A stretch of DNA of 64,000 bases, taken from the NCBI GenBank assembly GCA_022539475.1, contig VCMS01000359.1, positions 30,234 to 94,233 on the forward strand, read 5' to 3'. Made by a program: the position numbers and the translations under genes. Positions 1 to 64,000 of the stretch are shown piece after piece. Each line of letters opens with the position of its first letter. Positions within the stretch are counted from its first letter, which is position 1. The notes beneath the pieces are model-generated. The model made no database searches and was not told the DNA's origin. It saw nothing but the letters and a program-made list of their open reading frames with translations. Source of the DNA: Gracilaria domingensis. Its lineage: Eukaryota; Rhodophyta; Florideophyceae; Gracilariales; Gracilariaceae.

Positions 1-981
1 AAGCTTGTTTCACCAGAAACTGCATTTGTTCGCGATTCTGACTGCAAGAAATTCGTCACTGACGCGCGTGGAATCATCTGGACCGTAGCTCAAAACAGGT
101 CAGCATATAAACCTTACGCAGTTACTGGGGGTGCATTGCTAGGCGATGCTTTTGATCCCTAAACTGGGGCCCTCTATGTACGCGACTCTACACATGGCAT
201 TCTTCGGGTGCCGCCCGATCCGAGCAAAGCTCATACAGAGATTGTGGCTCCTGCATTGTCGTCCGATCCATTAGATGAAATCACCTATTGCGATGACGTA
301 CATGTAACCTCTGATGGGAAAGTGTACTTCACATCTGTCACCAAGCTGTTCCCACAACGCGACATGCATATCCCTCATTCTAACACGTACGGAACATATG
401 TCTCAGACGTCTTGTACGGCTCTCCATCTGTGCGCCTACTTCTGTATGATCCAGAAACAATGGAAACCACACAACTTGCAGACGGTATAGCCTTTGCCAA
501 CGGAATTGCGGTACATCCTAGCGGCAACTACGCTCTCTTTGCAGAAACTACGACCATGAAAATTTGGAAGGTATGGCTCCGAGGTGACAAGTGTGGCGAG
601 AGACAAGTGCTGGTAGAACTGCTAGGTTTTCCTGATGGAATCTCATATGACTCTGTGGGAAAGCAGTTTTGGGTAACCCTCTACGGCGTCTGTCTCTTGC
701 AGATGCTAGTTTTTGGCGAGGGTCGTCCAGAAATTGGCAAGGGTCGTCCAGTAAATTTTTTGAAAAAATATCGAGATCAATTATTTCAAAATCTGCAGAT
801 AATTGCTTGGGTCGTCCAGAATCGCTGTGCAGTAAATACTGGTGGGTTTTCCACTCGTGCTAGTTCTTTAGTCGAGGGCTACCTGAACTGTATTTCGCGA
901 AGCCTAGGTTCAGTTTCCATTAAGGTGCACATTACACGATACCTTCTGCGGAATGATACCCTGCAACGCATGGAATACTAG
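1..981 (+). pseudogene. strictosidine synthase-like / SMP-30-type beta-propeller gene, broken and cut by the window edge
   Basis: Frame 1 is open from base 1 apart from one TAA at 160-162, between the segments ending AFDP and starting TGALYV. The downstream part has the hallmarks of the strictosidine-synthase-like (APMAP/SMP-30) propeller family: LLLYDPETMETTQLADG, FANGIAVHPSG, LFAETT, IWKVWLRG, GFPDGISYD, FWVTLYG. Members act as lactonases or esterase-like hydrolases; only a minority make strictosidine. After about 700 the match becomes poor: the decamer GGTCGTCCAG occurs three times (721, 742, 810) and the reading looks degenerate, but the last residues (GYLNCISRSLGS..ITRYLL) resemble the family's C-terminal end, so the gene probably ends at 981. 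The 5' end lies outside the window. I read it as a pseudogene. An intron or sequencing error around 160 is the alternative. Confidence 0.7.
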
Positions 982-1184
982 TGCTAGTACAGATGATGCC
1001 CATTATGAAATCATACCGTTTTATTCGTATCTATTCTTCTATCGACCGCTTCTGCTAACCACTACTTCGCTATATTACATGTACCATTTCCCCATGATGG
1101 ATCGGGTGTAGGCGCAATCTGCGGCAGATGCCGCAGAGGGCACCTGCACCAAATTGCGGTAACGGTAGAACACATACGCACTCC

Positions 1185-1261
1185 GAGAGGATGAGGCGCG
1201 AAGCGCCTCATCCTCTCCGTTCGTCATGTAGGGAACCATGCCCAGATGCATGGTTCCCTAC
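1185..1261. repeat. two adjacent perfect hairpins
   Basis: Hairpin one spans 1185-1217, with 15-nt arms (GAGAGGATGAGGCGC and its complement) around a GAA loop. Hairpin two spans 1228-1261, with 14-nt arms (GTAGGGAACCATGC and its complement) around a short loop. Both are free of mismatches and only ten bases apart. No gene overlaps them. They may be terminal structures of a mobile element or fold in RNA; neither is shown by the sequence. Confidence 0.85.
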
Positions 1262-1315
1262 TTGAGAAACCTGCACCTGCAACTCGTGAGCTACGTACGC
1301 ATCAAAAGTCATTTA

Positions 1316-1455
1316 CCTGTATACGCAAGCGGAAAGTATCCATAAGTTAGTCAATGATCCGTTGGATACATTTGAAATGCGATGGAACGTACCATTGATA
1401 AAGCAAAACAGAAACGTTGCGCTAGAAAAGTCGAGGGACCTAGTAACTCGCAAAA
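1316..1455 (+). repeat. direct repeat, copy A (about 140 bp)
   Basis: This segment, from CCTGTATACGCAAGC to CTAGTAACTCGCAAAA, recurs at 1689-1829 with only a handful of differences. Short basic ORFs run through it but resemble no known protein. The rest of 982-2411 has no recognisable gene. Confidence 0.9.
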
Positions 1456-1688
1456 TGAAAAAGAAGAAGGAAAGGGATCGGTTAGATTACCAGCCCACCA
1501 TCATCGTAAAGCGCGAAAGGTGTCGAAGCGAGAACTCACAACCAAGGACACCAAGAATGCCCATGCAGCAAACATACCTCAAGATGCGATAAACGAAAGA
1601 GCAGCCTATGTCCCAACCAAGTACCAGAATCGCCTATCCCGAACAGCCAGAGATCGATCTTGAGAGACGAAATGAAATTGGTCGTTTT

Positions 1689-1829
1689 CCTGTATACGCA
1701 AGCAGAAAGTATCCATAAGTTAGTCAATGCTCCGTTGGATACAGTTGAAATGCGATAGAACGTACCATTGATAAGAGCAAAACAGAAACGTTGCGCTAGA
1801 AAAGTCGAGGGACCTAGTAACTCGCAAAA
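1689..1829 (+). repeat. direct repeat, copy B (about 141 bp)
   Basis: Second copy of the 1316-1455 sequence in the same orientation, 373 bp downstream. It differs by a few substitutions and one inserted base. Possibly remains of terminal direct repeats of a small element or a local tandem duplication. Confidence 0.9.
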
Positions 1830-2078
1830 GTAACCCAAAGCCTTTTTCCTGCCGTTTACATGTCGCAGAGCGCGAAGAGACGTGGTGAGGATTGGTTAGT
1901 TTAGAACAAAGATACGTAGAAGGAAATGGAAGCACGTACGAAAAGACTGCATGGAATACATTCGTGAGATACGGATGCTGTCCGCTTTATGGAGGCGTCC
2001 GACGAGGGCGGAGAAAGAGAATGAGGTACGCTTCATGTCCGCTTAATGGAATCCATTCTCAGCACGCTACTTCGTAAT

Positions 2079-2142
2079 CCGTCGTACTTTTTTCCGCCCT
2101 CGAACTTCGTAGCGAGTGCGAGGGCGGAAAAACGTACGACGG
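2079..2142. repeat. 24-bp inverted repeat (hairpin)
   Basis: Arms at 2079-2102 and 2119-2142 (CCGTCGTAC...CCGCCCTCG) pair with one mismatch around a 16-nt loop. It lies about 270 bp upstream of the transposase gene start and could be an end or subterminal structure of that element. Confidence 0.8.
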
Positions 2143-2411
2143 AGCGGAGTAGAACGCGAGGATGGCACGGATCACGACGGTAACAAAAGGTCGGACGTCG
2201 GACGGGCAGGGGCGGCGGCGGAGGGAAGAGATTTATTTTTCTGTGCGAGATTGGACAAGTGTACAGCGTACAACGTTGGGAAACCAGAGGTTTATAACCA
2301 GTGGTAGATAATACGAGAAGTACACCCTTGTGTTGAGGTCGACGTGTACCTACGTTCCTTTTTGAACGAAAGCACGTGATCTAAATTCAAAATATATTCT
2401 CCGTTCTCACC

Positions 2412-5400
2412 ATGACGTCGATCTTGACTGTCACTCGACCTCCTTCTCCCTTCTTACGACGTTCTCTTGCAGTCTTTGTCGTCGTTTCTCGTTCTTTTCT
2501 TCTTCCCATGGTCTACTACTGTACACATAAGAAGCGTGGGTGCCCCTTCGTTACTCGCCGAGGAGTCTTATCTCTTCAACAGCATGTCAACCATTGCCCG
2601 TTTCGTCTGAAAGCAGCGCTGGGAGACGACAATAGCCGGGCCATTCGGAGAAGCAAGCGTCTCAAGCTTTCCGCGCCCGCGCCTGCATCTTCCGAAACGG
2701 TCACTGCCCCTTGTCGCCTTCCAGAGCCTCCAGTGTCCGAGGACATCGTCGACCCCACTCCGTGCGCCCCTCCCATTCCGGACACTTCGCATTGTGTTTC
2801 TCCTTCCCCGGGTCCCGCGTCATTAGAGCGAGAACACGGAAGCAGTTCCCGCCCAGTGCCTTCTGAGGAGGCCCTTGGTGATTTGCATATGGATTATCTC
2901 ACGGTTTGTCTGGCTTCAGTAGCTTTCAACCTTGGTCATCGTGAGGCGGACGAGCTAATTGGGCTACTTCGGGACCCGCGATTCTCGCAAAAGCGATTCA
3001 ACGAGACCATAACAAGTTCCAAGCGCTGTACAGAACTGAAGAACGCCATTTTCGAACGATACGCCTCAAAGGACTGTTTCAATCGCAGAACTGTCTCGCC
3101 AGAAGGATGTACGTTCAGCGCCACCCTCTACACGAGAGACCCCGTTCAGACACTTGTGAAACAGCTCCAGTTGGCTAACAACGAAAACACATTCTTCCAC
3201 CCTATACCTCAGACCCACTCCACGAAAATATCTCACCCCATGTCCGGCTCTCTCGCAAGAGACGCCACCTCAAAACTTAAGGAAATGGTCATGGGCTCTT
3301 TGGATAGTAGAATAGTGTGGTACTCTCAAGAAATAAGTTACAGTGAATCTTTCGTAGGTCTTCTGCAGGTATACACCGATAAGTCTTCAACAACTCTAAA
3401 GCAAACATCGGTTACCGCCTATCCTCTTCACCTCATATTTCTCAACTTCTCCGACGAGCTTCGCCGTAAGTGTATCCGTGATGACCTCACAGTAGTGGCA
3501 TACTTCCCTACCACACTGATCGAGGTTTCCGCATCTGAAGCAGATGCAATGCCATTTGTTTCTAGCAAGTCTCTACGCCAGTCCAGGATGCAAATCCTTC
3601 AAGAATCTCTTCGTCAAGTCCTGGAGCCCATTCTAAATCTCACGCAGAAAGGTTTTCAGTTCATCGGCGAAGACAAAATAAGTCGAGTTTGCCATCCTCT
3701 GCTTGCAAGTTATTGTGCGGATATTCCTGAGGCTAAGGACATTCTGTCCATTCTTCATGGGACCAAAACGGAAAGCCCGTGTCATAGATGCAAAGCCCCT
3801 CGCTCATCTTTATGCAGTCCTATTCCCACCTCATTCAACGGACGTTCTCAAAAGCACACGAAAAGCATCCGAAAGACATACACAGCTATCTTGCAACATG
3901 CACAAAAAGACGAGGCGGAAAGACGTCCACGTCGTGCGAGGGAGAGGAGATCTCAAGCGGATACTCTGATGCGTTCAAATTCCATATCTCTCATTCCTTT
4001 GTTCCTCGAAACTTCCGTAAGCCTTGGAATGATCCCGGGATTGTCTCCATACAGTCTGTTCTCATCCGAACCATTACACAACTTGCATCTCGGCATCTCA
4101 AAGTTGATAAAAACGGCCACAATCGAGAGACTGCAGTCAGACACCCTGTGCACCACAATAGGAACATCTGCATCGCGTTCATTTCGAACGATACGCACCC
4201 AACTCCTCAACCATGCAAACGCAATTCTAGCTGCCATAGAACGCGACTCTCCTGCCAAAGGTTTACATATCGATTTCTCCACGCAGGAGAAAGGCAAATC
4301 TTTGAATGGTATCTTCACGAAAGACGGTCTCCGTGGAATGCTGGAGGCCAAAAACTACAAAGCACTTGACATGGTCTTTCCCTTCACAGGAGCATTCTTT
4401 GACATATGCTGTGGAGAACAGGACGTTGCCCCAATCACAACCGTTTTCTCTCAGTACTGGGACTTGCTCTCGACCTTATTCAGATACAATCGTGACCCGT
4501 ATTGGACTGAAAGCTCTCTCCTGTGTCTTAGTTCGGAGATTGAAGCCTTCAAGCGTTCCGCAACAAAGACTCTGGCGGATTTTCATCCCCCCAGACTGAG
4601 AACTCTGAAGTTTCATCTTCTCGATCATCTCGTGGACGATATTCGCCGTCTGGGAAGTATCAAGTACTACGACGCAGGCATATACGACCATGCACACCTG
4701 CTATTTAAGAGACACTACAAAAAGACGTCCAGAAGAACAGCAACGGCTGTGGAGGAGACTATTCGCTCCATTGAGCACGGACATGTTAGAAAGCAATGGA
4801 ATGGCAATACTCCTTACCAGCGTAATGCAGGTTTACCAGGAACTTCCACACAGCTTCCTCGGTTTGCAATGAGAGGGCGTTCTTTCACTTTACGAGCTCT
4901 TCAACATTGTGTTTCAAGTATGTCCAGTTCAAAAACATGGACTGCTGTTAGAGAAATGTTCTCAAGTACGGACACAAGGTCGATTCTTGATCAAATTGGT
5001 GAACAGGCCCTTCCTCCTTTCCTCAGTCTCGTGAAAGAAACACTGGATGAGCACTCTATTACATACTTCCCAGAAAAGACAAGGATAACTCTGGTGAATT
5101 CGGCCCTCGTGAAAGGCGGTTTCGTTCCGACTCTTGAACACTTCGATTCGTCTTCTAAGGCACTTAAGCTGGGACGACCCAAATACCGCATCATCCAACG
5201 TGTCTTCGCTTCTCCAGCATTTGGTCCCAGTAGAAAGCCAAAGTTTTCCACTGTATTGGTAAGCGGAGAAGATTCAGAGACTTGGGCTGCCCAGGTAGTC
5301 GCTCTGATTCGAATATCTCTCCTTGATTCTGCACTTACCGCACCAGAGGTGGCATTCGTCCGGTATTTCGAGGTTTTACCCCCCGCAACAAACATCGACC

Positions 5401-5687
5401 ACATATTGAAATGCATATCTTTACGGTGGGCTACAAACGATGAAAAGAACCACACTCTTCCGTTCCCTCGTCATTCCAAAGCGGAGACTATCGTAGAGTT
5501 AACTCCTTGGTACGGGATGGTTCCGGCTTCTGCACTACAGGGAACTGTCCATGTTGTTCGATCAAACTACCCTGCTCCACCTTTTTGTCCTCCACTTCAA
5601 TGCTTTCAACACCGATTCTACATCAATCGATTCTATCATGATTCAGATGAAGGACCAACTGAGCACGTTGATCTTGTACAGCCTTAA
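2412..5687 (+). CDS. Plavaka/CACTA-like DDE transposase
   Basis: An uninterrupted 1091-codon ORF. Near the N terminus is a Cys/His cluster (YYCTHKKRGCPF..QQHVNHC) that looks like a DNA-binding zinc finger. The catalytic region has features of Plavaka/CACTA-type transposases: FVGLLQVYTDKSSTTLK with the first acidic residue, a short Pro/Tyr segment (TAYPLHLIFLNF), LEPILNL, ASYCADIPEAKD with a second Asp, and a CHRCKAP cysteine pair. The C-terminal third contains the EPLHNLHLGISK segment often seen in this group. It would cut and paste its own element in the nucleus. The first ATG is at 2412; the in-frame ATG at 2511, just before the zinc finger, is an equally good start because the first 33 residues look non-conserved. 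No stop or frameshift is seen, so it may still be active. Family assignment is from motif memory, not a search. Confidence 0.75.
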   Translation: MTSILTVTRPPSPFLRRSLAVFVVVSRSFLLPMVYYCTHKKRGCPFVTRRGVLSLQQHVNHCPFRLKAALGDDNSRAIRRSKRLKLSAPAPASSETVTAPCRLPEPPVSEDIVDPTPCAPPIPDTSHCVSPSPGPASLEREHGSSSRPVPSEEALGDLHMDYLTVCLASVAFNLGHREADELIGLLRDPRFSQKRFNETITSSKRCTELKNAIFERYASKDCFNRRTVSPEGCTFSATLYTRDPVQTLVKQLQLANNENTFFHPIPQTHSTKISHPMSGSLARDATSKLKEMVMGSLDSRIVWYSQEISYSESFVGLLQVYTDKSSTTLKQTSVTAYPLHLIFLNFSDELRRKCIRDDLTVVAYFPTTLIEVSASEADAMPFVSSKSLRQSRMQILQESLRQVLEPILNLTQKGFQFIGEDKISRVCHPLLASYCADIPEAKDILSILHGTKTESPCHRCKAPRSSLCSPIPTSFNGRSQKHTKSIRKTYTAILQHAQKDEAERRPRRARERRSQADTLMRSNSISLIPLFLETSVSLGMIPGLSPYSLFSSEPLHNLHLGISKLIKTATIERLQSDTLCTTIGTSASRSFRTIRTQLLNHANAILAAIERDSPAKGLHIDFSTQEKGKSLNGIFTKDGLRGMLEAKNYKALDMVFPFTGAFFDICCGEQDVAPITTVFSQYWDLLSTLFRYNRDPYWTESSLLCLSSEIEAFKRSATKTLADFHPPRLRTLKFHLLDHLVDDIRRLGSIKYYDAGIYDHAHLLFKRHYKKTSRRTATAVEETIRSIEHGHVRKQWNGNTPYQRNAGLPGTSTQLPRFAMRGRSFTLRALQHCVSSMSSSKTWTAVREMFSSTDTRSILDQIGEQALPPFLSLVKETLDEHSITYFPEKTRITLVNSALVKGGFVPTLEHFDSSSKALKLGRPKYRIIQRVFASPAFGPSRKPKFSTVLVSGEDSETWAAQVVALIRISLLDSALTAPEVAFVRYFEVLPPATNIDHILKCISLRWATNDEKNHTLPFPRHSKAETIVELTPWYGMVPASALQGTVHVVRSNYPAPPFCPPLQCFQHRFYINRFYHDSDEGPTEHVDLVQP

Positions 5688-5844
5688 ACATTAAGGGCTC
5701 CATCCTCTACATGTTCACCTTGTGGTGCCTTTTCTTGTGATCCTGTGTTAATTCCGAAATCGTTCATGTCCATTTCCTTGAACTCCATATCCCCTTCCTC
5801 GCATTCACCAACGAAGCAATCGCTAATAGACCCCAATCTTCGGC

Positions 5845-8078
5845 TCACACTGTCAATAAAAATTGTTCTTTCACAGTGAGGTAAAGTCCTCCGTTCGACG
5901 GCATTCGATATCCAAATGTAGCCTCTCTCATGTCATTACCAAGAACCTTAGTCCAATCTTCCGTTGTCGTTCCAAAATTATGAAACTCGCTGGAATTGGT
6001 CCTCAAGACACGTTGCCTAACATCCCCCAGAACATTCCTTAAACACAGAGGTAGCAGTTCGGCAAACTTCTTTGTAAACAGTTTCTGTCTCTGGCCACCC
6101 CTTGACACATTCGTACTTAGAAGGCTCACAACCGTCAACACCCAAGCGTCCAAACGTGCGAGCAACAGTATTGTGCCATCTAAAAAGGTGCCCGTATCCT
6201 TGTCTTCCACATCATACCCAATAAACTCCTTCAGCACTTGTACCACGACACGGTTTCGGAAGAACAAGTCTTGATCTTCCGTCGGCATATCCTCGACATT
6301 GTCCGCATTGGAGTACTTTAGACGAACAAATGGGGCTTTTCTCCACCATGAAGTGTTCGGTACACCATTTTCGTCAACACGCAGTATGTTCTCCTGCGCT
6401 TCCTTCAACTGCATTGTGAGTTCGTCAGCATTCTCTTCTACCAGCTTTGTTCTTCTCCAAATCAGATCGTACCCCAGGAGCAGAAATAGTTTATCCCTCG
6501 TATTTCTCTTACGAACGCCCACGACGTCACTCATGGTCTGCCGCATTCTCTGCCTAAGGCACATATCTGCACAAAGTTCCAGTATACACCTGTCGGTAAG
6601 AGATGCTTTTCTAATACCTTCCCAGCTCAACTCCTTCAACTCGCTTTCAACCATTTTCTTCAGCAAAGCATTTGGCCCCCCCTCTACCGACGGTGTGAAC
6701 ATGCCAAAACTGCCCAAGAGCTCCACGGGGTTTTTAGGAACCATGTATGAACCACCTTCCTCCGGCTCAATAAGCCCTTCCCCACTCTCAGTTGCGTCTT
6801 CCACCTTCTCGGCACGGTTACCCCAATTTCGGGTGAGCGACTCACCTTCGAGCCATAGCTCACTTGTTTCTCTCCTTGCCCACGTCAGCATGTTGTGATA
6901 CACTGCTCGAGCAACCACTCGAAACTCGTCGCACACCTCAATTTTATGCTTCTTTCGACCTGTCTGCCCAGGTTCACCAGCACGTGTACTCCTATCTCCC
7001 TCCTGTTTCAGTGCCCCTCTTAGCCCTTCAATGACTAGATCCTTCTCTTCAAGCCTCTTTTTCAAAGCCGTACTCTGCTCTTGGGCGACCTTCACTAGAA
7101 TTCCCCGAACCATCAAGTCCTCTTGTAGCGTCTTAACCTTTTCTTTCAAGCAATTCAGTTCATTTAAAAGATCAGGTCTGTTCATAGAGCTTGAATTCAC
7201 ACCAGTTTGGATATCTTCCGTTATTTCCCTAGCTTCTTCGGCGACAGGCCCCGGTAATGCCGCAGGATTCGGTGTTATTTCGTTATCGGAACTATCCTCA
7301 TGTGCCATAGCCTTAGACACGAGAGGCTGCAGGCATTCTGTGTCCACCCTTGGCACGGCTCCGAGCTCCAACTCCCGTTTCTGTCCTCCTCCATGGCATG
7401 GTATATCAGATGAATTGGGCCTCGTACGAGCTGCAACGGCCCCCGTTCTGGAAAGAGGGGAAGATCGAAAAGTAACTCGTCTATCAGTTGTCTCTCGATT
7501 TCTTATTGTCTTTCTTCCTTGTCCGGACCCATTGCGAGGCATGATACGGTTCATAGCGGCCCCAGTTCTAGAAGACAGGGATGGACGTGACGATCTTAAT
7601 ATACTAGGGCTCTCACGACTTCTCGTCATTGTCCCTTGTTGTCCAGATCCACTGGGCGGCGTAACCCGCGCCCCAGTAGCTCCGGTCTTCGATATCGGCC
7701 GGGGACATGAAGGTTTTGGTGTCATACGAACCTCTTCGGTTCCAGTTGTCATGCCCTCCTGTCCTGACCCGCTGGGCCGAGTTACCTCATCTTCTTGAGG
7801 AGCAGAGACAGATGCACGATTTGCATTATCGGCAGTTGACGGCACGACCTCGTTCGCTGATCCACGAATTCTTGACGCAATCCCGAAGACGCTCCGCTGC
7901 GAGATGGGCGAGAGAGTCCTGTAGAAGGACGCTCACTGACTCTCTCCTTCGTCGAGGACAACTTCCGTTTAGGAAGTGCGGTGGTTGTAGCCTGATTCGT
8001 ATCATCCGATGCTCTTCTCTTCTTCTGTCGACTCTTGTTCCGATGCGTACTATTTCGCTTTCTCGGCGTTATACCCAT
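5845..8078 (-). CDS. coiled-coil protein of the mobile-element block, with one frameshift
   Basis: The 666-codon main frame starts at 7845. The natural start is probably the ATG at 8078 (MGITPRKRNS, very basic), with a frame change near 7800-7860. The N-terminal third has imperfect repeats of about 40 residues built around GSGQ followed by a TGA-type segment (three to four copies), Ser/Arg/Pro-rich and disordered. Around residues 220-290 of the main frame is a leucine-rich coiled coil (LLNELNCLKEKVKTLQEDL, then LKKRLEEKDLVIEGL). The C-terminal half is globular-looking with no family I recognise. It is convergent with the transposase and lies directly downstream of the methyltransferase-SET gene on the same strand. 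I infer a nuclear accessory protein of the element; no function can be assigned. The frame change could be an intron, a mutation or a sequence error. Confidence 0.55.
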
Positions 8079-8324
8079 GTTGTGGAGATAAACAGGGTAA
8101 TGAAACGAAATTGTTGGGGAGGGGGGAGGGGGTGGGGGGGGGTGCATGGTTCAGATATTCCGGGAGACTCCGCAGTTCCTGCTTTTTAGGAATTTGAGGT
8201 GCCCAATGGGTCGCAAATATCGCCGTTACAGATGAAGAGCTCCAGTGTACATGTACAACAACGCGTATTGCAGGCAGCTGCAACACTCACAAGCATATTT
8301 ACTTTCTATTGGTACTGAACTCAT

Positions 8325-10907
8325 CTATTGCTCCAATGTCAGAGCCCAGTCCCAGGCGTACTGCTCTCCGTAGTTGAAATACAACTCTTCGCCCCTCTCA
8401 ATATCTCTTACAGCTCTACAACGAAGTAGAGCATAGTTAGAAAGGTCTGACTTGAACTGTATCACGGACTTCGCTTCCACGACCTGCACATTGGCACTTC
8501 GAGTCCTGTTTGACCGGGGCTCCGATAAATCGGGATCCCCGGCATGATATCCGGCGTTGTTAATGTAGCCCCCGATACAAAAAGGCGCCGGGACAATGTA
8601 GACTTCGCTCTCCTTTCTATCCTGAGCCTGTCCTGGTCTGTTCCTCAGGTGCAGAAACTCCGTACCAGTCACAGTGACCATCATAGAAAACAACTTGTAC
8701 CGCACTGGAGTTGCTCCGAGACAGCCACTTCCATACGTTAAGTGTCTTTCTTTCCGGTTCGTCAGATCCGTGTATACCAAAGTTCCATAGAAATGACAGA
8801 TAGTTTCCCCAGCCAATATCTTATGTTCCGTGAACACCCCCATACCAGCACGGGGATGTCGAATCTTAGAAGATGCTATATGTAAGCGATAGCGATTGGC
8901 TTCAACAGTCAACAGCATATGCATATCCATAAGATTCAGAGCTCCTCGGTACTTCCCCTCCCAAAGATCTACAGTACGCTGTCCACACTTCTCGACAAAG
9001 TCCCAGTCCTTCCAGTATCTTCCTAGGAACTGAGTAATATGTCCAGGCATCACTTGGTACTGGGGGTAACCAAATGGAGCCTCCCATTCAAGCCGACCTC
9101 GGTCCCGATGTGGAACCCGTTCATAGGTCGTTGAAGCCGCATCCACCACCTCCTGTTCAACCAGGATGTCATTCTTCCCCCCGCGAATAACTTCGGCCAT
9201 AAGAGTCGTTAGATGGTGCTTCGCATGGCTGAAACATGGCCTATTCTTCTCGCACCCCAAGAACTTCCTATGCTTTGTCAGCGATAGGCACGCCATACCC
9301 GTAGAAAAAGTTCCCGCGAACATGTCCATGACAAGATCACCCGGTCTTGTGAAGCGACATATCAACTCCTTCATCAACTCCCTCGACTTCTGCTCCGGTC
9401 TTATGTACTGCCCACCTGGTACTGAACTACCTGGCTCATGTACCTTCCATGTCAACCACTCCCCCGCTCTCGGTTTGGGCACCCGGTCAATTACATTCCT
9501 GTTAGCCGGGAAAGTGGAAGGAATGAAATTGTTCTCCTCAAATGGAGTAAGACTGGCTTCCTCCGATGGTCGCAATCCACGCTTCACCCCATGAACGGCG
9601 TACTCCGTTACGGGCTATATCCCAAACTTCCGTGGATTCCCTCCAACATTACTGCGATCCCGGATGAACACCAGTGGATTCGCATCCACTTTAAACGAAG
9701 GCATGAGTTCTGGTTTACCTTCGCTTCCAGCTTCATCTTTCGTACTCGCCGTTTCCGAAAGTATCCTGTGCCACACATGAAACTGTGCCATGGCACAGAA
9801 TATAATGAAGTGCCCACCTGACCGAAGCGCGGAACTTATTAAGTCAGCCGTACGGATCATGTCTTCCTCACTGAAGACATCGTGACCACTATTCCGTTTG
9901 TTCCTCTTCCTTCGAGTGTTAAAGGGAGGGTCTGTTAGGACAAGCTGTGCCTCACCCCATAAAATCTCACTCTGATTCACAAACGTTTCGTGTGTGTGCC
10001 TCAGGTCCTTCATGTCACAGTTGTACGCTACAAAGTGTGACTTTCTCATCCCCTTCCACACCTTGTCCATATTCATTCGAAGGAGACTGGATATCCCCTT
10101 CATGGGCGGCTCAATACCAGTCTTTTGGATGTTGTAACCGGCAACCCGAGATTCATGCTCCGCAAGATTCACCGGCTTCTCGAACTCGTCGCTATCGGAG
10201 CTCACGAGGTTCATATACTCTCGACGAGGTGGGGGTGGGGCAGACTTGGTCGAAGAAGGTTCGGCATTACCGGAAGTTTTAGGGGTTTTCGTCAGTTCAA
10301 TATCAGGTTTCGCGTGAATGCCGACATGGAACCCTGCCGCATGACGCATATCCTGTATCGGTTTCCATAGCAACTCCGAAAACTTCTGAAATCGAGCAGG
10401 CAACTCACCGGAGTCAGAGCTAGATACGGTATCCATCCGTATCTCCGAAAACTCTATCCAGTTCCTCATCTGATCAACCCGTAAGCTATAGAGGCTATCG
10501 TGGGTGCATATGGTTTCGAGGTCTGTCAAAAACTCCTTAGCCAGTATTCGCAGGTTTGTATCGCATTCATCACTCAAGGTCTCCACCGATCCACTAGTAC
10601 TGCTCTGTGGCACATCCTTTGTGTTGAATCGAGTACTCTGGCTCGGCGGGGCATAACCAGACTCCCGTGTCTCTAGCGCTGTATACTTCAACGTCTGCAT
10701 ATTCATGTAAATGTATGGTTTCACCATGTGCTGAACGTTCGTGTATCCAAGATGAGCCGCAAAACAACTCCATGCCCATACGACCTCACTGATAGCGAAT
10801 CCCAGTCGATCACAGTTGTCTTTGGAGAACGACGTAAAAGTGGGTATGTACACAGATGGTGCATGGTTCACTTTTCGTTTCTTTTTCGGTTGTTTCTTCT
10901 TCATCAT
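8325..10907 (-). CDS. DNA methyltransferase (beta-class amino-MTase motifs) fused to a SET domain; one in-frame stop
   Basis: Start chosen at the ATG ATG at 10907. The first residues include PKKKRKV (residues 7-13), a classical nuclear localisation signal. About residue 326 is LTDPPFN, the catalytic DPPF/Y motif of N6-adenine or N4-cytosine DNA methyltransferases. About residue 528 comes LVMDMFAGTFSTGMA, the SAM-binding motif. This IV-before-I order is that of beta-class enzymes. The C-terminal 180 residues form a SET domain: AGMGVFTEHKILAGETICHFYG, GGYINNAGYHAG and EELYFNYGEQY; the usual NHS is replaced by INNAG. A single TAG at 9615-9617 (codon 431) separates the two methyltransferase motifs, with the frame intact on both sides, so the copy is either a recent pseudogene, read through, or mis-sequenced. 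The base N at 10933 lies just upstream. It is divergent from the ParB/oxygenase genes across the palindrome at 11474-12832. Confidence 0.7.
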
Positions 10908-10973
10908 CGGATGTTGTCGTTCTCTCCCATTATNTGGCCGAGGTATGAATAAGTAATACGACCTCAAATGGGT

Positions 10974-11458
10974 TCACAGCTGTTGTGGGATGAACACTGT
11001 CGTCTTCAGAACCTGCTTTCTCCTGGTCATGAAATAACCAACCAGGCATCGCACCGGTAGGTATATACCCATATCCATAGAGAGAAGGAAAAAATCGCGG
11101 AGACTCTGGTCCTCATCCCCGTCCTTCTTGTCAAGAAGCTTCGTTACAAGATATCGTTGTTCCACAGGTTTGTTATTCACAACACTCTTTCGCAGCTGTT
11201 GCAGTGTCAAGTTCTGCAGGTTCTTGGAGTTAGTGGCCTCCTCAAACATCTTCCTTGCCTCCGGAATATCCTTATAGTTCTCGGCGCAGAACTCTATTAA
11301 CCCTCTAAACCCCACGTCCCGTGGCGATCAGGGCCTCCATCGCTGTTTGCCAAAGCATCGCGAAGAACCAAGAAAAGTCTGACATATGCATGGAACGCCG
11401 GAGGCGGAGCACTCATGTCGATAGGATGTATCTCCTCTCCAACATCGGTGGAATCCAT
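10974..11458 (-). CDS. unknown protein upstream of the methyltransferase-SET gene; one frameshift
   Basis: The ATG at 11458 opens a frame (MDSTDVGEEIHPIDMS..) that runs to a GGGG tract near 11310, where the frame must change by one base to continue as the 113-codon stretch ending at 10974 (IEFCAENYKD..FIPQQL). The start lies only about 15 bp from the left outer arm of the palindrome, so that arm is probably its promoter. The product would be about 160 residues, charged and helical-looking, with no family I recognise. Its stop at 10974 is in the same frame as the methyltransferase gene, so the two could once have been one polypeptide. I think separate genes are more likely because of the good ATG and nuclear signal at 10907. 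Confidence 0.45.
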
Positions 11459-11840
11459 CGCTTCAGCGCAAACAACGGAGGCGAGCCTTTAAATGGCGAC
11501 TTACGCTGGGCACCCCCGCTTTCGGCAGCTCCTCCCAGCGCACTGCCAGTCTCGTCCGTGTCCGTGTCCGCTCGGAGCGATAGGCGGTGGGCGATAGCGT
11601 CGCGTGTCGGAGCGATAGCGTCGCGTGTCGGCCACGTCGCGATTCGGAGCTATTGCAACGGTCCCGTATTGTGCTAAAAGTCGCGGATCAAGTGGGTGTG
11701 AAGCGCTAGTTTTCTCTAGTTTGATATATGTGCACGGCGTGTGCAGCGAAATCACTGCCGGAAGTGCCGGGAGGAGTGTTTTGGGAGGTCTCCGGAAGGC
11801 GCCGGAATGTGGCCAGAACGTGCCCGCGGGCGGGAGGGGT

Positions 11841-11874
11841 CGGTCGTGTTAGGGTAGCTACCCTAACACGACCG
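11841..11874. repeat. perfect palindrome containing TTAGGG/CCCTAA (copy 1 of 4)
   Basis: A 34-nt perfect palindrome with the core GTTAGGGTAGCTACCCTAAC, flanked by GC-rich palindromic blocks. The same core recurs at 11953-11980, 12304-12343 (40 nt perfect) and around 12418-12448 (centre altered to GTACCTAC). Confidence 0.9.
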
Positions 11875-12077
11875 GACCCCCCCGCCCGCGGGCATAAAAT
11901 CGCACATTTTTCAAAAAATCGCCAAAACGTGCCCGCGGGCGGGGGGGTCCAGTCGTGTTAGGGTAGCTACCCTAACACGACCGACCCCCCCCGCCCGCGC
12001 GCACGTTTTGGACGATTTTTTGACACCCTCCGGAGACCTCCCAAAACACTCCTCCCGGCACTTCCTGTACCCACTGC

Positions 12078-12198
12078 GTCACCTCAGTGCACCATCCCGG
12101 AAATTAGGGAGTGTCTGGAGGGTGAGAAGACGGGATGGTCACCTCAGTGCACCATCCCGGAAATTAGGGAGTGTCTGGAGGGTGAAGATGACGGGATG
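12078..12198. repeat. two tandem 60-bp units at the palindrome centre
   Basis: Two head-to-tail copies beginning GTCACCTCAGTGCACCATCC, differing by a small indel near the end of the unit. They form the only asymmetric part of the large palindrome. Confidence 0.85.
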
Positions 12199-12894
12199 GT
12201 GCACTAAGGTGACGCAGTGGGTACAGGAAGTGCCGGGAGGAGTGTTTTGGGAGGTCTCCGGAGGGTGCCAAAAATCGTCCAAAACGTGCCCGCGGGCGGG
12301 GGAGGTCGGTCGTGTTAGGGTAGCTACCCTAACACGACCGACCCCCCCCCGCCCGCGGCACGTTTTGGGCGATTTTTTGAAAAATGTGCGATTTTATGCC
12401 CGCGGGCGGGGGGGTCCGGTCGTGTTAGGGTACCTACCCTAACACGACCGACCCCCCCCGCCCGCGGGCACGTTCTGGCCACATTCTGGCACCTTCCCGG
12501 GACCTCGCAAAACACGCCGCCGCGCAGTGATTTCGCTACACCCGGCCGCCGGTACGTTGGCGCCGCTGTCCACGTGTATTTGCGGGAGTAGGCTGTACAT
12601 GGAAGTGAATGAGTGTACTCTTGACTACTATGCAAAGCATTTGAAGAGCATGATTGAGAACGCGACCATTGCTCGCGTGAGTCATCATTGCGCGAACTCC
12701 ACGACTCTAAAGCGTACAATCAGTGTGCGAGCGGCCACGGACAGGACACGGACGAGACTGGCAGTGCGCTGGGAGGAGCTGCCGAAAGCGGGGGTGCCCA
12801 GCGTAAGTCGCCATTTAAAGGCTCGCTCCGTTCTTGTATCGTCCAGAGCGAGCGTATTGTTGATATACACCTTTCACTGCAATAGCTGTTCAAC

Positions 12895-14658
12895 ATGAAG
12901 CCAACTCGTGTTCGAAAGCGTACGCAAAGCGTGACTCCTCGCACTCGGCGGAGCACTCGATTATTGCAAGGTGGAATGCGGGTTTCTCTGCAGATGGATA
13001 TTGAGGATGAAGGAAAGGTGATAGTCGGGGAAGCGTTGTTGCATGGAATTGGAAGTGTTCTACGCCGCGAGTTGCACGGGAAGCAATTGGACCCAGGTCT
13101 TGTGGTGGTTCATAATATTCTCATCAGTCGAAGCGGTCAGACGTTCTACCCTTACCGGGCGGAGGGCCTGGATCTTCCACAATATATCCAGGATCTCCGG
13201 ACGGCCGCTCCTTGGGATGAGAAAATGATGGAACCGGTGGCAGCCAGCATTCCGGCGTCGAAGCGAGGAACGGTGAGCGCTATGAGTGAGGTGATGACGC
13301 CGACAAGCCGCACGGAGCCAATTCGAAGTTCATCAACACCGAGAGGTAGCGCATCAGTAGCACCTCCGCGGGCAGGTCCGTCGTCTGTTACGAAGCGGTC
13401 TATGGAGACGAGAGCATCCCCAGCTACGAAGCGGACAGGTCAAACAGAGTCTACCTCCGCTACGAAGCCCACTGCGTCGAAAAGGGCTTCTCCTGCGATG
13501 AATCAGACCGTCGACACAAGGGGATCTTCTGCGTCGAAACAGACGGTTCAGCAGGGACGGCTGTGCAAGAGGAGGAAGATGAGATCATGAAAGGTCCCCT
13601 TCCAGACGCGGATGCGCAATCCGCGCAAGGAGCTGGTCCATCTGTACCCCAAACTGCACCAGAAACTGCGGAGCAGCAGGACGATGACGTTGTGTTTCTG
13701 TCCGCAAGAATGGCACGTTCAAGTGTTTCTGGCGAGCGGTCTGGAACACAAGGGACACCTACTCGGAGCAAGACGTACAGACGAATTCGTCAGAAGGTAC
13801 CAAAGGTGAACCTCAATTACTACCGGATGGTTGTTGTTACTGTTGACATCACTCTGGTGGACACTCCGCCCAATTTACTCCGTGGAGTAAGTAGACGCCA
13901 CGTTGAAGCCCTTGTGAAGAGTATGGAGGAGCGGGGGATATTTCAGTCGATGGGTTCTCCAGTGGTGGCCTTACAAGATGCTACTACGGGAGAGAGGGAT
14001 ACTGACAAGGGACGCCTAACGAAGAAGTGCTTCATTGTAGATGGTTTGCATCGTCTGAAAGCTATACAATATTTGGCAGCGACTGGTGCACCGAAGTGGA
14101 AGCGATTAGCAAGTTTTGGCGTTGCAATCTGCTGATACGAAGAGATGGGAGACCCATTGGGATGAAGGAATTGTTATGTGTTGCTCGTACCTCAATGAGT
14201 CGACGAGTACCATGCGAAGGATGATGTTTGCAGACAAGATACACTCTATAGTTAGTGTGGTCGCCATTCTAATTGAAGATGTTGAGGGGGTGACGCCGGC
14301 AGACGTGGATCCTGCAGAAGTGACAGAAGTGTTGAAGGAGAGCCAACTGATTGGGACTGTGCAAGAGCGTCAGTACCTGAGATATGCCAATGTCGCCCTG
14401 CAACTCATGTCTCGTGAGGGAATGCTGGCCCATTTCGAGGATATATGTGAGACTGTGAGTGACATAGGTCTCACACATCTGTCCCATACTCCGCTATATG
14501 TTTTGGATGCCGAGGAGTTTTCCTTCATTCTTGATTGTCTTCAGATGTTTCTATTGAAGGGCAAGTCGACGAAGACAAAGCAATGGAAAAGCTTTGAGGA
14601 GGTTCGAGGTTTCTTTTATGATAGAGCAGTTCTCTGTTCCGCGCGGCTAGAGCAGTGA
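12895..14658 (+). pseudogene. ParB-like domain protein, broken by frameshifts
   Basis: It begins with ATG at 12895 about 60 bp from the palindrome arm. The first frame (to 13590) encodes a basic, Ser/Thr-rich protein with repeats of the type SATKR/SASKQ. The frame then changes near 13500-13590 to one carrying a ParB/sulfiredoxin-fold segment: TPPNLLRGVSRRHVEALVKS, then GSPVVALQD and FIVDGLHRLKAIQYLA, where DG.HR is the family's core motif. Between about 14110 and 14215 two further compensating frame changes are needed (LLIRRDGRPIGMKELL in one frame, STMRRMMFADKIHSIVSV in the next) to reach the last frame, which ends at 14658. Introns could explain one change but not the closely spaced pair, so I call a pseudogene or poor sequence. 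ParB-like domains bind or nick DNA in other mobile elements. It ends overlapping the oxygenase frame by 4 bp, so the two may originally have formed one protein. Confidence 0.55.
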
Positions 14659-16808
14659 GGAATGAACTGAACGAGGAAGAGTCCATGGAAGTGTTCCTGA
14701 AACGCGAAGTCAGTCTTTCTGCCCCATCGAATGAAGATGACGTTGAAGACCCAGACAACAACGCAGCTGTGTATCAGTTCCTTTTGGGACAAGTTGTGAA
14801 CTTCAACACATTGCCGCGTGTTCGGAGCAGGACGAGCTCAATTAGAACTGCCACGACTTCCGTTCAGAATCGATTGCGGACGATGCTCAAGGTAATTCCG
14901 CCCCCCGCACCAGTGAAGCAGTCCGTGACGAAGAGGAGGACTCCCGCTGCTGCTGCTGCAACATCTGCCAGTGAAGAAGGGGAGCCGCGAAGAAGTGCAC
15001 GAGAACGGGCGCAGGTGAGTTATAGGGAAATTGAGCACGGCCGAAATCGAGGTGCCATAGAAGTTCTGGATAGCTCTGAAGAAGAACAGCGGGCTCCGCC
15101 GAGGAAGAAACGGAGAAAGACTTTCACACAACAGATGAGATCTACTCTGAACAGCATGACACCGGATGACCTGATGTCTCAACTAAATGAACATGTGCTG
15201 AGAGGAAGGTCGATGAAGGTTCAGTTCGTGGCATTGGGAGAGGGAGCGAATGCAGAGAACGCAGGCAGTTCTGCATTTGTGGATGACGATGAGCTTCTTT
15301 CTGTGACAGTTCCACGGGTTGTCACCGTCGAGAAAGATGCTGCGCCAGACGATCAGCAAGAGACAGGTGGGGGGTCATTTGATGACGAGTTACCTACAGC
15401 TCTTCCGGAATATGAGGAGCACGGACTTGTTCGAGGTGACCCATATGATGGCCCACCGAACCCATCATGGTGCGGGTATGCCAGGCTGAGACCGCAGGAA
15501 TGGCAAGGGAAGAACGTAATTGAGCACAAGGACCCCTGGCTCAGAGTCATTCACTTGCCGAAGGGACATAGGTCGGAGCTGCTAAGTGTCTCGAATCTCA
15601 GAGATGTACACCATCTTGTCTTTTGGCACGCTGCAAGGGCTGAACATCGCCTACGGGCGGAGACATTTGGTATGCAGTATCCCCGTACTCGACCGACAGG
15701 TATGGATGATGAAGAGGTGCTGTGGGTTGCTGCGAAGGAGCATGACGAATTTGGGCAAATGTTCTTCGCCCGAATGCAAGCTGAGCTAAGGCAGAATGGA
15801 TATTGCGTGCTTGATGGTTTTGCGACGGATAATGGTGTCCCTAAATGGGAGGAGTTGGAAGAAGTTCGGGAGTTCGGAGATGTGTCGGGGAAGTTGGTGG
15901 ACTTCTTCGAGAATGAGTATGGAGCGATGCCGGATATACGGAAAGGAGAGGAACAGAAGTCGTTTGTTCAAATAATCAACGATGATGAAGGATGGAAGGA
16001 CGGTAGCGATGGACCATTTGAGGGGAGAGTGATGTCGACACGTTGGGGTACGGTGGAGAAGCCGGAGGATAATGAGGAGCTCAGGTGGGTTGTAAGGTCG
16101 CGTGCTTTACTTGATGTTCGAATGGGTACAATTGCTGCGGCTTTGGGACTATGGGACAATGAAAGGGAAGCTGTGAAGATGTACACTCCGAAAACTGGTG
16201 GTCGATTTCTGGGGACGACGAGAAAGTGCAAGCGCCAGACGCTGCACACCGACTTCAGTGGTCTGGTTACGAAGGAAACAATGAATACTGGCAACCCCGG
16301 ATACTTTGTAATGGCCTATGGGAAAGAGGGCTTTCCTCTCTGGGTGAGCGCTGGAAGCCATCAACTGGTGGGGATGAACAACCAACAGTTGCGAGTGATG
16401 TCGGAGGTGTATCCAGCGAAGAAGATAATCATCCCACCGTACTCTGTATTCGTGGGCCGTGGTGATGTGACACATGCTGGAGCAAGTGGGAAGGACAAGG
16501 TGGATAGGCCCGAGTCTATGGATTTGCTGGTTAGATACCACATGTACATGGTACCAGAGGGCTACGCACTACCTGATGCTGTTCATCGGGTGCGGGATTT
16601 CCGACCCACGTTTGTCAATGGTGACGAGGAGAAGGAGGCGGAGGATGAACTGTTGTCCGATAAGGAGGGTGGGGTGGTTGACATGGACGAAGACCAAGTG
16701 GTCGTGGAGATTGGTGTGGAAGCGGACGCCGGTAGAACCGAAGTGCTCGAGAGTAGTAGTGATGACGATTTGCCAATAATGAGGCTGCGAGCGCCTCGAA
16801 GTGGATGA
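14655..16808 (+). CDS. 2-oxoglutarate/Fe(II)-dependent oxygenase-like protein (left copy)
   Basis: The 717-codon frame is intact; the first real ATG is at 14685 (MEVFLKREVS). The N-terminal third is acidic/basic and disordered with a nuclear-looking PPRKKRRK cluster. The C-terminal half carries the double-stranded beta-helix signature: LHTDFSGL with His531 and Asp533, GYFVMA and FPLWVSAGSHQL, then IIPPYSVFVGRGDVTHAG with His607, followed by DLLVRYHMYM, whose Arg would hold 2-oxoglutarate. Spacing of the HxD..H triad (74 residues) is normal for the superfamily. Enzymes of this fold oxidise modified bases, histones or small molecules. Because it sits beside a DNA methyltransferase-SET gene and a ParB gene, I suggest a role on DNA or chromatin, but the substrate is unknown. 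From 14870 on it belongs to the inverted duplication; a second copy lies at 62069-64000. Confidence 0.65.
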   Translation: MRNELNEEESMEVFLKREVSLSAPSNEDDVEDPDNNAAVYQFLLGQVVNFNTLPRVRSRTSSIRTATTSVQNRLRTMLKVIPPPAPVKQSVTKRRTPAAAAATSASEEGEPRRSARERAQVSYREIEHGRNRGAIEVLDSSEEEQRAPPRKKRRKTFTQQMRSTLNSMTPDDLMSQLNEHVLRGRSMKVQFVALGEGANAENAGSSAFVDDDELLSVTVPRVVTVEKDAAPDDQQETGGGSFDDELPTALPEYEEHGLVRGDPYDGPPNPSWCGYARLRPQEWQGKNVIEHKDPWLRVIHLPKGHRSELLSVSNLRDVHHLVFWHAARAEHRLRAETFGMQYPRTRPTGMDDEEVLWVAAKEHDEFGQMFFARMQAELRQNGYCVLDGFATDNGVPKWEELEEVREFGDVSGKLVDFFENEYGAMPDIRKGEEQKSFVQIINDDEGWKDGSDGPFEGRVMSTRWGTVEKPEDNEELRWVVRSRALLDVRMGTIAAALGLWDNEREAVKMYTPKTGGRFLGTTRKCKRQTLHTDFSGLVTKETMNTGNPGYFVMAYGKEGFPLWVSAGSHQLVGMNNQQLRVMSEVYPAKKIIIPPYSVFVGRGDVTHAGASGKDKVDRPESMDLLVRYHMYMVPEGYALPDAVHRVRDFRPTFVNGDEEKEAEDELLSDKEGGVVDMDEDQVVVEIGVEADAGRTEVLESSSDDDLPIMRLRAPRSG

Positions 16809-17072
16809 GAATGAGATGATTAGTAAACTATGTGTGTCTTGCGAGTATTAAGAGTAGTATACTATTACAAGGCTATACATATGAACATAGAAAAGGTGCG
16901 GCAGGCTGGTAATTGAACAAATGCCAAACGTCTTTGATCCAGTTGCGTCTAATTGCAACATGCCAAATGCTCGGTATCGTTAACATCATTGGTGGCACCA
17001 GTCAATTCGCAATTGAACATGTAGCGTCCTAACATTTCTGAAACTGCACTTAAGGTTGCTCTTAAGAGAAGT

Positions 17073-17984
17073 ATGAAACTGAGAAGTCTATACAGTTCCT
17101 GTCTATGCGGTACTTGTGGCAGTATGGTGACTGTATCAGGAAAAATGGCAGAGGAACAGAGAGACTTGGCAGAAATTTCACCAAATATCTTGTCTAAGTT
17201 CATATATGCCAATGGTTACGGTATATTAAGTTCCGTTGATGGAACGTTGAGAAGAGAAGGAGAGTCAATTCCAGAAGAAGTTGTGAAGTGTATGAAGTTC
17301 ATTGACGAACGTGTTGGTTTCGGACTTGTAACAGGGGGTGATGTGGGCGACGTGGAGGGGAAAATGGAAGGACTCGGAGACTATAAGTTTGGTGTCTCGG
17401 CGAATCATGGAGCTTTCCTGCGTTTCTCTGACGAGAGGGAAATTAAGGGTGCATTCAATGATCACACCCTTGACCACACTGTTGACGGACTACTGTTCCT
17501 GGCAAGGGATTTGAATAGGAGGCATGGTATTGTGAATGATGATGACAAGGGGTTCGTGGAGACCAGAAGTGATAGTGGCCTTCCCAATTTCGTGTACAAC
17601 AAACTGTGGCAGTGGAAGGAAGAAGTGGATTCTGCTATTGGGGACCTGTTGCAGAAGATGGATGCGTTTGTTATCTATCCCGGCGATAAAAGTTGCGAAA
17701 TTGTGGACAAGCGATACACAAAAGGAAGCGGAGGAGAAAATCTTGTGGATAATGAACCGAGATTTATTGATACGGATGACGTCGTGACGTTCGGAAGTGC
17801 TTTCAGCGACGGGCCTTTGCATGAGGTAGGCGTGTACGGCGTTCACGTCAAAGAAGATTGTATCCCGGGTGGAGTACACAACCTGTTCGAAAGCGTGGAG
17901 GATGTACATTCGACAATTATGTTGGTGGCTCTGTTGTACGGCTACGAGGAAAAGCAGCACGATAAAAACCACCATGATTCATAA
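17073..17984 (+). CDS. HAD-superfamily phosphatase-like protein A (left copy), nucleophile Asp missing
   Basis: Intact 303-codon ORF with ATG start. The fold resembles HAD-IIB / trehalose-phosphate-phosphatase-like enzymes: motif I GILSSVDGTLRR (about residue 51), motif II region GFGLVTGG, a GVSANHGAFLRF segment, and near the end TFGSAFSDGPLHEVG, equivalent to the acidic motif IV, followed by FESVEDVHSTIMLV. In motif I (DxDGT) the first Asp, the phosphorylated nucleophile, is Ser (SSVDGT), so the protein is probably not an active phosphatase. The same Ser is in the right copy at 60893-61804, so this is not a recent error. The N terminus (RSLYSSCLCGTCGS) may be a targeting or secretion leader. 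It is convergent with the related gene HAD-B, 52 bp away, and the two are clearly paralogues. Confidence 0.7.
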   Translation: MKLRSLYSSCLCGTCGSMVTVSGKMAEEQRDLAEISPNILSKFIYANGYGILSSVDGTLRREGESIPEEVVKCMKFIDERVGFGLVTGGDVGDVEGKMEGLGDYKFGVSANHGAFLRFSDEREIKGAFNDHTLDHTVDGLLFLARDLNRRHGIVNDDDKGFVETRSDSGLPNFVYNKLWQWKEEVDSAIGDLLQKMDAFVIYPGDKSCEIVDKRYTKGSGGENLVDNEPRFIDTDDVVTFGSAFSDGPLHEVGVYGVHVKEDCIPGGVHNLFESVEDVHSTIMLVALLYGYEEKQHDKNHHDS

Positions 17985-18036
17985 AAGGGTATTGAGATAT
18001 ATACGACACTTTTATTACTGAGATCTCATATCATAG

Positions 18037-18909
18037 CTAAGTATTAAAGGCATCGTAGCACTTGAAACAAATTCCAAGAGCATTTCTAAACCATTGACAC
18101 TTGCATTTTCTGTACCCGTACAGTTCTGCCACCCTTCTGATGGTCTCATGCACGTCCTCCACCCCATCAACAAGATATGTTACCGCTGGTGGAGGGTCGT
18201 CTCCCTTCACATGAACTGCGAGGGTTGCCATTTCATATAGAGGACCATCATTGGAAGCATTCCCGAAAGCAACGATTAAATGTGTGTCGAACTGGGGGTC
18301 GTTTTCAACCAAGGCTAGCGCCCCACTATTTTTCGTGAAACGAATGTCCCCTATGTCACAGTTTTCATCTTGCGGGTACGCAACCAGGTTCGGAAAGGAT
18401 GTCAACACTTTTGAAATACCGGAGTTAGCTTCTGTTTTCCACTTCGACAGTCCATTGTACGTGAAGTTAGGGAGTCCACTGTCTTTTCTAGTGCTCACCA
18501 CTGCTTGTTGACGCTCTTCGTGAAGTCCGTGCGATTCATTTAAGGAGAGTGCAAGTCTCTCAAGTTCGGCTGCACATCTTTCGTAGCCTTCCCTGTCAAG
18601 GTCCTGATCAATTTCGGTACCATTGGATAATCTCACCCGTGCGCCTTGGTTTCCAGAGATGCCAAAAGTGTAGCCACCCAGGTGCTCCATGAAACTCTCG
18701 GCATCCTCTATATCTCGCTCAGTAGCAATTCCGAAACCAACGAGTGCGTTGATGTACTTCATGCATTTGACTGTTTCGGCAGGAATGTTCTCCCCAGCTC
18801 TTTTCAGAGTACCGTCAACATCACTAATCACGGCGTAGCCTTTTTCGAATATTTCGTTAGCCAGCTGCTGAGGAGTTACTTCTTGGGCTCTAACTTCTGA
18901 GTTATACAT
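18037..18909 (-). CDS. HAD-superfamily phosphatase-like protein B (left copy)
   Basis: Intact 290-codon ORF starting MYNSEVRAQE. Motif I is complete here: GYAVISDVDGTLKRAGE with both catalytic Asp residues. Then come MKYINALVGFGIATERD, TFGISGNQGARVRL, DSGLPNF and VAFGNASNDGPLYEMA, ending with DGVEDVHETIRRVAELYG. The set matches HAD-IIB hydrolases of the trehalose-6-phosphate phosphatase / sugar-phosphatase kind; the exact substrate cannot be read. The motif II GIATER differs from GIATGR in the right copy, and Gly is the usual residue there. A Cys-rich C-terminal tail (KCKCQWFRNALGICFKC) follows the domain. Its 3' end faces that of HAD-A, which suggests an old inverted tandem duplication. Confidence 0.7.
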   Translation of the reverse strand: MYNSEVRAQEVTPQQLANEIFEKGYAVISDVDGTLKRAGENIPAETVKCMKYINALVGFGIATERDIEDAESFMEHLGGYTFGISGNQGARVRLSNGTEIDQDLDREGYERCAAELERLALSLNESHGLHEERQQAVVSTRKDSGLPNFTYNGLSKWKTEANSGISKVLTSFPNLVAYPQDENCDIGDIRFTKNSGALALVENDPQFDTHLIVAFGNASNDGPLYEMATLAVHVKGDDPPPAVTYLVDGVEDVHETIRRVAELYGYRKCKCQWFRNALGICFKCYDAFNT

Positions 18910-19536
18910 GTTTTGAAAGCTTTCGAAAGGGTTCGTTTTGCAAATGGGTGTGGGTATACGAATGAGAAGGATGTGATTGATGTTTACAAGGTGTTTCGTA
19001 GTATAAAAAGAGTCTAAGAACGACCATATACGGGTATTGTAGTACTGTTTTAAAACGTTACTAGGAGGAGAAGTTTTTGCATCGATTTGAAGTAAAGAAA
19101 GGATGATTTAGTCATAAATTATATGCACGGGTTCAAGTGGGTAAAGAAAACTGTAAATATCTTTAACATGAGCTTAGAAATCAAGAAGAGTAAAACAACC
19201 TCCATTACGGGTTGAAACCCATAAAAGGTTTACCTTACTTTATACGGGTGCCCCAAGTAATGCAAACGCTTAGTTCTTCAGAAATATCACAATTTTTGTA
19301 CTTGTTTCGTTACTAGTATCGTGCACTTTAATGATATGGAATGACCATTTTCTATCTAGCAAAATCCTAGCGAAGTATTAGTGATAAGGGATGTAGGATT
19401 TAAAGGGGCATATTTGAACCACAGAAGGACGAACAATATAAGTAATGTAATAGGAACAGGTCATTTCGATAAAGTAACTTTTATGTTTAACTATCTCTAA
19501 AAGGTTTACAACACCGAAAAGTCATGTGTTCTAACC

Positions 19537-20439
19537 TCAAAGCTGGGGGAATGGGGAGGGGGATAACTTTTCCTTAACAACGTTGACGTAGTTTGTATGA
19601 AAAGGAGCGGGGTCACCGCCTACAATGTTTCTTTCTTGGCGGGAAAAGTCGTAGAAGTACGCGTTCCTAAACTGAAAGTCGGAGAAAGAAGTAGGGAAGC
19701 CAATGAGAGTTTTCCCATATGCAAGAAGTCGCCCAACGGTCTCTTCCAGGTTGAAAGTAGTACCTGTCTTAAGCGAAACTATCTTCAACAGCTCTTTCAT
19801 TATTGTGAGCACAACCGTACTGCACTCCGTAGCGACTACGTCCATAGGAATGAAACCTCTTGAAGCCCCGACGATGTTGAACGCTGATAGCCACACGAGC
19901 TTCTCATAATAGCTTACGAGAAATGTGTCTTCGTCGACAACCCCGCAAGTGAGACCCATAGACCTAAACCTGTCTGCAACGTTGGAGGCCCACTTTCCTG
20001 TTGCGACAGTGAGACCATCCGGACTTTGAGGAGTGACACCATCCTGCGGAGCTGCGTTTCTTGAGGGGACACCAACGTATAGGACAACTTTTGAACATGT
20101 GTCCACACCGAGCTTCGAAACCAATGGTATGATGTCTCCATTCTGGAAGAAAACGAGATTCTCTCTGAGCGAATAAGGGCAAGCCTGAATTACGGTCTCC
20201 AGGGTGTTCGTTCTTCCACAAACTAGTATCGGTACATCAGAAAGATGAGAGGTAGCAGCCATGCTGCAGAATTCGTGTGCGGAAATGACCGTATCTTCTT
20301 CGTTCGCCAGCATGGTACCTATACGCCCCCTTCCAACAATAACGGCCCGAGTCCTTCGGGCGGGAGATGAGGTCTGAGGGACGTCAGAGTATCTGGGACT
20401 CGGAGGCGGAGTGGGAGGCATGTCGCACTGGGAGTTCAT
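19537..20439 (-). CDS. ketopantoate reductase-like (ApbA/PanE family) protein, left copy
   Basis: Start chosen at ATG 20439 (MNSQCDMPPTPPPSPR), giving 300 residues, the normal family length; the frame is open further upstream but that part looks like leader sequence. After a Pro-rich N terminus comes the dinucleotide-binding glycine loop AVIVGRGRIGTML, then VPILVCGRTN, ENLVFFQNGD (equivalent to the family's LQNG), VLYVGVPS, and the C-terminal helical domain YEKLVWLSAFNIVGASRG with the conserved Lys and Asn. The family reduces 2-dehydropantoate to pantoate with NADPH in pantothenate synthesis, but eukaryotic members often have other substrates. The copy is intact; the right copy (58439-59341) has a nonsense codon. 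Confidence 0.7.
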   Translation of the reverse strand: MNSQCDMPPTPPPSPRYSDVPQTSSPARRTRAVIVGRGRIGTMLANEEDTVISAHEFCSMAATSHLSDVPILVCGRTNTLETVIQACPYSLRENLVFFQNGDIIPLVSKLGVDTCSKVVLYVGVPSRNAAPQDGVTPQSPDGLTVATGKWASNVADRFRSMGLTCGVVDEDTFLVSYYEKLVWLSAFNIVGASRGFIPMDVVATECSTVVLTIMKELLKIVSLKTGTTFNLEETVGRLLAYGKTLIGFPTSFSDFQFRNAYFYDFSRQERNIVGGDPAPFHTNYVNVVKEKLSPSPFPQL

Positions 20440-20829
20440 TGCAAGTGTTCGAATGTTTTTGTGTGACGATAGAAATGGAAGATGGGGCGGAGAACTGCTG
20501 GGGTAAAGAGTGATACTTAAGTAAAAACGGTTAGGAAGCGCAGAACGGGAACATGGTTCACTTTGTGAAAGTGAGCGAAATGTATGATATGTGATTGTAC
20601 TGAATGAATGATAGGGCTTGTATGAGACGACAAGCCACAAAGTGTGATGATGTTTTATGAAAGGTAGGTGGAAGAGTAGAAAGTGTGCAATGAATGAAAC
20701 TGATTTCGAACCTGAGTTGTAAAGTAGTTGTAAAGTACGAGTTACGGGGAGCTTGAATACAGGATGAAAGGAGCCATTTTGGCTTCATAAATGACGTGAA
20801 CGGGTTCTATAGCTTCACTTGGATTGCCA

Positions 20830-21157
20830 TAATTAAAAGGATGGAGTTGGATTGCGCCCGAATACGTCTATAAAGGTCGTAGAAGCACTTATGAACGAAG
20901 GAGTTGTAGACATGTTATTGTTGATGACGGTGGAGCCAGGGTTTGGAGGACAGGCGTTTATGGAGGGTGTTCTTGACAAGGTGCGACATGCAAGGGAGTT
21001 GTACCCAAGAATAGGGATACAGGTGGATGGGGGTATTGGACTGAGTACTGTGAAAGGAGTAGTGAAGGCCGGTGCAAACATTTCAGTTGCAGGATCTGCC
21101 ATCTTTGGCTCGAGTAACCCAGCTCATGTCATAGCTGGTTTTCGAAAGGTTGGTTAG
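20830..21157 (+). pseudogene. ribulose-phosphate 3-epimerase, 3' half only (left copy)
   Basis: The frame encodes the C-terminal half of the (beta/alpha)8 barrel: [30 protein letters not shown] (catalytic VNPGFGGQ-type loop and the DxxLxMTV strand), GIQVDGGI with the metal-binding Asp, and AGANISVAGSAIFG, ending at the normal C terminus. The 5' half is deleted: sequence just before it (to about 20830) matches the right-arm flank upstream of RPE, and about 440 bp present in the right arm (about 57608-58047) are missing, with a short AAT overlap at the junction. A further 13-bp gap follows. The enzyme would interconvert ribulose-5-P and xylulose-5-P in the pentose phosphate/Calvin cycle, but this copy cannot. 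Confidence 0.85.
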
Positions 21158-21224
21158 AGATAGTAGCATAAATTTATTGTTTATTACATTGTTACCTTTA
21201 CGTGTTATCACGACTATATTCTCC

Positions 21225-21573
21225 GTCTCCATTGGAGATGTATTTCTCTTGTATCACAACCGGGAAAGGATGTGAGAGAACATAAATATATCCCCAGTGG
21301 ACGCTGAGAGGGAGGATGAACTACTCTACGTGCTACCATTGTTACCCATCTGGTGTCGAGTGGTGACATATACTTTTTTTGTCACAACCCACAAAGGATG
21401 TGACGGAAGAAGAACATGCCCCCAGTCGAGACAGAGGGTGAGCAACTCTAAGTACAATCACTAGTCCCTAGCTTGCCTCCACTGGCAATATCTTCCTGTT
21501 TTGCTATAACCATCGAGTGAGGTTATGGTGGAAGAGAAAAATATCGCCGGTCGAGGCGAGGTGGGTGGGGACT
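21225..21573. repeat. three tandem, diverged long hairpins
   Basis: Units at 21225-21309, 21349-21437 and 21470-21573, spaced about 123 bp, each fold into one imperfect hairpin of 85-105 nt. Apical stems are TCACAACC/GGATGTGA, GTCACAACC/GGATGTGAC and ATAACC/GGTTAT; the basal stems pair segments such as TCCATTGG with CCAGTGGA. They lie just 3' of the epimerase remnant. The whole block is absent from the right arm, inside its deletion. Confidence 0.65.
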
Positions 21574-21790
21574 ATGTGAAGAGGGGACAGAGAGATGGCG
21601 CTTAAATATTGGAAGGTGCGGAGGTGTACAGTAGATGTTTTGGCGGGAAATGGGATGAGGGAAACAGGGACAATCATGGTGCTGGATATAGCCCGTGTGG
21701 TTGGACAGTGGGGGTGGACAGCACAGTTTAGCTCGATTGCACTGTATCGCAGCGGAAACTTCGATCCAACTACTACTTCTTTTTCTGAAG

Positions 21791-22719
21791 ATGTCGAACG
21801 GATACGTGAAGAATGAGGAGCTGTTGGCGCTGTTGGAGGGGGAGGAGGTACCGCAGACGCCGTCACCAAAGCGGGAAGAGGACGTGATTACGGCGGCTGG
21901 TCGGATGTCGCAGAAGAAGGAAGTGGCCGATGAAGGAAAGAAGTGTGAGGCGAGGAGAGGGGATGGTGATGAGGTGGAGAAGGGGGTAGAATTGGAGGGG
22001 GAGGGGGTCGCAATGGAGAGAAGGGGTGCGGTGCATCTGAGTCAGTTAGAGGTTGGAGACCAGATAGAGAGTGGGGGCGGAGAGGGTGACAGGGAGATGC
22101 GGTTTGTGGGGGAGATGAAGGCGAGGGTGGGGATGTTGGGGTTGGTGATGAAGGAGCAACTGGACGATGGAATTGTGGAGATGTAACGGAAATGGGCGGT
22201 GTGGTGCTGAGTGGGGGTGGTAGTGGTGTTTCGGTTGAGGCGATTTCGAGCCTGCGGAATTCGTTGTCGGTATTGGGAGTGGAGATGAGAAATCATGTGT
22301 ATGGGATAGTGGAGTGTGCGGGAAGGGAGGTTGGAGAGTTGCGGGAGGAGAATAGGGTTCTGAACGAGAGGTTGGACGTGCTGGAGAAGGAGGTGAAGGA
22401 GCTGTGCAAGAGGCAAAGATTGGTGGAAGAGGAGACGGTGAAAGGAGGTGTGGAGGGAAAGACGGAGAAGGGAAGTGTGGGAAGGGTGGCGGTGCAGAAG
22501 GGGTCTCCTGTGACACCGAAGACAAAGGGTGGTGGGGTTGGGGATGGGAAGAGCCGTCTGAAGAAGAGGCGTAAGGAGATGAAGAAGGTGGTGGAGGAGG
22601 TGCCGCGGGAGGGAGTGGGAGCTCCGGTGGTGACTGGGTTTAGGAGTGCGGCGGAGGTAGCGCGGACTGCGAAGGGGATTCTGAGGGGACAGGAGGAGAG
22701 AAGGATGGGATGGATTTGA
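21791..22719 (+). pseudogene. coiled-coil protein of unknown function (left copy), 1-bp frameshift
   Basis: ATG at 21791 (MSNGYVKNEELLAL). The protein is highly charged, Glu/Gly-rich, with a central coiled coil (REVGELREENRVLNERLDVL, then EKEVKELCKRQRL) and a basic tail (SRLKKRRKEMKK). No family recognised. The frame stops at 22186 because one T is missing in GGAGAT-GTAACGG; the right copy reads GGAGATTGTAACGG and continues. The rest of the left frame is intact from 22192 to 22719. The antisense strand has long Pro/Ser/His-rich open frames that I regard as shadows of this gene's codon bias. Confidence 0.6.
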
Positions 22720-23169
22720 AGCCGTTTTGGGGCGAGGCGGGTATACGAGAAAGGGGAGAGTTGTGCACCTGACTTCTACAAAATGAACGCGTGATGGGCG
22801 AGAAATGGGTAAATAGCGGGGGTGGTGTGGACTGGGAAGAAGTGATGGGATGATTGAGGTGGGATGAGTTGCGATTGGCATTGCAACATGGGAGAAAATG
22901 GAAACGCAAACTAGCACGAGTGCAGTTTTGAGAGAGGGTCGCGGAAAAGAGTGAATGGGGTGGTGCGGCGAAGTAGAACCTCTACAAAAACTAGGGGACC
23001 CAAGAACTAAACTGCGCGAGATGGAATTTAATATTCCAAAATTTCTTGATTTTTTGAGTGCCAGCCTCTGCTACCCCCTCGCGCGCCCCAAATAGACCCA
23101 AAATTAGCTTAGTTTCCAAAGCGAACAGACTATATTCCACTTTGCAGAACACAGACGTGTGGGGTCACG

Positions 23170-23743
23170 CATGATTGAGAATCCGCATTCGGAGTATTGG
23201 ATGCTCCTCATCGCCGAATGGGCCGCTCGCGTTGCCCCGTTCATGCTATGGGAAGCATACGACCAGAACCGTGTTTGGTATTTGCCTCCGAGGTTACGGA
23301 ATGTGATTAGATCACTGGACTTATACACCGCGCTCGGTTTGGACGACAACGTCAGCGAGGTCATCAGCCTTATCGATCTCATCGATTCCATTGATTGGAT
23401 TACCGTTCCGGCGGAAAACGTCCCCAGAGGCGCTCGTTCGCACTACGACCGTTCGCCAGGGCGAAGACATCCGGGTGCCGGTGACTACGTGTATTACGAT
23501 CCCTGGGAGGGAATTACCGTCCCGAAGGAGCGGGCTCTCGTCCTACGCGGATTTCCTCGAGTGGTTCCGAGCGATCACCCTATTGGGTTCATGTTTTCCG
23601 ACAACTATTACTGCGTAGCAGAGGAGGACGATCCAATGGTAGATGATACTGTGGAAGACCCGACAACGGGAGGTCCGTCGGCGGCTTCCGCAGTAGTTCC
23701 GGTCGTCGGAGGGGCGGCTGCACCAGTGGCTCCTTTCGGTTGA
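23170..23743 (+). CDS. hypothetical protein starting at the inverted-repeat boundary
   Basis: ORF of about 190 codons from ATG 23170 (MIENPHSEYWMLL), directly after the end of the left arm. The first 150 residues look like a folded, Trp/Tyr-rich sequence (AAR VAPFMLWEAYD, VWYLPPRLRNVIRSL, DYVYYDPWEG); the last 45 are acidic then Pro/Ala/Val-rich. It resembles capsid-like or gag-like accessory ORFs of retroelements only in composition. An overlapping minus-strand frame (23608-24036) is also open, so the coding strand is not certain. Base use is GC-richer than in the arms. Confidence 0.3.
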
Positions 23744-24423
23744 GGCGTGGGCCTTTCGCAGGGGAATATGACCCTTGTGTGATAGCGGTGCGCAACCAAC
23801 TCCTCGGACTTGGGGTTCCGGTTCCACCAGATATGTACGACCTCGGCCAGCTGTTGGCATTGGGCGCGCAGGCTTTCGCGAGTCAGCCTCCCTAAGCGGG
23901 GCCGTCCAACCCTGGAGGTGTTGGTCCTTTGACAGGATGGCAGTGATCCCAACGGTGGGTTCCCTCCATGATGGGCTGTGGTAGGCTCTCCCTGTAAACC
24001 CTGGTTATAGGCTGTGTTGCCCCAAAATAATTCCAAAATGTGACCGCCGTACCTGCTACATGCTCAAAATGTGACCCGTATGTGGCCACCTGGGACTGCA
24101 GCAATTTTTCCAATTTATTTTTTGTCCCCATATGAGAACGAATATGGTTCCGCCGGGTGTCCCGAGCTGTGTACGATCTCCTGGTGACATTTCGGTAGAA
24201 CTTTGCCCCCAATGAATGCAGGTACTGCCCACATACTGCACTGGGCTTTCAAATGAAGCACGCGCTCGTCTCTTACGGCCACACCGCCACCCCATCTCTT
24301 CCCCGCGCCCAGAACGCTCCTACGACCACACCTACACCCCATCTCGTCCTCGCGCCTCGAACGCTTTTCCAAGATCGTTTTCCCTCGCCCATGCCGCGGT
24401 TTGCACCCCGTGCGCATCTCTAC

Positions 24424-24670
24424 GTTGGCATCGCACGATGTCGACTGCTGCCTCATGCCCGAGGTGATCTTCTAACTGGACGGCAAGGCCGGCCTGTTTG
24501 AGAACATTGAGAACAGGCTGCGATCCGAGCGCCCCATGGTCTCCGTCGTGGCCGACGGAGCTGGTGTAGAGCTCATTGAGCGCGAAATGCCCTCTGATGG
24601 GGTTGATGCCTCGGGAAACAAGAAGCTGCCTGATGTGGGGCTGTGGCTCCTGCGTTCGTGGCTAATGTTC
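24424..24670 (+). pseudogene. phosphofructokinase (plant-type) fragment with in-frame stop
   Basis: One frame reads TLASHDVDCCLMPEVIF, then TAA at 24473-24475, then LDGKAGLFENIENRLRSERP, MVSVVADGAGVELIE and DASGNKKLPDVGLWL. These match the central part of group-III (plant-type) 6-phosphofructokinases: ATLASRDVD.CLIPE, the GGLFE segment, VVAEGAG and DASGN..DVG. The enzyme phosphorylates fructose-6-phosphate in glycolysis. Neither the N-terminal ATP-binding half nor the C-terminal part is present near it, and the conserved Glu of AEGAG is Asp. It is an orphan exon-sized relic, not a working gene. Confidence 0.75.
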
Positions 24671-25127
24671 TCCAACATCTTTGCCCCACTGAATTGTGCT
24701 GGAGAAACCTTGCTCCGTGAATACGTCTGCTGTGTTGTCTTCCTTTCAAGCGTATTCGTGCGATAAGACAACATCACTTCTGCAAAGGCAAGGAATATTA
24801 TTATTCGAGGCATTCGAGCATGCTTTTCATGCGAATTATTCGTCGATTGATACTAACCTTGTTATTCTTCGAACAGCGGGAAATTTGCAATTTATGGGTC
24901 GCCGCTACTTATCTTCTTCCAGGGAAGGCTCTAATTTCACCACTCTTGGGGAACACAAACTTTCCCAAGTCCAAAGCGCAATTGGGGCTCAGGGATCAAT
25001 TGCTGATGTCAACCCCGACAGAAATTTCTGTTGCTAATGGTCATGGCATGAATGAAGAAGCGCGAACAAAATAGAAGTCGAAGAAGCACGGCCCTTATGG
25101 AGAGAAAATAAGCGAAAGGAACTCGCA

Positions 25128-26115
25128 ATGAAATGGGCGAGGGCAGCTAGTTCGAAGCGCGGCCGAAAGCGTACGATGTTTCCTCATCACCATCCGATCA
25201 TTGGCCATCGTGTACAGGTTGTTTCAGCAAACCCTCCGTTGCACTCTTCACTTTCATTCTCAACTTCATCGGAAATGACAAGCGCATTGCCGGTGTCGTC
25301 ATTCTTGCATAATCCAAGCGCTACGGACGATCTGCATGTTTCTTCCAGTGAGATTACGTCTGCCGTCGTTATGTCAATCGGAGCATCGGTCTCGGAGCCC
25401 ATATCTACGCCAGTTGCGATGTCAAGCCCGGGGCAGATATCTGATTCTTTTCCCCTATCATCTGTCCCAATCCTCTCATCCGTTGCTGTTCCAGCGGTGC
25501 CTGCTTTGAAAATGCAACATGTACAATCTTCGAACTTTGGAGCTGGGCACGATCCTGACACAGGATTTAACCCACTTTCTTTGAACGCCTCTCACCAGTT
25601 CTCCACCTTGTAACAGCAGAAAGAGCCCCCAGAATGGCATGAATGCGACAACGGTGAGTAAAATGCCTGCCGAAGACAGCTCTATTGCTGTGTACGAAAC
25701 TGTTCCCCATAATCGGAGAGATCAACTTCAGATTTCCGGTGCTACAACATCTATCGCTACCGCAGCTGTGGTTTGTGCGACAGACTTGAAGGAGTCTCGA
25801 GTGCAACAAAGTGGAGTGTCCAACGACATTATTGAGAGAGGAGAGTCAAAGATGCACTCCACCGGACCAGTCATTGGCACCTCATCTCACGTTAAAGCTG
25901 ATTGCGAAAGTGGAGCAGATCAAGCGATTGGCGGGGAAGGACAAAGCTCTAGGGGCGACAAGGAAGAAGCGGATTATGCTGTTCAAACGCCTGTAACCGA
26001 GCAATCAGAGGATGTTCGTGCTGACGAACGTACCAACGAACTAGACGCTAGGGGGACAATTCTCATGATGGAACATGAAACACAGAACAGAAAATCTTCT
26101 CCCGGCAGTGAATGA
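25128..26115 (+). other. two consecutive Ser/Thr-rich ORFs of unknown nature
   Basis: 25128-25613 encodes 161 residues (basic start RGRKRT, then Ser/Pro/Val-rich). 25639-26115 encodes 158 residues, acidic, Ser/Thr/Gln-rich. They are in different frames, 25 bp apart. Composition suggests disordered protein or chance open frame; no domain is recognised and no convincing intron joins them. Confidence 0.2.
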
Positions 26116-26963
26116 ACTGCAAAACAATTCGAAGAGCAAGGAAAGCGGGCTCAGGAGAATGGGCTGGAAAGGAGTTTGAGGATACACAAGAGTCTTTCCA
26201 AGAGGACTGCGGCGATGATCTAATGAATTATTTGACTTGGCAGAGCCTAGGTAGCATTGAAAACCCGTAAACCGAATAGACCTCATGCATCCGGAAGAAC
26301 CTGTTATTGCTCCGTGTCGTGCACTAGGTGGTACGAGGTCCTTGTGGATTCTGTTTCTGGCTATAGAGGTACATATAGCGACATTTGCTAGGCCATCGAC
26401 ACTGTTTACTCTTTGTTTCAGGAAATGTAACCCCATAGCTATATATTGTAGTGTAGATTGATTTGAGACTTCGACATTGCGTTGTCATATGACAATGGAT
26501 GTCACAGCTTTCTACCGAGATCAAGAAACCCGCGCAATATCGAATGGGCAAACAAACTCTGAGCTTCGATGTGGTTGTGTTACATAGTTATCATGATGCT
26601 GCCGATAGATGCACCGCGACGAGGACATTGCATGGTGATCTTTTTGTCACAGAAGAGTTGCTGCCTCCTTTGGTCTTGGTAGGCCCCTGAGTTTCCCTCT
26701 CTCGGATTTGAAACTTACCTGAAGGTGTTCTCGAGAGCGAACCTGTGGGTATTTACCATCTTTTGTAGTGTCTACTGCACTTCTTCACTAAACCCTTCCG
26801 TCGCATATAACAATATCAGAGCAGAGATTGATGATGTGCGTAGGCGCCTACAGGCGATACAGTCCTGACGGGCCAGATCCGCGCATCATACTGAAAATGA
26901 AACCATGATCTTCCCATCTTAACTGATAGGTTCATCTGAAGAGACTAGAGATGTACGCACATT

Positions 26964-28044
26964 CTATCCGAAGAACCTGCGGACGGTACCGTAGGCGTGT
27001 CCGACTGCGGTTCGCATGTTACTTTGAATTTCATTCAAGAGTCTCTCCTCGTCCGTCAACTCCACATCCATACCATCCCAATCGCATGGGGCTTCGCTGT
27101 TATTATCGAACGAATTGAAACCTTGTGCCGATGGCTGAGTATCGTCGATAAAGTACAGCTTTCCTTCTTGATTTCTCAACCCCAAAATCCATTGCCTGCC
27201 ACCATATCACATAATGGACGACATTTGTGCTATTAGAACAACTATGTCCGATAGGATGAAAACCGGAGTTCTTACAAACCAACGTAAAACGTCAGCAGCT
27301 GAGATAGAACTGGGATGCTGCAGTCCTGATATCCCGGATTTGTCCCTTCCAGGTAGATTTGAAACTGGAGGTCTTACTAAGCTTTGATGTCGATCTTCTC
27401 CACCCTGGTGCGAGCTGCATCCTTGAGGCTCTGAATCTTCTCGGTCTTTGGAAGGTTCAGAATCAAATTCGGCTCTCATGTGAGAAAAGAGGGACGTCGT
27501 GTCCATTCCATTAGCTGGTTGTCCTCCCATTGCCTCTTTGTTGTCTATGCCATCCAGCGCTGGATTCCTAGCGTCAAAATAGGAGTGACCTGGGTACGAA
27601 TCTGTAGAGCCCCGAGATGAATGACTTGGATCATACGGCGGTTCTGAACTGGACCATTCTTTCCGACTCTCATTGTAAATGCTAGAGTTTGTTCTACCTG
27701 AGCCAAGCGCTGTATTTTGTCGGTCGCCATGCAGTGGAGTTTTGATGCTTTCCATATGTGGTGATTGATTGGGTACAACAGCACGGAATGACTCTCGACG
27801 ACGTTTTAAGCATCAAAGAAGTGGGTACTACATCTCTTGCAGCTACAAGAGCCAGCTTTCTGTACGAAAGCTGAGCTCCTACCCGCTCACCTGTAACCAA
27901 AGGCAAAGATATTGCTACAACCACTGCAGCTAAAAACAAAGGTGGTATAGAAGATCTCCGATAATCACGGTGTGAGCATGTCACAGGGAAGGCATGAGAG
28001 CTTCGGTTTTTGACAAGCGGTGGCGGCAGTGAATGAAAAGCCAT
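26964..28044 (-). CDS. spliced gene for a membrane-anchored protein of unknown function
   Basis: Three pieces join into one frame with two short introns. Exon 1 runs from ATG 28044 (MAFHSLPPPL, basic Ser/Arg-rich leader, then the hydrophobic helix PPLFLAAVVVAISLPLV) to 27891. Intron 1 (27890-27794, 97 bp) starts GTGAGC and ends CGAG, giving LVT-ESFRAVV. Exon 2 runs from 27793 to about 27285: a long Ser/Gly/Pro/Asp-rich linker ending ISAADVLRW. Intron 2 (about 80-90 bp) ends GGTGGCAG at 27196 and has a CTAAT branch-like site; its donor could be GTTTGT or, less well in frame, GTAAGA. Exon 3 (27195-26964) reads QWILGLRNQEGKLYFIDDTQ, then a segment ending GHAYGTVRRFFG. No family recognised. The leader plus one helix suggests plastid or ER membrane anchoring. 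This is the best-preserved host-like gene between the arms. Confidence 0.55.
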
Positions 28045-28370
28045 CTCTAGCACGTTTCACGTTTGAATATGCTTTTGCATGAAAAGTTCAGTGAGTAGGC
28101 TTTTTCAGCCCTTGTGCGTCTCTGAACAGCAGCTCATCGTTGCGGGGCTGTTACAGGGAGCTCTTTAAGGCGATGAAGCCGACGAGGTATTCTGCTATGC
28201 GTATGGTACCAGGAAGCGAAAGAGCCAGGCCTAATTCTTTCAAACACCGCTCCATCCAAGGAGTAGACTTCTCACGTCTGGGATTCGATAAATCATCTGA
28301 ATTGTCTGTATATTATTTTAGGGTAGCTATCGATTTCAATCGGCATTATTTAGGATGATCCGATTATCTC

Positions 28371-29036
28371 ATGGAACCTTTAATGTTCGCACCAGCTGAC
28401 CAGGTCCGCAGGCTTTCTCAAGTCGTTACTCCTCACCGTCCCAGGTTGTTGCTCATTCCTAATTTCCCGACAGCCGTTGTAAGGCGGGTATCTTCACGAG
28501 GTCGTCCATTTTCTACACATCAGAAGCTGCGCATGGTTGGTTGCCATGCTACATTTGTTGGGTTCCATGCAATCCGGCTACCCTGTCGTCGGCTGAGGCG
28601 AACAAGAGCTTGCGAAGCTCGACCAGCACTACGTTCCCCTGTAAGAATGGCTGGCGGAGTACCGAAGGTTTCGTATAAGGCACCTGGCGCCCAGAACCAT
28701 GAATTTATAGACATCTTCAACCGTCTCTACCGAGAACGAATTATATATGGGGGACAGGACCTCGACGATGAGTCTGCGAATCAAATTATTGCAGTTCTGC
28801 TCTACCTAAAGAACTACGATGCCAAAGTGAACGTCTCAATGTATTTCAATTGCCCCGGTGGCACAATACCTGCAGGTGTGGCTGTCTATGACTGCATGCA
28901 AGCTATGAAATACCCCGTGGTAACATTGAATTTAGGCTTAGCTGCTTCTATGAGCGCCAATATGGTAGGAATTGCTGACATTGACATAGAAATTGACGGG
29001 GTGGCTGTCATTGAGACCACTGCGGATGGAGAGTGA
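28371..29036 (+). pseudogene. ClpP-like serine protease subunit with plastid-type leader, C-terminally truncated
   Basis: The ORF begins MEPLMFAPAD and has about 90 Arg/Ser-rich residues without acidic ones (VVRRVSSRGRPFSTHQKLR), typical of a chloroplast transit peptide. Then comes ClpP homology: FNRLYRERIIYGGQDLDDES, AVLLYLKNYDAKVNVSMYFN, CPGGTIPAGVAVYDCMQAMK and LGLAASMSANMVGI, the last containing the nucleophile Ser of the AASM motif. The family normally continues for about 90 more residues with the catalytic His (MIHQP) and Asp; here the similarity ends near 28990 and a stop follows at 29034-29036. I could not find the missing part in any frame up to 29350, so it is either a truncated pseudogene or the rest follows an intron I cannot place. 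Confidence 0.65.
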
Positions 29037-31092
29037 AAAACGGGCGGGCTACGGAGAGGTGTGCCACTCGGACTTGCACTCACGCTTGAAGTTGGCGTTG
29101 CTGTTGGGAAACGTAGCGGAGAGCAGGACGCGTACGGATGAAGGCTCTCTATCCTCTTGGCGGGCGGAAACGCGATCCCCGGTTTCTTGGCTATTACTGC
29201 GAACATAAGAAAAGTAATCCAAGTTCTTATCTTCATTGTCGCGTAATATGATGACGGGCTGCTTGCTGCAGAATTGTACAGTTTCGGGCGATAGGTTCTG
29301 AGGAAGCATACCAATAGGTGACAGAAGCCGGTACACACCTCTTTCAAATACCGTCGGTACTGGTTGGCTAGGTGCCCTTCGACACTTAGAAATATGCTCT
29401 GGAGTCTCTCGCCTGCCGTACGATAGTAGCGATATATGGTGAGCGCGGTTGAAATAGGTACTTCGCTACTATCAAATCGAAATCAACATTTGAGCAAAGC
29501 GACGCTTCTGTAAGCTTTTCATTGCTACTTACATGATAGATTGGTATGTGCTCATGCGATCTTCAAGAATCTGCTTGATCATATCGGTTTTGAAGATGCC
29601 GTGATTTTGTCCCCTTTTCGGGGGCGTCTTGACGTTCTTGCGGGTGTTGCGAGGAATGCATCATGGTGTGATATGCAATTCTGCTGAAACGATCACACAT
29701 TCTCCAAACCGAGAAGAGCGGGAAATGATCAATTTCCAAGGGTATCGACAACAAAAGAAACTACCGTTGGTTTCTGAAATGTTAAGTACCGGTCCTCATT
29801 GCTCTCGCGGTTGCTTTTGTGCTGTACTTTACTTTTGGTCGAAGGTCAATCTAGTCTCTCTTCTATACTTCCAGGGAAGATTGACTCCAAAGATTCAGTT
29901 GGTCTCCCATGGGGTAAAGTGTGATACTTTTCTTCATCGGTAAGTTTATCGCATAAATTCGAAAGACGTGAGACGCTGAGTATCGCTCCGTGCACTACAA
30001 TACCCACGTCAGCGTCGCGCGCGAGCCCATTCCCATGCCGCCGCTCGTGCTCACCGTCATGTCGCCCGAAGCCTCCTAAATTGCCATCTCTTGCCTCTAC
30101 GCGTGCATCCCGTACCTGTTTGCCATCGCTACCAGCCTCTCGTACGCGCCGTGCTCCGAGATTGTGCACATTTGCTTGGAAATCTACAACCTCGACTGGA
30201 ACAAGCGCGGTGGCGGCAATCAGGCGCTGACGATACCAACCGCGATGGCACCATCAGCATTTGGGTGCTCGCCTCTATGCGCAATAAACAGTAAAACGAG
30301 AGCAAAACGCTGTCCGTCGGCCCCGAGTCATGGATCGAGGAGATTGTGCGCAGCCCACACGTGGAATAAAGCGCGCGCGCCGGCCCTTTTCCTGTCGTGG
30401 GGTGGCGGCGGCAACGTGACCGATGACGAGGGCGATGCAATGGCCACCAATGCTGCTCATCCCTTTCTGGCGGAAAGGACGGCGCCCAAGCCCAGCTGCT
30501 GCTATCACTGGGTCTTGCGCGTCGCGGGCGGTGACGCGCGTGCGTGGGAGTCTCGCGGACTTGATGACAGTTCGCGTGCCGCGTTTGTACGCCTTGAGCC
30601 GACGACTGGCTACCATATGAGAGCGCGTAAGGCCGAAGTGTTGATATGCCGTACAAATCTGTCTTGTGTGGCATGGGAGTCGTTGAAACCCCTAGAGGCG
30701 CTTCCGGGACCTCTTACAGCTGTCGATTTCTGTCTTATCAAGTTCATATCGCGCAGTCGATGAGAGATGGGGGTCTTTACGTGCAATGCAGCTCATGGGT
30801 CTCTTCGAATGTTTCAGTTTGTCAATTTGTGAGCAGAACCCACTTTGCCTCCGGACAGGACGTGCGGTACGGAAAAAGATCGCGGTGTGTCGCACTACAA
30901 CGCACGTTGTTGTGAAATCCGTGTCGCGTTTGAAATCGGTTCCAATGCTGATCGGTTAAGGTGACTTGGGGCCTCAATGACAGTTCTCTGAATCTTGAAA
31001 GAATGGTGAAAACAGTAGAATGTGCGGAGTTAGAGCTTGTGAGAGAGGATCAGGTGGATTGCGCAATCACCGTAACATAGGCAGCGCTTGAC
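29037..31092. other. no assignable gene; GC-rich degenerate coding-like stretch at 30.0-30.6 kb
   Basis: Between the ClpP-like relic and the DmX pseudogene no complete gene is seen. From about 30000 to 30370 one frame reads like old protein sequence with stops (LVLTVMSPEAS, stop, IAISCLYACIPYLFAIATSL), and a neighbouring frame has DGTISIWVLASMRNKQ and SWIEEIVRSPHVE, hinting at a decayed WD-repeat or similar gene. I cannot name it. Confidence 0.3.
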
Positions 31093-34000
31093 GTGATTGA
31101 ATCCGAGTTGGAGAAAGGCCGGGAACTGAAGAAAGGAATGGAGGCATCACGCCGAAACTGCCTCCGCGTTCCCGTCTCTAGGGCACTCTTTCATGTGCAA
31201 AGTTCAATCTTCTTCTTGCATCACCCAACCCTCTCTAGTCAAAGGGTGTCGGAACTGCTGGGCCGATATAAGACAGCTTTTAGCCATATCGAACAGTCCG
31301 AATGTCCTCGAGGCGATTTACGTCATGAGCTTGTCATGGAGTTTCGGGGCGCAGTCTTGTCGCTTCGATTTCTTTTGGTTTTCTTGATAGGCGACTGGCC
31401 AAACATTTGGTATACCTTATGGACTTGTGAAGGTTCATGGCAGCCTCGACTTCCAACGAGCGAGAACTTCCTTGAACGTGATGATGATGACTTGAACTCT
31501 ATGACTTCTGGATGCAGCTCACTAGCACCAGATTCAGGGTCGATTGAAGCATTGCGTCATGTCGCAAGCAATCCTGCGATCTTGAGCATCTCACCAACTC
31601 TGAGACACATATGCAGGTACCTTAGAACACCATCGATTTCTATGATAGAACACGCCGCTGGTTTCAGTGCAGTTATTACTAACGACTCCATCGGGACTCC
31701 AATGCTTTCCGTTAGCGCCGACGATCCTCTCGCTGTGATTCGGATTCACCCCGCCCTCGGTTCCACTCTTGGTTCTGCCTCGGCTGCGTACCTGTGCGGG
31801 CATTTAGCATCTCATGCGGCGGAATTTGCGCGTGGAACGGCCGAAACGAACAAACACAAGCATCACCGAAGAGCACCTGCTCTCTTGGCGATCGATTGTG
31901 AGGAAGGGTATGACAATTCTTTTCGACTGGTACGGGCTTCTGAAATGTTGGAGCAACTCGCGGAAGGTGTAATGTCACAGTGGTTACCTCTGCGTGTATT
32001 AGGCTCAGAAGCGAATGCAAACAACTTTTCTCAACTTGACGAGGGAGCAGGCGTTTCTGTTGACTTCTGGACTGCCCTCGGTTGCTTACCGAAACACGCA
32101 CCTATGCCTTCCGAAGCAGCAACAGTGGTGGCTACAGAGATGGCAGCCGCTGCTTCCAAGGCTGCGATAGAGGCGGCGGAGCAAAAAACTGGTGGCTGGA
32201 GAAGACGCAAGAGGAATGAACCAAGGGGCCTGTGGGAAGCACAGCTGCAAAGGAGGGACTGAAGTTATTCGATACAACATCCGCAGACTCGTTGTATGGA
32301 GCGTATCCGATTAGGTTCTCTTCCTCCGCTCAGGGCCCATGGTCTGGAACAGGAAAACATGCTTCGCCTTCTCGCGAGGACAGGGCGCTTTTCAGAACTC
32401 TGTGTGTAAGCGCAACGGATCCTCCCTCAGTCATTGTTGCGACGCCGAGAGGAATACAGGAAATTGTACCTTCGTCATACGCGAGTATGCCGGCAGGATT
32501 CCGTTTGCACCACAAGTCTAAGCGCATGAAGGATGGAGAAGGGAAGCACGAACGATTAGAAGCTTTAGAAAAAGATAGGAATCGAGAGTTGACAGAGAGC
32601 GCACCGGACGATGACGACTCTTTCTTGAGTTCGTTCGATGGGTTTGGTGAGGGTCCATATGTTCCTTTGGACATGAGTGGGTGCAATGAGGTGAACTACT
32701 CGCAGCGGTCCGGCCGTGTTAGTGGACGAAAAGCAGTGTGGAGATACCAGGTGGAGGCGACAACGCTGGCGTCGCATCCGCTTCGACGAAGGTTCGCTTC
32801 TGGGGGAACGGATGGGGTTGTTAGACTGTGGGACTTTGCAGATCCCATTTCACTGGCTTCGTTCAGGGATGATCGTTTCGGGCGTGTGACTGATCTGTGC
32901 TTCTCAGCGTATGGAAACACGTTGATGGCTGTGTATTCTTCCGGGCATGTAACAATATGGGACGAATTGGATATGTACAGATACAGCTAACTATAGCTCA
33001 AAGCTGCAGGATGCAGTCCTAAGAAGAGTCTGATTGCTCAACTACTAACAGGAGGATGGGCATGGCAACTTGTGTCCTCTCTAGAAGAACTTCATGAGTT
33101 CGTTGGGAGCATGTTTTTGCGAAATGCTTTCGCAAGTTCGTACGGGGCATGGCGTGGCCTTGTTGCCTCACCTCCATCTTTATCTACAATAACTTCTGAT
33201 CGTGAAAGTGCACCTGCAACTGAGGACATTGCAATGAATGGGATCAGTTTCGCGAATCTGTTCGGTATTCAGAGTTCGCAGAATGTATTCGCCAGATTAA
33301 TGGCGAAGTCAGAAGCGCAGTTTGCGAAGGAGTTTCAATCTGATGAAAAACATGGCCTTGCCGAAGATGATCACGGCGTGCTAGATTTGTCAAAGCTTGA
33401 ATCGAGACTTGGTGTGGTAACTGTAGCTGGCTTATCTCGTTCGGAGCAGAGCGTCTTGGAGGCTATTGCGAGAGCGACAGCATCCGTGAGTGCCATTCTA
33501 AGTTACTTGGTTGTTCTTGGCGCAAGGTTTGCTGTTTTGGCATCCTGTTACAAAGAGCTTTCAAGAGACACTTCTTTGCCACTTTCAATTGTGTCAAATG
33601 CAGTACATTCGTCGTCATCTGACGAAGTTTTGGATTTCCTTCTTCCTCAAAGGACTGCTGGCCAACCCTTTTCGAGGGAAAGGGCAAGATTTTGGGACAG
33701 TGCGAAGGCTTTGGGGGCGGGTTAGTGGTTGAGCACGGTATCTGGTTGTAGGAGTTCAGCCGAGTGCATTTCAAGAACTGATTTTAACTCCACCCGCAAT
33801 CCGGACGACGCGACCTTGTGAGACATATTTATGGGCCGAAGAAGGATTCTATCTGCTCTCTACAGCGCTCAACAGAACACTTTCGTATGGCTAAGTTCTT
33901 ATCCCGTGACTTCAGGGCGGGAGAGAACAACCTAGCTGCTAGGAAGGATGCCTTTGTTTTGCTATCGAAACATTGAATAGAAATTGCTACTGCATTTTTC

Positions 34001-34153
34001 TTTCTCGCTTCGCAGGTACGAAGCGCACTCAACCTTATCAGATCTCGAATGAAGGAGGCTAAATTGGCAGCACTTCTCGCTCGCATGGTACAGGACGGGG
34101 AACATCTGCAAGACACGCTTCCAAGCATTATCCCGGGGGCGGAGAAAGATTGA
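31093..34153 (+). pseudogene. DmX/RAV1 (rabconnectin-3-like) pseudogene with domains in the wrong order
   Basis: 31093-32262 is a helical region (SIEALRHVASNPAILSISPT and on) similar in character to the part preceding the C-terminal propeller. 32232-32990 contains VIVATPRGIQEI, then LASHPLRRRFASGGTDGVVR, LWDF and LCFSAYGNTLMAVYSSGHVT, IWDE: the first two WD repeats of the DmX C-terminal propeller, then a stop. 33053-34153 has the Rav1p_C domain: ILSYLVVLGARFAVLASC, SNAVHSSSSDEVLDFLLPQ, FWDSAKALGAG, FLSRDFRAGENNLAARKDAF, and after a likely intron acceptor (pyrimidine tract ending CGCAG at 34015) NLIRSRMKEAKLAALLARM. In intact proteins Rav1p_C precedes this propeller, so the gene is rearranged. 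TAG at 33723-33725 and TGA at 33819-33821 stand where conserved Trp is expected, and a frameshift lies near 33870. The normal protein helps assemble the V-ATPase. Confidence 0.7.
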
Positions 34154-34297
34154 GATGATCATGAAATGAATGTAGCTCATTGGTTTAGTGGGCAGCAAGA
34201 ACCAGGGCTGATAAGTGCGATCCAAGCCAAGCACCCAGCAACATGGAAGGAGTTGTCAGATGTGTACAGAGTGCTTTCAAATTCTTGAAACGACCTG

Positions 34298-35380
34298 TTA
34301 ATTTTCGTCGTCCGAGACATCGGGGTCGAACACGTCACACAAGATCTGCCTTGCTTCAGCGCTACGATGTTGCGCACTACGAGAGCTCTGTGCCAGCAAG
34401 CTTTCGTTCAGGGTTTCATCTTCACACAGCTTGTAATCACTGTTGCCAATTGCGGGTTGACTAAATGGTTGTTCTATTAATGAGAACACGTTGCATTCTG
34501 ATGGAACATTAGGAACTGGAACAAGCAGATGATGGAAAACATGGACAGTCTGCGTTTCCGAGATTACTTTATACAGAAATTGTGTGCTCTGCATACCTGT
34601 TTCTGGCCTTGATTCTTCATTCTGGTTGACTAATTCGGCACCGGAATTTTTAGAGCAAACTGCACCTGTAGAAGTATTGCCTTTCACTCCTTCCTTCAGC
34701 ACATCGTGCAAATCTTTGTCTTCCTCTGCGGAGCACTCCCCAGAAAGCTCTGAGGAGCTCTGCACGCTACAGAAAGACTGCTCTTCTTCAATTTCGGACT
34801 GATTATAGGTCTCTTTTTTCATCATATGCGTTCTCTTCGCATAACAATCACGGCGTTTCTTAAGCCGCCTTTCTCTTGACTCTGTGGACTCTGATGCTCG
34901 CTGTTTTGCGTATCTTGTGCGTTGTTTTTTGTTTTTCATGACCCGATTCTGCCCCTTCTTCCGCCACTTCCGTTTTCTTGTTGCTTCAAATCCAGGGAGC
35001 TTTGAGACATTGCCCGGCTCGACAGCGAATTCGTGCTTTTCAATGATCCTCGAACTGTTTCTCATAGTCGAACTGTCCAGCACCACCTTGGTGGCTTGCT
35101 TCGGAAGTAGTATCGTCTTCATGGGAAAATTGACCTCGTCGGGAACACTCCATTCTTCGTATACCTCTTCGGACGAAGACATTTTTCTCACAGCATGAGA
35201 ACCCCAATTTGACTCTGCTTCACCTCTACCAACTTGTAACATGTCCCATGGTGTGGAACATGTTACAAAATTGACTTCTTTCTCACGCGTGTCACTTGGA
35301 ATGTCTGCGTAGCGGGCTACTGTAATTCTAGCGCGAGGAGGACTAATGGACGCTGCGCGAAGAATGTAATTTCCTGGCAC
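34298..35380 (-). CDS. Lys/Arg-rich nuclear-looking protein (STPR-like basic region)
   Basis: Intact 360-codon ORF, MPGNYILRAASISPP. Around residues 150-200 is a strongly basic, repeat-like stretch: RKRKWRKKGQNRVMKNKKQR, RYAKQRASESTESRERRLKK and RRDCYAKRTHMMKK, resembling the STPR-type DNA-binding repeats seen in transposon proteins. The rest is acidic and Ser/Glu-rich, with DPDVSDDEN at the end. It lies downstream of the second transposase on the same strand and may be an accessory protein of that element. No enzyme domain. Whether it is expressed is unknown; unlike the transposase it has no stops. Confidence 0.45.
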   Translation of the reverse strand: MPGNYILRAASISPPRARITVARYADIPSDTREKEVNFVTCSTPWDMLQVGRGEAESNWGSHAVRKMSSSEEVYEEWSVPDEVNFPMKTILLPKQATKVVLDSSTMRNSSRIIEKHEFAVEPGNVSKLPGFEATRKRKWRKKGQNRVMKNKKQRTRYAKQRASESTESRERRLKKRRDCYAKRTHMMKKETYNQSEIEEEQSFCSVQSSSELSGECSAEEDKDLHDVLKEGVKGNTSTGAVCSKNSGAELVNQNEESRPETGMQSTQFLYKVISETQTVHVFHHLLVPVPNVPSECNVFSLIEQPFSQPAIGNSDYKLCEDETLNESLLAQSSRSAQHRSAEARQILCDVFDPDVSDDEN

Positions 35381-35915
35381 GCAGAAGAGGTTTTATTTCT
35401 GTCGCTCGAAGTGCAGCAGGTCGATCGCGACATCAACGACGGCAGCTGCTAAACCCCCAGACCCAAAAACTGGGCGCACTGGGTTTCTCGCGGCAGCAGC
35501 AGAACGCACTTCACGCAGTCATTGTTTCTGTGTGCGTTGTTCTGTTCTGTTTTGGATACCTTGCACCTACACGGGACTTTTGTTTCTACAGTTAGTTAAA
35601 GAAGCCTTGTTTCTTGAAGGAGACAGCATTATTGGTACTTCTCTGTGCCGCAATTTGATATGCGAATCTGTGAAACGCGGCGCTTAGTAAGGTTACGATT
35701 AATCACGCCGGCATTTGGTGTTCATTTACTCTTTCGATTTCTGAAGACAGGAACAAAAGCTAATCTAACAGCTCGAGCGACATGATAAAGGCTGTTTCGT
35801 TGTTTTCGTGGTTAGTGTCTACGGCCCACAGTACAGGCTTCTCACTATTTTTGGATTCCCTCTGATGGGGCTAGCTTCAACATTGGTCAGTCATTCTCGA
35901 TTCGTCTCGCTTTCC

Positions 35916-38900
35916 TTATATTCTCTTCCGAAGGCCATGAAGGACCTCGTGAATTTTGTTATGAGTGACGTAATCGTTTGGCGTCCTGTCTACGAAGTAA
36001 TACCGTCTCAGAATGTCAATCACGGCTATGACCCTATCAATACAACCAATACTTTCCACAGATCTCACAGTATATCGATGGTCTTCGGCATAGATGACTC
36101 CATTCATTGAGTCGACAATGAGTCCATAGTGCCATGACACATCAATGAACACGCCTCTTACTGTTCCTTTTCTGCCATTCTCATGAACCTCCAGAACGAC
36201 TTCGAATATCTGGTGCACTAAACCGTAGTACAGATCTCTTTCACGAATGTCTCGGTCAGGTTGTGCATCCTGGGGTACAAAGTGGGCAGCAACATGGTAC
36301 TTTTCTCGAGCAGACTTCTGCTTGGAAATACGCGCGTTGAAGCAATCCCTTGTTTCCTAGGAAATCGTTCCACTCTCTCTGAGTACGGTTGCGCTTCCGA
36401 ATATCTTTGATGACTTGATAGTTAATGAAGAAAGCGGAATGTTGAAGTTTTCACACAGGAACCGATTCAGAGCTCCTCTCAAATCATGTGACACATTTCG
36501 GTATAGAGATCCAACACCGTGGCATCGAACACCAGCAGCAATATCGTTAACTATACTCTCACTGTTTCTTGCTGTACTTGAAGAGTACCCGTCATGGACA
36601 TTCCTCATATACCCATCTTCTGCCTCTGGTGTGCTGCTATTGTTCGTAAGCTTGAGGGCGAGAAGTCTAAAGCTCTTGTGAAATATGTGGGAGCAAATAT
36701 GACAACTGCTCTGTACCCTTCTTCCAACTTCGCCAAGTAGTCTCTCCACAATGAACTGCGAAGAGAGGGGAAGTGGCCCAAATTTTCTAAGAAGGTCAGG
36801 CAGATGAAGTATGGCGTGCGTGGTTGGTGTGAAGCAAAATGAATCGGACTCAGATTGATAGAATAGACTACAAAACCTCACGTACGCCTCCTCAACTGCA
36901 GATTTCAGTGCGCGTACCTGTTTCGGTCTGCAATCATACGAGAAAGAAAGCGATACAAGCCTTGCTGTTGCCGCCACCAGAAGAACCACCTCTTTTCGGA
37001 CCCGATATCGGTGGAGAAAGGGCACTAAGTACATCTCAGCATGACGCCGCAAATCTTCTGCTTTGTACTTGGAAGGGTGCTCCAGAGAACAAATTGATCG
37101 TCCCCATGAACTGGGCACAGCATTGATCGATTCTCTCATAGACTTGTTGATCTTCTCCAAAGTATCATCTGATATGCAGTAGCTGGGTTTTGGGGAGACC
37201 GCTTCCAGTTTAGATTGCGATCCTGCGACAAAACGAAGAACATGTTTCACCCAACCCAACAGAACGAGATGCATAGCATCGTATGGAAAGGAGAACACAT
37301 AGTCGAGCTTCAAATGGGATAAGACCGAGCGTCTCTTGATGCCACTTTCTGCAATTATGCTTCTTTTCTCCTTTCGTATCAAGCTGTCTCTGCGAAATCT
37401 TGCGCCATGTCAGCATTACATCCTTGCTTTGGCGTTTTCCTGCGCACTCCATTTCAATGAAATTCCGAATGCTTCGAACGTTACCAGATCTGAGAAGGTT
37501 CTTGATGTCCTTTGGACTTATTTCAGGAACAGCACAGCTACTTCGACATTGCCTTACGTACTTCTTTTTCTTGACACAGAAGCGACAGAAGATGGTACCG
37601 TTATGCACAACATATCCAAACACCTTGGACGCCGCAGGCCAATCTGCCGTGACATATAAGAGAAAGGCCTTTATTGTCCTCAGCTTGTGATCGTAACACG
37701 ATATCCGTACTCCCTTTTCAAGTTCCCGAATGTCTTGCACAATTTCTTCAAGAAATGTCTCAAATTATTCTGAATCATGACTACCTGGAATAACGGCATG
37801 GATGATTGCATTAGATGCTTTGCTTCGTACTTTTGGGTCAAAGTTTAGAATTGTTGAAACCACGGGCCATGTCGAGAGTGCAGTTCCGTCTCTGCGCTTT
37901 CCACACTCAAAGCCGTCAGTCGAAAGTGTGAAGAAGACAAATATCTCCTCATTCTCTTTCCAATCCTGCAAGGTTGACTCATGCAATCTAAAGAATGTGG
38001 CACTGTGGTAGTAGTCATGAGGAGGTTCTTGTTCGCTTGGATTAGGAATACTGCTGCGTGCTCGCCAGCAGCCATTCATGAGTTCCTCGAACGTTTCCTT
38101 AGCATTGCAGAGACCTTTTATTGCGGAAGACATTTTCAGGAACCAGAACGACTCTGTCTTGAACGGTTCACTGCATACTGGGCAGCAATTCATTTTCTTT
38201 GCGCTTCCACATTGAGCAGCATGACCATGAGGACACATTGCCGCTCTGGACTTGCACAGCAACGACTTTTTAATTGAATAGGAATTGAGGCTTTTAAGTG
38301 AAAACCTGGATGACAGGGGTCTGATGTTCAGCAACCTTTGAAGCGCCCTTTGCGAAACGTTCGACATCTCGGCAGTGTACAAGAAGGCGGCTAGTCTTTC
38401 AAAAGCTTCCTGCTTCTCACAATTTGGGTATATGTTGCTATGTGAACTGGAAAAGAGTTCCTCGTTATCGGAAATGAAAATGTTCCAGATATTTTGATCA
38501 TCGACGTTCTCAACTGAAGGTATCAAATACTCGTCCAAAGCACTTGACTCCACGACTCTAGAATTGTGTTCCACGCTGGGAACTGCTTCAAGCTCTTCAT
38601 TGTTCTGAAATTGAAATCGATCAATAGGCACACTCCTGAATTCTGAAGACGAGGAGTTGTGTATCACATCTTGTACTGCGTCACTCTCGTTCTGCGTACG
38701 AGAAAGGTACTCACTGTTATCTCTTGCAATAATTTCGCCAGAGGCTGATGCAGCAGCTTCTTGAACTTCTATTTCTCTCTCAGAAATCACTGGTGCTACG
38801 CTCGCCGTTTCCCATCTGCATCTTCTTCGAGCTATTGGCTCTACTACTTCTTCTTGCGCTCCCTGCTGCTCGGATGGAAAAAGGCTGTAGACTTCGCGCA

Positions 38901-38976
38901 ACTGAAACGGAGCAAAGTCATCACCACTGGTCTCCCATCTACATCGTTTGCGTCTACTCTGTTCCTCTGCGAACAT
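35916..38976 (-). pseudogene. second CACTA/Plavaka-like transposase, broken
   Basis: Reading on minus: 38976-37765 has a long acidic N-terminal part, then a Cys/His cluster (CKSRAAMCPHGHAAQCGS, NCCPVCSEPF) and FVFFTLSTDGFECGKRRDG. An in-frame TAA (about 37763-37765) separates it from IRELEKGVRISCYDHKLRTI, AFLLYVTADWPAASKVFGYV and IFCRFCVKKKK. A frameshift near 37380 leads to LDYVFSFPYDAMHLVLLGWV and KHVLRFVAGS, the conserved DxxH..LG region of this transposase group. An in-frame TAG (36357-36359) precedes RDCFNARISKQKSAREKYHV and the last segment to 35916. Two stops plus one frameshift make it inactive. It differs too much from the 2412-5687 protein to be the same family copy. Confidence 0.7.
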
Positions 38977-39524
38977 GACGAGAGGTCACCGATTTAACGA
39001 GACGATTGCGTGAATTGTACCAATGGGAGTACTTGGAGCAATGGAGAAGTGGGGGATACCGCCCGCATTCAGAACTGTTATTGAAGAGTTTGGAAATTCC
39101 AGAACGTCAAAGATCGATGAAAACTTTTAGGTTTTCAAAATTATTCGAAGAAGTTTCGGTTCGAGCCATTTCATTCTGCTCACGGCAGCGCGGGCTCTTC
39201 GATACGTCTTTCAGCTTAAGGGTCCCCTGCCTTCTCACTCGCACCTTCCTCCAAATGAATCCGCTCCACCCCCCCGATAGGCAGCTTGGACGGCTCACGT
39301 GACCAGCTTGTTGTCCCCATTCCGATCCAGGAATACATCAACTGTTCCTCTCCATCCTCTCCTTCGGCCTCGCATATCCCCGAGCCACGCCTTTCCATAG
39401 TTCTCCTCTTTGACGTACGTTTCATACCACGCGTTCTTCACCGCAAGAATCATAACTGCATCTCGTGCGTTATCGAAACTGACGACGCGCTCCATTTCAC
39501 ATTCAGAAACTTGTACCTATCAAA

Positions 39525-41151
39525 ATGGGTTCGCGTACGCTGAACAACGTCACGGCGGACAGCCTTCTCGCCGGTGAACACACTTCAGTGAGCCCGAGAG
39601 ACGGTGTTGCCGGAGGCCAGAGAAATGCGTATTCTGTGCAGCAACAAGTCCATTCCCATGCAGAGAGAGCTTCTCACTCTGCCACTGCTCGCGTCGCACG
39701 TGAGGAAAGTGCTTCTCCTGGAGTTTCAACACCAACTGCCAACCTCCAAGTACTTCCTGCAAAACTCGGTTAGGATTCCAGGGGCATCCTCGAAACGTAT
39801 AATGAAGGAGAATGACAGGCTTGGGTTTCCGACTGGTGCACTACTTTCCGCGAGGGTGGTTTTCAACCGCCTGTATCAGGAGAAGATGACTGGCAACCGC
39901 GCAATCGATGACAAATCTCCTATCTATCCTGAGATGGCGAATGCGATAAAGGACAGAATCCGTCAGTTTATGTACCACCGTCTTGGGTTAGAGCGTGGAA
40001 AGCGCAATTTCAGGTCCATCAAGCGTGAGTTCTGCCCACAAATCTTTCAGCTGAAGCGAAAACTGGTAGACACTTTCCCTGATTTGGACGCAGCTTAGAA
40101 TCACTGGGTTATCTAAGAGTTCATTAAGGAGGCTATACAGCGAGATAAGAAGGCGAAGGCTGAGGAACAGAAGCGCGCGGCAAAGAGAGGTTTAGGTGAT
40201 GGTGAGAACAGGAGTCACTTTGGTACTGAACCGGGCACAAACCTGGCAGCAGCGGTGCCAGCACGTTTCGATGACGGAGCTTCGAATCCTGTTGACCTGG
40301 AAGACCAACCTCGATTGAATCCGACAACATTCCCACCCCCCGCTAACCGCAACGAAGGAGACCCAAGGGCTCGATCAAGGGTTCAAGCCGAAGATGAAAA
40401 CGCGGGTCACGGGGTGAATGGTGAACAACGTCTGCATGGGAATGGAGCTCGCCGCATCACGTTGCAGGAAAAGTCTTCCAATGGAACTGATCAGCACAGG
40501 AGCACTGGCGAATCCACTGATCTAGCGAGCAATGACGCCGTTGCTCACGAGGTTGTTCACGAGCCAAATGTCTCAGGTGATACGCTTCAACGTGTTCCAT
40601 CTGAAGGAGATCTCTCAGACAGGGTTTGTGCTGCAAACGGGGGGCCAATCAATCGTGCTCCAATCGCATCTAATGGGATGCGTTCGCGAAGGGGAAAGGA
40701 CGAGACAGCTACGCGACTCCGCTCTGATCAGTATTCCATGTCCAATGGTCCTTCATCCACAAGTGATGGAGAAGTGCTTAGCGAGGGTTCATCGGAAGGT
40801 GACAATGATATATCTGCTACTGTGCGAAAGAAGGTAGGTCAAGCGGATGAGGCGGTGGCGTTGATTCCGTCCCGTTGTGCTAAACGTGGTCGCAAGCATG
40901 GTGGAAGAAGCTCCGGTCAGCGGTCATCAAAGGAACCTGCCCGACGCCGGCGAGGAAAGGGGAGAAAGGGAATGAGAGATGTCGAGGTTTCCGAGGAAGA
41001 AAGCTGCATCCAAGATGTGAGCCCACCAAACAACCACCGTCGAGCTCAGCGATCAGAGAAAGGACGTCCCACAAAGTTTAGAAACCCACGTCCACTTCAT
41101 GCAAGTTCCAGCGCAGACCGCACTCGACCCCGCCAACACCTAGAAGGTTGA
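39525..41151 (+). pseudogene. unknown basic protein next to the second transposase, broken
   Basis: ATG at 39525 (MGSRTLNNVTADSLLAG). The frame changes near 39590-39610 to one reading SKYFLQNSVRIPGASSKRIM, GFPTGALLSARVVFNRLYQE, MANAIKDRIRQFMYHRLGLE and KLVDTFPDLDAA. TAG (40096-40098) and TAA (40114-40116) then interrupt it in frame, followed by EFIKEAIQRDKKAKAEEQKR and a long Ser/Arg/Gly-rich tail with RRRRGKGRKG, ending at 41151. No family recognised. It is divergent from the second transposase and could belong to the same element. Confidence 0.4.
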
Positions 41152-42461
41152 TGTCCGGATTTTCACTTCTCATCGTTGAACACTCCGACATATCGTTGAG
41201 CAATTCTTTCGTGAGTTAGAGAATCAAACCTATTTACCCGACAATCTGTACGTGTTTCAAATGTTCTATCTAACCACCCACATTCTTATGATTTCTTTAT
41301 CCCTTTGTTCACCAGAAGTACAGCTTTCTCAAAAGCTACATGGTGGCGATCGTGCTGCTTTGTCAATCGTGCTGCTTCATAGAACATCCCATTTATCGCT
41401 GCTCTATGGACAGATTTGAATTCCAAATAGCTAAAAAAAGACTTCGAATCTGTCGTTATTCGTATTTCACTTCGCGCTGCTCAAAGTAATTCTTTACTGT
41501 TCCTGCTCCTATAGGGTACGCACATTAGTATAAAGTTTGTACTAATTTCATTCTTTCTTAGATGTCTTTTAGAACCTTTTCATAGTACTAAAAGGCGAGC
41601 TTAAGCCCGCATCTTGGACAAGAAATGTCCGTTTCCAGTCTCGTTCATAACTAGATTCTGCCTGCTTGGAGACTATAAGAAAGCCATGTGTAAGACCTTC
41701 TTGGGATGGGTTCGGAACGCCTCTCTTGGACATCTCTAGCGCAGAAATTATACTGTTATCGGACTGATATACTCACTAGGCTTTGGTCACAATACGTGCC
41801 GTCCTTGGTCAGTTTTGGGAGATGTTCTCAGTACATCTTTCGTACTCTTCTCGTGCAGTCATTGTCCCAAAAACTGGACGGCATCTAGATCATAATTTGT
41901 TCATATATTATGCCGCATTAGGTTCCTTTTTGAGGATCTATCTGGTGCACATTCCGTTCATCTTCTGCCCTCTTCTATGCGGCCATCTATTGGACTCATC
42001 TAAACGGCACTTTTCGGGCCATGTATCGGCCATATTTTGAGCCAAATACACACGTATCATGTTGGCCTTATGACGGTCCTATTTCGGCTATATATGGGCT
42101 ACGAAAAGGGCCCACAGGGTCTGCGACCAACGCACTCCGCAACAGCTAGCGGTACAACTTCTCCTTAGAATAAAATCGACTTCGATATCAGTTCCTTCAT
42201 AACCGGATTACGGTTCAATGCCTTTGGCGCACCATCGTTCCAATACGATTCTCCATTACGCGTGTAGCTTCACGACATATTCAAACGGACCGTTAGAGGG
42301 TAGTTCGCTTCTTTCCAATAAATAGGCGTCCGTTAGACGGAAATAATCTTCCTTCTTTCTTCCCTTCGATACTTCCTTTCGTAGGAACAACCCAAACTTC
42401 TTGGTAGTACCATCAATAATTCTCCCACAAGTGCGCCCGTCGGTTCTCCTCATGGCACAAT
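41152..42461. other. no gene recognised
   Basis: AT-richer sequence with only short frames. It lies between the unknown gene ending at 41151 and the 3' end of the gypsy element. I looked for a downstream LTR matching 50283 onward here and did not find one. Confidence 0.5.
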
Positions 42462-42700
42462 AGTACTGTCACCCTACCTGGGCTGCATCCAAGTTTGGAG
42501 GTGGTGGTAAGCGCTTGCGCCGGTAGTAGGCGAAAACCTTCGATCGAGGCAGATGTTCGATCGGCTCGAAAGTATCCTCCTCAGGGGAGTATCCGTACCA
42601 ACGGACTTGCTATTCAGTCTCCCCATCGGGGTTCACGACGTGACTCACGATGCGTTCGATAACAAATTCTTGTGGGAACGCTTCCCGTTCACGGGCCTCC
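42462..42700 (-). pseudogene. chromodomain at the gypsy C terminus, with in-frame stop
   Basis: The frame reads FPQEFVIERIVSHVVNPDGE, TE, then TAG at 42610-42612, then QVRWYGYSPEEDTFEPIEHL and PRSKVFAYYRRKRL. This is a typical chromodomain: E-x-I-hydrophobic start, a position usually Tyr where the stop is, the W-x-G-Y turn, the T-F-E-P aromatic-cage strand and the C-terminal helix. Chromodomains guide integration of chromoviruses to marked chromatin. Confidence 0.8.
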
Positions 42701-42800
42701 ATGGCGTATGGGCCACTCCTGCTGACGCAGTTTCACCTGGAGAGGTTCTGTAGCTGCCTAAAAGCACGCAGGTGAAGCTTTCCAAGCGATGGAGACGGGC

Positions 42801-43358
42801 TTACTTCCGCGGTGTTCCACGCTTTCCGCTGTGGCGGCTGTACTGTAACTCGCGTTCTACGCGTCCTATCTTCGAGCTAGAGAGGTAGTTGCAAAGCTCT
42901 CGATCAGACGAGTCAAATAATATCACGTCATTCGACGAGAGTCGAGAGACCGACAAACGGTAGTACTTCTGGTTGACGAATCTCCCGGCCTTCACGGGGA
43001 TAACCGTTTCAGTGACTGAGGTGCGTACGGCACTCGCTTGGCAGGGCGGCGGTTCACCCGGTCCGCGGGGCTTGTGCCAAGAGCTCTGATTGGCTGTACG
43101 CCACAGATTGGCGACCGCGACTATCCTGCGCGTGCCGTGCTCGGCTATCCGTTCGCGAAAGGTCGCCGACCGCTCATTAGGGCTTTCCACGTTGTAAAGT
43201 GCGTCGCGTGGCACGCGCCTGGTTTTGTCAGGCCCCGTGTCACGGAGATTGCACTTTTTGCAATGGTGGCGGAGTTCCAAGTCTCCACACGCGGTGTGGT
43301 TCACACTGTAGAGTGTCGGATTCCAAGAAAGCGTTAAAAGTCCCACAAAGGAATCCAT
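42801..43358 (-). pseudogene. polyprotein remnant between integrase tail and chromodomain
   Basis: A 185-codon open stretch (MDSFVGLLTLSWNPTLYS..), basic, with NQKYYRLSVSRLSSNDVILF. It lies on the same strand between the integrase tail and the chromodomain and so is probably part of the element. I recognise no domain in it. Confidence 0.35.
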
Positions 43359-43418
43359 AATGAGTGGAAATACTCAGCACAACTCGATCACGAGGCTTCT
43401 CCTTTCAGGGTTGCAATG

Positions 43419-44983
43419 CTATTCTTCCGCCTGCAGCGCCTGCTCCGGATCAGCGGAAACCGTTTTCACAGTTCGGCTGTGCTTCTCAGCGCGGATACGC
43501 GAGTTCAAGCGGTTAGAGGTCCCAGAGTGGGTAGCTGCTTCTGCGGCAGCGTCGCGCCTCTCGCGGGAACGTTCCGTGATAACGGAGACCGATACGGCAG
43601 AGTCCTCACGGTTGGGGTGCGACAAGGCAACTGTGCCACTAGATTCTCCCACGGGAGCGACTGGATTGTCAGTGTGGATCACATTTCCCGTGGTTGGGGA
43701 GCGGGGCGACACCAAAGCGTCACTGCCATTCGCAGCAGCTGCGGTATCCTCCCTCTTCTTAGGTGGCGCCACGGGCTCCATCAGGAGATGGGGTGAGGGG
43801 GTTACTTTTGTAAATACTCGTGCAGAGTCGTTGGAATTCGTCCAAGTAGTAGGAAGTTCAGTTCTGTGGTCAGAAGTACCTACTGTAGGTAGATCAATTA
43901 ATCCTCGATCCGGGTGCGGAAGAATCGCCGGGCGCGACGGTAGTGTACCGGCTGTTGACGGTTCTGCCTCCTGTTGAGAATCCCCTGATTGGGTATTGGT
44001 TGAGGTGGGCCCGGTTGCTGTGGGTGGCGTCGGGGCGGGCACAACGCGGTCACGCGAGATTCGTTCATGACGTCCGTCAATGTCGAGTAGGACGGTATCC
44101 GGATTGAAGAAAATGATGCGATATAGTCCATCAGCGATAGGGGAGAGCTTATGTCTCTTTTCCTTGTCAGGATTGTAATACTCCTTCCGAAGTAACAAAA
44201 AGCTGTTGGGCTCTACCACCACTGGTGTACCGCGAAGCCGGCGATCGAAATTGCGCTTGTACGTAAGCTGTGCCTTGTCCATGGCCTTCCGGGCTACCGG
44301 TACCATCTTGGTTAACTAATTTTTCCAGGTTTCCTTGTACATCCGTGGTGACGAGAAAGACGCTAGCGTCGGTTGTGATTCGATTGCTACCGGTGGCGGT
44401 ATCCTCGAAAGAACGAGTTCAAACGGCGAAAGCTTCGTTACCCGATGCACCTGGGTGTAATACGCGTACGTAATAGCATCGGTGTAAATCCCAATCCTTT
44501 GGGTGATCCGCAACATAGGATCGTAATGCGTTAAACATTGTACGATTAAATCGTTCTACCTCTCCATTACACTGGGGATGATAGGTTGTTGTAAACAAAT
44601 TCTTGACATCCAAGATACGGCATACGTCCATAAAGAACTTTGACGCAAACTGCGAGCAATTTTCTGAAAGCAGATTAACGGGTGGCCCGTAAGTGAAGAC
44701 CCAATGCGTCACAAATGCTTGTGCAACTGCTGCTACAGTGATCCGCTTCAACGGAACCGTTCGCATTAACTTCGAAAACCTGTCCGTGATAACCACGAGA
44801 TACCTGTAACCGCGTGCGGTTCGAATTAATTCGCCCAGAATGTCGATAGCGACGAACTCCAAAGGAGCCCGGGCTGGGAACAGCGTCATTGGCTTCGAAT
44901 TTCGTCAGAGTTTGACGTTGTTTTCGGCGCATTCCGTGCATGAACGGCGTACTGCGTATCAGTCGAATGCCATAGCTGGCCAA
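43419..44983 (-). pseudogene. gypsy integrase core and Pro/Ser-rich tail, catalytic Asp changed
   Basis: 44889-44419 has the integrase core: PLEFVAIDILGEL (first Asp), YLVVITDRFSKLMRTVPLKR, VNLLSENCSQFASKFF and NGEVERFNRTMFNALRSYVA (catalytic Glu). The second catalytic Asp, normally in SDxGxQF, is Glu here (GAA at 44662-44664) and the Gly is Cys. 44306-43419 continues with the GPY/F-like end (HKLSPIADGLYRI) and a long Ser/Thr/Pro-rich linker. At least one frame change separates the two parts near 44310-44420. Confidence 0.8.
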
Positions 44984-45032
44984 TAAAATCTCTTCGGAGA
45001 GTTAGATACAACTTCCTGCCAACAGGGTGCCC

Positions 45033-45845
45033 CTAAATCTTTGCATAGTGAGATATATGGAGAACCCTCCATTGCAGGGAGTGTGGAACCACAATTTGAG
45101 GACGTGGCTCAACAATCCTAACAAGGAATTCCTGATCGTTGGTTAGAAAGGGTATCTTAAATCCCTCGTTGAGTCGGGCCCTTATCTGAGTACAGAAAGG
45201 ATCCCCGTGTTGTTCACGTATTACCTCTTTAGCGGTAATGGGTTCAAATGAGCCAGGCGGTGGTTCGGCCGTTTCTGCGGCGAGAATATCGTCACAGACG
45301 TCATCCGTAGTTTCGGAGTCTTCCTCCCAGTCTTCCACCAAGAAGCATGGTATGACGTCGTCGTCGACAGGTTCTGCTTCACCAGACGTTCCTAAGCGGG
45401 AAAGCGCATCAGCCTGCATATTCAGGGTGCCCCGTTTGTACCAGACATCAAAATCAAATTCCGATAGACGGAGGCGCCAACGCATAAGGCGACTCGACGG
45501 CTCGGAGATCTCCATAAGCCAGCGGAGAGCCAAATGATCGGTATGTACCTGAAAATTGGTTCCCATGAGATAGGGTCTTAAGGTAGACAGCGCCCAAACG
45601 ATGGCGAGACACTCTTTCTCAGAGACTGAGTAAATACGCTCATGCACATTCAACGAACGAGACCAGTATCCCACTGGACGTCGCTTGCCTTCCTTCGAGA
45701 CTTGAAACAATGCACACCCCACTTGGTGGTCACTGGAATCAGTATCAACTTCATATGGAAGCCCTGGAGTGGGCAACGCCAAAACCGGCGGAGACGTAAC
45801 AGCGTCGATTAACGACGAAAAGTCGGATGCTTCCGCATCGCCCAA
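45033..45845 (-). CDS. gypsy RNase H domain
   Basis: Open 270-codon stretch. Motifs of the Ty3/gypsy RNase H are in order: YEVDTDSSDHQVGCALFQ (first catalytic Asp), VGYWSRSLNVHERIYSVSEK (Glu in the following EKE), FQVHTDHLALRWLM (third Asp) and LNMQADALSRL (last Asp). It would remove RNA from RNA:DNA hybrids during reverse transcription. Confidence 0.85.
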   Translation of the reverse strand: MGDAEASDFSSLIDAVTSPPVLALPTPGLPYEVDTDSSDHQVGCALFQVSKEGKRRPVGYWSRSLNVHERIYSVSEKECLAIVWALSTLRPYLMGTNFQVHTDHLALRWLMEISEPSSRLMRWRLRLSEFDFDVWYKRGTLNMQADALSRLGTSGEAEPVDDDVIPCFLVEDWEEDSETTDDVCDDILAAETAEPPPGSFEPITAKEVIREQHGDPFCTQIRARLNEGFKIPFLTNDQEFLVRIVEPRPQIVVPHSLQWRVLHISHYAKI

Positions 45846-45866
45846 TGGTTCCAGTTTAACTGGCTA

Positions 45867-46891
45867 TCATTTCCTTAGGAGAGAGTTGAGAGGAGCTGCA
45901 GTATCAGCACAATTCGGGACGAACCGACGGTAGACATTACACAAACCGAGAAATGATTGGAGTTCCGTCTGAGTTGTCGGATGTTTCGCTTTCTTCAGCG
46001 ACTTCACCCTTACCTCGTCGACCGAGAGTTTCCCTGGGTGGATAATGTGGCCCAGGTATTTCACCGAGTCGGTAAAGAATTCGCATTTCTTGAGCTTCAA
46101 GGTAACATCTGCGTCACGCAGAACCTGCATTACTTCCCTCACATGTGACATATGTTCATCCATACTGTTGGAAAATACGACAATGTCGTCCAAGTACACA
46201 AGACAAGTCTTCCACTTGAATCTGGCCAACAGAATATCAATCGCGCGCTGAAACGTAGCGGGAGCATTCGTTAGCCCGAAGGGCATCTGTTTGAAACGGT
46301 ACAGTCCTTGGTGACATACAAACGCGGTCTTGTCGCGATCTTCCTTTCGAATTGGAACCTGCCAGTAACCCCAATTGGCGTCGAGCGCGGTAAATATGTG
46401 GCGCTTCCCAGCGAGTCGATGTACTCATCCATCCGTGGAATCGGATACACGTCTTTGACGGTAACGGCGTTAAGTCGCCTGTAATCGATGCAAAAACGCC
46501 ACGATCCATCCGACTTCGGCACAAGTACAACGGGCGATGCCTATGACGACTGAGCTGGCTCATTTACGTCGGCACGTAGCATCTTCTCGACTTGAGACTT
46601 TTCTTCTTCCCGCGCTTTCGGGCCTGCCCGATACGGGTGTTGCGCGATTGGGCGAGTATCTGGGAGCAGATCAATACGGTGCTCCGTAGTTCCAATTGTT
46701 GCAAGGGAACCGTCCCACATGGGAGTAAATTCTCTGAGCATGTCTCGCAACTTCTCGCGATGAGACGCTGGGACATGGTCCAGACTCAACTTCTCTAATT
46801 CCTCAACAGGATTCGTCTGTTCTGTGCCAGGGGCCAGCGCTGATTTAACAGGATTGAACGGTCGTTCGTGACCCGAACTAACTAGATTCAT
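45867..46891 (-). pseudogene. gypsy reverse transcriptase domain, with stop and frameshift
   Basis: 46891-46541 is the N-terminal RT part (TEHRIDLLPDTRPIAQHPYR). TAG at 46541-46543 stands where gypsy elements have Trp in SPWASPVVLV; then come VVLVPKSDGSWRFCIDYRRL and DVYPIPRMDEYIDSLG. The frame changes near 46400-46280 and continues as PFGLTNAPATFQRAIDILLA, the active site LVYLDDIVVFS, and LGHIIHPGKLSVD, ending in the thumb region. It copies element RNA into DNA in intact relatives. Confidence 0.85.
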
Positions 46892-46927
46892 CTCTTCAGT
46901 AGCAACTGCTTCCGGTACGGCGGAGTT

Positions 46928-47854
46928 TCAATTTCTGGAGGAATCCGACAAAACGGAGTTCCCAGGGCGCATTTCCCCCTCCTTAGCTTCGGGCACACCG
47001 AGAACCTCGGACGTTGGGATTATCGTCTGTACGAGCTTTTTTGGATGCGGCAGGACCGAACCCAGTATCTGGTGTTTGACTAGCCACTGAGTGGTTTTGC
47101 CAAAGTTGGCAACCAGTACCTGGAAAGGTTGATCGGGCTCGGTAGAAACAACACCATTAGCTAAAGCGAGCTGTCGCTGATCGTATAACGATGAAGACGG
47201 TTGAACTAGTCGAATTTCATGTTGTTTGGAGACGCACTGCACCCACACCTGGGATTCCGGCGGGATTGAAACGGATTTTGCTATGCGAAGCTTTGTTGAT
47301 TTCGGATCCACGTTAGGAACCTTCTGAGCCACAGGTAACGGAACGCGCTTCCGGATTGCGCGCCTCAACGGCTTTCGGACAATCGGAATGGTTGTACCGT
47401 CTTCCATTTCCACGGTTTTCGCCCTTGGGCATATCGCTTCGACAAAGCGGTGGCAAAAATCAAAACCGAGTATAACCGGTGCAGCGAGTGAATCGCAGAC
47501 AACAAATTCAAGTTTCACCACGTAGGTGCCAAGTCTCACTGTGAGAGTTAAGTAACCAACTGTGCGCAACGGGTTATTGTTCGCGTCAGCGATATCCAAG
47601 CCTGGACCATAGCGAACGAATTCCCGAAGTGCTGGGGGCACTAACGGAGAGTGAATGAGATTGGGCGCAGCGCCCGTGTCCAACACAGACAGTTGACGAA
47701 TCATAAACTGGTGTGATAAGACGAGGTCGGCGTAAACCTTATAATTCCTCTTGGCCATCACAAGGACTCTATCCGGGTTACGAAAATTTCGGGACCGTAC
47801 CCCCGGACGACGGAGAACCGTTAGAAGCTCTGAGTCCACGTCAGATTGAGCCAT
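46928..47854 (-). CDS. gypsy aspartic protease domain
   Basis: An open 308-codon stretch of the polyprotein. The catalytic motif is LSVLDTGAAPNLIHS (D-T-G plus hydrophobic neighbours), followed by GYLTLTVRLG and APVILGFDF, the usual second part of a retropepsin fold. It would cleave the Gag-Pol precursor. The C-terminal 150 residues link to the RT region. Confidence 0.8.
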   Translation of the reverse strand: MAQSDVDSELLTVLRRPGVRSRNFRNPDRVLVMAKRNYKVYADLVLSHQFMIRQLSVLDTGAAPNLIHSPLVPPALREFVRYGPGLDIADANNNPLRTVGYLTLTVRLGTYVVKLEFVVCDSLAAPVILGFDFCHRFVEAICPRAKTVEMEDGTTIPIVRKPLRRAIRKRVPLPVAQKVPNVDPKSTKLRIAKSVSIPPESQVWVQCVSKQHEIRLVQPSSSLYDQRQLALANGVVSTEPDQPFQVLVANFGKTTQWLVKHQILGSVLPHPKKLVQTIIPTSEVLGVPEAKEGEMRPGNSVLSDSSRN

Positions 47855-47970
47855 CTTCCTCGTAAGGATCTTCCCCTCAAAGAAAGTGACCTGGGAGCGA
47901 AGCGGCGGCGCCTCGGGCGTCTCCGACTTCGGCTCAGGAGACGCCCCTCACACAGGGGGAACTCCCAAGT

Positions 47971-50101
47971 TTAGTTTTTCTGGGCGGGGTTGGCTGACGA
48001 CGTCAAACTCTGCTCAGAGTGGGAAACAGAATTCCCTGGTTCGGGGTTGGTCACAGTTACCTGTTCAGCCTGGTTCCGAGGTTGCTCAGTTCGAACGTTC
48101 TGTCCTGTAACAGGATTGCCAAACTTGGCCCTTTGCTCCTCATAATTCTTACTCGGAACATGAGCACGGTCAGCTGGTGACAAGGACTCATACCACCGGG
48201 TAATTTTCGGTAACGCCCGAGCGGGCAACATGCACACAGGTGCAATATGACCGGGTGGGTAACAAATATGACAGATGGTCGTCACTGACTTATCGAAAGA
48301 TCGATTACCATCTGGCCGTCGTTGCGGTTGCGCATTCACCCATCCTGGGCGTGAGAAACGGCTGACGTGGTCGCGTAAGCGAGTGGAGCGGCCTGTACCC
48401 GTGTTCCTCCTATATAGAGTGCGGAGTCACCTTCCGAGATCGAAGTCGACGACGAAGGAATGTCAGAAGACCCGTACGAATCGGGAGCACTTCCAACTAA
48501 GTAGACGTTATCCAGATCCGGGTTCACGGAGTTTCCACGTTCCAAGGAAAGAGATAGAGATGACTCGTTGACGAGCAACGCCCTTGAGCGACGGGGTTTC
48601 GGCGGGCGCCGAGCACGGAGGACTTTGCCTTCAGCCTGGGCGTACTGGACCAATTCCAGATACGTAATCCTACGTTTCTCTTCACGATATCGCGCCACTA
48701 AAGCCTTGATAGAAGGGTCCAACTCATCCACGAACACATGCATCTCTCCTGAGCGGAGTACACATTTCCACAGCGATGAAACGCTTTGTTCAACCGAGTT
48801 GAGTAAACAGTTTCGGTCCCTTCAGTCTTCTGTTTAGTATCTCGCCGAGCGAGCGTCGCGTTTTGAATCGCGCTTCCTGTTGCATAGGACCTCAGGAGGC
48901 ATTGGACCTCTTCCGGCCAACAACTGACACCTCCCTCAGATGCACGGGACGACCCTCGGACCGAGTTAAACTGATCTTCAGCCATCCCTAACAGAAAACA
49001 GGGTAAAGCGAGAAATACTTGCGCCTCGTTCATACCGAGAATGTCGGCTTCCTGCAAAAAGCGGGCCAGGAAGTCCAGTACCAGAATTAGATCTTCGCCA
49101 TCGAATTTCTTCGTAAAGACGATATTCAGTCTTCTGATGTGGTCCTTCACCTTACCGGTGCTTCGCGAGGTGCGACTTGATGATGAATCGTCCAATCGGT
49201 AGTAACGATACGATAACAGCTTCCTGTAGAGAAGATTCGTTGGTTTCAACTCTTTGAGTCCAAGGTGGCGTCTACCTTTCTCGCGAGAGCGAATCACTCC
49301 TTGAGTGGCATACGTCGCCTTCGACTTCGACCCGCGGGATCGACTCCCATACCGTTCTCGGTCTTCCTCACTATCCGAAGAACTGGATGGAGTAGATTTT
49401 GCAGAGCGAACGCTAGAATTGGAACTAGACGAATCCGAGTCGTAACGGAGTTCCTTTTTGGATCGTCGATTTCCGTGATACGGAGACTGGCGTGCCGAGC
49501 GCTTGGAGGCTTCTTCCTTAGCATTCTTCGCATCAGATGCGTTATCCATCCGGATGATCTCTTCGAGAGTAAACAACCGAGTGGTTAGGCGATCGATTTC
49601 AGCTCGATGCTACTGAATTGAGGAATGGAAAGCTTGAACAAAAGCGACTGGTGCACCCAGACTTTCCAAAATGTAATTCACGTCTTGACGTAAGACACGA
49701 ATGTCATTGGTCGGATCTCCGATTTTGGCTTGGTCAAGCTTCCGTCTGAAATACTGCAGATCCTCGAACAACGAGTTTTGCGCGAGCTGACTGACACGCA
49801 GTTGAGCCTCGAGATACGAGCATCCAGGGGTTTCAACCACATCGTCTGGTCTCTCCGTGGCCGGAGTACCCGTAACGGGCGGAGCTCCTGCCGTAGAAGC
49901 GGCCATCGGACCCGACGTGACTGGCGAAGCTCTCCGGGGTTCCGGGACCTGTTCATTGTCTGGCAACCTTGCAGGTACGGAGGTGCGAGAACGCGGAGGC
50001 CTAGGCGGAGGCACACAAGCATCTCTGGCCACACCGGTTCGAGAGTTCGGCGCAGGTGGCGCCATACCGGGCCACGGTGTACCGAACTGCGGTAAGATCA
50101 A
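47971..50101 (-). pseudogene. gypsy gag region with CCHC zinc knuckle
   Basis: 50101-49610 is a Pro/Arg-rich start with a helical end. A TAG follows and the same frame goes on with HRAEIDRLTTRLFTLEEII to 48698. It includes an Arg/Ser-rich stretch and a capsid-like part (VFTKKFDGEDLILVLDFLAR). A frame change near 48740 leads to 48336. 48339-47971 carries CHICYPPGHIAPVC, a CX2CX4HX4C nucleic-acid-binding knuckle. Packaging of the element RNA would be its role; stops and frame changes make it nonfunctional. Confidence 0.75.
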
Positions 50102-50282
50102 ATTAACAACGAGAGGTCTCGATACTCCAAAGAGTAAGTAACGGACAAAAAATAAAACACTCTAGAGAGTCCACTGTTCCACAGTAGCTTCCCAAAAACC
50201 AATCGATCACTAATCGTGAGACTCTTCGACGAGAACGAGAACGAGAAAAAGAATCCAACCCGTTCTAGGTCGGGAGACCACT

Positions 50283-51100
50283 TGTAGAGCAAAACCGCAG
50301 CGATGGGATCGTCTCTCAAGGCGTTCGAGTCCATGCCCTCTAGACGAGGTGAACTCAGTGATGAGCCCTCCGAACACGGATAGTACGGGTGAAAGACCGC
50401 CCGTGGTACGGGATATACCTACGGAGGTTGAGGGGTGAACGGGCCTGATCCAGGAATCCGGCGAGAACTGACGGAATGGTTGAGGAGGAAGGTACCGTAG
50501 AGCGGTGTAAGCCCTAGGCAAAAGGGGGAAAAGGAAGGGAAAACCAAAGGGGGAACCCTCGGCGGGGCGTTCGACAAGCGGCAACAGACCCGGCGACGGG
50601 AGACGGGGGTTGTGTATTAAGCCCATGCGGCACAACTCTATACAGAGACGGAAACGCTACCAATTGTGGTGAAAGCAGTACAACTGCACCGTAAAAGAAA
50701 CAGAAAGTCCGAAGACAGGGAATAAATAAGCCCAAAGGCAAGGCCACAATGGTCAGTATTGCCTGAGTGATCCCGAGGGATGAATCCAATCCGTACCATA
50801 CCCGGTGACCCTCCTAAGGGAGTTGTAAACTTCGCGCATGCGAACTTGGTTCAGAGCCGAACTCGGTTACCCTTTACTGAAGGAGAAGGTGACCGGGAGG
50901 TCACCTCTTATATCGTAACCGATAAATTAGTTAAACTAAATTAAAGAATCTAGTGCACACCTAAGCAGGTCCATACACGTGGTGCACGTGACAACCGGCG
51001 GCAGCGGGCAGTAAAATATCCGATAATCATAACAAGACATGTGTGAACACACCCATTCCTACACACGCGTACACGCGACCAATACTCATCTGCGCCACAT
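50283..51100. repeat. LTR-like sequence at the 5' end of the gypsy element
   Basis: It starts TGTAGAGCAAAACCGCAGCG, closely like the insertions at 53011 (GTGCAAACC..) and 54890 (GTGCAAAACCCAGCGATGGG). Immediately left on the minus strand, TGGTCTCCCGACC could be a tRNA primer-binding site. The right end is not defined; 51100 is an estimate by analogy with the 917-bp insertion. The 50102-50282 stretch would be the leader before gag. Confidence 0.45.
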
Positions 51101-52258
51101 CATAGCAGACCTTTCAGGGTGCCATACCTCAATACTGCCAAAACGTATCCCATCCGTGGGCCAATACTCATACCTTCCGAGTACCGGGAATCATCCTTAC
51201 CAGGGGTTTATGGAATCCTTCCCCGTGTACCGGGCGAGCACGTTTCGCTCTACATGTTCCAAACCGGATTGCGACAAGTTGTTGGGATCAATGGCACACT
51301 CTGAAATATATGGCAGTTGTAATAATTGAAACATAGTTTTATCTAAAATTACGCGTACAAGGAGCACCTCTGCCTGGTTTCTTCTGTAATGCGTTCAGTT
51401 TGTGTCAAGGGGCACCGCAAGCAGCCTGCTGGACTGAAGAGGTTTTAGGCGCGTCTATGTTCAACAGAGAGTTTGATAAAGGCTTTGTATTTGGACAACT
51501 AAAAAGATTGATTGAGGGCATCCCCACCGATTGAGACCAAATCCTATCCTATAATAGTAGCCGATGTACTTCAGGGGCAGAATGACTTCCACGTTGCCAA
51601 TCTGGCATAAACGTGGATGATGTGGCAGACCGTCCCAAATAATAGGCCGTGATTTGGGATGGTGTCTGCCACAAGATTTTTTTTGCATGATTTTTTAGAG
51701 CCGCTGGACTAAGGGCGTTCCCACCCGTCTGCCAGAATCCCAAAGCAAAGGAGTTGGTCCAATGTTTCGAACATACCATCATCCCACTCATCGGCGCATG
51801 TCGCAAAATCTTGCCCAAAAATTTTAGGCCACCTTAAAAGCCAACAGTTTTGGGACGGCCGCCACATATCCCAAAACACGGCGTATCGACCGCCCACCCC
51901 CACCGCGCTCCGCCGTCGAGCATCACCGTCACGCACAGCGCTCCGCCGCACAAGGCCGAACGCAAGCGCACTTTCGTTCCCTCGTGCGTTCCGCACAACA
52001 CGTTCCGAGTACCACAGTATGTCGGCCTTTGCCGAGCATCATAGAAAGCTGTACACCTGGGCTCTGTATTTTCGCGGGAATCGCCCAAAGCGAAACATTG
52101 GTATTGCTTCCGATGGCTGCAAGCTCTCGGTCGTTGCGAAAGCTCAAAGACTGTCAGCTGTATTTGCAAGGAAGAAAAGATCCTAAAATGTTCTCTGCAC
52201 GTTATAAATATCTCAGCAGAGGAGGAGTTTCGAAACGATTTGAACGTTCTCGCTAACT
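51101..52258. other. no gene recognised; probable 5' part of the PIF/Harbinger-like element
   Basis: Only short, unconvincing frames occur. A sequence CTAA followed by GGGCGTTCCCACC at about 51714 would suit a Harbinger-type end with a TAA target duplication, but no matching inverted end was found on the right, so this is only a hint. 51590-51680 contains a short inverted arrangement of TGCCACA..CACGTT-like words. Confidence 0.25.
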
Positions 52259-54323
52259 GTGCGAGGTAGTTGCAGCGTGGCACAATCTAAAGCTTTACTC
52301 GTGCCGAACAGTCGCCATATGTCGTCAAGTGTTTTGCAGGCTTCTACGAATGAGGGAGAAATCAGTCTCGATACTACAGAGGTGAAAAACGCTCCGCTTG
52401 TCTTGAGTAAAGGACGTGGGCTCGCATGGAATGAGGATGAGACTACGGCACTGGTAAGAGCAGCCACCGCGGCCTCTACTGATCCAGCAACTGGGTCTGG
52501 AATGTCTGCGGCAGAGCATGGTCGGCGTATTCGGGCTCTTTTTATCAAGGACAAATGCAAGCCGGAGCATGCGTGTACCTTACGGAAGACGGGTTGTGAG
52601 CTGGACTGCAGGCGCTGGGATGGCCGTTCAACGGATGGTTGCCGAAAGCAGTGGGACAAGATCAGAGCAGAGTGCACAAAGTACAAGTCGTGTTACGATC
52701 GGGTTATTGCTATGAGGCTGACGGGCAACCCCGAGGACCAAGATATCGCGCGCTGTGCCAGCTTACTGTTTAGTGATGGTAGCAATTCCATTTCACATCG
52801 TTACGATTGTGTGCGTAACCCTCAATATCACATCGCAAAGCCATTCAAATTCAGCACTGCGTTTACGTTTCTGAATACTCAAATCACCTTGCTGCAGGCA
52901 GGAGGGGTGGAAGAAGTAGAGGAACGTAAAGATGTGAGGCTCGAACGCCCAGGAGGGCATAAGGTGGCCAAGGCTAAGAAGGAGAAGGCTAAGATAGGGG
53001 GAGCTATGTGGTGCAAACCTAGGACGGGTAAAACACGCACAGGATGTCAGAAGTCCTGCTCCCTGGGGGATGGTAACTCGGTGGAAGAGCCTCTGTTGAC
53101 ACCGGGGACCTGGGTGTAAGACCAGTAGTGTACTGAGGAAAACCTACCGAGGTGAATGCAGAAAGTCCAAGATCACGAAGTTCACCAGCCAAGAACGGTG
53201 TAGAAGCGAGGAATACCCAAAAAGGGGGGAGCCAGACACTCCGAGAGGAGGCGTAGCCCAAGAAAAAGGGAGAAAGAGATACTTCCAAAAGAGGAGACAC
53301 GAGCCGTGCACACGCAGGCAACAGGCCCGATGTCGGGAAAAAAGAACAAGAAAGAACAAAGAAAGAACCCAATACTGGGGCGGAGATTTGTCCTGCAATC
53401 AGGAATTAATAGAAATAGTAGACGTCAATACCACAGGGTATATACAGATTCCTTAGGCGTCCTAAGGGGAGTACGCGTACTTATACCTCTGGAGGTGACC
53501 CTCCGGGCGGCGTAGTACCCCGGCAAGGGCAGTAGAGCCTAGATCTCACACTCAAGATGAGTCTCAAGTGCCCTCTGATCCGAGTGGCAGTTCTCGAAGG
53601 AGAGGCTTGGTTGCTTTACCATCAGGCGGTGTTCGGCCGCCCCTGCACCTCTAAGAACCACAGGCGCAGGGCCGGGTGACTGCTTACACTAGTGTACACC
53701 CGTACGGGTTGTACACGTACGCAACCCCACTGTCAGGGTGCTAAAACAAAGACAAACTAAAATATTCCCCAAAATAACCCACTTGTGCACTAGCCATTTA
53801 CCTCCACGTGTCCACGCCCGTCCAGGGGCTTTGGCTCACGCACGCCACTCTAGGGGTGCTAATTAAGATTAGATTAACCAACGGTTGAAGACTCCCATAG
53901 GGGATGCACCTCATAATGTCAAGTGCCATGTGCACGGGCGCATCGCTCATGTATGAAGAGCTCCTCAGAATCGGGTTTGCTCCACAAGCTACAGAAGAAG
54001 AGGGGGGAGTGGCGGGGTCGATGAAACGAATTGAGGTGCTGCTGCAGACTTCCGTGAAAGAAAAGGCTGCGTTAGCAATGGAGAAAATTGCCTTTCAAAG
54101 GGAAAAGCTGGATTGGGAGATGACTTTGAAACTGTTTGGTCCTGATTCACTAGTATCGGGGGAAGGGAAAAAACGAATCGAAACTGTCATGCGCAAGCGC
54201 TTATTGAGCCGTCTCGAGAGCGACCAAAAGGATGAAATGGCAACAAAAGTAGTTGAACAAGCTAACACTATTGAGAGTGAAGGTGCGCATTCACCAAAAT
54301 CTGGCACTGCCCAAATCTTTTGA
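52259..54323 (+). pseudogene. Myb/SANT-like (NAM-associated type) protein of a PIF/Harbinger element, split by an insertion
   Basis: The first part (52259 to 53010) reads SKGRGLAWNEDETTALVRAA, DCRRWDGRSTDGCRKQWDKI and FLNTQITLLQAG, then PGGHKVAKAKKEK: a trihelix/Myb-like DNA-binding domain with the C-terminal basic PxGxKxAK motif of NAM-associated proteins. The second part (53928-54323) continues with ASLMYEELLRIG, a helical, Lys/Glu-rich dimerisation-like region. A 917-bp insertion flanked by ATGTG lies between them. Taking the insertion and one ATGTG out leaves the reading frame continuous across the site (GGA GCT ATG TGC ACG). PIF/Harbinger transposons need such a Myb-like partner to bring the transposase to DNA. 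It is convergent with the transposase at 54394-54889. Confidence 0.75.
53011..53927. mobile_element. 917-bp LTR-like insertion with 5-bp target-site duplication ATGTG
   Basis: ATGTG at 53006-53010 and 53928-53932 flank the insertion. The left end GTGCAAACCTAGGACGGG resembles the start of the insertion at 54890 (GTGCAAAACCCAGCGATGGG) and the gypsy 5' flank at 50283. It has no coding capacity and an A-rich tract (ACTAAAATATTCCCCAAAAT) near 53755. I read it as a solo LTR of the same family; its ends do not show the textbook TG..CA when the ATGTG duplication is taken as the border. Confidence 0.7.
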
Positions 54324-54393
54324 CGCTTTCAACGTTACTGTGATAAGGAGGTGGCGCGAAATGCTCAAGTATTTATGACGCATACATAAGACT

Positions 54394-54889
54394 CTACTTC
54401 TCATCGTTCCCATAAGAATTCGAAAAGTTCTGCATGAGAGCTTCCTGAAGCTTTTGGTGGTCTCTTAAGCTTTCAATGGGATCCAATAAACTACGCCACA
54501 TTTCTGCTTGGTCATAAGTACAGGATGGGTGTGTAGTGGTATCGTAAAATGTGTCACCTGTCTGAAGGTCTTCGGAGGGCAACTGAAACTTGGCTGTACC
54601 AGAATAAGATCGTTCTTCTGCAATCATATTGTGCAAAATAGAACAGCAACGCACAATATTGTTCAAGTCGGTCACATCGGCCAATTGTACCGGGCGGTCA
54701 AGGATTTCAAAATGTCCATACAACGCGACAAAGACACGTTCAATTGCTTTTCGAGCCGAACTGTGTCCAGAACTATAGAGCTGTGCTTTCCTAGACCGCG
54801 GCTCAGGATGGGGCTTCGCAAACATGCGATACCTAGGGTAAATACCATCTGTAAGATAGAACAACCAGTTGAGGATTGTACCACCTGTT
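54394..54889 (-). pseudogene. PIF/Harbinger DDE transposase, C-terminal part only
   Basis: On minus the frame reads GGTILNWLFYLTDGIYPRYR, MFAKPHPEPRSRKAQLYSSG, ARKAIERVFVALYGHFEILD and NNIVRCCSILHNMIAEE. These are the end of the DDE_Tnp_4-type domain: YLTDGIYP holds the second catalytic Asp region, A-R-K-x-x-E-R-x-F the third acidic residue, and ILHNMI the closing helix. The N-terminal half, with the first Asp, is not found up to 56.2 kb. The gene is cut at about 54889 by an insertion related to the one at 53011. The open frame continuing to 55251 is insertion sequence, not transposase. Confidence 0.8.
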
Positions 54890-55700
54890 GTGCAAAACCC
54901 AGCGATGGGGAAAGACACGCAAAGGCGGTTCAGACCCTCTCTGAAGAGGCGAGCACAGCAGTAGAGCGCTCCCACAGGTACGACACGGCAATGCCGGGTG
55001 TAAGACCGGGGTCGACCCTTCCCAAGTAATGGAGGGAGCGAAGCGGCGAAGAAGACGGGTCCAGCGGTAGAGAGCACACGACACAAGTCGGCAGTAGCGT
55101 CACGTGGGTAGCACACGGTACCCACGAGTGTGGCGATGACACGCGAGAGCATTAATAGCCCACGCGAGTGTGTCGAGCCACGAATGGTATGCACCGGTAC
55201 ACCAAGTAGTGCTACCTGTATAACAGGGACAGAAATAAAGAAAACACACACAAAGTAAACACGCGAAAGCGGTAGTGGTGTTAATGATGCCGCGAGGCGG
55301 ATGATGAACCCTGCCCAAGGTGTCGACTCTCCGGGAGGAGGATATCGGTCACCAAGAGTGAAACATCAGAGCCGAACACTCGGTTGGTTCGTTTACTTCC
55401 CAGCAATGGGTGCAGCTCAACCTCCTAAGTAGTGTAGCTATGCCACTGTCAAGTGGTGCAACCGAGCTAAAATAAAATAAATAAAAATATCTAAAATATC
55501 CCAAAGTTGGGCGCCAACCGTCCATACACGTGTGTCACCATCCAGCAATGCTGTGCCAACCCGTCCGACGTCACTGATCTCTACTGCACTGCAGGCGCAG
55601 TGACTTCACCGCAAAAGCGAGCACATACCGCAAATTGCGTTGCACTATATATCCCCCTCCTGAGGTGCGAACACCACGTCTTCATGACGGTCGAAGCAGC
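54890..55700. mobile_element. second LTR-like insertion, inside the PIF transposase
   Basis: The left end GTGCAAAACCCAGCGATGGG and the next bases (AAAGACACGCAAAGG) match the start of the 53011 insertion (AAAACACGCACAGG). It shares the A-rich stretch (AAATATCTAAAATATCCC near 55480) followed by a CACGTGT-type block. The right end and target duplication are not resolved; 55700 is an estimate. The remaining 55.7-56.23 kb has no recognised gene. Confidence 0.5.
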
Positions 55701-56672
55701 GGACAAACCAACAAAGTTGTGCAACCATCCGCATGAGCGGTGAATGCGAGCGATCCATGATTTTCCTGCCATGACACCCGGTTCCTGGTTCCTTTCTCGC
55801 CGTGCTGTATCTCCTCTGGAGTTGCTATCACCGTCCATCGACGTGCAAAAACGTTTCCGCCATCGTCGTGAAAATGGTTACAGTATACTCAGATTGGGGT
55901 TCTCTGCCCTTCCTTGACCCCCCATAATGGTCCTGGAGCTCGCGCGATATGCCTCTCGATATCCCCACTAGGTGCACTAACAACGTCCACGACGGTCTTT
56001 CTGCGCGCTATGCGGTCGGCAAACCTCCTGCGAAGCAGTGATAACGTGATCACCCACACATCCGATCCGTAGACATCCTACTGAACTTCGTTCATCCATC
56101 CGGTGCTCCGCTGTTATTCCCTCTCTGAGGTGCTTTTATTCCCATTCAGGGGCGTTAGTCACACTGTGAGATCGACAGACATGTGCTGAAACTACCAAGT
56201 ACAGTAGCAACAATTTCCTGCCAACATCTCCCTTCGTCTGTGTTCTGCAAAGTGGAATATAGTCTGTTCGCTTTGGAAACTAAGCTAGTTTTGGGGCTAT
56301 TTGGGGCCCGCGAGGGGGTGGCAGAGGCTGGCACTCAAAAAATTAAGAAATTTTGGAATATTAAGTTCCATTTCGCGCACTTTAGTTCTTGAGTCCCCTA
56401 GTTTTTGTAGAGGTTCTACTTCGCCGCACCACCCCATTCGCTCTTTTCCGCGACCCTCTCTCAAAACTGCACTCGTGCTAGTTTGCGTTTCCATTTTCTT
56501 CCATGTTGCAATGCCAATCGCAACTCATCCCACCTCAATCATCCCATCACTTCTTCCCAGTCCACACCACCCCCGCTATTTACCCATTTCTCGCCCATCA
56601 CGCGTTCATTTTGTAGAAGTCAGGTGCACAACTCTCCCCCTTCTCGTATACCCGCCTCGCCCCAAAACGGCT

Positions 56673-57438
56673 TCAAATCCCTCCCATCCTTCTCTCCTCC
56701 TGTCCCCTCAGAATCCCCTTCGCAGTCCACGCTACCTCCGCCGCACTCCTAAACCCAGTCACCACCGGAGCTCCGACTCCCTCCCGCGGCACCTCCTCCA
56801 CCACCTTCTCCATCTCCTTACGCCTCTTCTTCAGACGGCTCTTCCCATCCCCAACCCCACCACCCTTTGTCTTCGGTGTCACAGGGGACCCCTTCTGCAC
56901 CGCCACCCTTCCCACACTTCCCTTCTCCGTCTTTACCCCCCACACCTCCTTTCACCGTCTCCTCTTCCACCAATCTTTGCCTCTTGCCCAGCTCCTTCAC
57001 CTCCTTCTCCAGCAGGTCCAACCTCTCGATCAGAACCCTATTCTCCTCCCGCAACTCTCCAACCTCCCTTCCCGCACACTCCACTATCCCATACACATGA
57101 TTCCTCATCTCCACTCCCAATACCGACAACGAATTCCGCAGGCTCGAAATCGCCTCAACCGAAACACCACTACCACCCCCACTCAGCACCGCACCGCCCA
57201 TTTCCGTTACAATCTCCACAATTCCATCGTCCAGTCGCTCCTTCATCACCAACCCCAACATCCCCACCCTCGCCTTCATCTCCCCCACAAACCACATCTC
57301 CCTGTCACCCTCTCCGCCCTCACTCTCTATCTGGTCTCCAACCTCTAACTGACTCAGATGCACCGCACCCCTTCTCTCCATTGCGACCCCCTCCACCTCC
57401 AATTCTACACCCTTCTCCACCTCATCACCATCCCCTCA
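56673..57438 (-). pseudogene. coiled-coil protein of unknown function (right copy), different frameshift and 5' truncation
   Basis: Right-arm counterpart of 21791-22719. It lacks the start (MSNGYVKNEE..), removed by the deletion that joins it to the epimerase remnant at about 57438. The position where the left copy is frameshifted is intact here (DDGIVEIVTEMGGAVLSGGG). Instead, one extra T after GGGGGG (about 56930) shifts the frame and leads to a junk end; the original frame resumes and finishes at 56673. So the two copies carry different single-base lesions. Confidence 0.65.
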
Positions 57439-57975
57439 CCTTATCAAGAACACCCCCCATAAACGCCTGTCCTCCAAACCCTGGCTCCACCGTCATCAAC
57501 AATAACATGTCTACAACTCCTTCCTTCATAAGTGCTTCTACGACCTTTATAGACGTATTCGCGCGCAACGCAACGCAACTCCAACCTGCATTCCCATCCT
57601 TTTAATTCGGTTACGTAATTCCTTCAACACCACGATCTGCTCCTCAGTTGGTACCTCGCACTTTTCTAGTCCCTTAGCCACACTCTCGATATGAAATGTG
57701 ACTCCGTCTGCGCCTGCTTCTGCAAGGTCTTTTATCCAGCGCCCAGGATCTGATACCATCAGATGACAGTCCAAAAACAATTTCGTATGCCTCCGCAACG
57801 CTTTCACAACAGGCGGTCCAACAGTAAGGTTCGCCACAAAATGACCATCCATTACATCTATATGCAGCCACTCCGCTCCAGCCTCTTCCATTGCACTCGC
57901 TTCATCTGAAAGGCGAGCAAAGTCTGAAGCCAAAATTGATGGCGCTATAATTCAACGAGAATCCATACTGAACAT
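57439..57975 (-). pseudogene. ribulose-phosphate 3-epimerase, 5' half only (right copy)
   Basis: A TATA-like box (TATAAAA, about 58023-58029) precedes ATG 57975. Codon 8 is TGA (57952-57954), directly before the conserved [14 protein letters not shown]. Then come [20 protein letters not shown] with the metal-binding His/Asp, [15 protein letters not shown] and [11 protein letters not shown], all normal for the family. Near 57565-57580 a GTTGC unit is present three times, a 5-bp expansion that shifts the frame; beyond it the sequence resumes (VVEAL..VEPGFGGQAF) and is cut at about 57439, fused to the coiled-coil gene. The TGA could alternatively lie in a short intron ending TTATAG. It is the complement of the left-arm fragment at 20830-21157. 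Confidence 0.8.
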
Positions 57976-58438
57976 CGATAACTTCAGTAACGCCAAACCC
58001 GTCCTTCCCAGACACACCCCCATTTTATACCTCAATAAAAAAGAAGATTATGGCAATCCGAGTGAAGCTATAGAACCCGTTCACGTCATTTATGAAGCCA
58101 AAATGGCTCCTTTCATCCTGTATTCAAGCTCCCCGTAACTCGTACTTTACAACTACTTTACAACTCAGCTTCGAAATCAGTTTCATTCATTGTACACTTT
58201 CTACTTCCACCTACTTTTCATAAAACATCATCACACTTTGTGGCTTGTCGTCTCATAAAATCCCTATCATTCATTCAGTACAATCACATATCATACATTT
58301 CGCTCACTTTCACAAAGTGAACCATGTTCCCGTTCTGCGCTTCTCAACCGTTTGTACTTAAGTATCACTCTTTACCCCAGCAGTTCTCCGCCCCATCTTC
58401 CATTTCTATCGTCACACAAAAACAATCGAACACTCGCA

Positions 58439-59341
58439 ATGAACTCCCAGTCCGACATGCCTCCGACTCCGCCTCCGAGTTCCAGAAACTCTTACGTCCC
58501 TCAGGCCTCATCTCCCACCCGAAGGACTCGGGCCGTTATTGTTGGAAGGGGTAGTATAGGTACCATGCTGGCGAACGAAGAAGATATGGTCATTTCCGCA
58601 CACGAATTCTGCAGCATGGCAGCTACCTCTCATCTTTCTGATGTACCGATACTAGTGTGTGGAAGAACGAACACCCTGGAGACCGTAATTCAGGCTTGCC
58701 CTTATTCGCTCAGAGAGAATCTCGTTTTCTTCCAGAACGGAGACATCACACCATTGGTTTCGAAGCTCGGTGTGGACAAATGTTCAAAAGTTGTCCTATA
58801 CGTTGGTGTCCCCTCAAGAAACGCAGCTCCGCAGGATGGTGTCACTCCTGAAAGTCCAGATGGTCTCACTGTCGCAACAGGAAAGTAGGCCTCCAACGTT
58901 GCAGACAGGTTTAGGTCTATGGGTCTCACTTGCGGGGTTGTCGACGAAGACACATTTCTCGTAAGCTATTATGAGAAGCTCGTGTGGCTATCAGCGTTCA
59001 ACATCGTCGGGGCCTCAAGAGGTTTCATTCCCATGGACGTAGTCGCTACGGAGTGCAGTACGGTTGTGCTCACAATAATGAAAGAGCTGTTGAAAATAGT
59101 TTCGCTTAAGACAGGTACTACTTTCAACCTGGAAGAGACCGTTGGGCGACTTCTTGCATATGGAAAAACTCTCGTTGGCTTCCCTACTTCTTTCTCCGAC
59201 TTTCAGTTTAGGAACGCGTACTTCTACGACTTTTCCCGCCAAGAAAGAAACATCGTAGGCGGTGACCCCGCTCCTTTTCATACAAACTACGTCAACGTTG
59301 TTAAGGAAAAGCTATCCCCCTCCCCATTCCCCCAGCTTTGA
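58439..59341 (+). pseudogene. ketopantoate reductase-like protein (right copy), nonsense codon
   Basis: Same protein as 19537-20439, start MNSQSDMPPTPPPSSR. It is intact through AVIVGRGSIGTML, ENLVFFQNGD and VLYVGVPS to LTVATGK. There TGG is TAG (58886-58888); the same frame then continues to the normal end at 59341. Apart from this Trp-to-stop change only scattered substitutions are seen, so the stop is recent relative to the duplication. Confidence 0.8.
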
Positions 59342-59967
59342 GGTTAGAACACATGACTTTTCGGTGTTGTAAACCTTTTAGAGATAGTTAAACATAAAAG
59401 TTACTTTATCGAAATGACCTGTTCCTATTACATTACTTATATTGTTCGTCCTTCTGTGGTTCAAATATGCCCCTTTAAATCCTACATCCCTTATCACTAA
59501 TACATGGCTAAGTTTTTGTTAGATGGAAAAGGGTCATTCCACATCATTAAAGCGCACGATACTAGTAACAAAACAAGTACAAAATTGTGATATTTCTGAA
59601 GAACTAAGCCTTTGTAATACTTGGGGCACCCGTATAAAGTAAGGTAAACCTTTTATGGGTTTCAACCCTTAATGGAGGTTGTTTTACTGATGTTGATTTC
59701 TAAGCTCATGTTGAAGATCTTCATAGTTTTCTTTACCCACTTGAACCCGTACATATAATTTATGACTAAATCATCCTTTCTTTACTGCAAATCGATGCAA
59801 AAGCTTCTCCTCGTAGTAAAGTTTTAAAACAGTACTACAATACCCGCATATGGTCGTTCTTAGACTGTTTTTATACTACGAAACACCTTGTGAACATCAA
59901 TCACATCCTTCTCATTCGTATACCGACACTCATTTGCAAAACGAACCCTTTCGAAAGCTTTCAAAAC

Positions 59968-60840
59968 ATGTAGAACTCAGAAGTTAGAGCCCAAGAAGTA
60001 ACTCCTCAGCAGCTGGCTAACGAAATTTTCGAAAATGGCTACGCCGTCATTAGTGATATTGACGGTACTCTGAAAATAGCTGGGGAGAACAATCCTGCCG
60101 AAACAGTCAAATGCATGAAGTACATCAACGCACGCGTTGGTTTCGGAATTGCTACTGGGCGAGATATAGAGGATGCCGAGAGTTTCATGGAGCACCTGGG
60201 TGGCTACACTTTTGGCATCTCTGGAAACCAAGGCGCACGGGTGAGATTATCCAATGGTACCGAAATTGATCAGCACCTTGAGAGGGAAGGCTACGAAAGA
60301 TGTGCAGCCGAACTTGAGAGACTTGCACTCTCCTTAAATGAATCGCACGGACTTCACGAAGAGCGTCAACAAGCAGTGGTGAGCACTAGAAAAGACAGTG
60401 GACTCCCTAACTTCACGTGCAATGGACTGTCGAAGTGGACAACAGAAGTTAACTCCCGTATTTCAAAAGTGTTGACATCCTTTCCGAACCTGGTTGCGTA
60501 CCCTCAAGATGAAAACTGTGACATAGGGGACATTCGTTTCACGAAAAACAGTGGGGCGCTAGCCTTGGTTGAAAACGACCCCCAGTTCGACACACATTTA
60601 ATCGTTGCTTTCGGGAATGCTTCCAATGATGGCCCTCCATATGAAATGGCAACCCTGGCAGTTCATGTGAAAGGAGACGACCCTCCGGCAGCGGTAACAT
60701 ATCTTGTTGATGGGGTGGAGGACGTGCATGAGACCATCAGAAGGGTTGCAGAACTGTACGGGTACAGAAAATGCAAGTGTCAATGGGTTAGAAATGCTCT
60801 TGGAATTTGTTTCAAGTGCTACGATGTCTGTAATACTTAG
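59968..60840 (+). pseudogene. HAD-superfamily phosphatase-like protein B (right copy), stop at codon 2
   Basis: Counterpart of 18037-18909. The start codon at 59968 is followed at once by TAG (59971-59973), where the left copy has TAT (Tyr). The rest of the frame is open to 60840 and keeps motif I (SDIDGTL), GIATGRDIEDAESF and VAFGNASNDGPPYEMA. Translation from the internal ATG at 60115 would omit motif I, so the product would be inactive. Confidence 0.75.
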
Positions 60841-60892
60841 CTAGGATATGAGATCTCAGTAATAAAAGTGTCGTATATATCTCAATACCCTT

Positions 60893-61804
60893 TTATGATT
60901 CATGGTGGTTTTTATCGTGCTGCTTTTCCTCGTAGCCGTACAACAGAGCCACCAGCATAATTGTCGAATGTACATCCTCCACGCTTTCGAACAGGTTGTG
61001 TACTCCACCCGGGATACAATCTTCTTTGACGTGAACGCCGTACACGCCTACCTCATGCAAAGGCCCGTCGCTGAAAGCACTTCCGAACGTCACGACGTCA
61101 TCCGTATCAATAAATCTCGGTTCATTATCCACAAGATTTGCTCCTCCGCTTCCTTTTGTGTATCGCTTGTGCACAATTTCGCAACTTTTATCGCCGGGAT
61201 AGATAACAAACGCATCCATCTTCTGCAACAGGTCCACAATAGCAGAATCCACTTCTTCTCTCCACTGCCACAGTTTGTTGTACACGAAATTGGGAAGGCC
61301 ACTATCCTTTTTGGTCTCCACAAACCCCTTCTCATCATCATTCACAATACCATGCCTCCTATTCAAATCCCTTGCCCGGAACAGTAGTCCGTCAACAGTG
61401 TGGTCAAGGGTGTGATCATTGAATGCAGCCTTAATTTTCCTCTCGTCAGAGAAACGCAGGAAAGCTCCATGATTCGCCGAGACACCAAACTTATAGTCTC
61501 CGAGTCCTTCCATTTTCCCCTCCACGTCGCCCACATCACCCCCTGTGACAATTCCAAAACCAACACGTTCGTCAATAAACTTCATACACTTCACAACTTC
61601 TTCTGGAATTGACTCTCCTTCTCTTCTCAACGTTCCATCAACGGAACTTAATATACCGTAACCATTGGCATATATGAACTTAGACAAGATATTTGGTGAA
61701 ATTTCCGCCAAGTCTCTCTGTTCCTCTGCCATTTTTCCTGATACAGTCACTATACTGCCACAAGTACCGCATAGACAGGAACTGTATAGACTTCTCAGTT
61801 TCAT
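60893..61804 (-). CDS. HAD-superfamily phosphatase-like protein A (right copy), nucleophile Asp missing
   Basis: Intact 303-codon copy of 17073-17984 with a few substitutions (for example GIVTGG for GLVTGG, KKDSGLPNF for RSDSGLPNF). The motif I variant SSVDGTL is shared with the left copy. It is the only gene of the arm that stays open in both copies over its full length, despite lacking the nucleophile, which may mean selection for a non-catalytic role. Confidence 0.7.
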   Translation of the reverse strand: MKLRSLYSSCLCGTCGSIVTVSGKMAEEQRDLAEISPNILSKFIYANGYGILSSVDGTLRREGESIPEEVVKCMKFIDERVGFGIVTGGDVGDVEGKMEGLGDYKFGVSANHGAFLRFSDERKIKAAFNDHTLDHTVDGLLFRARDLNRRHGIVNDDEKGFVETKKDSGLPNFVYNKLWQWREEVDSAIVDLLQKMDAFVIYPGDKSCEIVHKRYTKGSGGANLVDNEPRFIDTDDVVTFGSAFSDGPLHEVGVYGVHVKEDCIPGGVHNLFESVEDVHSTIMLVALLYGYEEKQHDKNHHES

Positions 61805-62068
61805 ACTTCTCTTAAAAGCAACCTTAAGTGCAGTTTCAGAAATGTTAGGACGCTACATGTTCAATTGCGAATTGAATGGTGCCACCAATGATGTTAACGA
61901 TACCGAGCATGTGGCATGTTGCAATTAGACGAAACTGGACCAAAGACGTATGACAATTGTTCAATTGCCAGCCTGCCGCACCTATTCCATGTTCATATGT
62001 ATAGCCTTGCAATAGTATACTACTCTTAATACTCGCAAGACACTCATAATTTACTAATCATCTCATTC

Positions 62069-64000
62069 TCATCCACTTCGAGGCGCTCGCAGCCTCATTA
62101 TTGGCAAATCGTCATCATTTCTACTCTCGAGCACTTCAGTTCTACCGGCCTCCGCTTCCACACCAATCTCCACGACCACTTGGTCTTCTTTCATGTCAAC
62201 CGCCCCACCCTCCTTATCGGACAACAGTTCATCCTCCGCCTCCTGCTCCTCGTCACCATTGACAAACGTGGGTCGGAAATCCCGCACCCGATGAACAGCA
62301 TCAGGTAGTGCGTAGCCCTCTGGTACCATGTACATGTGGTATCTAACCAGCAAATCCATAGACTCGGGCCTATCCACCTTGTTCTTCCCACTTGCTCCAG
62401 CATGTTTCACATCACCACGGCCCACGAATGCAGAGTACGGTGGGATGATCATCTTCTTCACTGGATACACCTCCGACATCACTCGCAACTGTTGGTTGTT
62501 CATCCCCACCAGTTGATGGCTTCCAGCGCTCACCCAGAGAGGAAAGCCCTCTTTCCCAGAGGCCATTACAAAGTATCCGGGGTTACCAGTATTCATTGTT
62601 TCCTTCGTAATCAGACCACTGAAGTCGGTGTGCAGCGTCTGGCGCTTGCACTTTCTCGTCGTCCCCAGATATCGACCACCAGTTTTCGGAATGTACATCT
62701 TCACAGCTTCCCTTTCATTGTCCCATAGTCCCAAAGCCGCAGCAATTTTACCCATTCGAACATCAAGTAAAGCACGCGACCTTACAACCCACCTGAGCTC
62801 CTCATCATCCTTCGGCTTCTCCACCGTACCCCAACGTGTCGACATCACTCTCCCCTGAAATGGTCCATCGCTACCGTCCTTCCATCCTTCATCATCGTTG
62901 ATTATTTGAACAAACGACTTCTGTTCCTCCCCTTTCCGTATATCCGGCATCGCTCCATACTCATTCTCGAAGAAGTCCACCAACTTCCCCGACACATCTC
63001 CGAACTCCCGAACTTCTTCCAACTCCTCCCATTTAGGAACACCATTATCCGTCGCAAAGCCATCAAGTACGGAATATCCATTCTGCCTTAGCTCAGCTTG
63101 CATTCGGGCGAAGAACATTTGCCCAAATTCGTCATGCTCCTTCGCAGCAACCCACAGCACCTCTTCATCATCCATACCTGTCGGCCGAGTAGGAGGATAC
63201 TGCATACCAAATGTCTCCGCCCGTAGGCGATGTTCAGCCCTTGCAGCGTGCCAAAAGACAAGATGGTGTACATCTCTGAGATTCGAGACAATTAGCAGCT
63301 CCGACCTATGTCCCTTCGGCAAGTGAATGACTCTGAACCAGGGGTCCTTGTGCTCAAGTACGTTCTTCCCTTGCCATTCCTGCGGTCTCAGCCTGACATA
63401 CCGCCCACATGATGGTCGTGGACCATCATGTAGGGATCACCTACGAACACGTCACGTGCTCCTCAGATTCCGGAAAGAGCTGTAGGTAACTCTCAATTCA
63501 ACTGACCCCCACCTGCTCTCTCTTTTCTGATCCTTCCGACACGGTACAACCCTGAACGTCACAGCAAGAAGCTCTTCGTCATCCACAAAGAGAACTGCCC
63601 TCGCTTCTCTGCATTCGCTCCCTCTTCCAACTGCCACGAACTGAACTTCATCGACCTTCCTTCAGCACATGTTCATTTAGTTGAGACATCAGGTCATCCG
63701 GTGTCATGCTGTTCAGAGTAGATCTCATCTGATTGCTGTGAAAGCTCCTTTCCCCGTTTCTTCCTCGGCGGAGCCCGCTGCTTCTTCTTCAGAGCTATCC
63801 AAACTTCCTTATAGCGCACATCGATTCGCCGGCCTCAATTCCCTTATCAACTCACCTCGCCCCGTTCTCGTGCACTTCTCGGCGGTCTCCCCTTCTTCAT
63901 GGCAGATTGATGCAGCAGCAGCAGCGGGAGTTCCTCTCTTCGTCACGACTGCTTACACTGGTGCGGGGGCAGAATTACCTGGAGCATCGTCCGTAATCGA
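62069..64000 (-). pseudogene. 2-oxoglutarate/Fe(II) oxygenase-like protein (right copy), N-terminal part degenerate
   Basis: 62069-63322 is an open 417-codon copy of the C-terminal catalytic half of 14655-16808: LHTDFSGL, FPLWVSAGSHQL, IIPPYSAFVGRGDVKHAG, LLVRYHMYM. All triad residues are kept. Upstream (63350-64000) the alignment to the left copy (14870-15530) continues but is full of small insertions and deletions, so no long frame remains. The gene continues beyond the window edge. Confidence 0.7.

Follow-up and report, generated by a model that had tools for sequence, protein, structure and literature searches.

A Plavaka-type transposable element of Gracilaria domingensis carrying a DNA methyltransferase-SET fusion and a ParB/oxygenase-like fusion

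A stretch of 64,000 nucleotides of the Gracilaria domingensis genome (referred to as the window) holds, within a few kilobases, a transposase, a DNA methyltransferase joined to a SET domain and a ParB-like protein with an oxygenase-like motif. The locus raises the question of whether these genes belong to one mobile element and, if so, what they might do for it. The initial annotation proposed a mobile-element block at 8325-16808. A fungal host was rejected, since two near-identical NCBI proteins carry the name of this red alga. The gene set does lie together, as proposed, and the block proved incomplete: the element measures 22.5 kb, is bounded by the termini CGTCTGT..ACAGACG and is associated with a 2-bp target duplication. 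The features of the window are as follows.

687..23157, strand not assigned: whole element, 22,471 bp, delimited by the positions at which end-reaching copies stop
687..709, plus: left terminus, CGTCTGTCTCTTGCAGATGCTAG
2412..5687, plus: Plavaka-type transposase, 1091 aa (PF18759, 4.5e-19), with CHRC and HLLDH motifs
5845..8147, minus: ORF2, of coiled-coil appearance by eye; frame broken here, intact copies encoding about 800 aa
8325..11458, minus: DNA methyltransferase-SET fusion gene, broken in the window copy; 1045 aa in copy C465
9615..9617, minus: in-frame TAG splitting the methyltransferase in the window copy
11481..11563, plus: arm 1 of an 83-bp inverted repeat, 22 bases ahead of the start codon of the methyltransferase-SET gene
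11765..12526, strand not assigned: nested palindromes, rich in GC, in the interval separating the divergent genes
12744..12826, minus: arm 2 of this repeat, 68 bases ahead of the start codon of the ParB/oxygenase-like gene
12895..16808, plus: ParB-like and HxD..H..R (2OG-oxygenase-like) fusion gene, frameshifted here; 1305 aa in copy C296
17073..17984, plus: HAD-like hydrolase ORF (PF08282, 7.8e-5)
18037..18909, minus: second HAD-like hydrolase ORF (PF08282, 1.7e-11)
19537..20640, minus: ORF with no family match, retained in a 10.3-kb derivative
20852..21157, plus: ribulose-phosphate 3-epimerase gene fragment (PF00834, 6.9e-24, profile positions 113-198 of 198)
23133..23157, plus: right terminus, ending in ACAGACG (inverted CGTCTGT)
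56235..64000, minus: right part of a second element copy, running past the window edge

The two end patterns occurred 568 and 574 times in the genome, and the reversed control patterns 0 times. A single element carries the transposase, the methyltransferase-SET gene and the ParB/oxygenase-like gene, because the same two terminal sequences enclose all three, end to end, in the window copy and in copy C34; a further copy (C203) covers the element starting at window position 1830 and reaching the right end. Ends placing the three genes in different elements were not found, with the caveat that the target duplications do not match in either of the end-to-end copies. A chance joining of two half-elements was considered and is disfavoured, since the 10.3-kb derivative retains parts of both halves between identical ends.

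Empty sites gave target duplications of TG and AA, placing the true duplication in the 2 bp next to the terminal CG. The flanks had looked like CG on both sides, and CG was rejected as the duplication because the empty sites assign it to the element. The 2-bp duplication matched in 10 of the 13 end pairs shorter than 14.1 kb and in 2 of the 14 longer than 16 kb, one of these two being coincidental. The AA/AA match of pair C2b was rejected, as AACACAATGC, which continues the transposase gene that holds this pair, follows a right end on C38. The 20.1-kb pair C8d, read at its ends, has a matching duplication (GT/GT). The mismatched duplications in the long copies are likely to reflect assembly chimeras or exchange between copies. 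Matching duplications were found for C8a (the 10.3-kb derivative that was read, lacking the methyltransferase and most of the ParB/oxygenase-like partner) and for five further 10.3-kb copies. A form devoid of both genes has multiplied as well, and could have been mobilised in trans. Taking about 570 ends and 10-22 kb per copy, the element would occupy 6-13 Mb of the 77.9-Mb genome, and may account for a sizeable share of it.

The transposase, 2.6 kb from the SET end and called Plavaka/CACTA-like in the initial annotation, was confirmed as Plavaka-type (69.3 bits against a cut-off of 26.3 for PF18759). Across the genome, 123 matches to the family were scored, a count that includes other Plavaka lineages. 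The CHRC and HLLDH motifs, recognised by eye, fit the patterns C(2)C and H(3-4)H that mark the broader CMCT group and precede the last catalytic E; in the GIYEHAH block this E is present in 5 of the 6 copies read and is replaced by D in the window copy. The 2-bp duplication falls within the 2-3 bp of Plavaka-type elements. A KDZ transposon was rejected, as Pfam at E up to 1 gave Plavaka alone for the transposase, and so were PlavakaA and PlavakaB (Kojima 2025), whose termini are TGT..ACA or CATCA..TGATG. By its transposase, the element was accordingly filed as Plavaka-type, outside both described subgroups.

A methyltransferase-SET fusion in one frame had been proposed. The motifs do share a minus-strand reading frame (DPPF in 9618-10973, DMFAGT and SET in 8328-9614), which the TAG splits in the window copy and which is uninterrupted in C465. 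Profile support was obtained for both parts (Pfam N6_N4_Mtase, 3.8e-15; SET, 1.7e-7, with 33.9 and 32.0 bits against a cut-off of 22.4). An open frame of 1055 aa holds 8 of the 150 SET matches scored in the genome. As in beta-class N6-adenine methyltransferases, DPP[FY] lies upstream of DxFxG within an N6_N4_Mtase domain, and the predicted fold of the methyltransferase part is the same as that of CcrM, in a structure comparison (VIA-align) whose rows span 14-308, which is the methyltransferase only, the SET part of the model being barely compared. Profile similarity of the SET domain was limited to short KMT5A and EZH2 SET pieces. The protein has 19 relatives at 27-42% identity, and the gene shows a low dN/dS-like ratio among transposing lineages; purifying selection acts on it, as it does on the transposase of the same element. 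In viral contigs, the methyltransferase profile picked up 64 loci, whose similarity lay mainly in the methyltransferase part. One protein search returned two G. domingensis models only. At the domain level there is good support for the element encoding a putative writer of both DNA and histone marks.

The divergent genes had been assigned to the same promoter region, and the arrangement is stronger than that: each start codon has one arm of the 83-bp inverted repeat upstream of it, and in the window copy arm 2 is 100% complementary to arm 1.

The ParB-like gene and the oxygenase had been described as separate genes; both parts are present, within one 1305-aa ORF in intact copies. Copies C296 and C81 match over residues 1-1305 with no stop (36 candidates were scored among 1400), and the window copy differs from C296 by four single-base gaps. 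The ParB-like assignment held in part: the window stretch weakly matched PHROG ParB families (5e-4, 2e-3 and weaker; P0001, 0.0085), which are phage families, and a ParB family was not found in Pfam. No ParB match was obtained in the profile search with the relative P0007. The complete HxD..H triad that had been reported is present and is kept, with the distal R, in the window copy, in the second window copy and in P0007. H-x-D is followed by a GSH block, a further H and R, the order of PhyH-like and other 2OG enzymes. The oxygenase itself found no support among the profiles or solved structures searched, and Pfam at E up to 10 gave no family at all, TET/JBP included, for the C-terminal domain, a search in which distant members can be missed. 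Selection on the fusion gene is weak (0.56-0.57 for shared against 0.97-1.03 for singleton changes), and the shared changes in the oxygenase-like part comprise only 10 nonsynonymous and 5 synonymous ones. The ParB/oxygenase-like pair found no loci in viral contigs, and P0007 matched nothing in phages; in prokaryote genomes there were 17 loci, with matches confined to residues 684-788. ORF2 matched no known family in the Pfam search.

What the gene set might do can be argued from these domains. We give a probability of roughly 0.5 to the element being a parasite that brings its own chromatin-state kit. The methyltransferase-SET protein would methylate DNA to N6-methyladenine and also place a methyl mark on histones; in the second protein, the ParB-like part would bind DNA and the oxygenase-like part would oxidise a methyl mark. 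Made together, the two proteins may keep the element DNA transcriptionally open and counter host silencing, an open state in which the transposase could be made. Counting against such a role are the missing profile and structure support for the presumed oxygenase, the weak selection on its gene, the small number of matching duplications in pairs above 16 kb and the multiplication of the 10.3-kb copy without the genes. The fuller version is tentative: a transposon family with a complete, jointly expressed two-mark system, in which one protein would write 6mA as well as a histone mark and a 2-oxoglutarate oxygenase guided by its ParB part would remove or convert an opposing host mark or its own. 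The system would replace host silencing by a self-made open state, and the family would thereby have come to fill perhaps a tenth of this seaweed's genome. It is also possible, though doubtful, that the ParB-like protein ends in a domain that is no oxygenase and that the element carries a writer and a DNA-binding partner only. Family, sequence-profile and fold support were all absent in the searches and the predicted model of the domain is unusable (pLDDT 28.5), yet relatives with 38% identity across the domain have H-x-D, the GSH block, the later H and R all in common.

Dam methylation gates the transposition of bacterial IS10 and IS50, and the methyltransferase could act in the same manner, marking the element ends or promoter so that half-methylated fresh DNA would be the preferred substrate or the sole expressed state, with the SET and ParB/oxygenase-like parts aiding chromatin access and reset. 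The enzyme falls in one class with CcrM and further adenine methyltransferases of bacteria, and is under purifying selection like the transposase; such a gate needs neither a SET domain nor a ParB/oxygenase-like partner, however, and is considered unlikely. The genes may instead be passive cargo, captured like the epimerase and HAD-like pieces and useless to the element. The element does hold an evident piece of a metabolic gene, and the 10.3-kb form was multiplied without the genes, which trans-mobilisation would permit anyway; the long-term conservation of the methyltransferase-SET protein among its relatives, its low dN/dS-like ratio and the mirrored upstream module make this quite unlikely. 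Very unlikely is a system of competition or addiction, in which the methyltransferase would shield element DNA and the ParB-like protein would attack or disable unmarked rival DNA. A ParB-like fold can carry nuclease activity, a divergent pair with mirrored upstream sequence resembles paired modules, and the ParB part of the window copy gave, besides its phage-family matches, a sub-threshold match to GmrSD_N (0.089). Against it, C8a and the five further copies have matching duplications although C8a lost the methyltransferase and most of its partner (mobility in trans being possible), SET has no place in such systems, and no relative of the fusion was found in the viral contigs and phages searched.

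Among known systems, CcrM and M.BceJIV, beta-class N6-adenine methyltransferases, resemble the element enzyme in sequence profile, in predicted fold and in the order of the motifs; both are bacterial and are not known to carry SET. Transposons carrying one epigenetic enzyme are already known. Fungal Plavaka elements with a TET/JBP dioxygenase share the Plavaka-type transposase, 2-bp duplications and an epigenetic enzyme as cargo, for which escape from silencing was proposed (Kojima 2025, PMC12730594). Their cargo is a TET/JBP gene, where the present element has a methyltransferase-SET fusion and a ParB-like fusion, and their termini differ from CGTCTGT..ACAGACG, found here in a red-alga host on elements of up to 22.5 kb. 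Phytophthora HarbingerS and MuDR transposons (cited in PMC12730594) likewise carry a histone-methyltransferase-type SET gene, but belong to other transposase superfamilies, and in that citing text the SET is not described as a DNA methyltransferase fusion. The Plavaka giant repeats of Amoebidium are likewise large gene clusters, poor in introns, that include a Plavaka transposase, and relatives of their genes have been noted in red algae; these clusters are described as holding many tyrosine recombinases, and termini, target duplications and this gene set go unmentioned in the section describing them (PMC11244446). The rotifer N4-cytosine methyltransferase is reported as a eukaryotic uptake of a bacterial-type enzyme, and DNMT-carrying retrotransposons as a case of methyltransferase capture by transposons (PMC8885841, PMC5890265). 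In the main text of a 2025 survey of 6mA across eukaryotes, "red alga" and "rhodophy-" have 0 occurrences (PMC12695648). An element with this gene set was not found in the literature searched (open-licence papers, including those on Gracilaria). Apparently new within that literature is a bacterial-type adenine methyltransferase and SET polypeptide, head-to-head with a ParB/oxygenase-like fusion and with mirrored sequences upstream of the two, in one very abundant element. If active, it would bring methylation of DNA adenine, methylation of histones and the escape of a transposon together in a single red-algal unit that can be tested.

Stretches of seven other contigs of the same genome (assembly of 77.9 Mb in 680 contigs, the window belonging to contig C359) were aligned with the window and were colinear with it at about 95-99% identity. 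The initial annotation had proposed same-genome copies as a way to find the ends of the element, and these supplied them: copies reaching an end stop at 687 (left) or 23157 (right). The copy on contig C34 is colinear with the window over the whole element, both ends included, and that on C203 from window position 1830 through the right end; the remaining contigs hold partial copies or run beyond the stretch read. The termini are 5'-CGTCTGT..ACAGACG-3'. A left-end pattern (21 bases) and a right-end pattern (25 bases), each allowing up to two mismatches, gave 568 and 574 matches in the genome, and the reversed patterns, used as controls, gave 0. Left and right ends, paired by eye as neighbours among the matches listed (100 per end), lie mostly about 9 to 23 kb apart. 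The copy at C8:197,779-208,117 carries an internal deletion joining window parts up to 5311, 11626-13818, 17584-17707 and 19453-23157. A strictosidine-synthase/SMP-30-like gene (PF03088, 4.5e-14; window 208-686) runs into the left end; by eye, no continuation was seen past 23157.

For empty sites in the same genome, 7 of 10 joined insertion-site flanks were used (one shortened) and 40 of 989 candidates were scored; among the matches listed, the C26 insertion had at least 39 unoccupied repeat copies, the C19 insertion one unoccupied site, and the other five flanks none. Five unoccupied sites aligned with C26 read ACC-TG-GCG (occupied, ACCTG-[element]-TGGCG), and the one aligned with C19 reads GG-AA-CGG (occupied, GGAA-[element]-AACGG); the duplication is therefore 2 bp and the element starts with CG. 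When 27 end pairs were compared (two left ends each used twice), 2-bp duplications matched in 12: 10 of the 13 pairs below 14.1 kb and 2 of the 14 above 16 kb, a group that includes the window, C34, C5, C29, C54, C51, C50 and others. The window copy (flanks GG and TG) and the C34 copy (TA and AA) have no match. The match at C2b, a pair above 16 kb, was rejected as a true duplication and considered coincidental; the other, C8d, is known from its ends alone. In copies of this length, mismatched flanks probably stem from assembly chimeras or from sequence exchange among copies. The C42 copy (13.07 kb, flanks TA/TA) includes a SET match at 77464-77943.

Besides the central gene pair, the following features were located:

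2412-5687, transposase (Plavaka, E 4.5e-19; CHRC and HLLDH motifs)
minus strand, ORF2, about 800 aa
within 17073-18909, opposite strands, two HAD-like ORFs, right of the central pair
20852-21157, ribulose-phosphate 3-epimerase gene piece, C-terminal part (profile match 6.9e-24)
56235-64000, minus strand, part of a second element copy (alignment)

The E that follows HLLDH in a GIYEHAH-type block is present in 5/6 transposase copies read; the window copy has D (GIYDHAH), possibly a damaged catalytic residue. Profile searches found no family for ORF2 or for a further ORF right of the central pair. The epimerase and HAD-like ORFs are pieces of ordinary metabolic genes carried inside the element, a likeness to CACTA relatives, which are known to capture genes. 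Elsewhere in the window, a transposase-like region (36357-38976) matched Transposase_21 (tnp2) weakly, at 0.0017, which does not reach the cut-off, and a retrotransposon reverse-transcriptase RNase H piece lies at 45033-45845 (PF17917, 7.2e-35).

The methyltransferase-SET frame (minus strand) is 1045 aa long in copy C465, from which the window differs by one TAG and five single-base gaps, the gaps lying upstream of the open frame 8328-10973. The divergent ParB/oxygenase-like gene (plus strand) is a single 1305-aa frame in C296 and is likewise open over its full length in C81 (36 of 1400 candidates scored). Its ParB-like stretch matched PHROG ParB families (5e-4 and 2e-3) and no ParB family in Pfam. 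A distant relative, P0007 (29% identity), aligns across both parts of the protein in the same arrangement and gave no ParB match in profile searches; its C-terminal domain (38% identity) retains H-x-D, GSH, H and R. The domain is probably a 2OG-type oxygenase; profile, sequence-to-structure and fold attempts gave no oxygenase support. In P0005 and P0006, the NCBI gene models of the fusion in Gracilaria domingensis, the HxD region is missing, as if spliced out as an intron, and the names given are unrelated (mediator subunit 15-like and SasA); both models are likely misannotated.

The two gene matches lie 1.3 to 3.3 kb apart across 12 copies. Between them lie nested GC-rich palindromes (11765-12526, with repeated TTAGGGTAG/CTACCCTAA centres), and outside these an inverted repeat of 83 bp whose arms are 100% complementary in the window. 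One arm stops 22 bases short of the ATG of methyltransferase-SET (11458), the other 68 bases short of the ParB/oxygenase-like ATG (12895). The repeat occupies both positions in 9/11 sequences examined (92.8-100% identity); a single arm is present in C28, from which 10827-12426 is missing, and in the C8 copy with the internal deletion. The arms may be promoters.

Ratios resembling dN/dS were calculated from 9-11 copies per gene, with variants found in two or more copies (shared) set against singletons: 0.21 and 0.86 for the transposase, 0.26 and 0.55 for methyltransferase-SET, 0.56 and 1.03 for the ParB part, 0.57 (10 and 5 changes) and 0.97 for the oxygenase-like part, and 0.68 and 1.02 for ORF2. 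Stop codons numbered 0 shared and 34 singletons. When copies were compared pairwise, which also counts the decay of inserted copies, the mean was 0.39 for methyltransferase-SET, 0.60 for the transposase, 0.82 for the ParB/oxygenase-like fusion as a whole and 0.95 for ORF2. The methyltransferase-SET writer is clearly under constraint; for its partner the evidence of constraint is thin.

Self-made chromatin is the most economical account of an element that combines a transposase, a predicted DNA/histone methyltransferase made as a single polypeptide, and a ParB-like, oxygenase-like protein whose gene has mirrored sequence upstream. The methyltransferase-SET protein would mark the element as open, the opposing mark would be removed, and the element's genes would be expressed, followed by transposition. 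Rival readings are a methylation gate on transposition, competition between elements, carriage of the genes as passive cargo, and a partner that has another function than that of an oxygenase. In the available part of PMC12695648, 6mA is tied to permissive chromatin in eukaryotes, and in that of PMC12730594 the TET/JBP cargo of fungal transposons is a proposed counter to silencing. Since two Gracilaria domingensis NCBI proteins match the fusion protein at 89-94% identity and the host belongs to the Rhodophyta (Florideophyceae, Gracilariales), the fungal frame of the initial annotation falls.

An element with this gene set was not found in the open-licence literature searched. By its transposase and the length of its duplications the element is of Plavaka type, but its termini differ from those given for PlavakaA and for PlavakaB in the available part of Kojima (PMC12730594). 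The giant Plavaka repeats of Amoebidium carry a different cargo, as far as the available part of their description goes. Kojima (PMC12730594) also cites HarbingerS and MuDR elements that carry SET.
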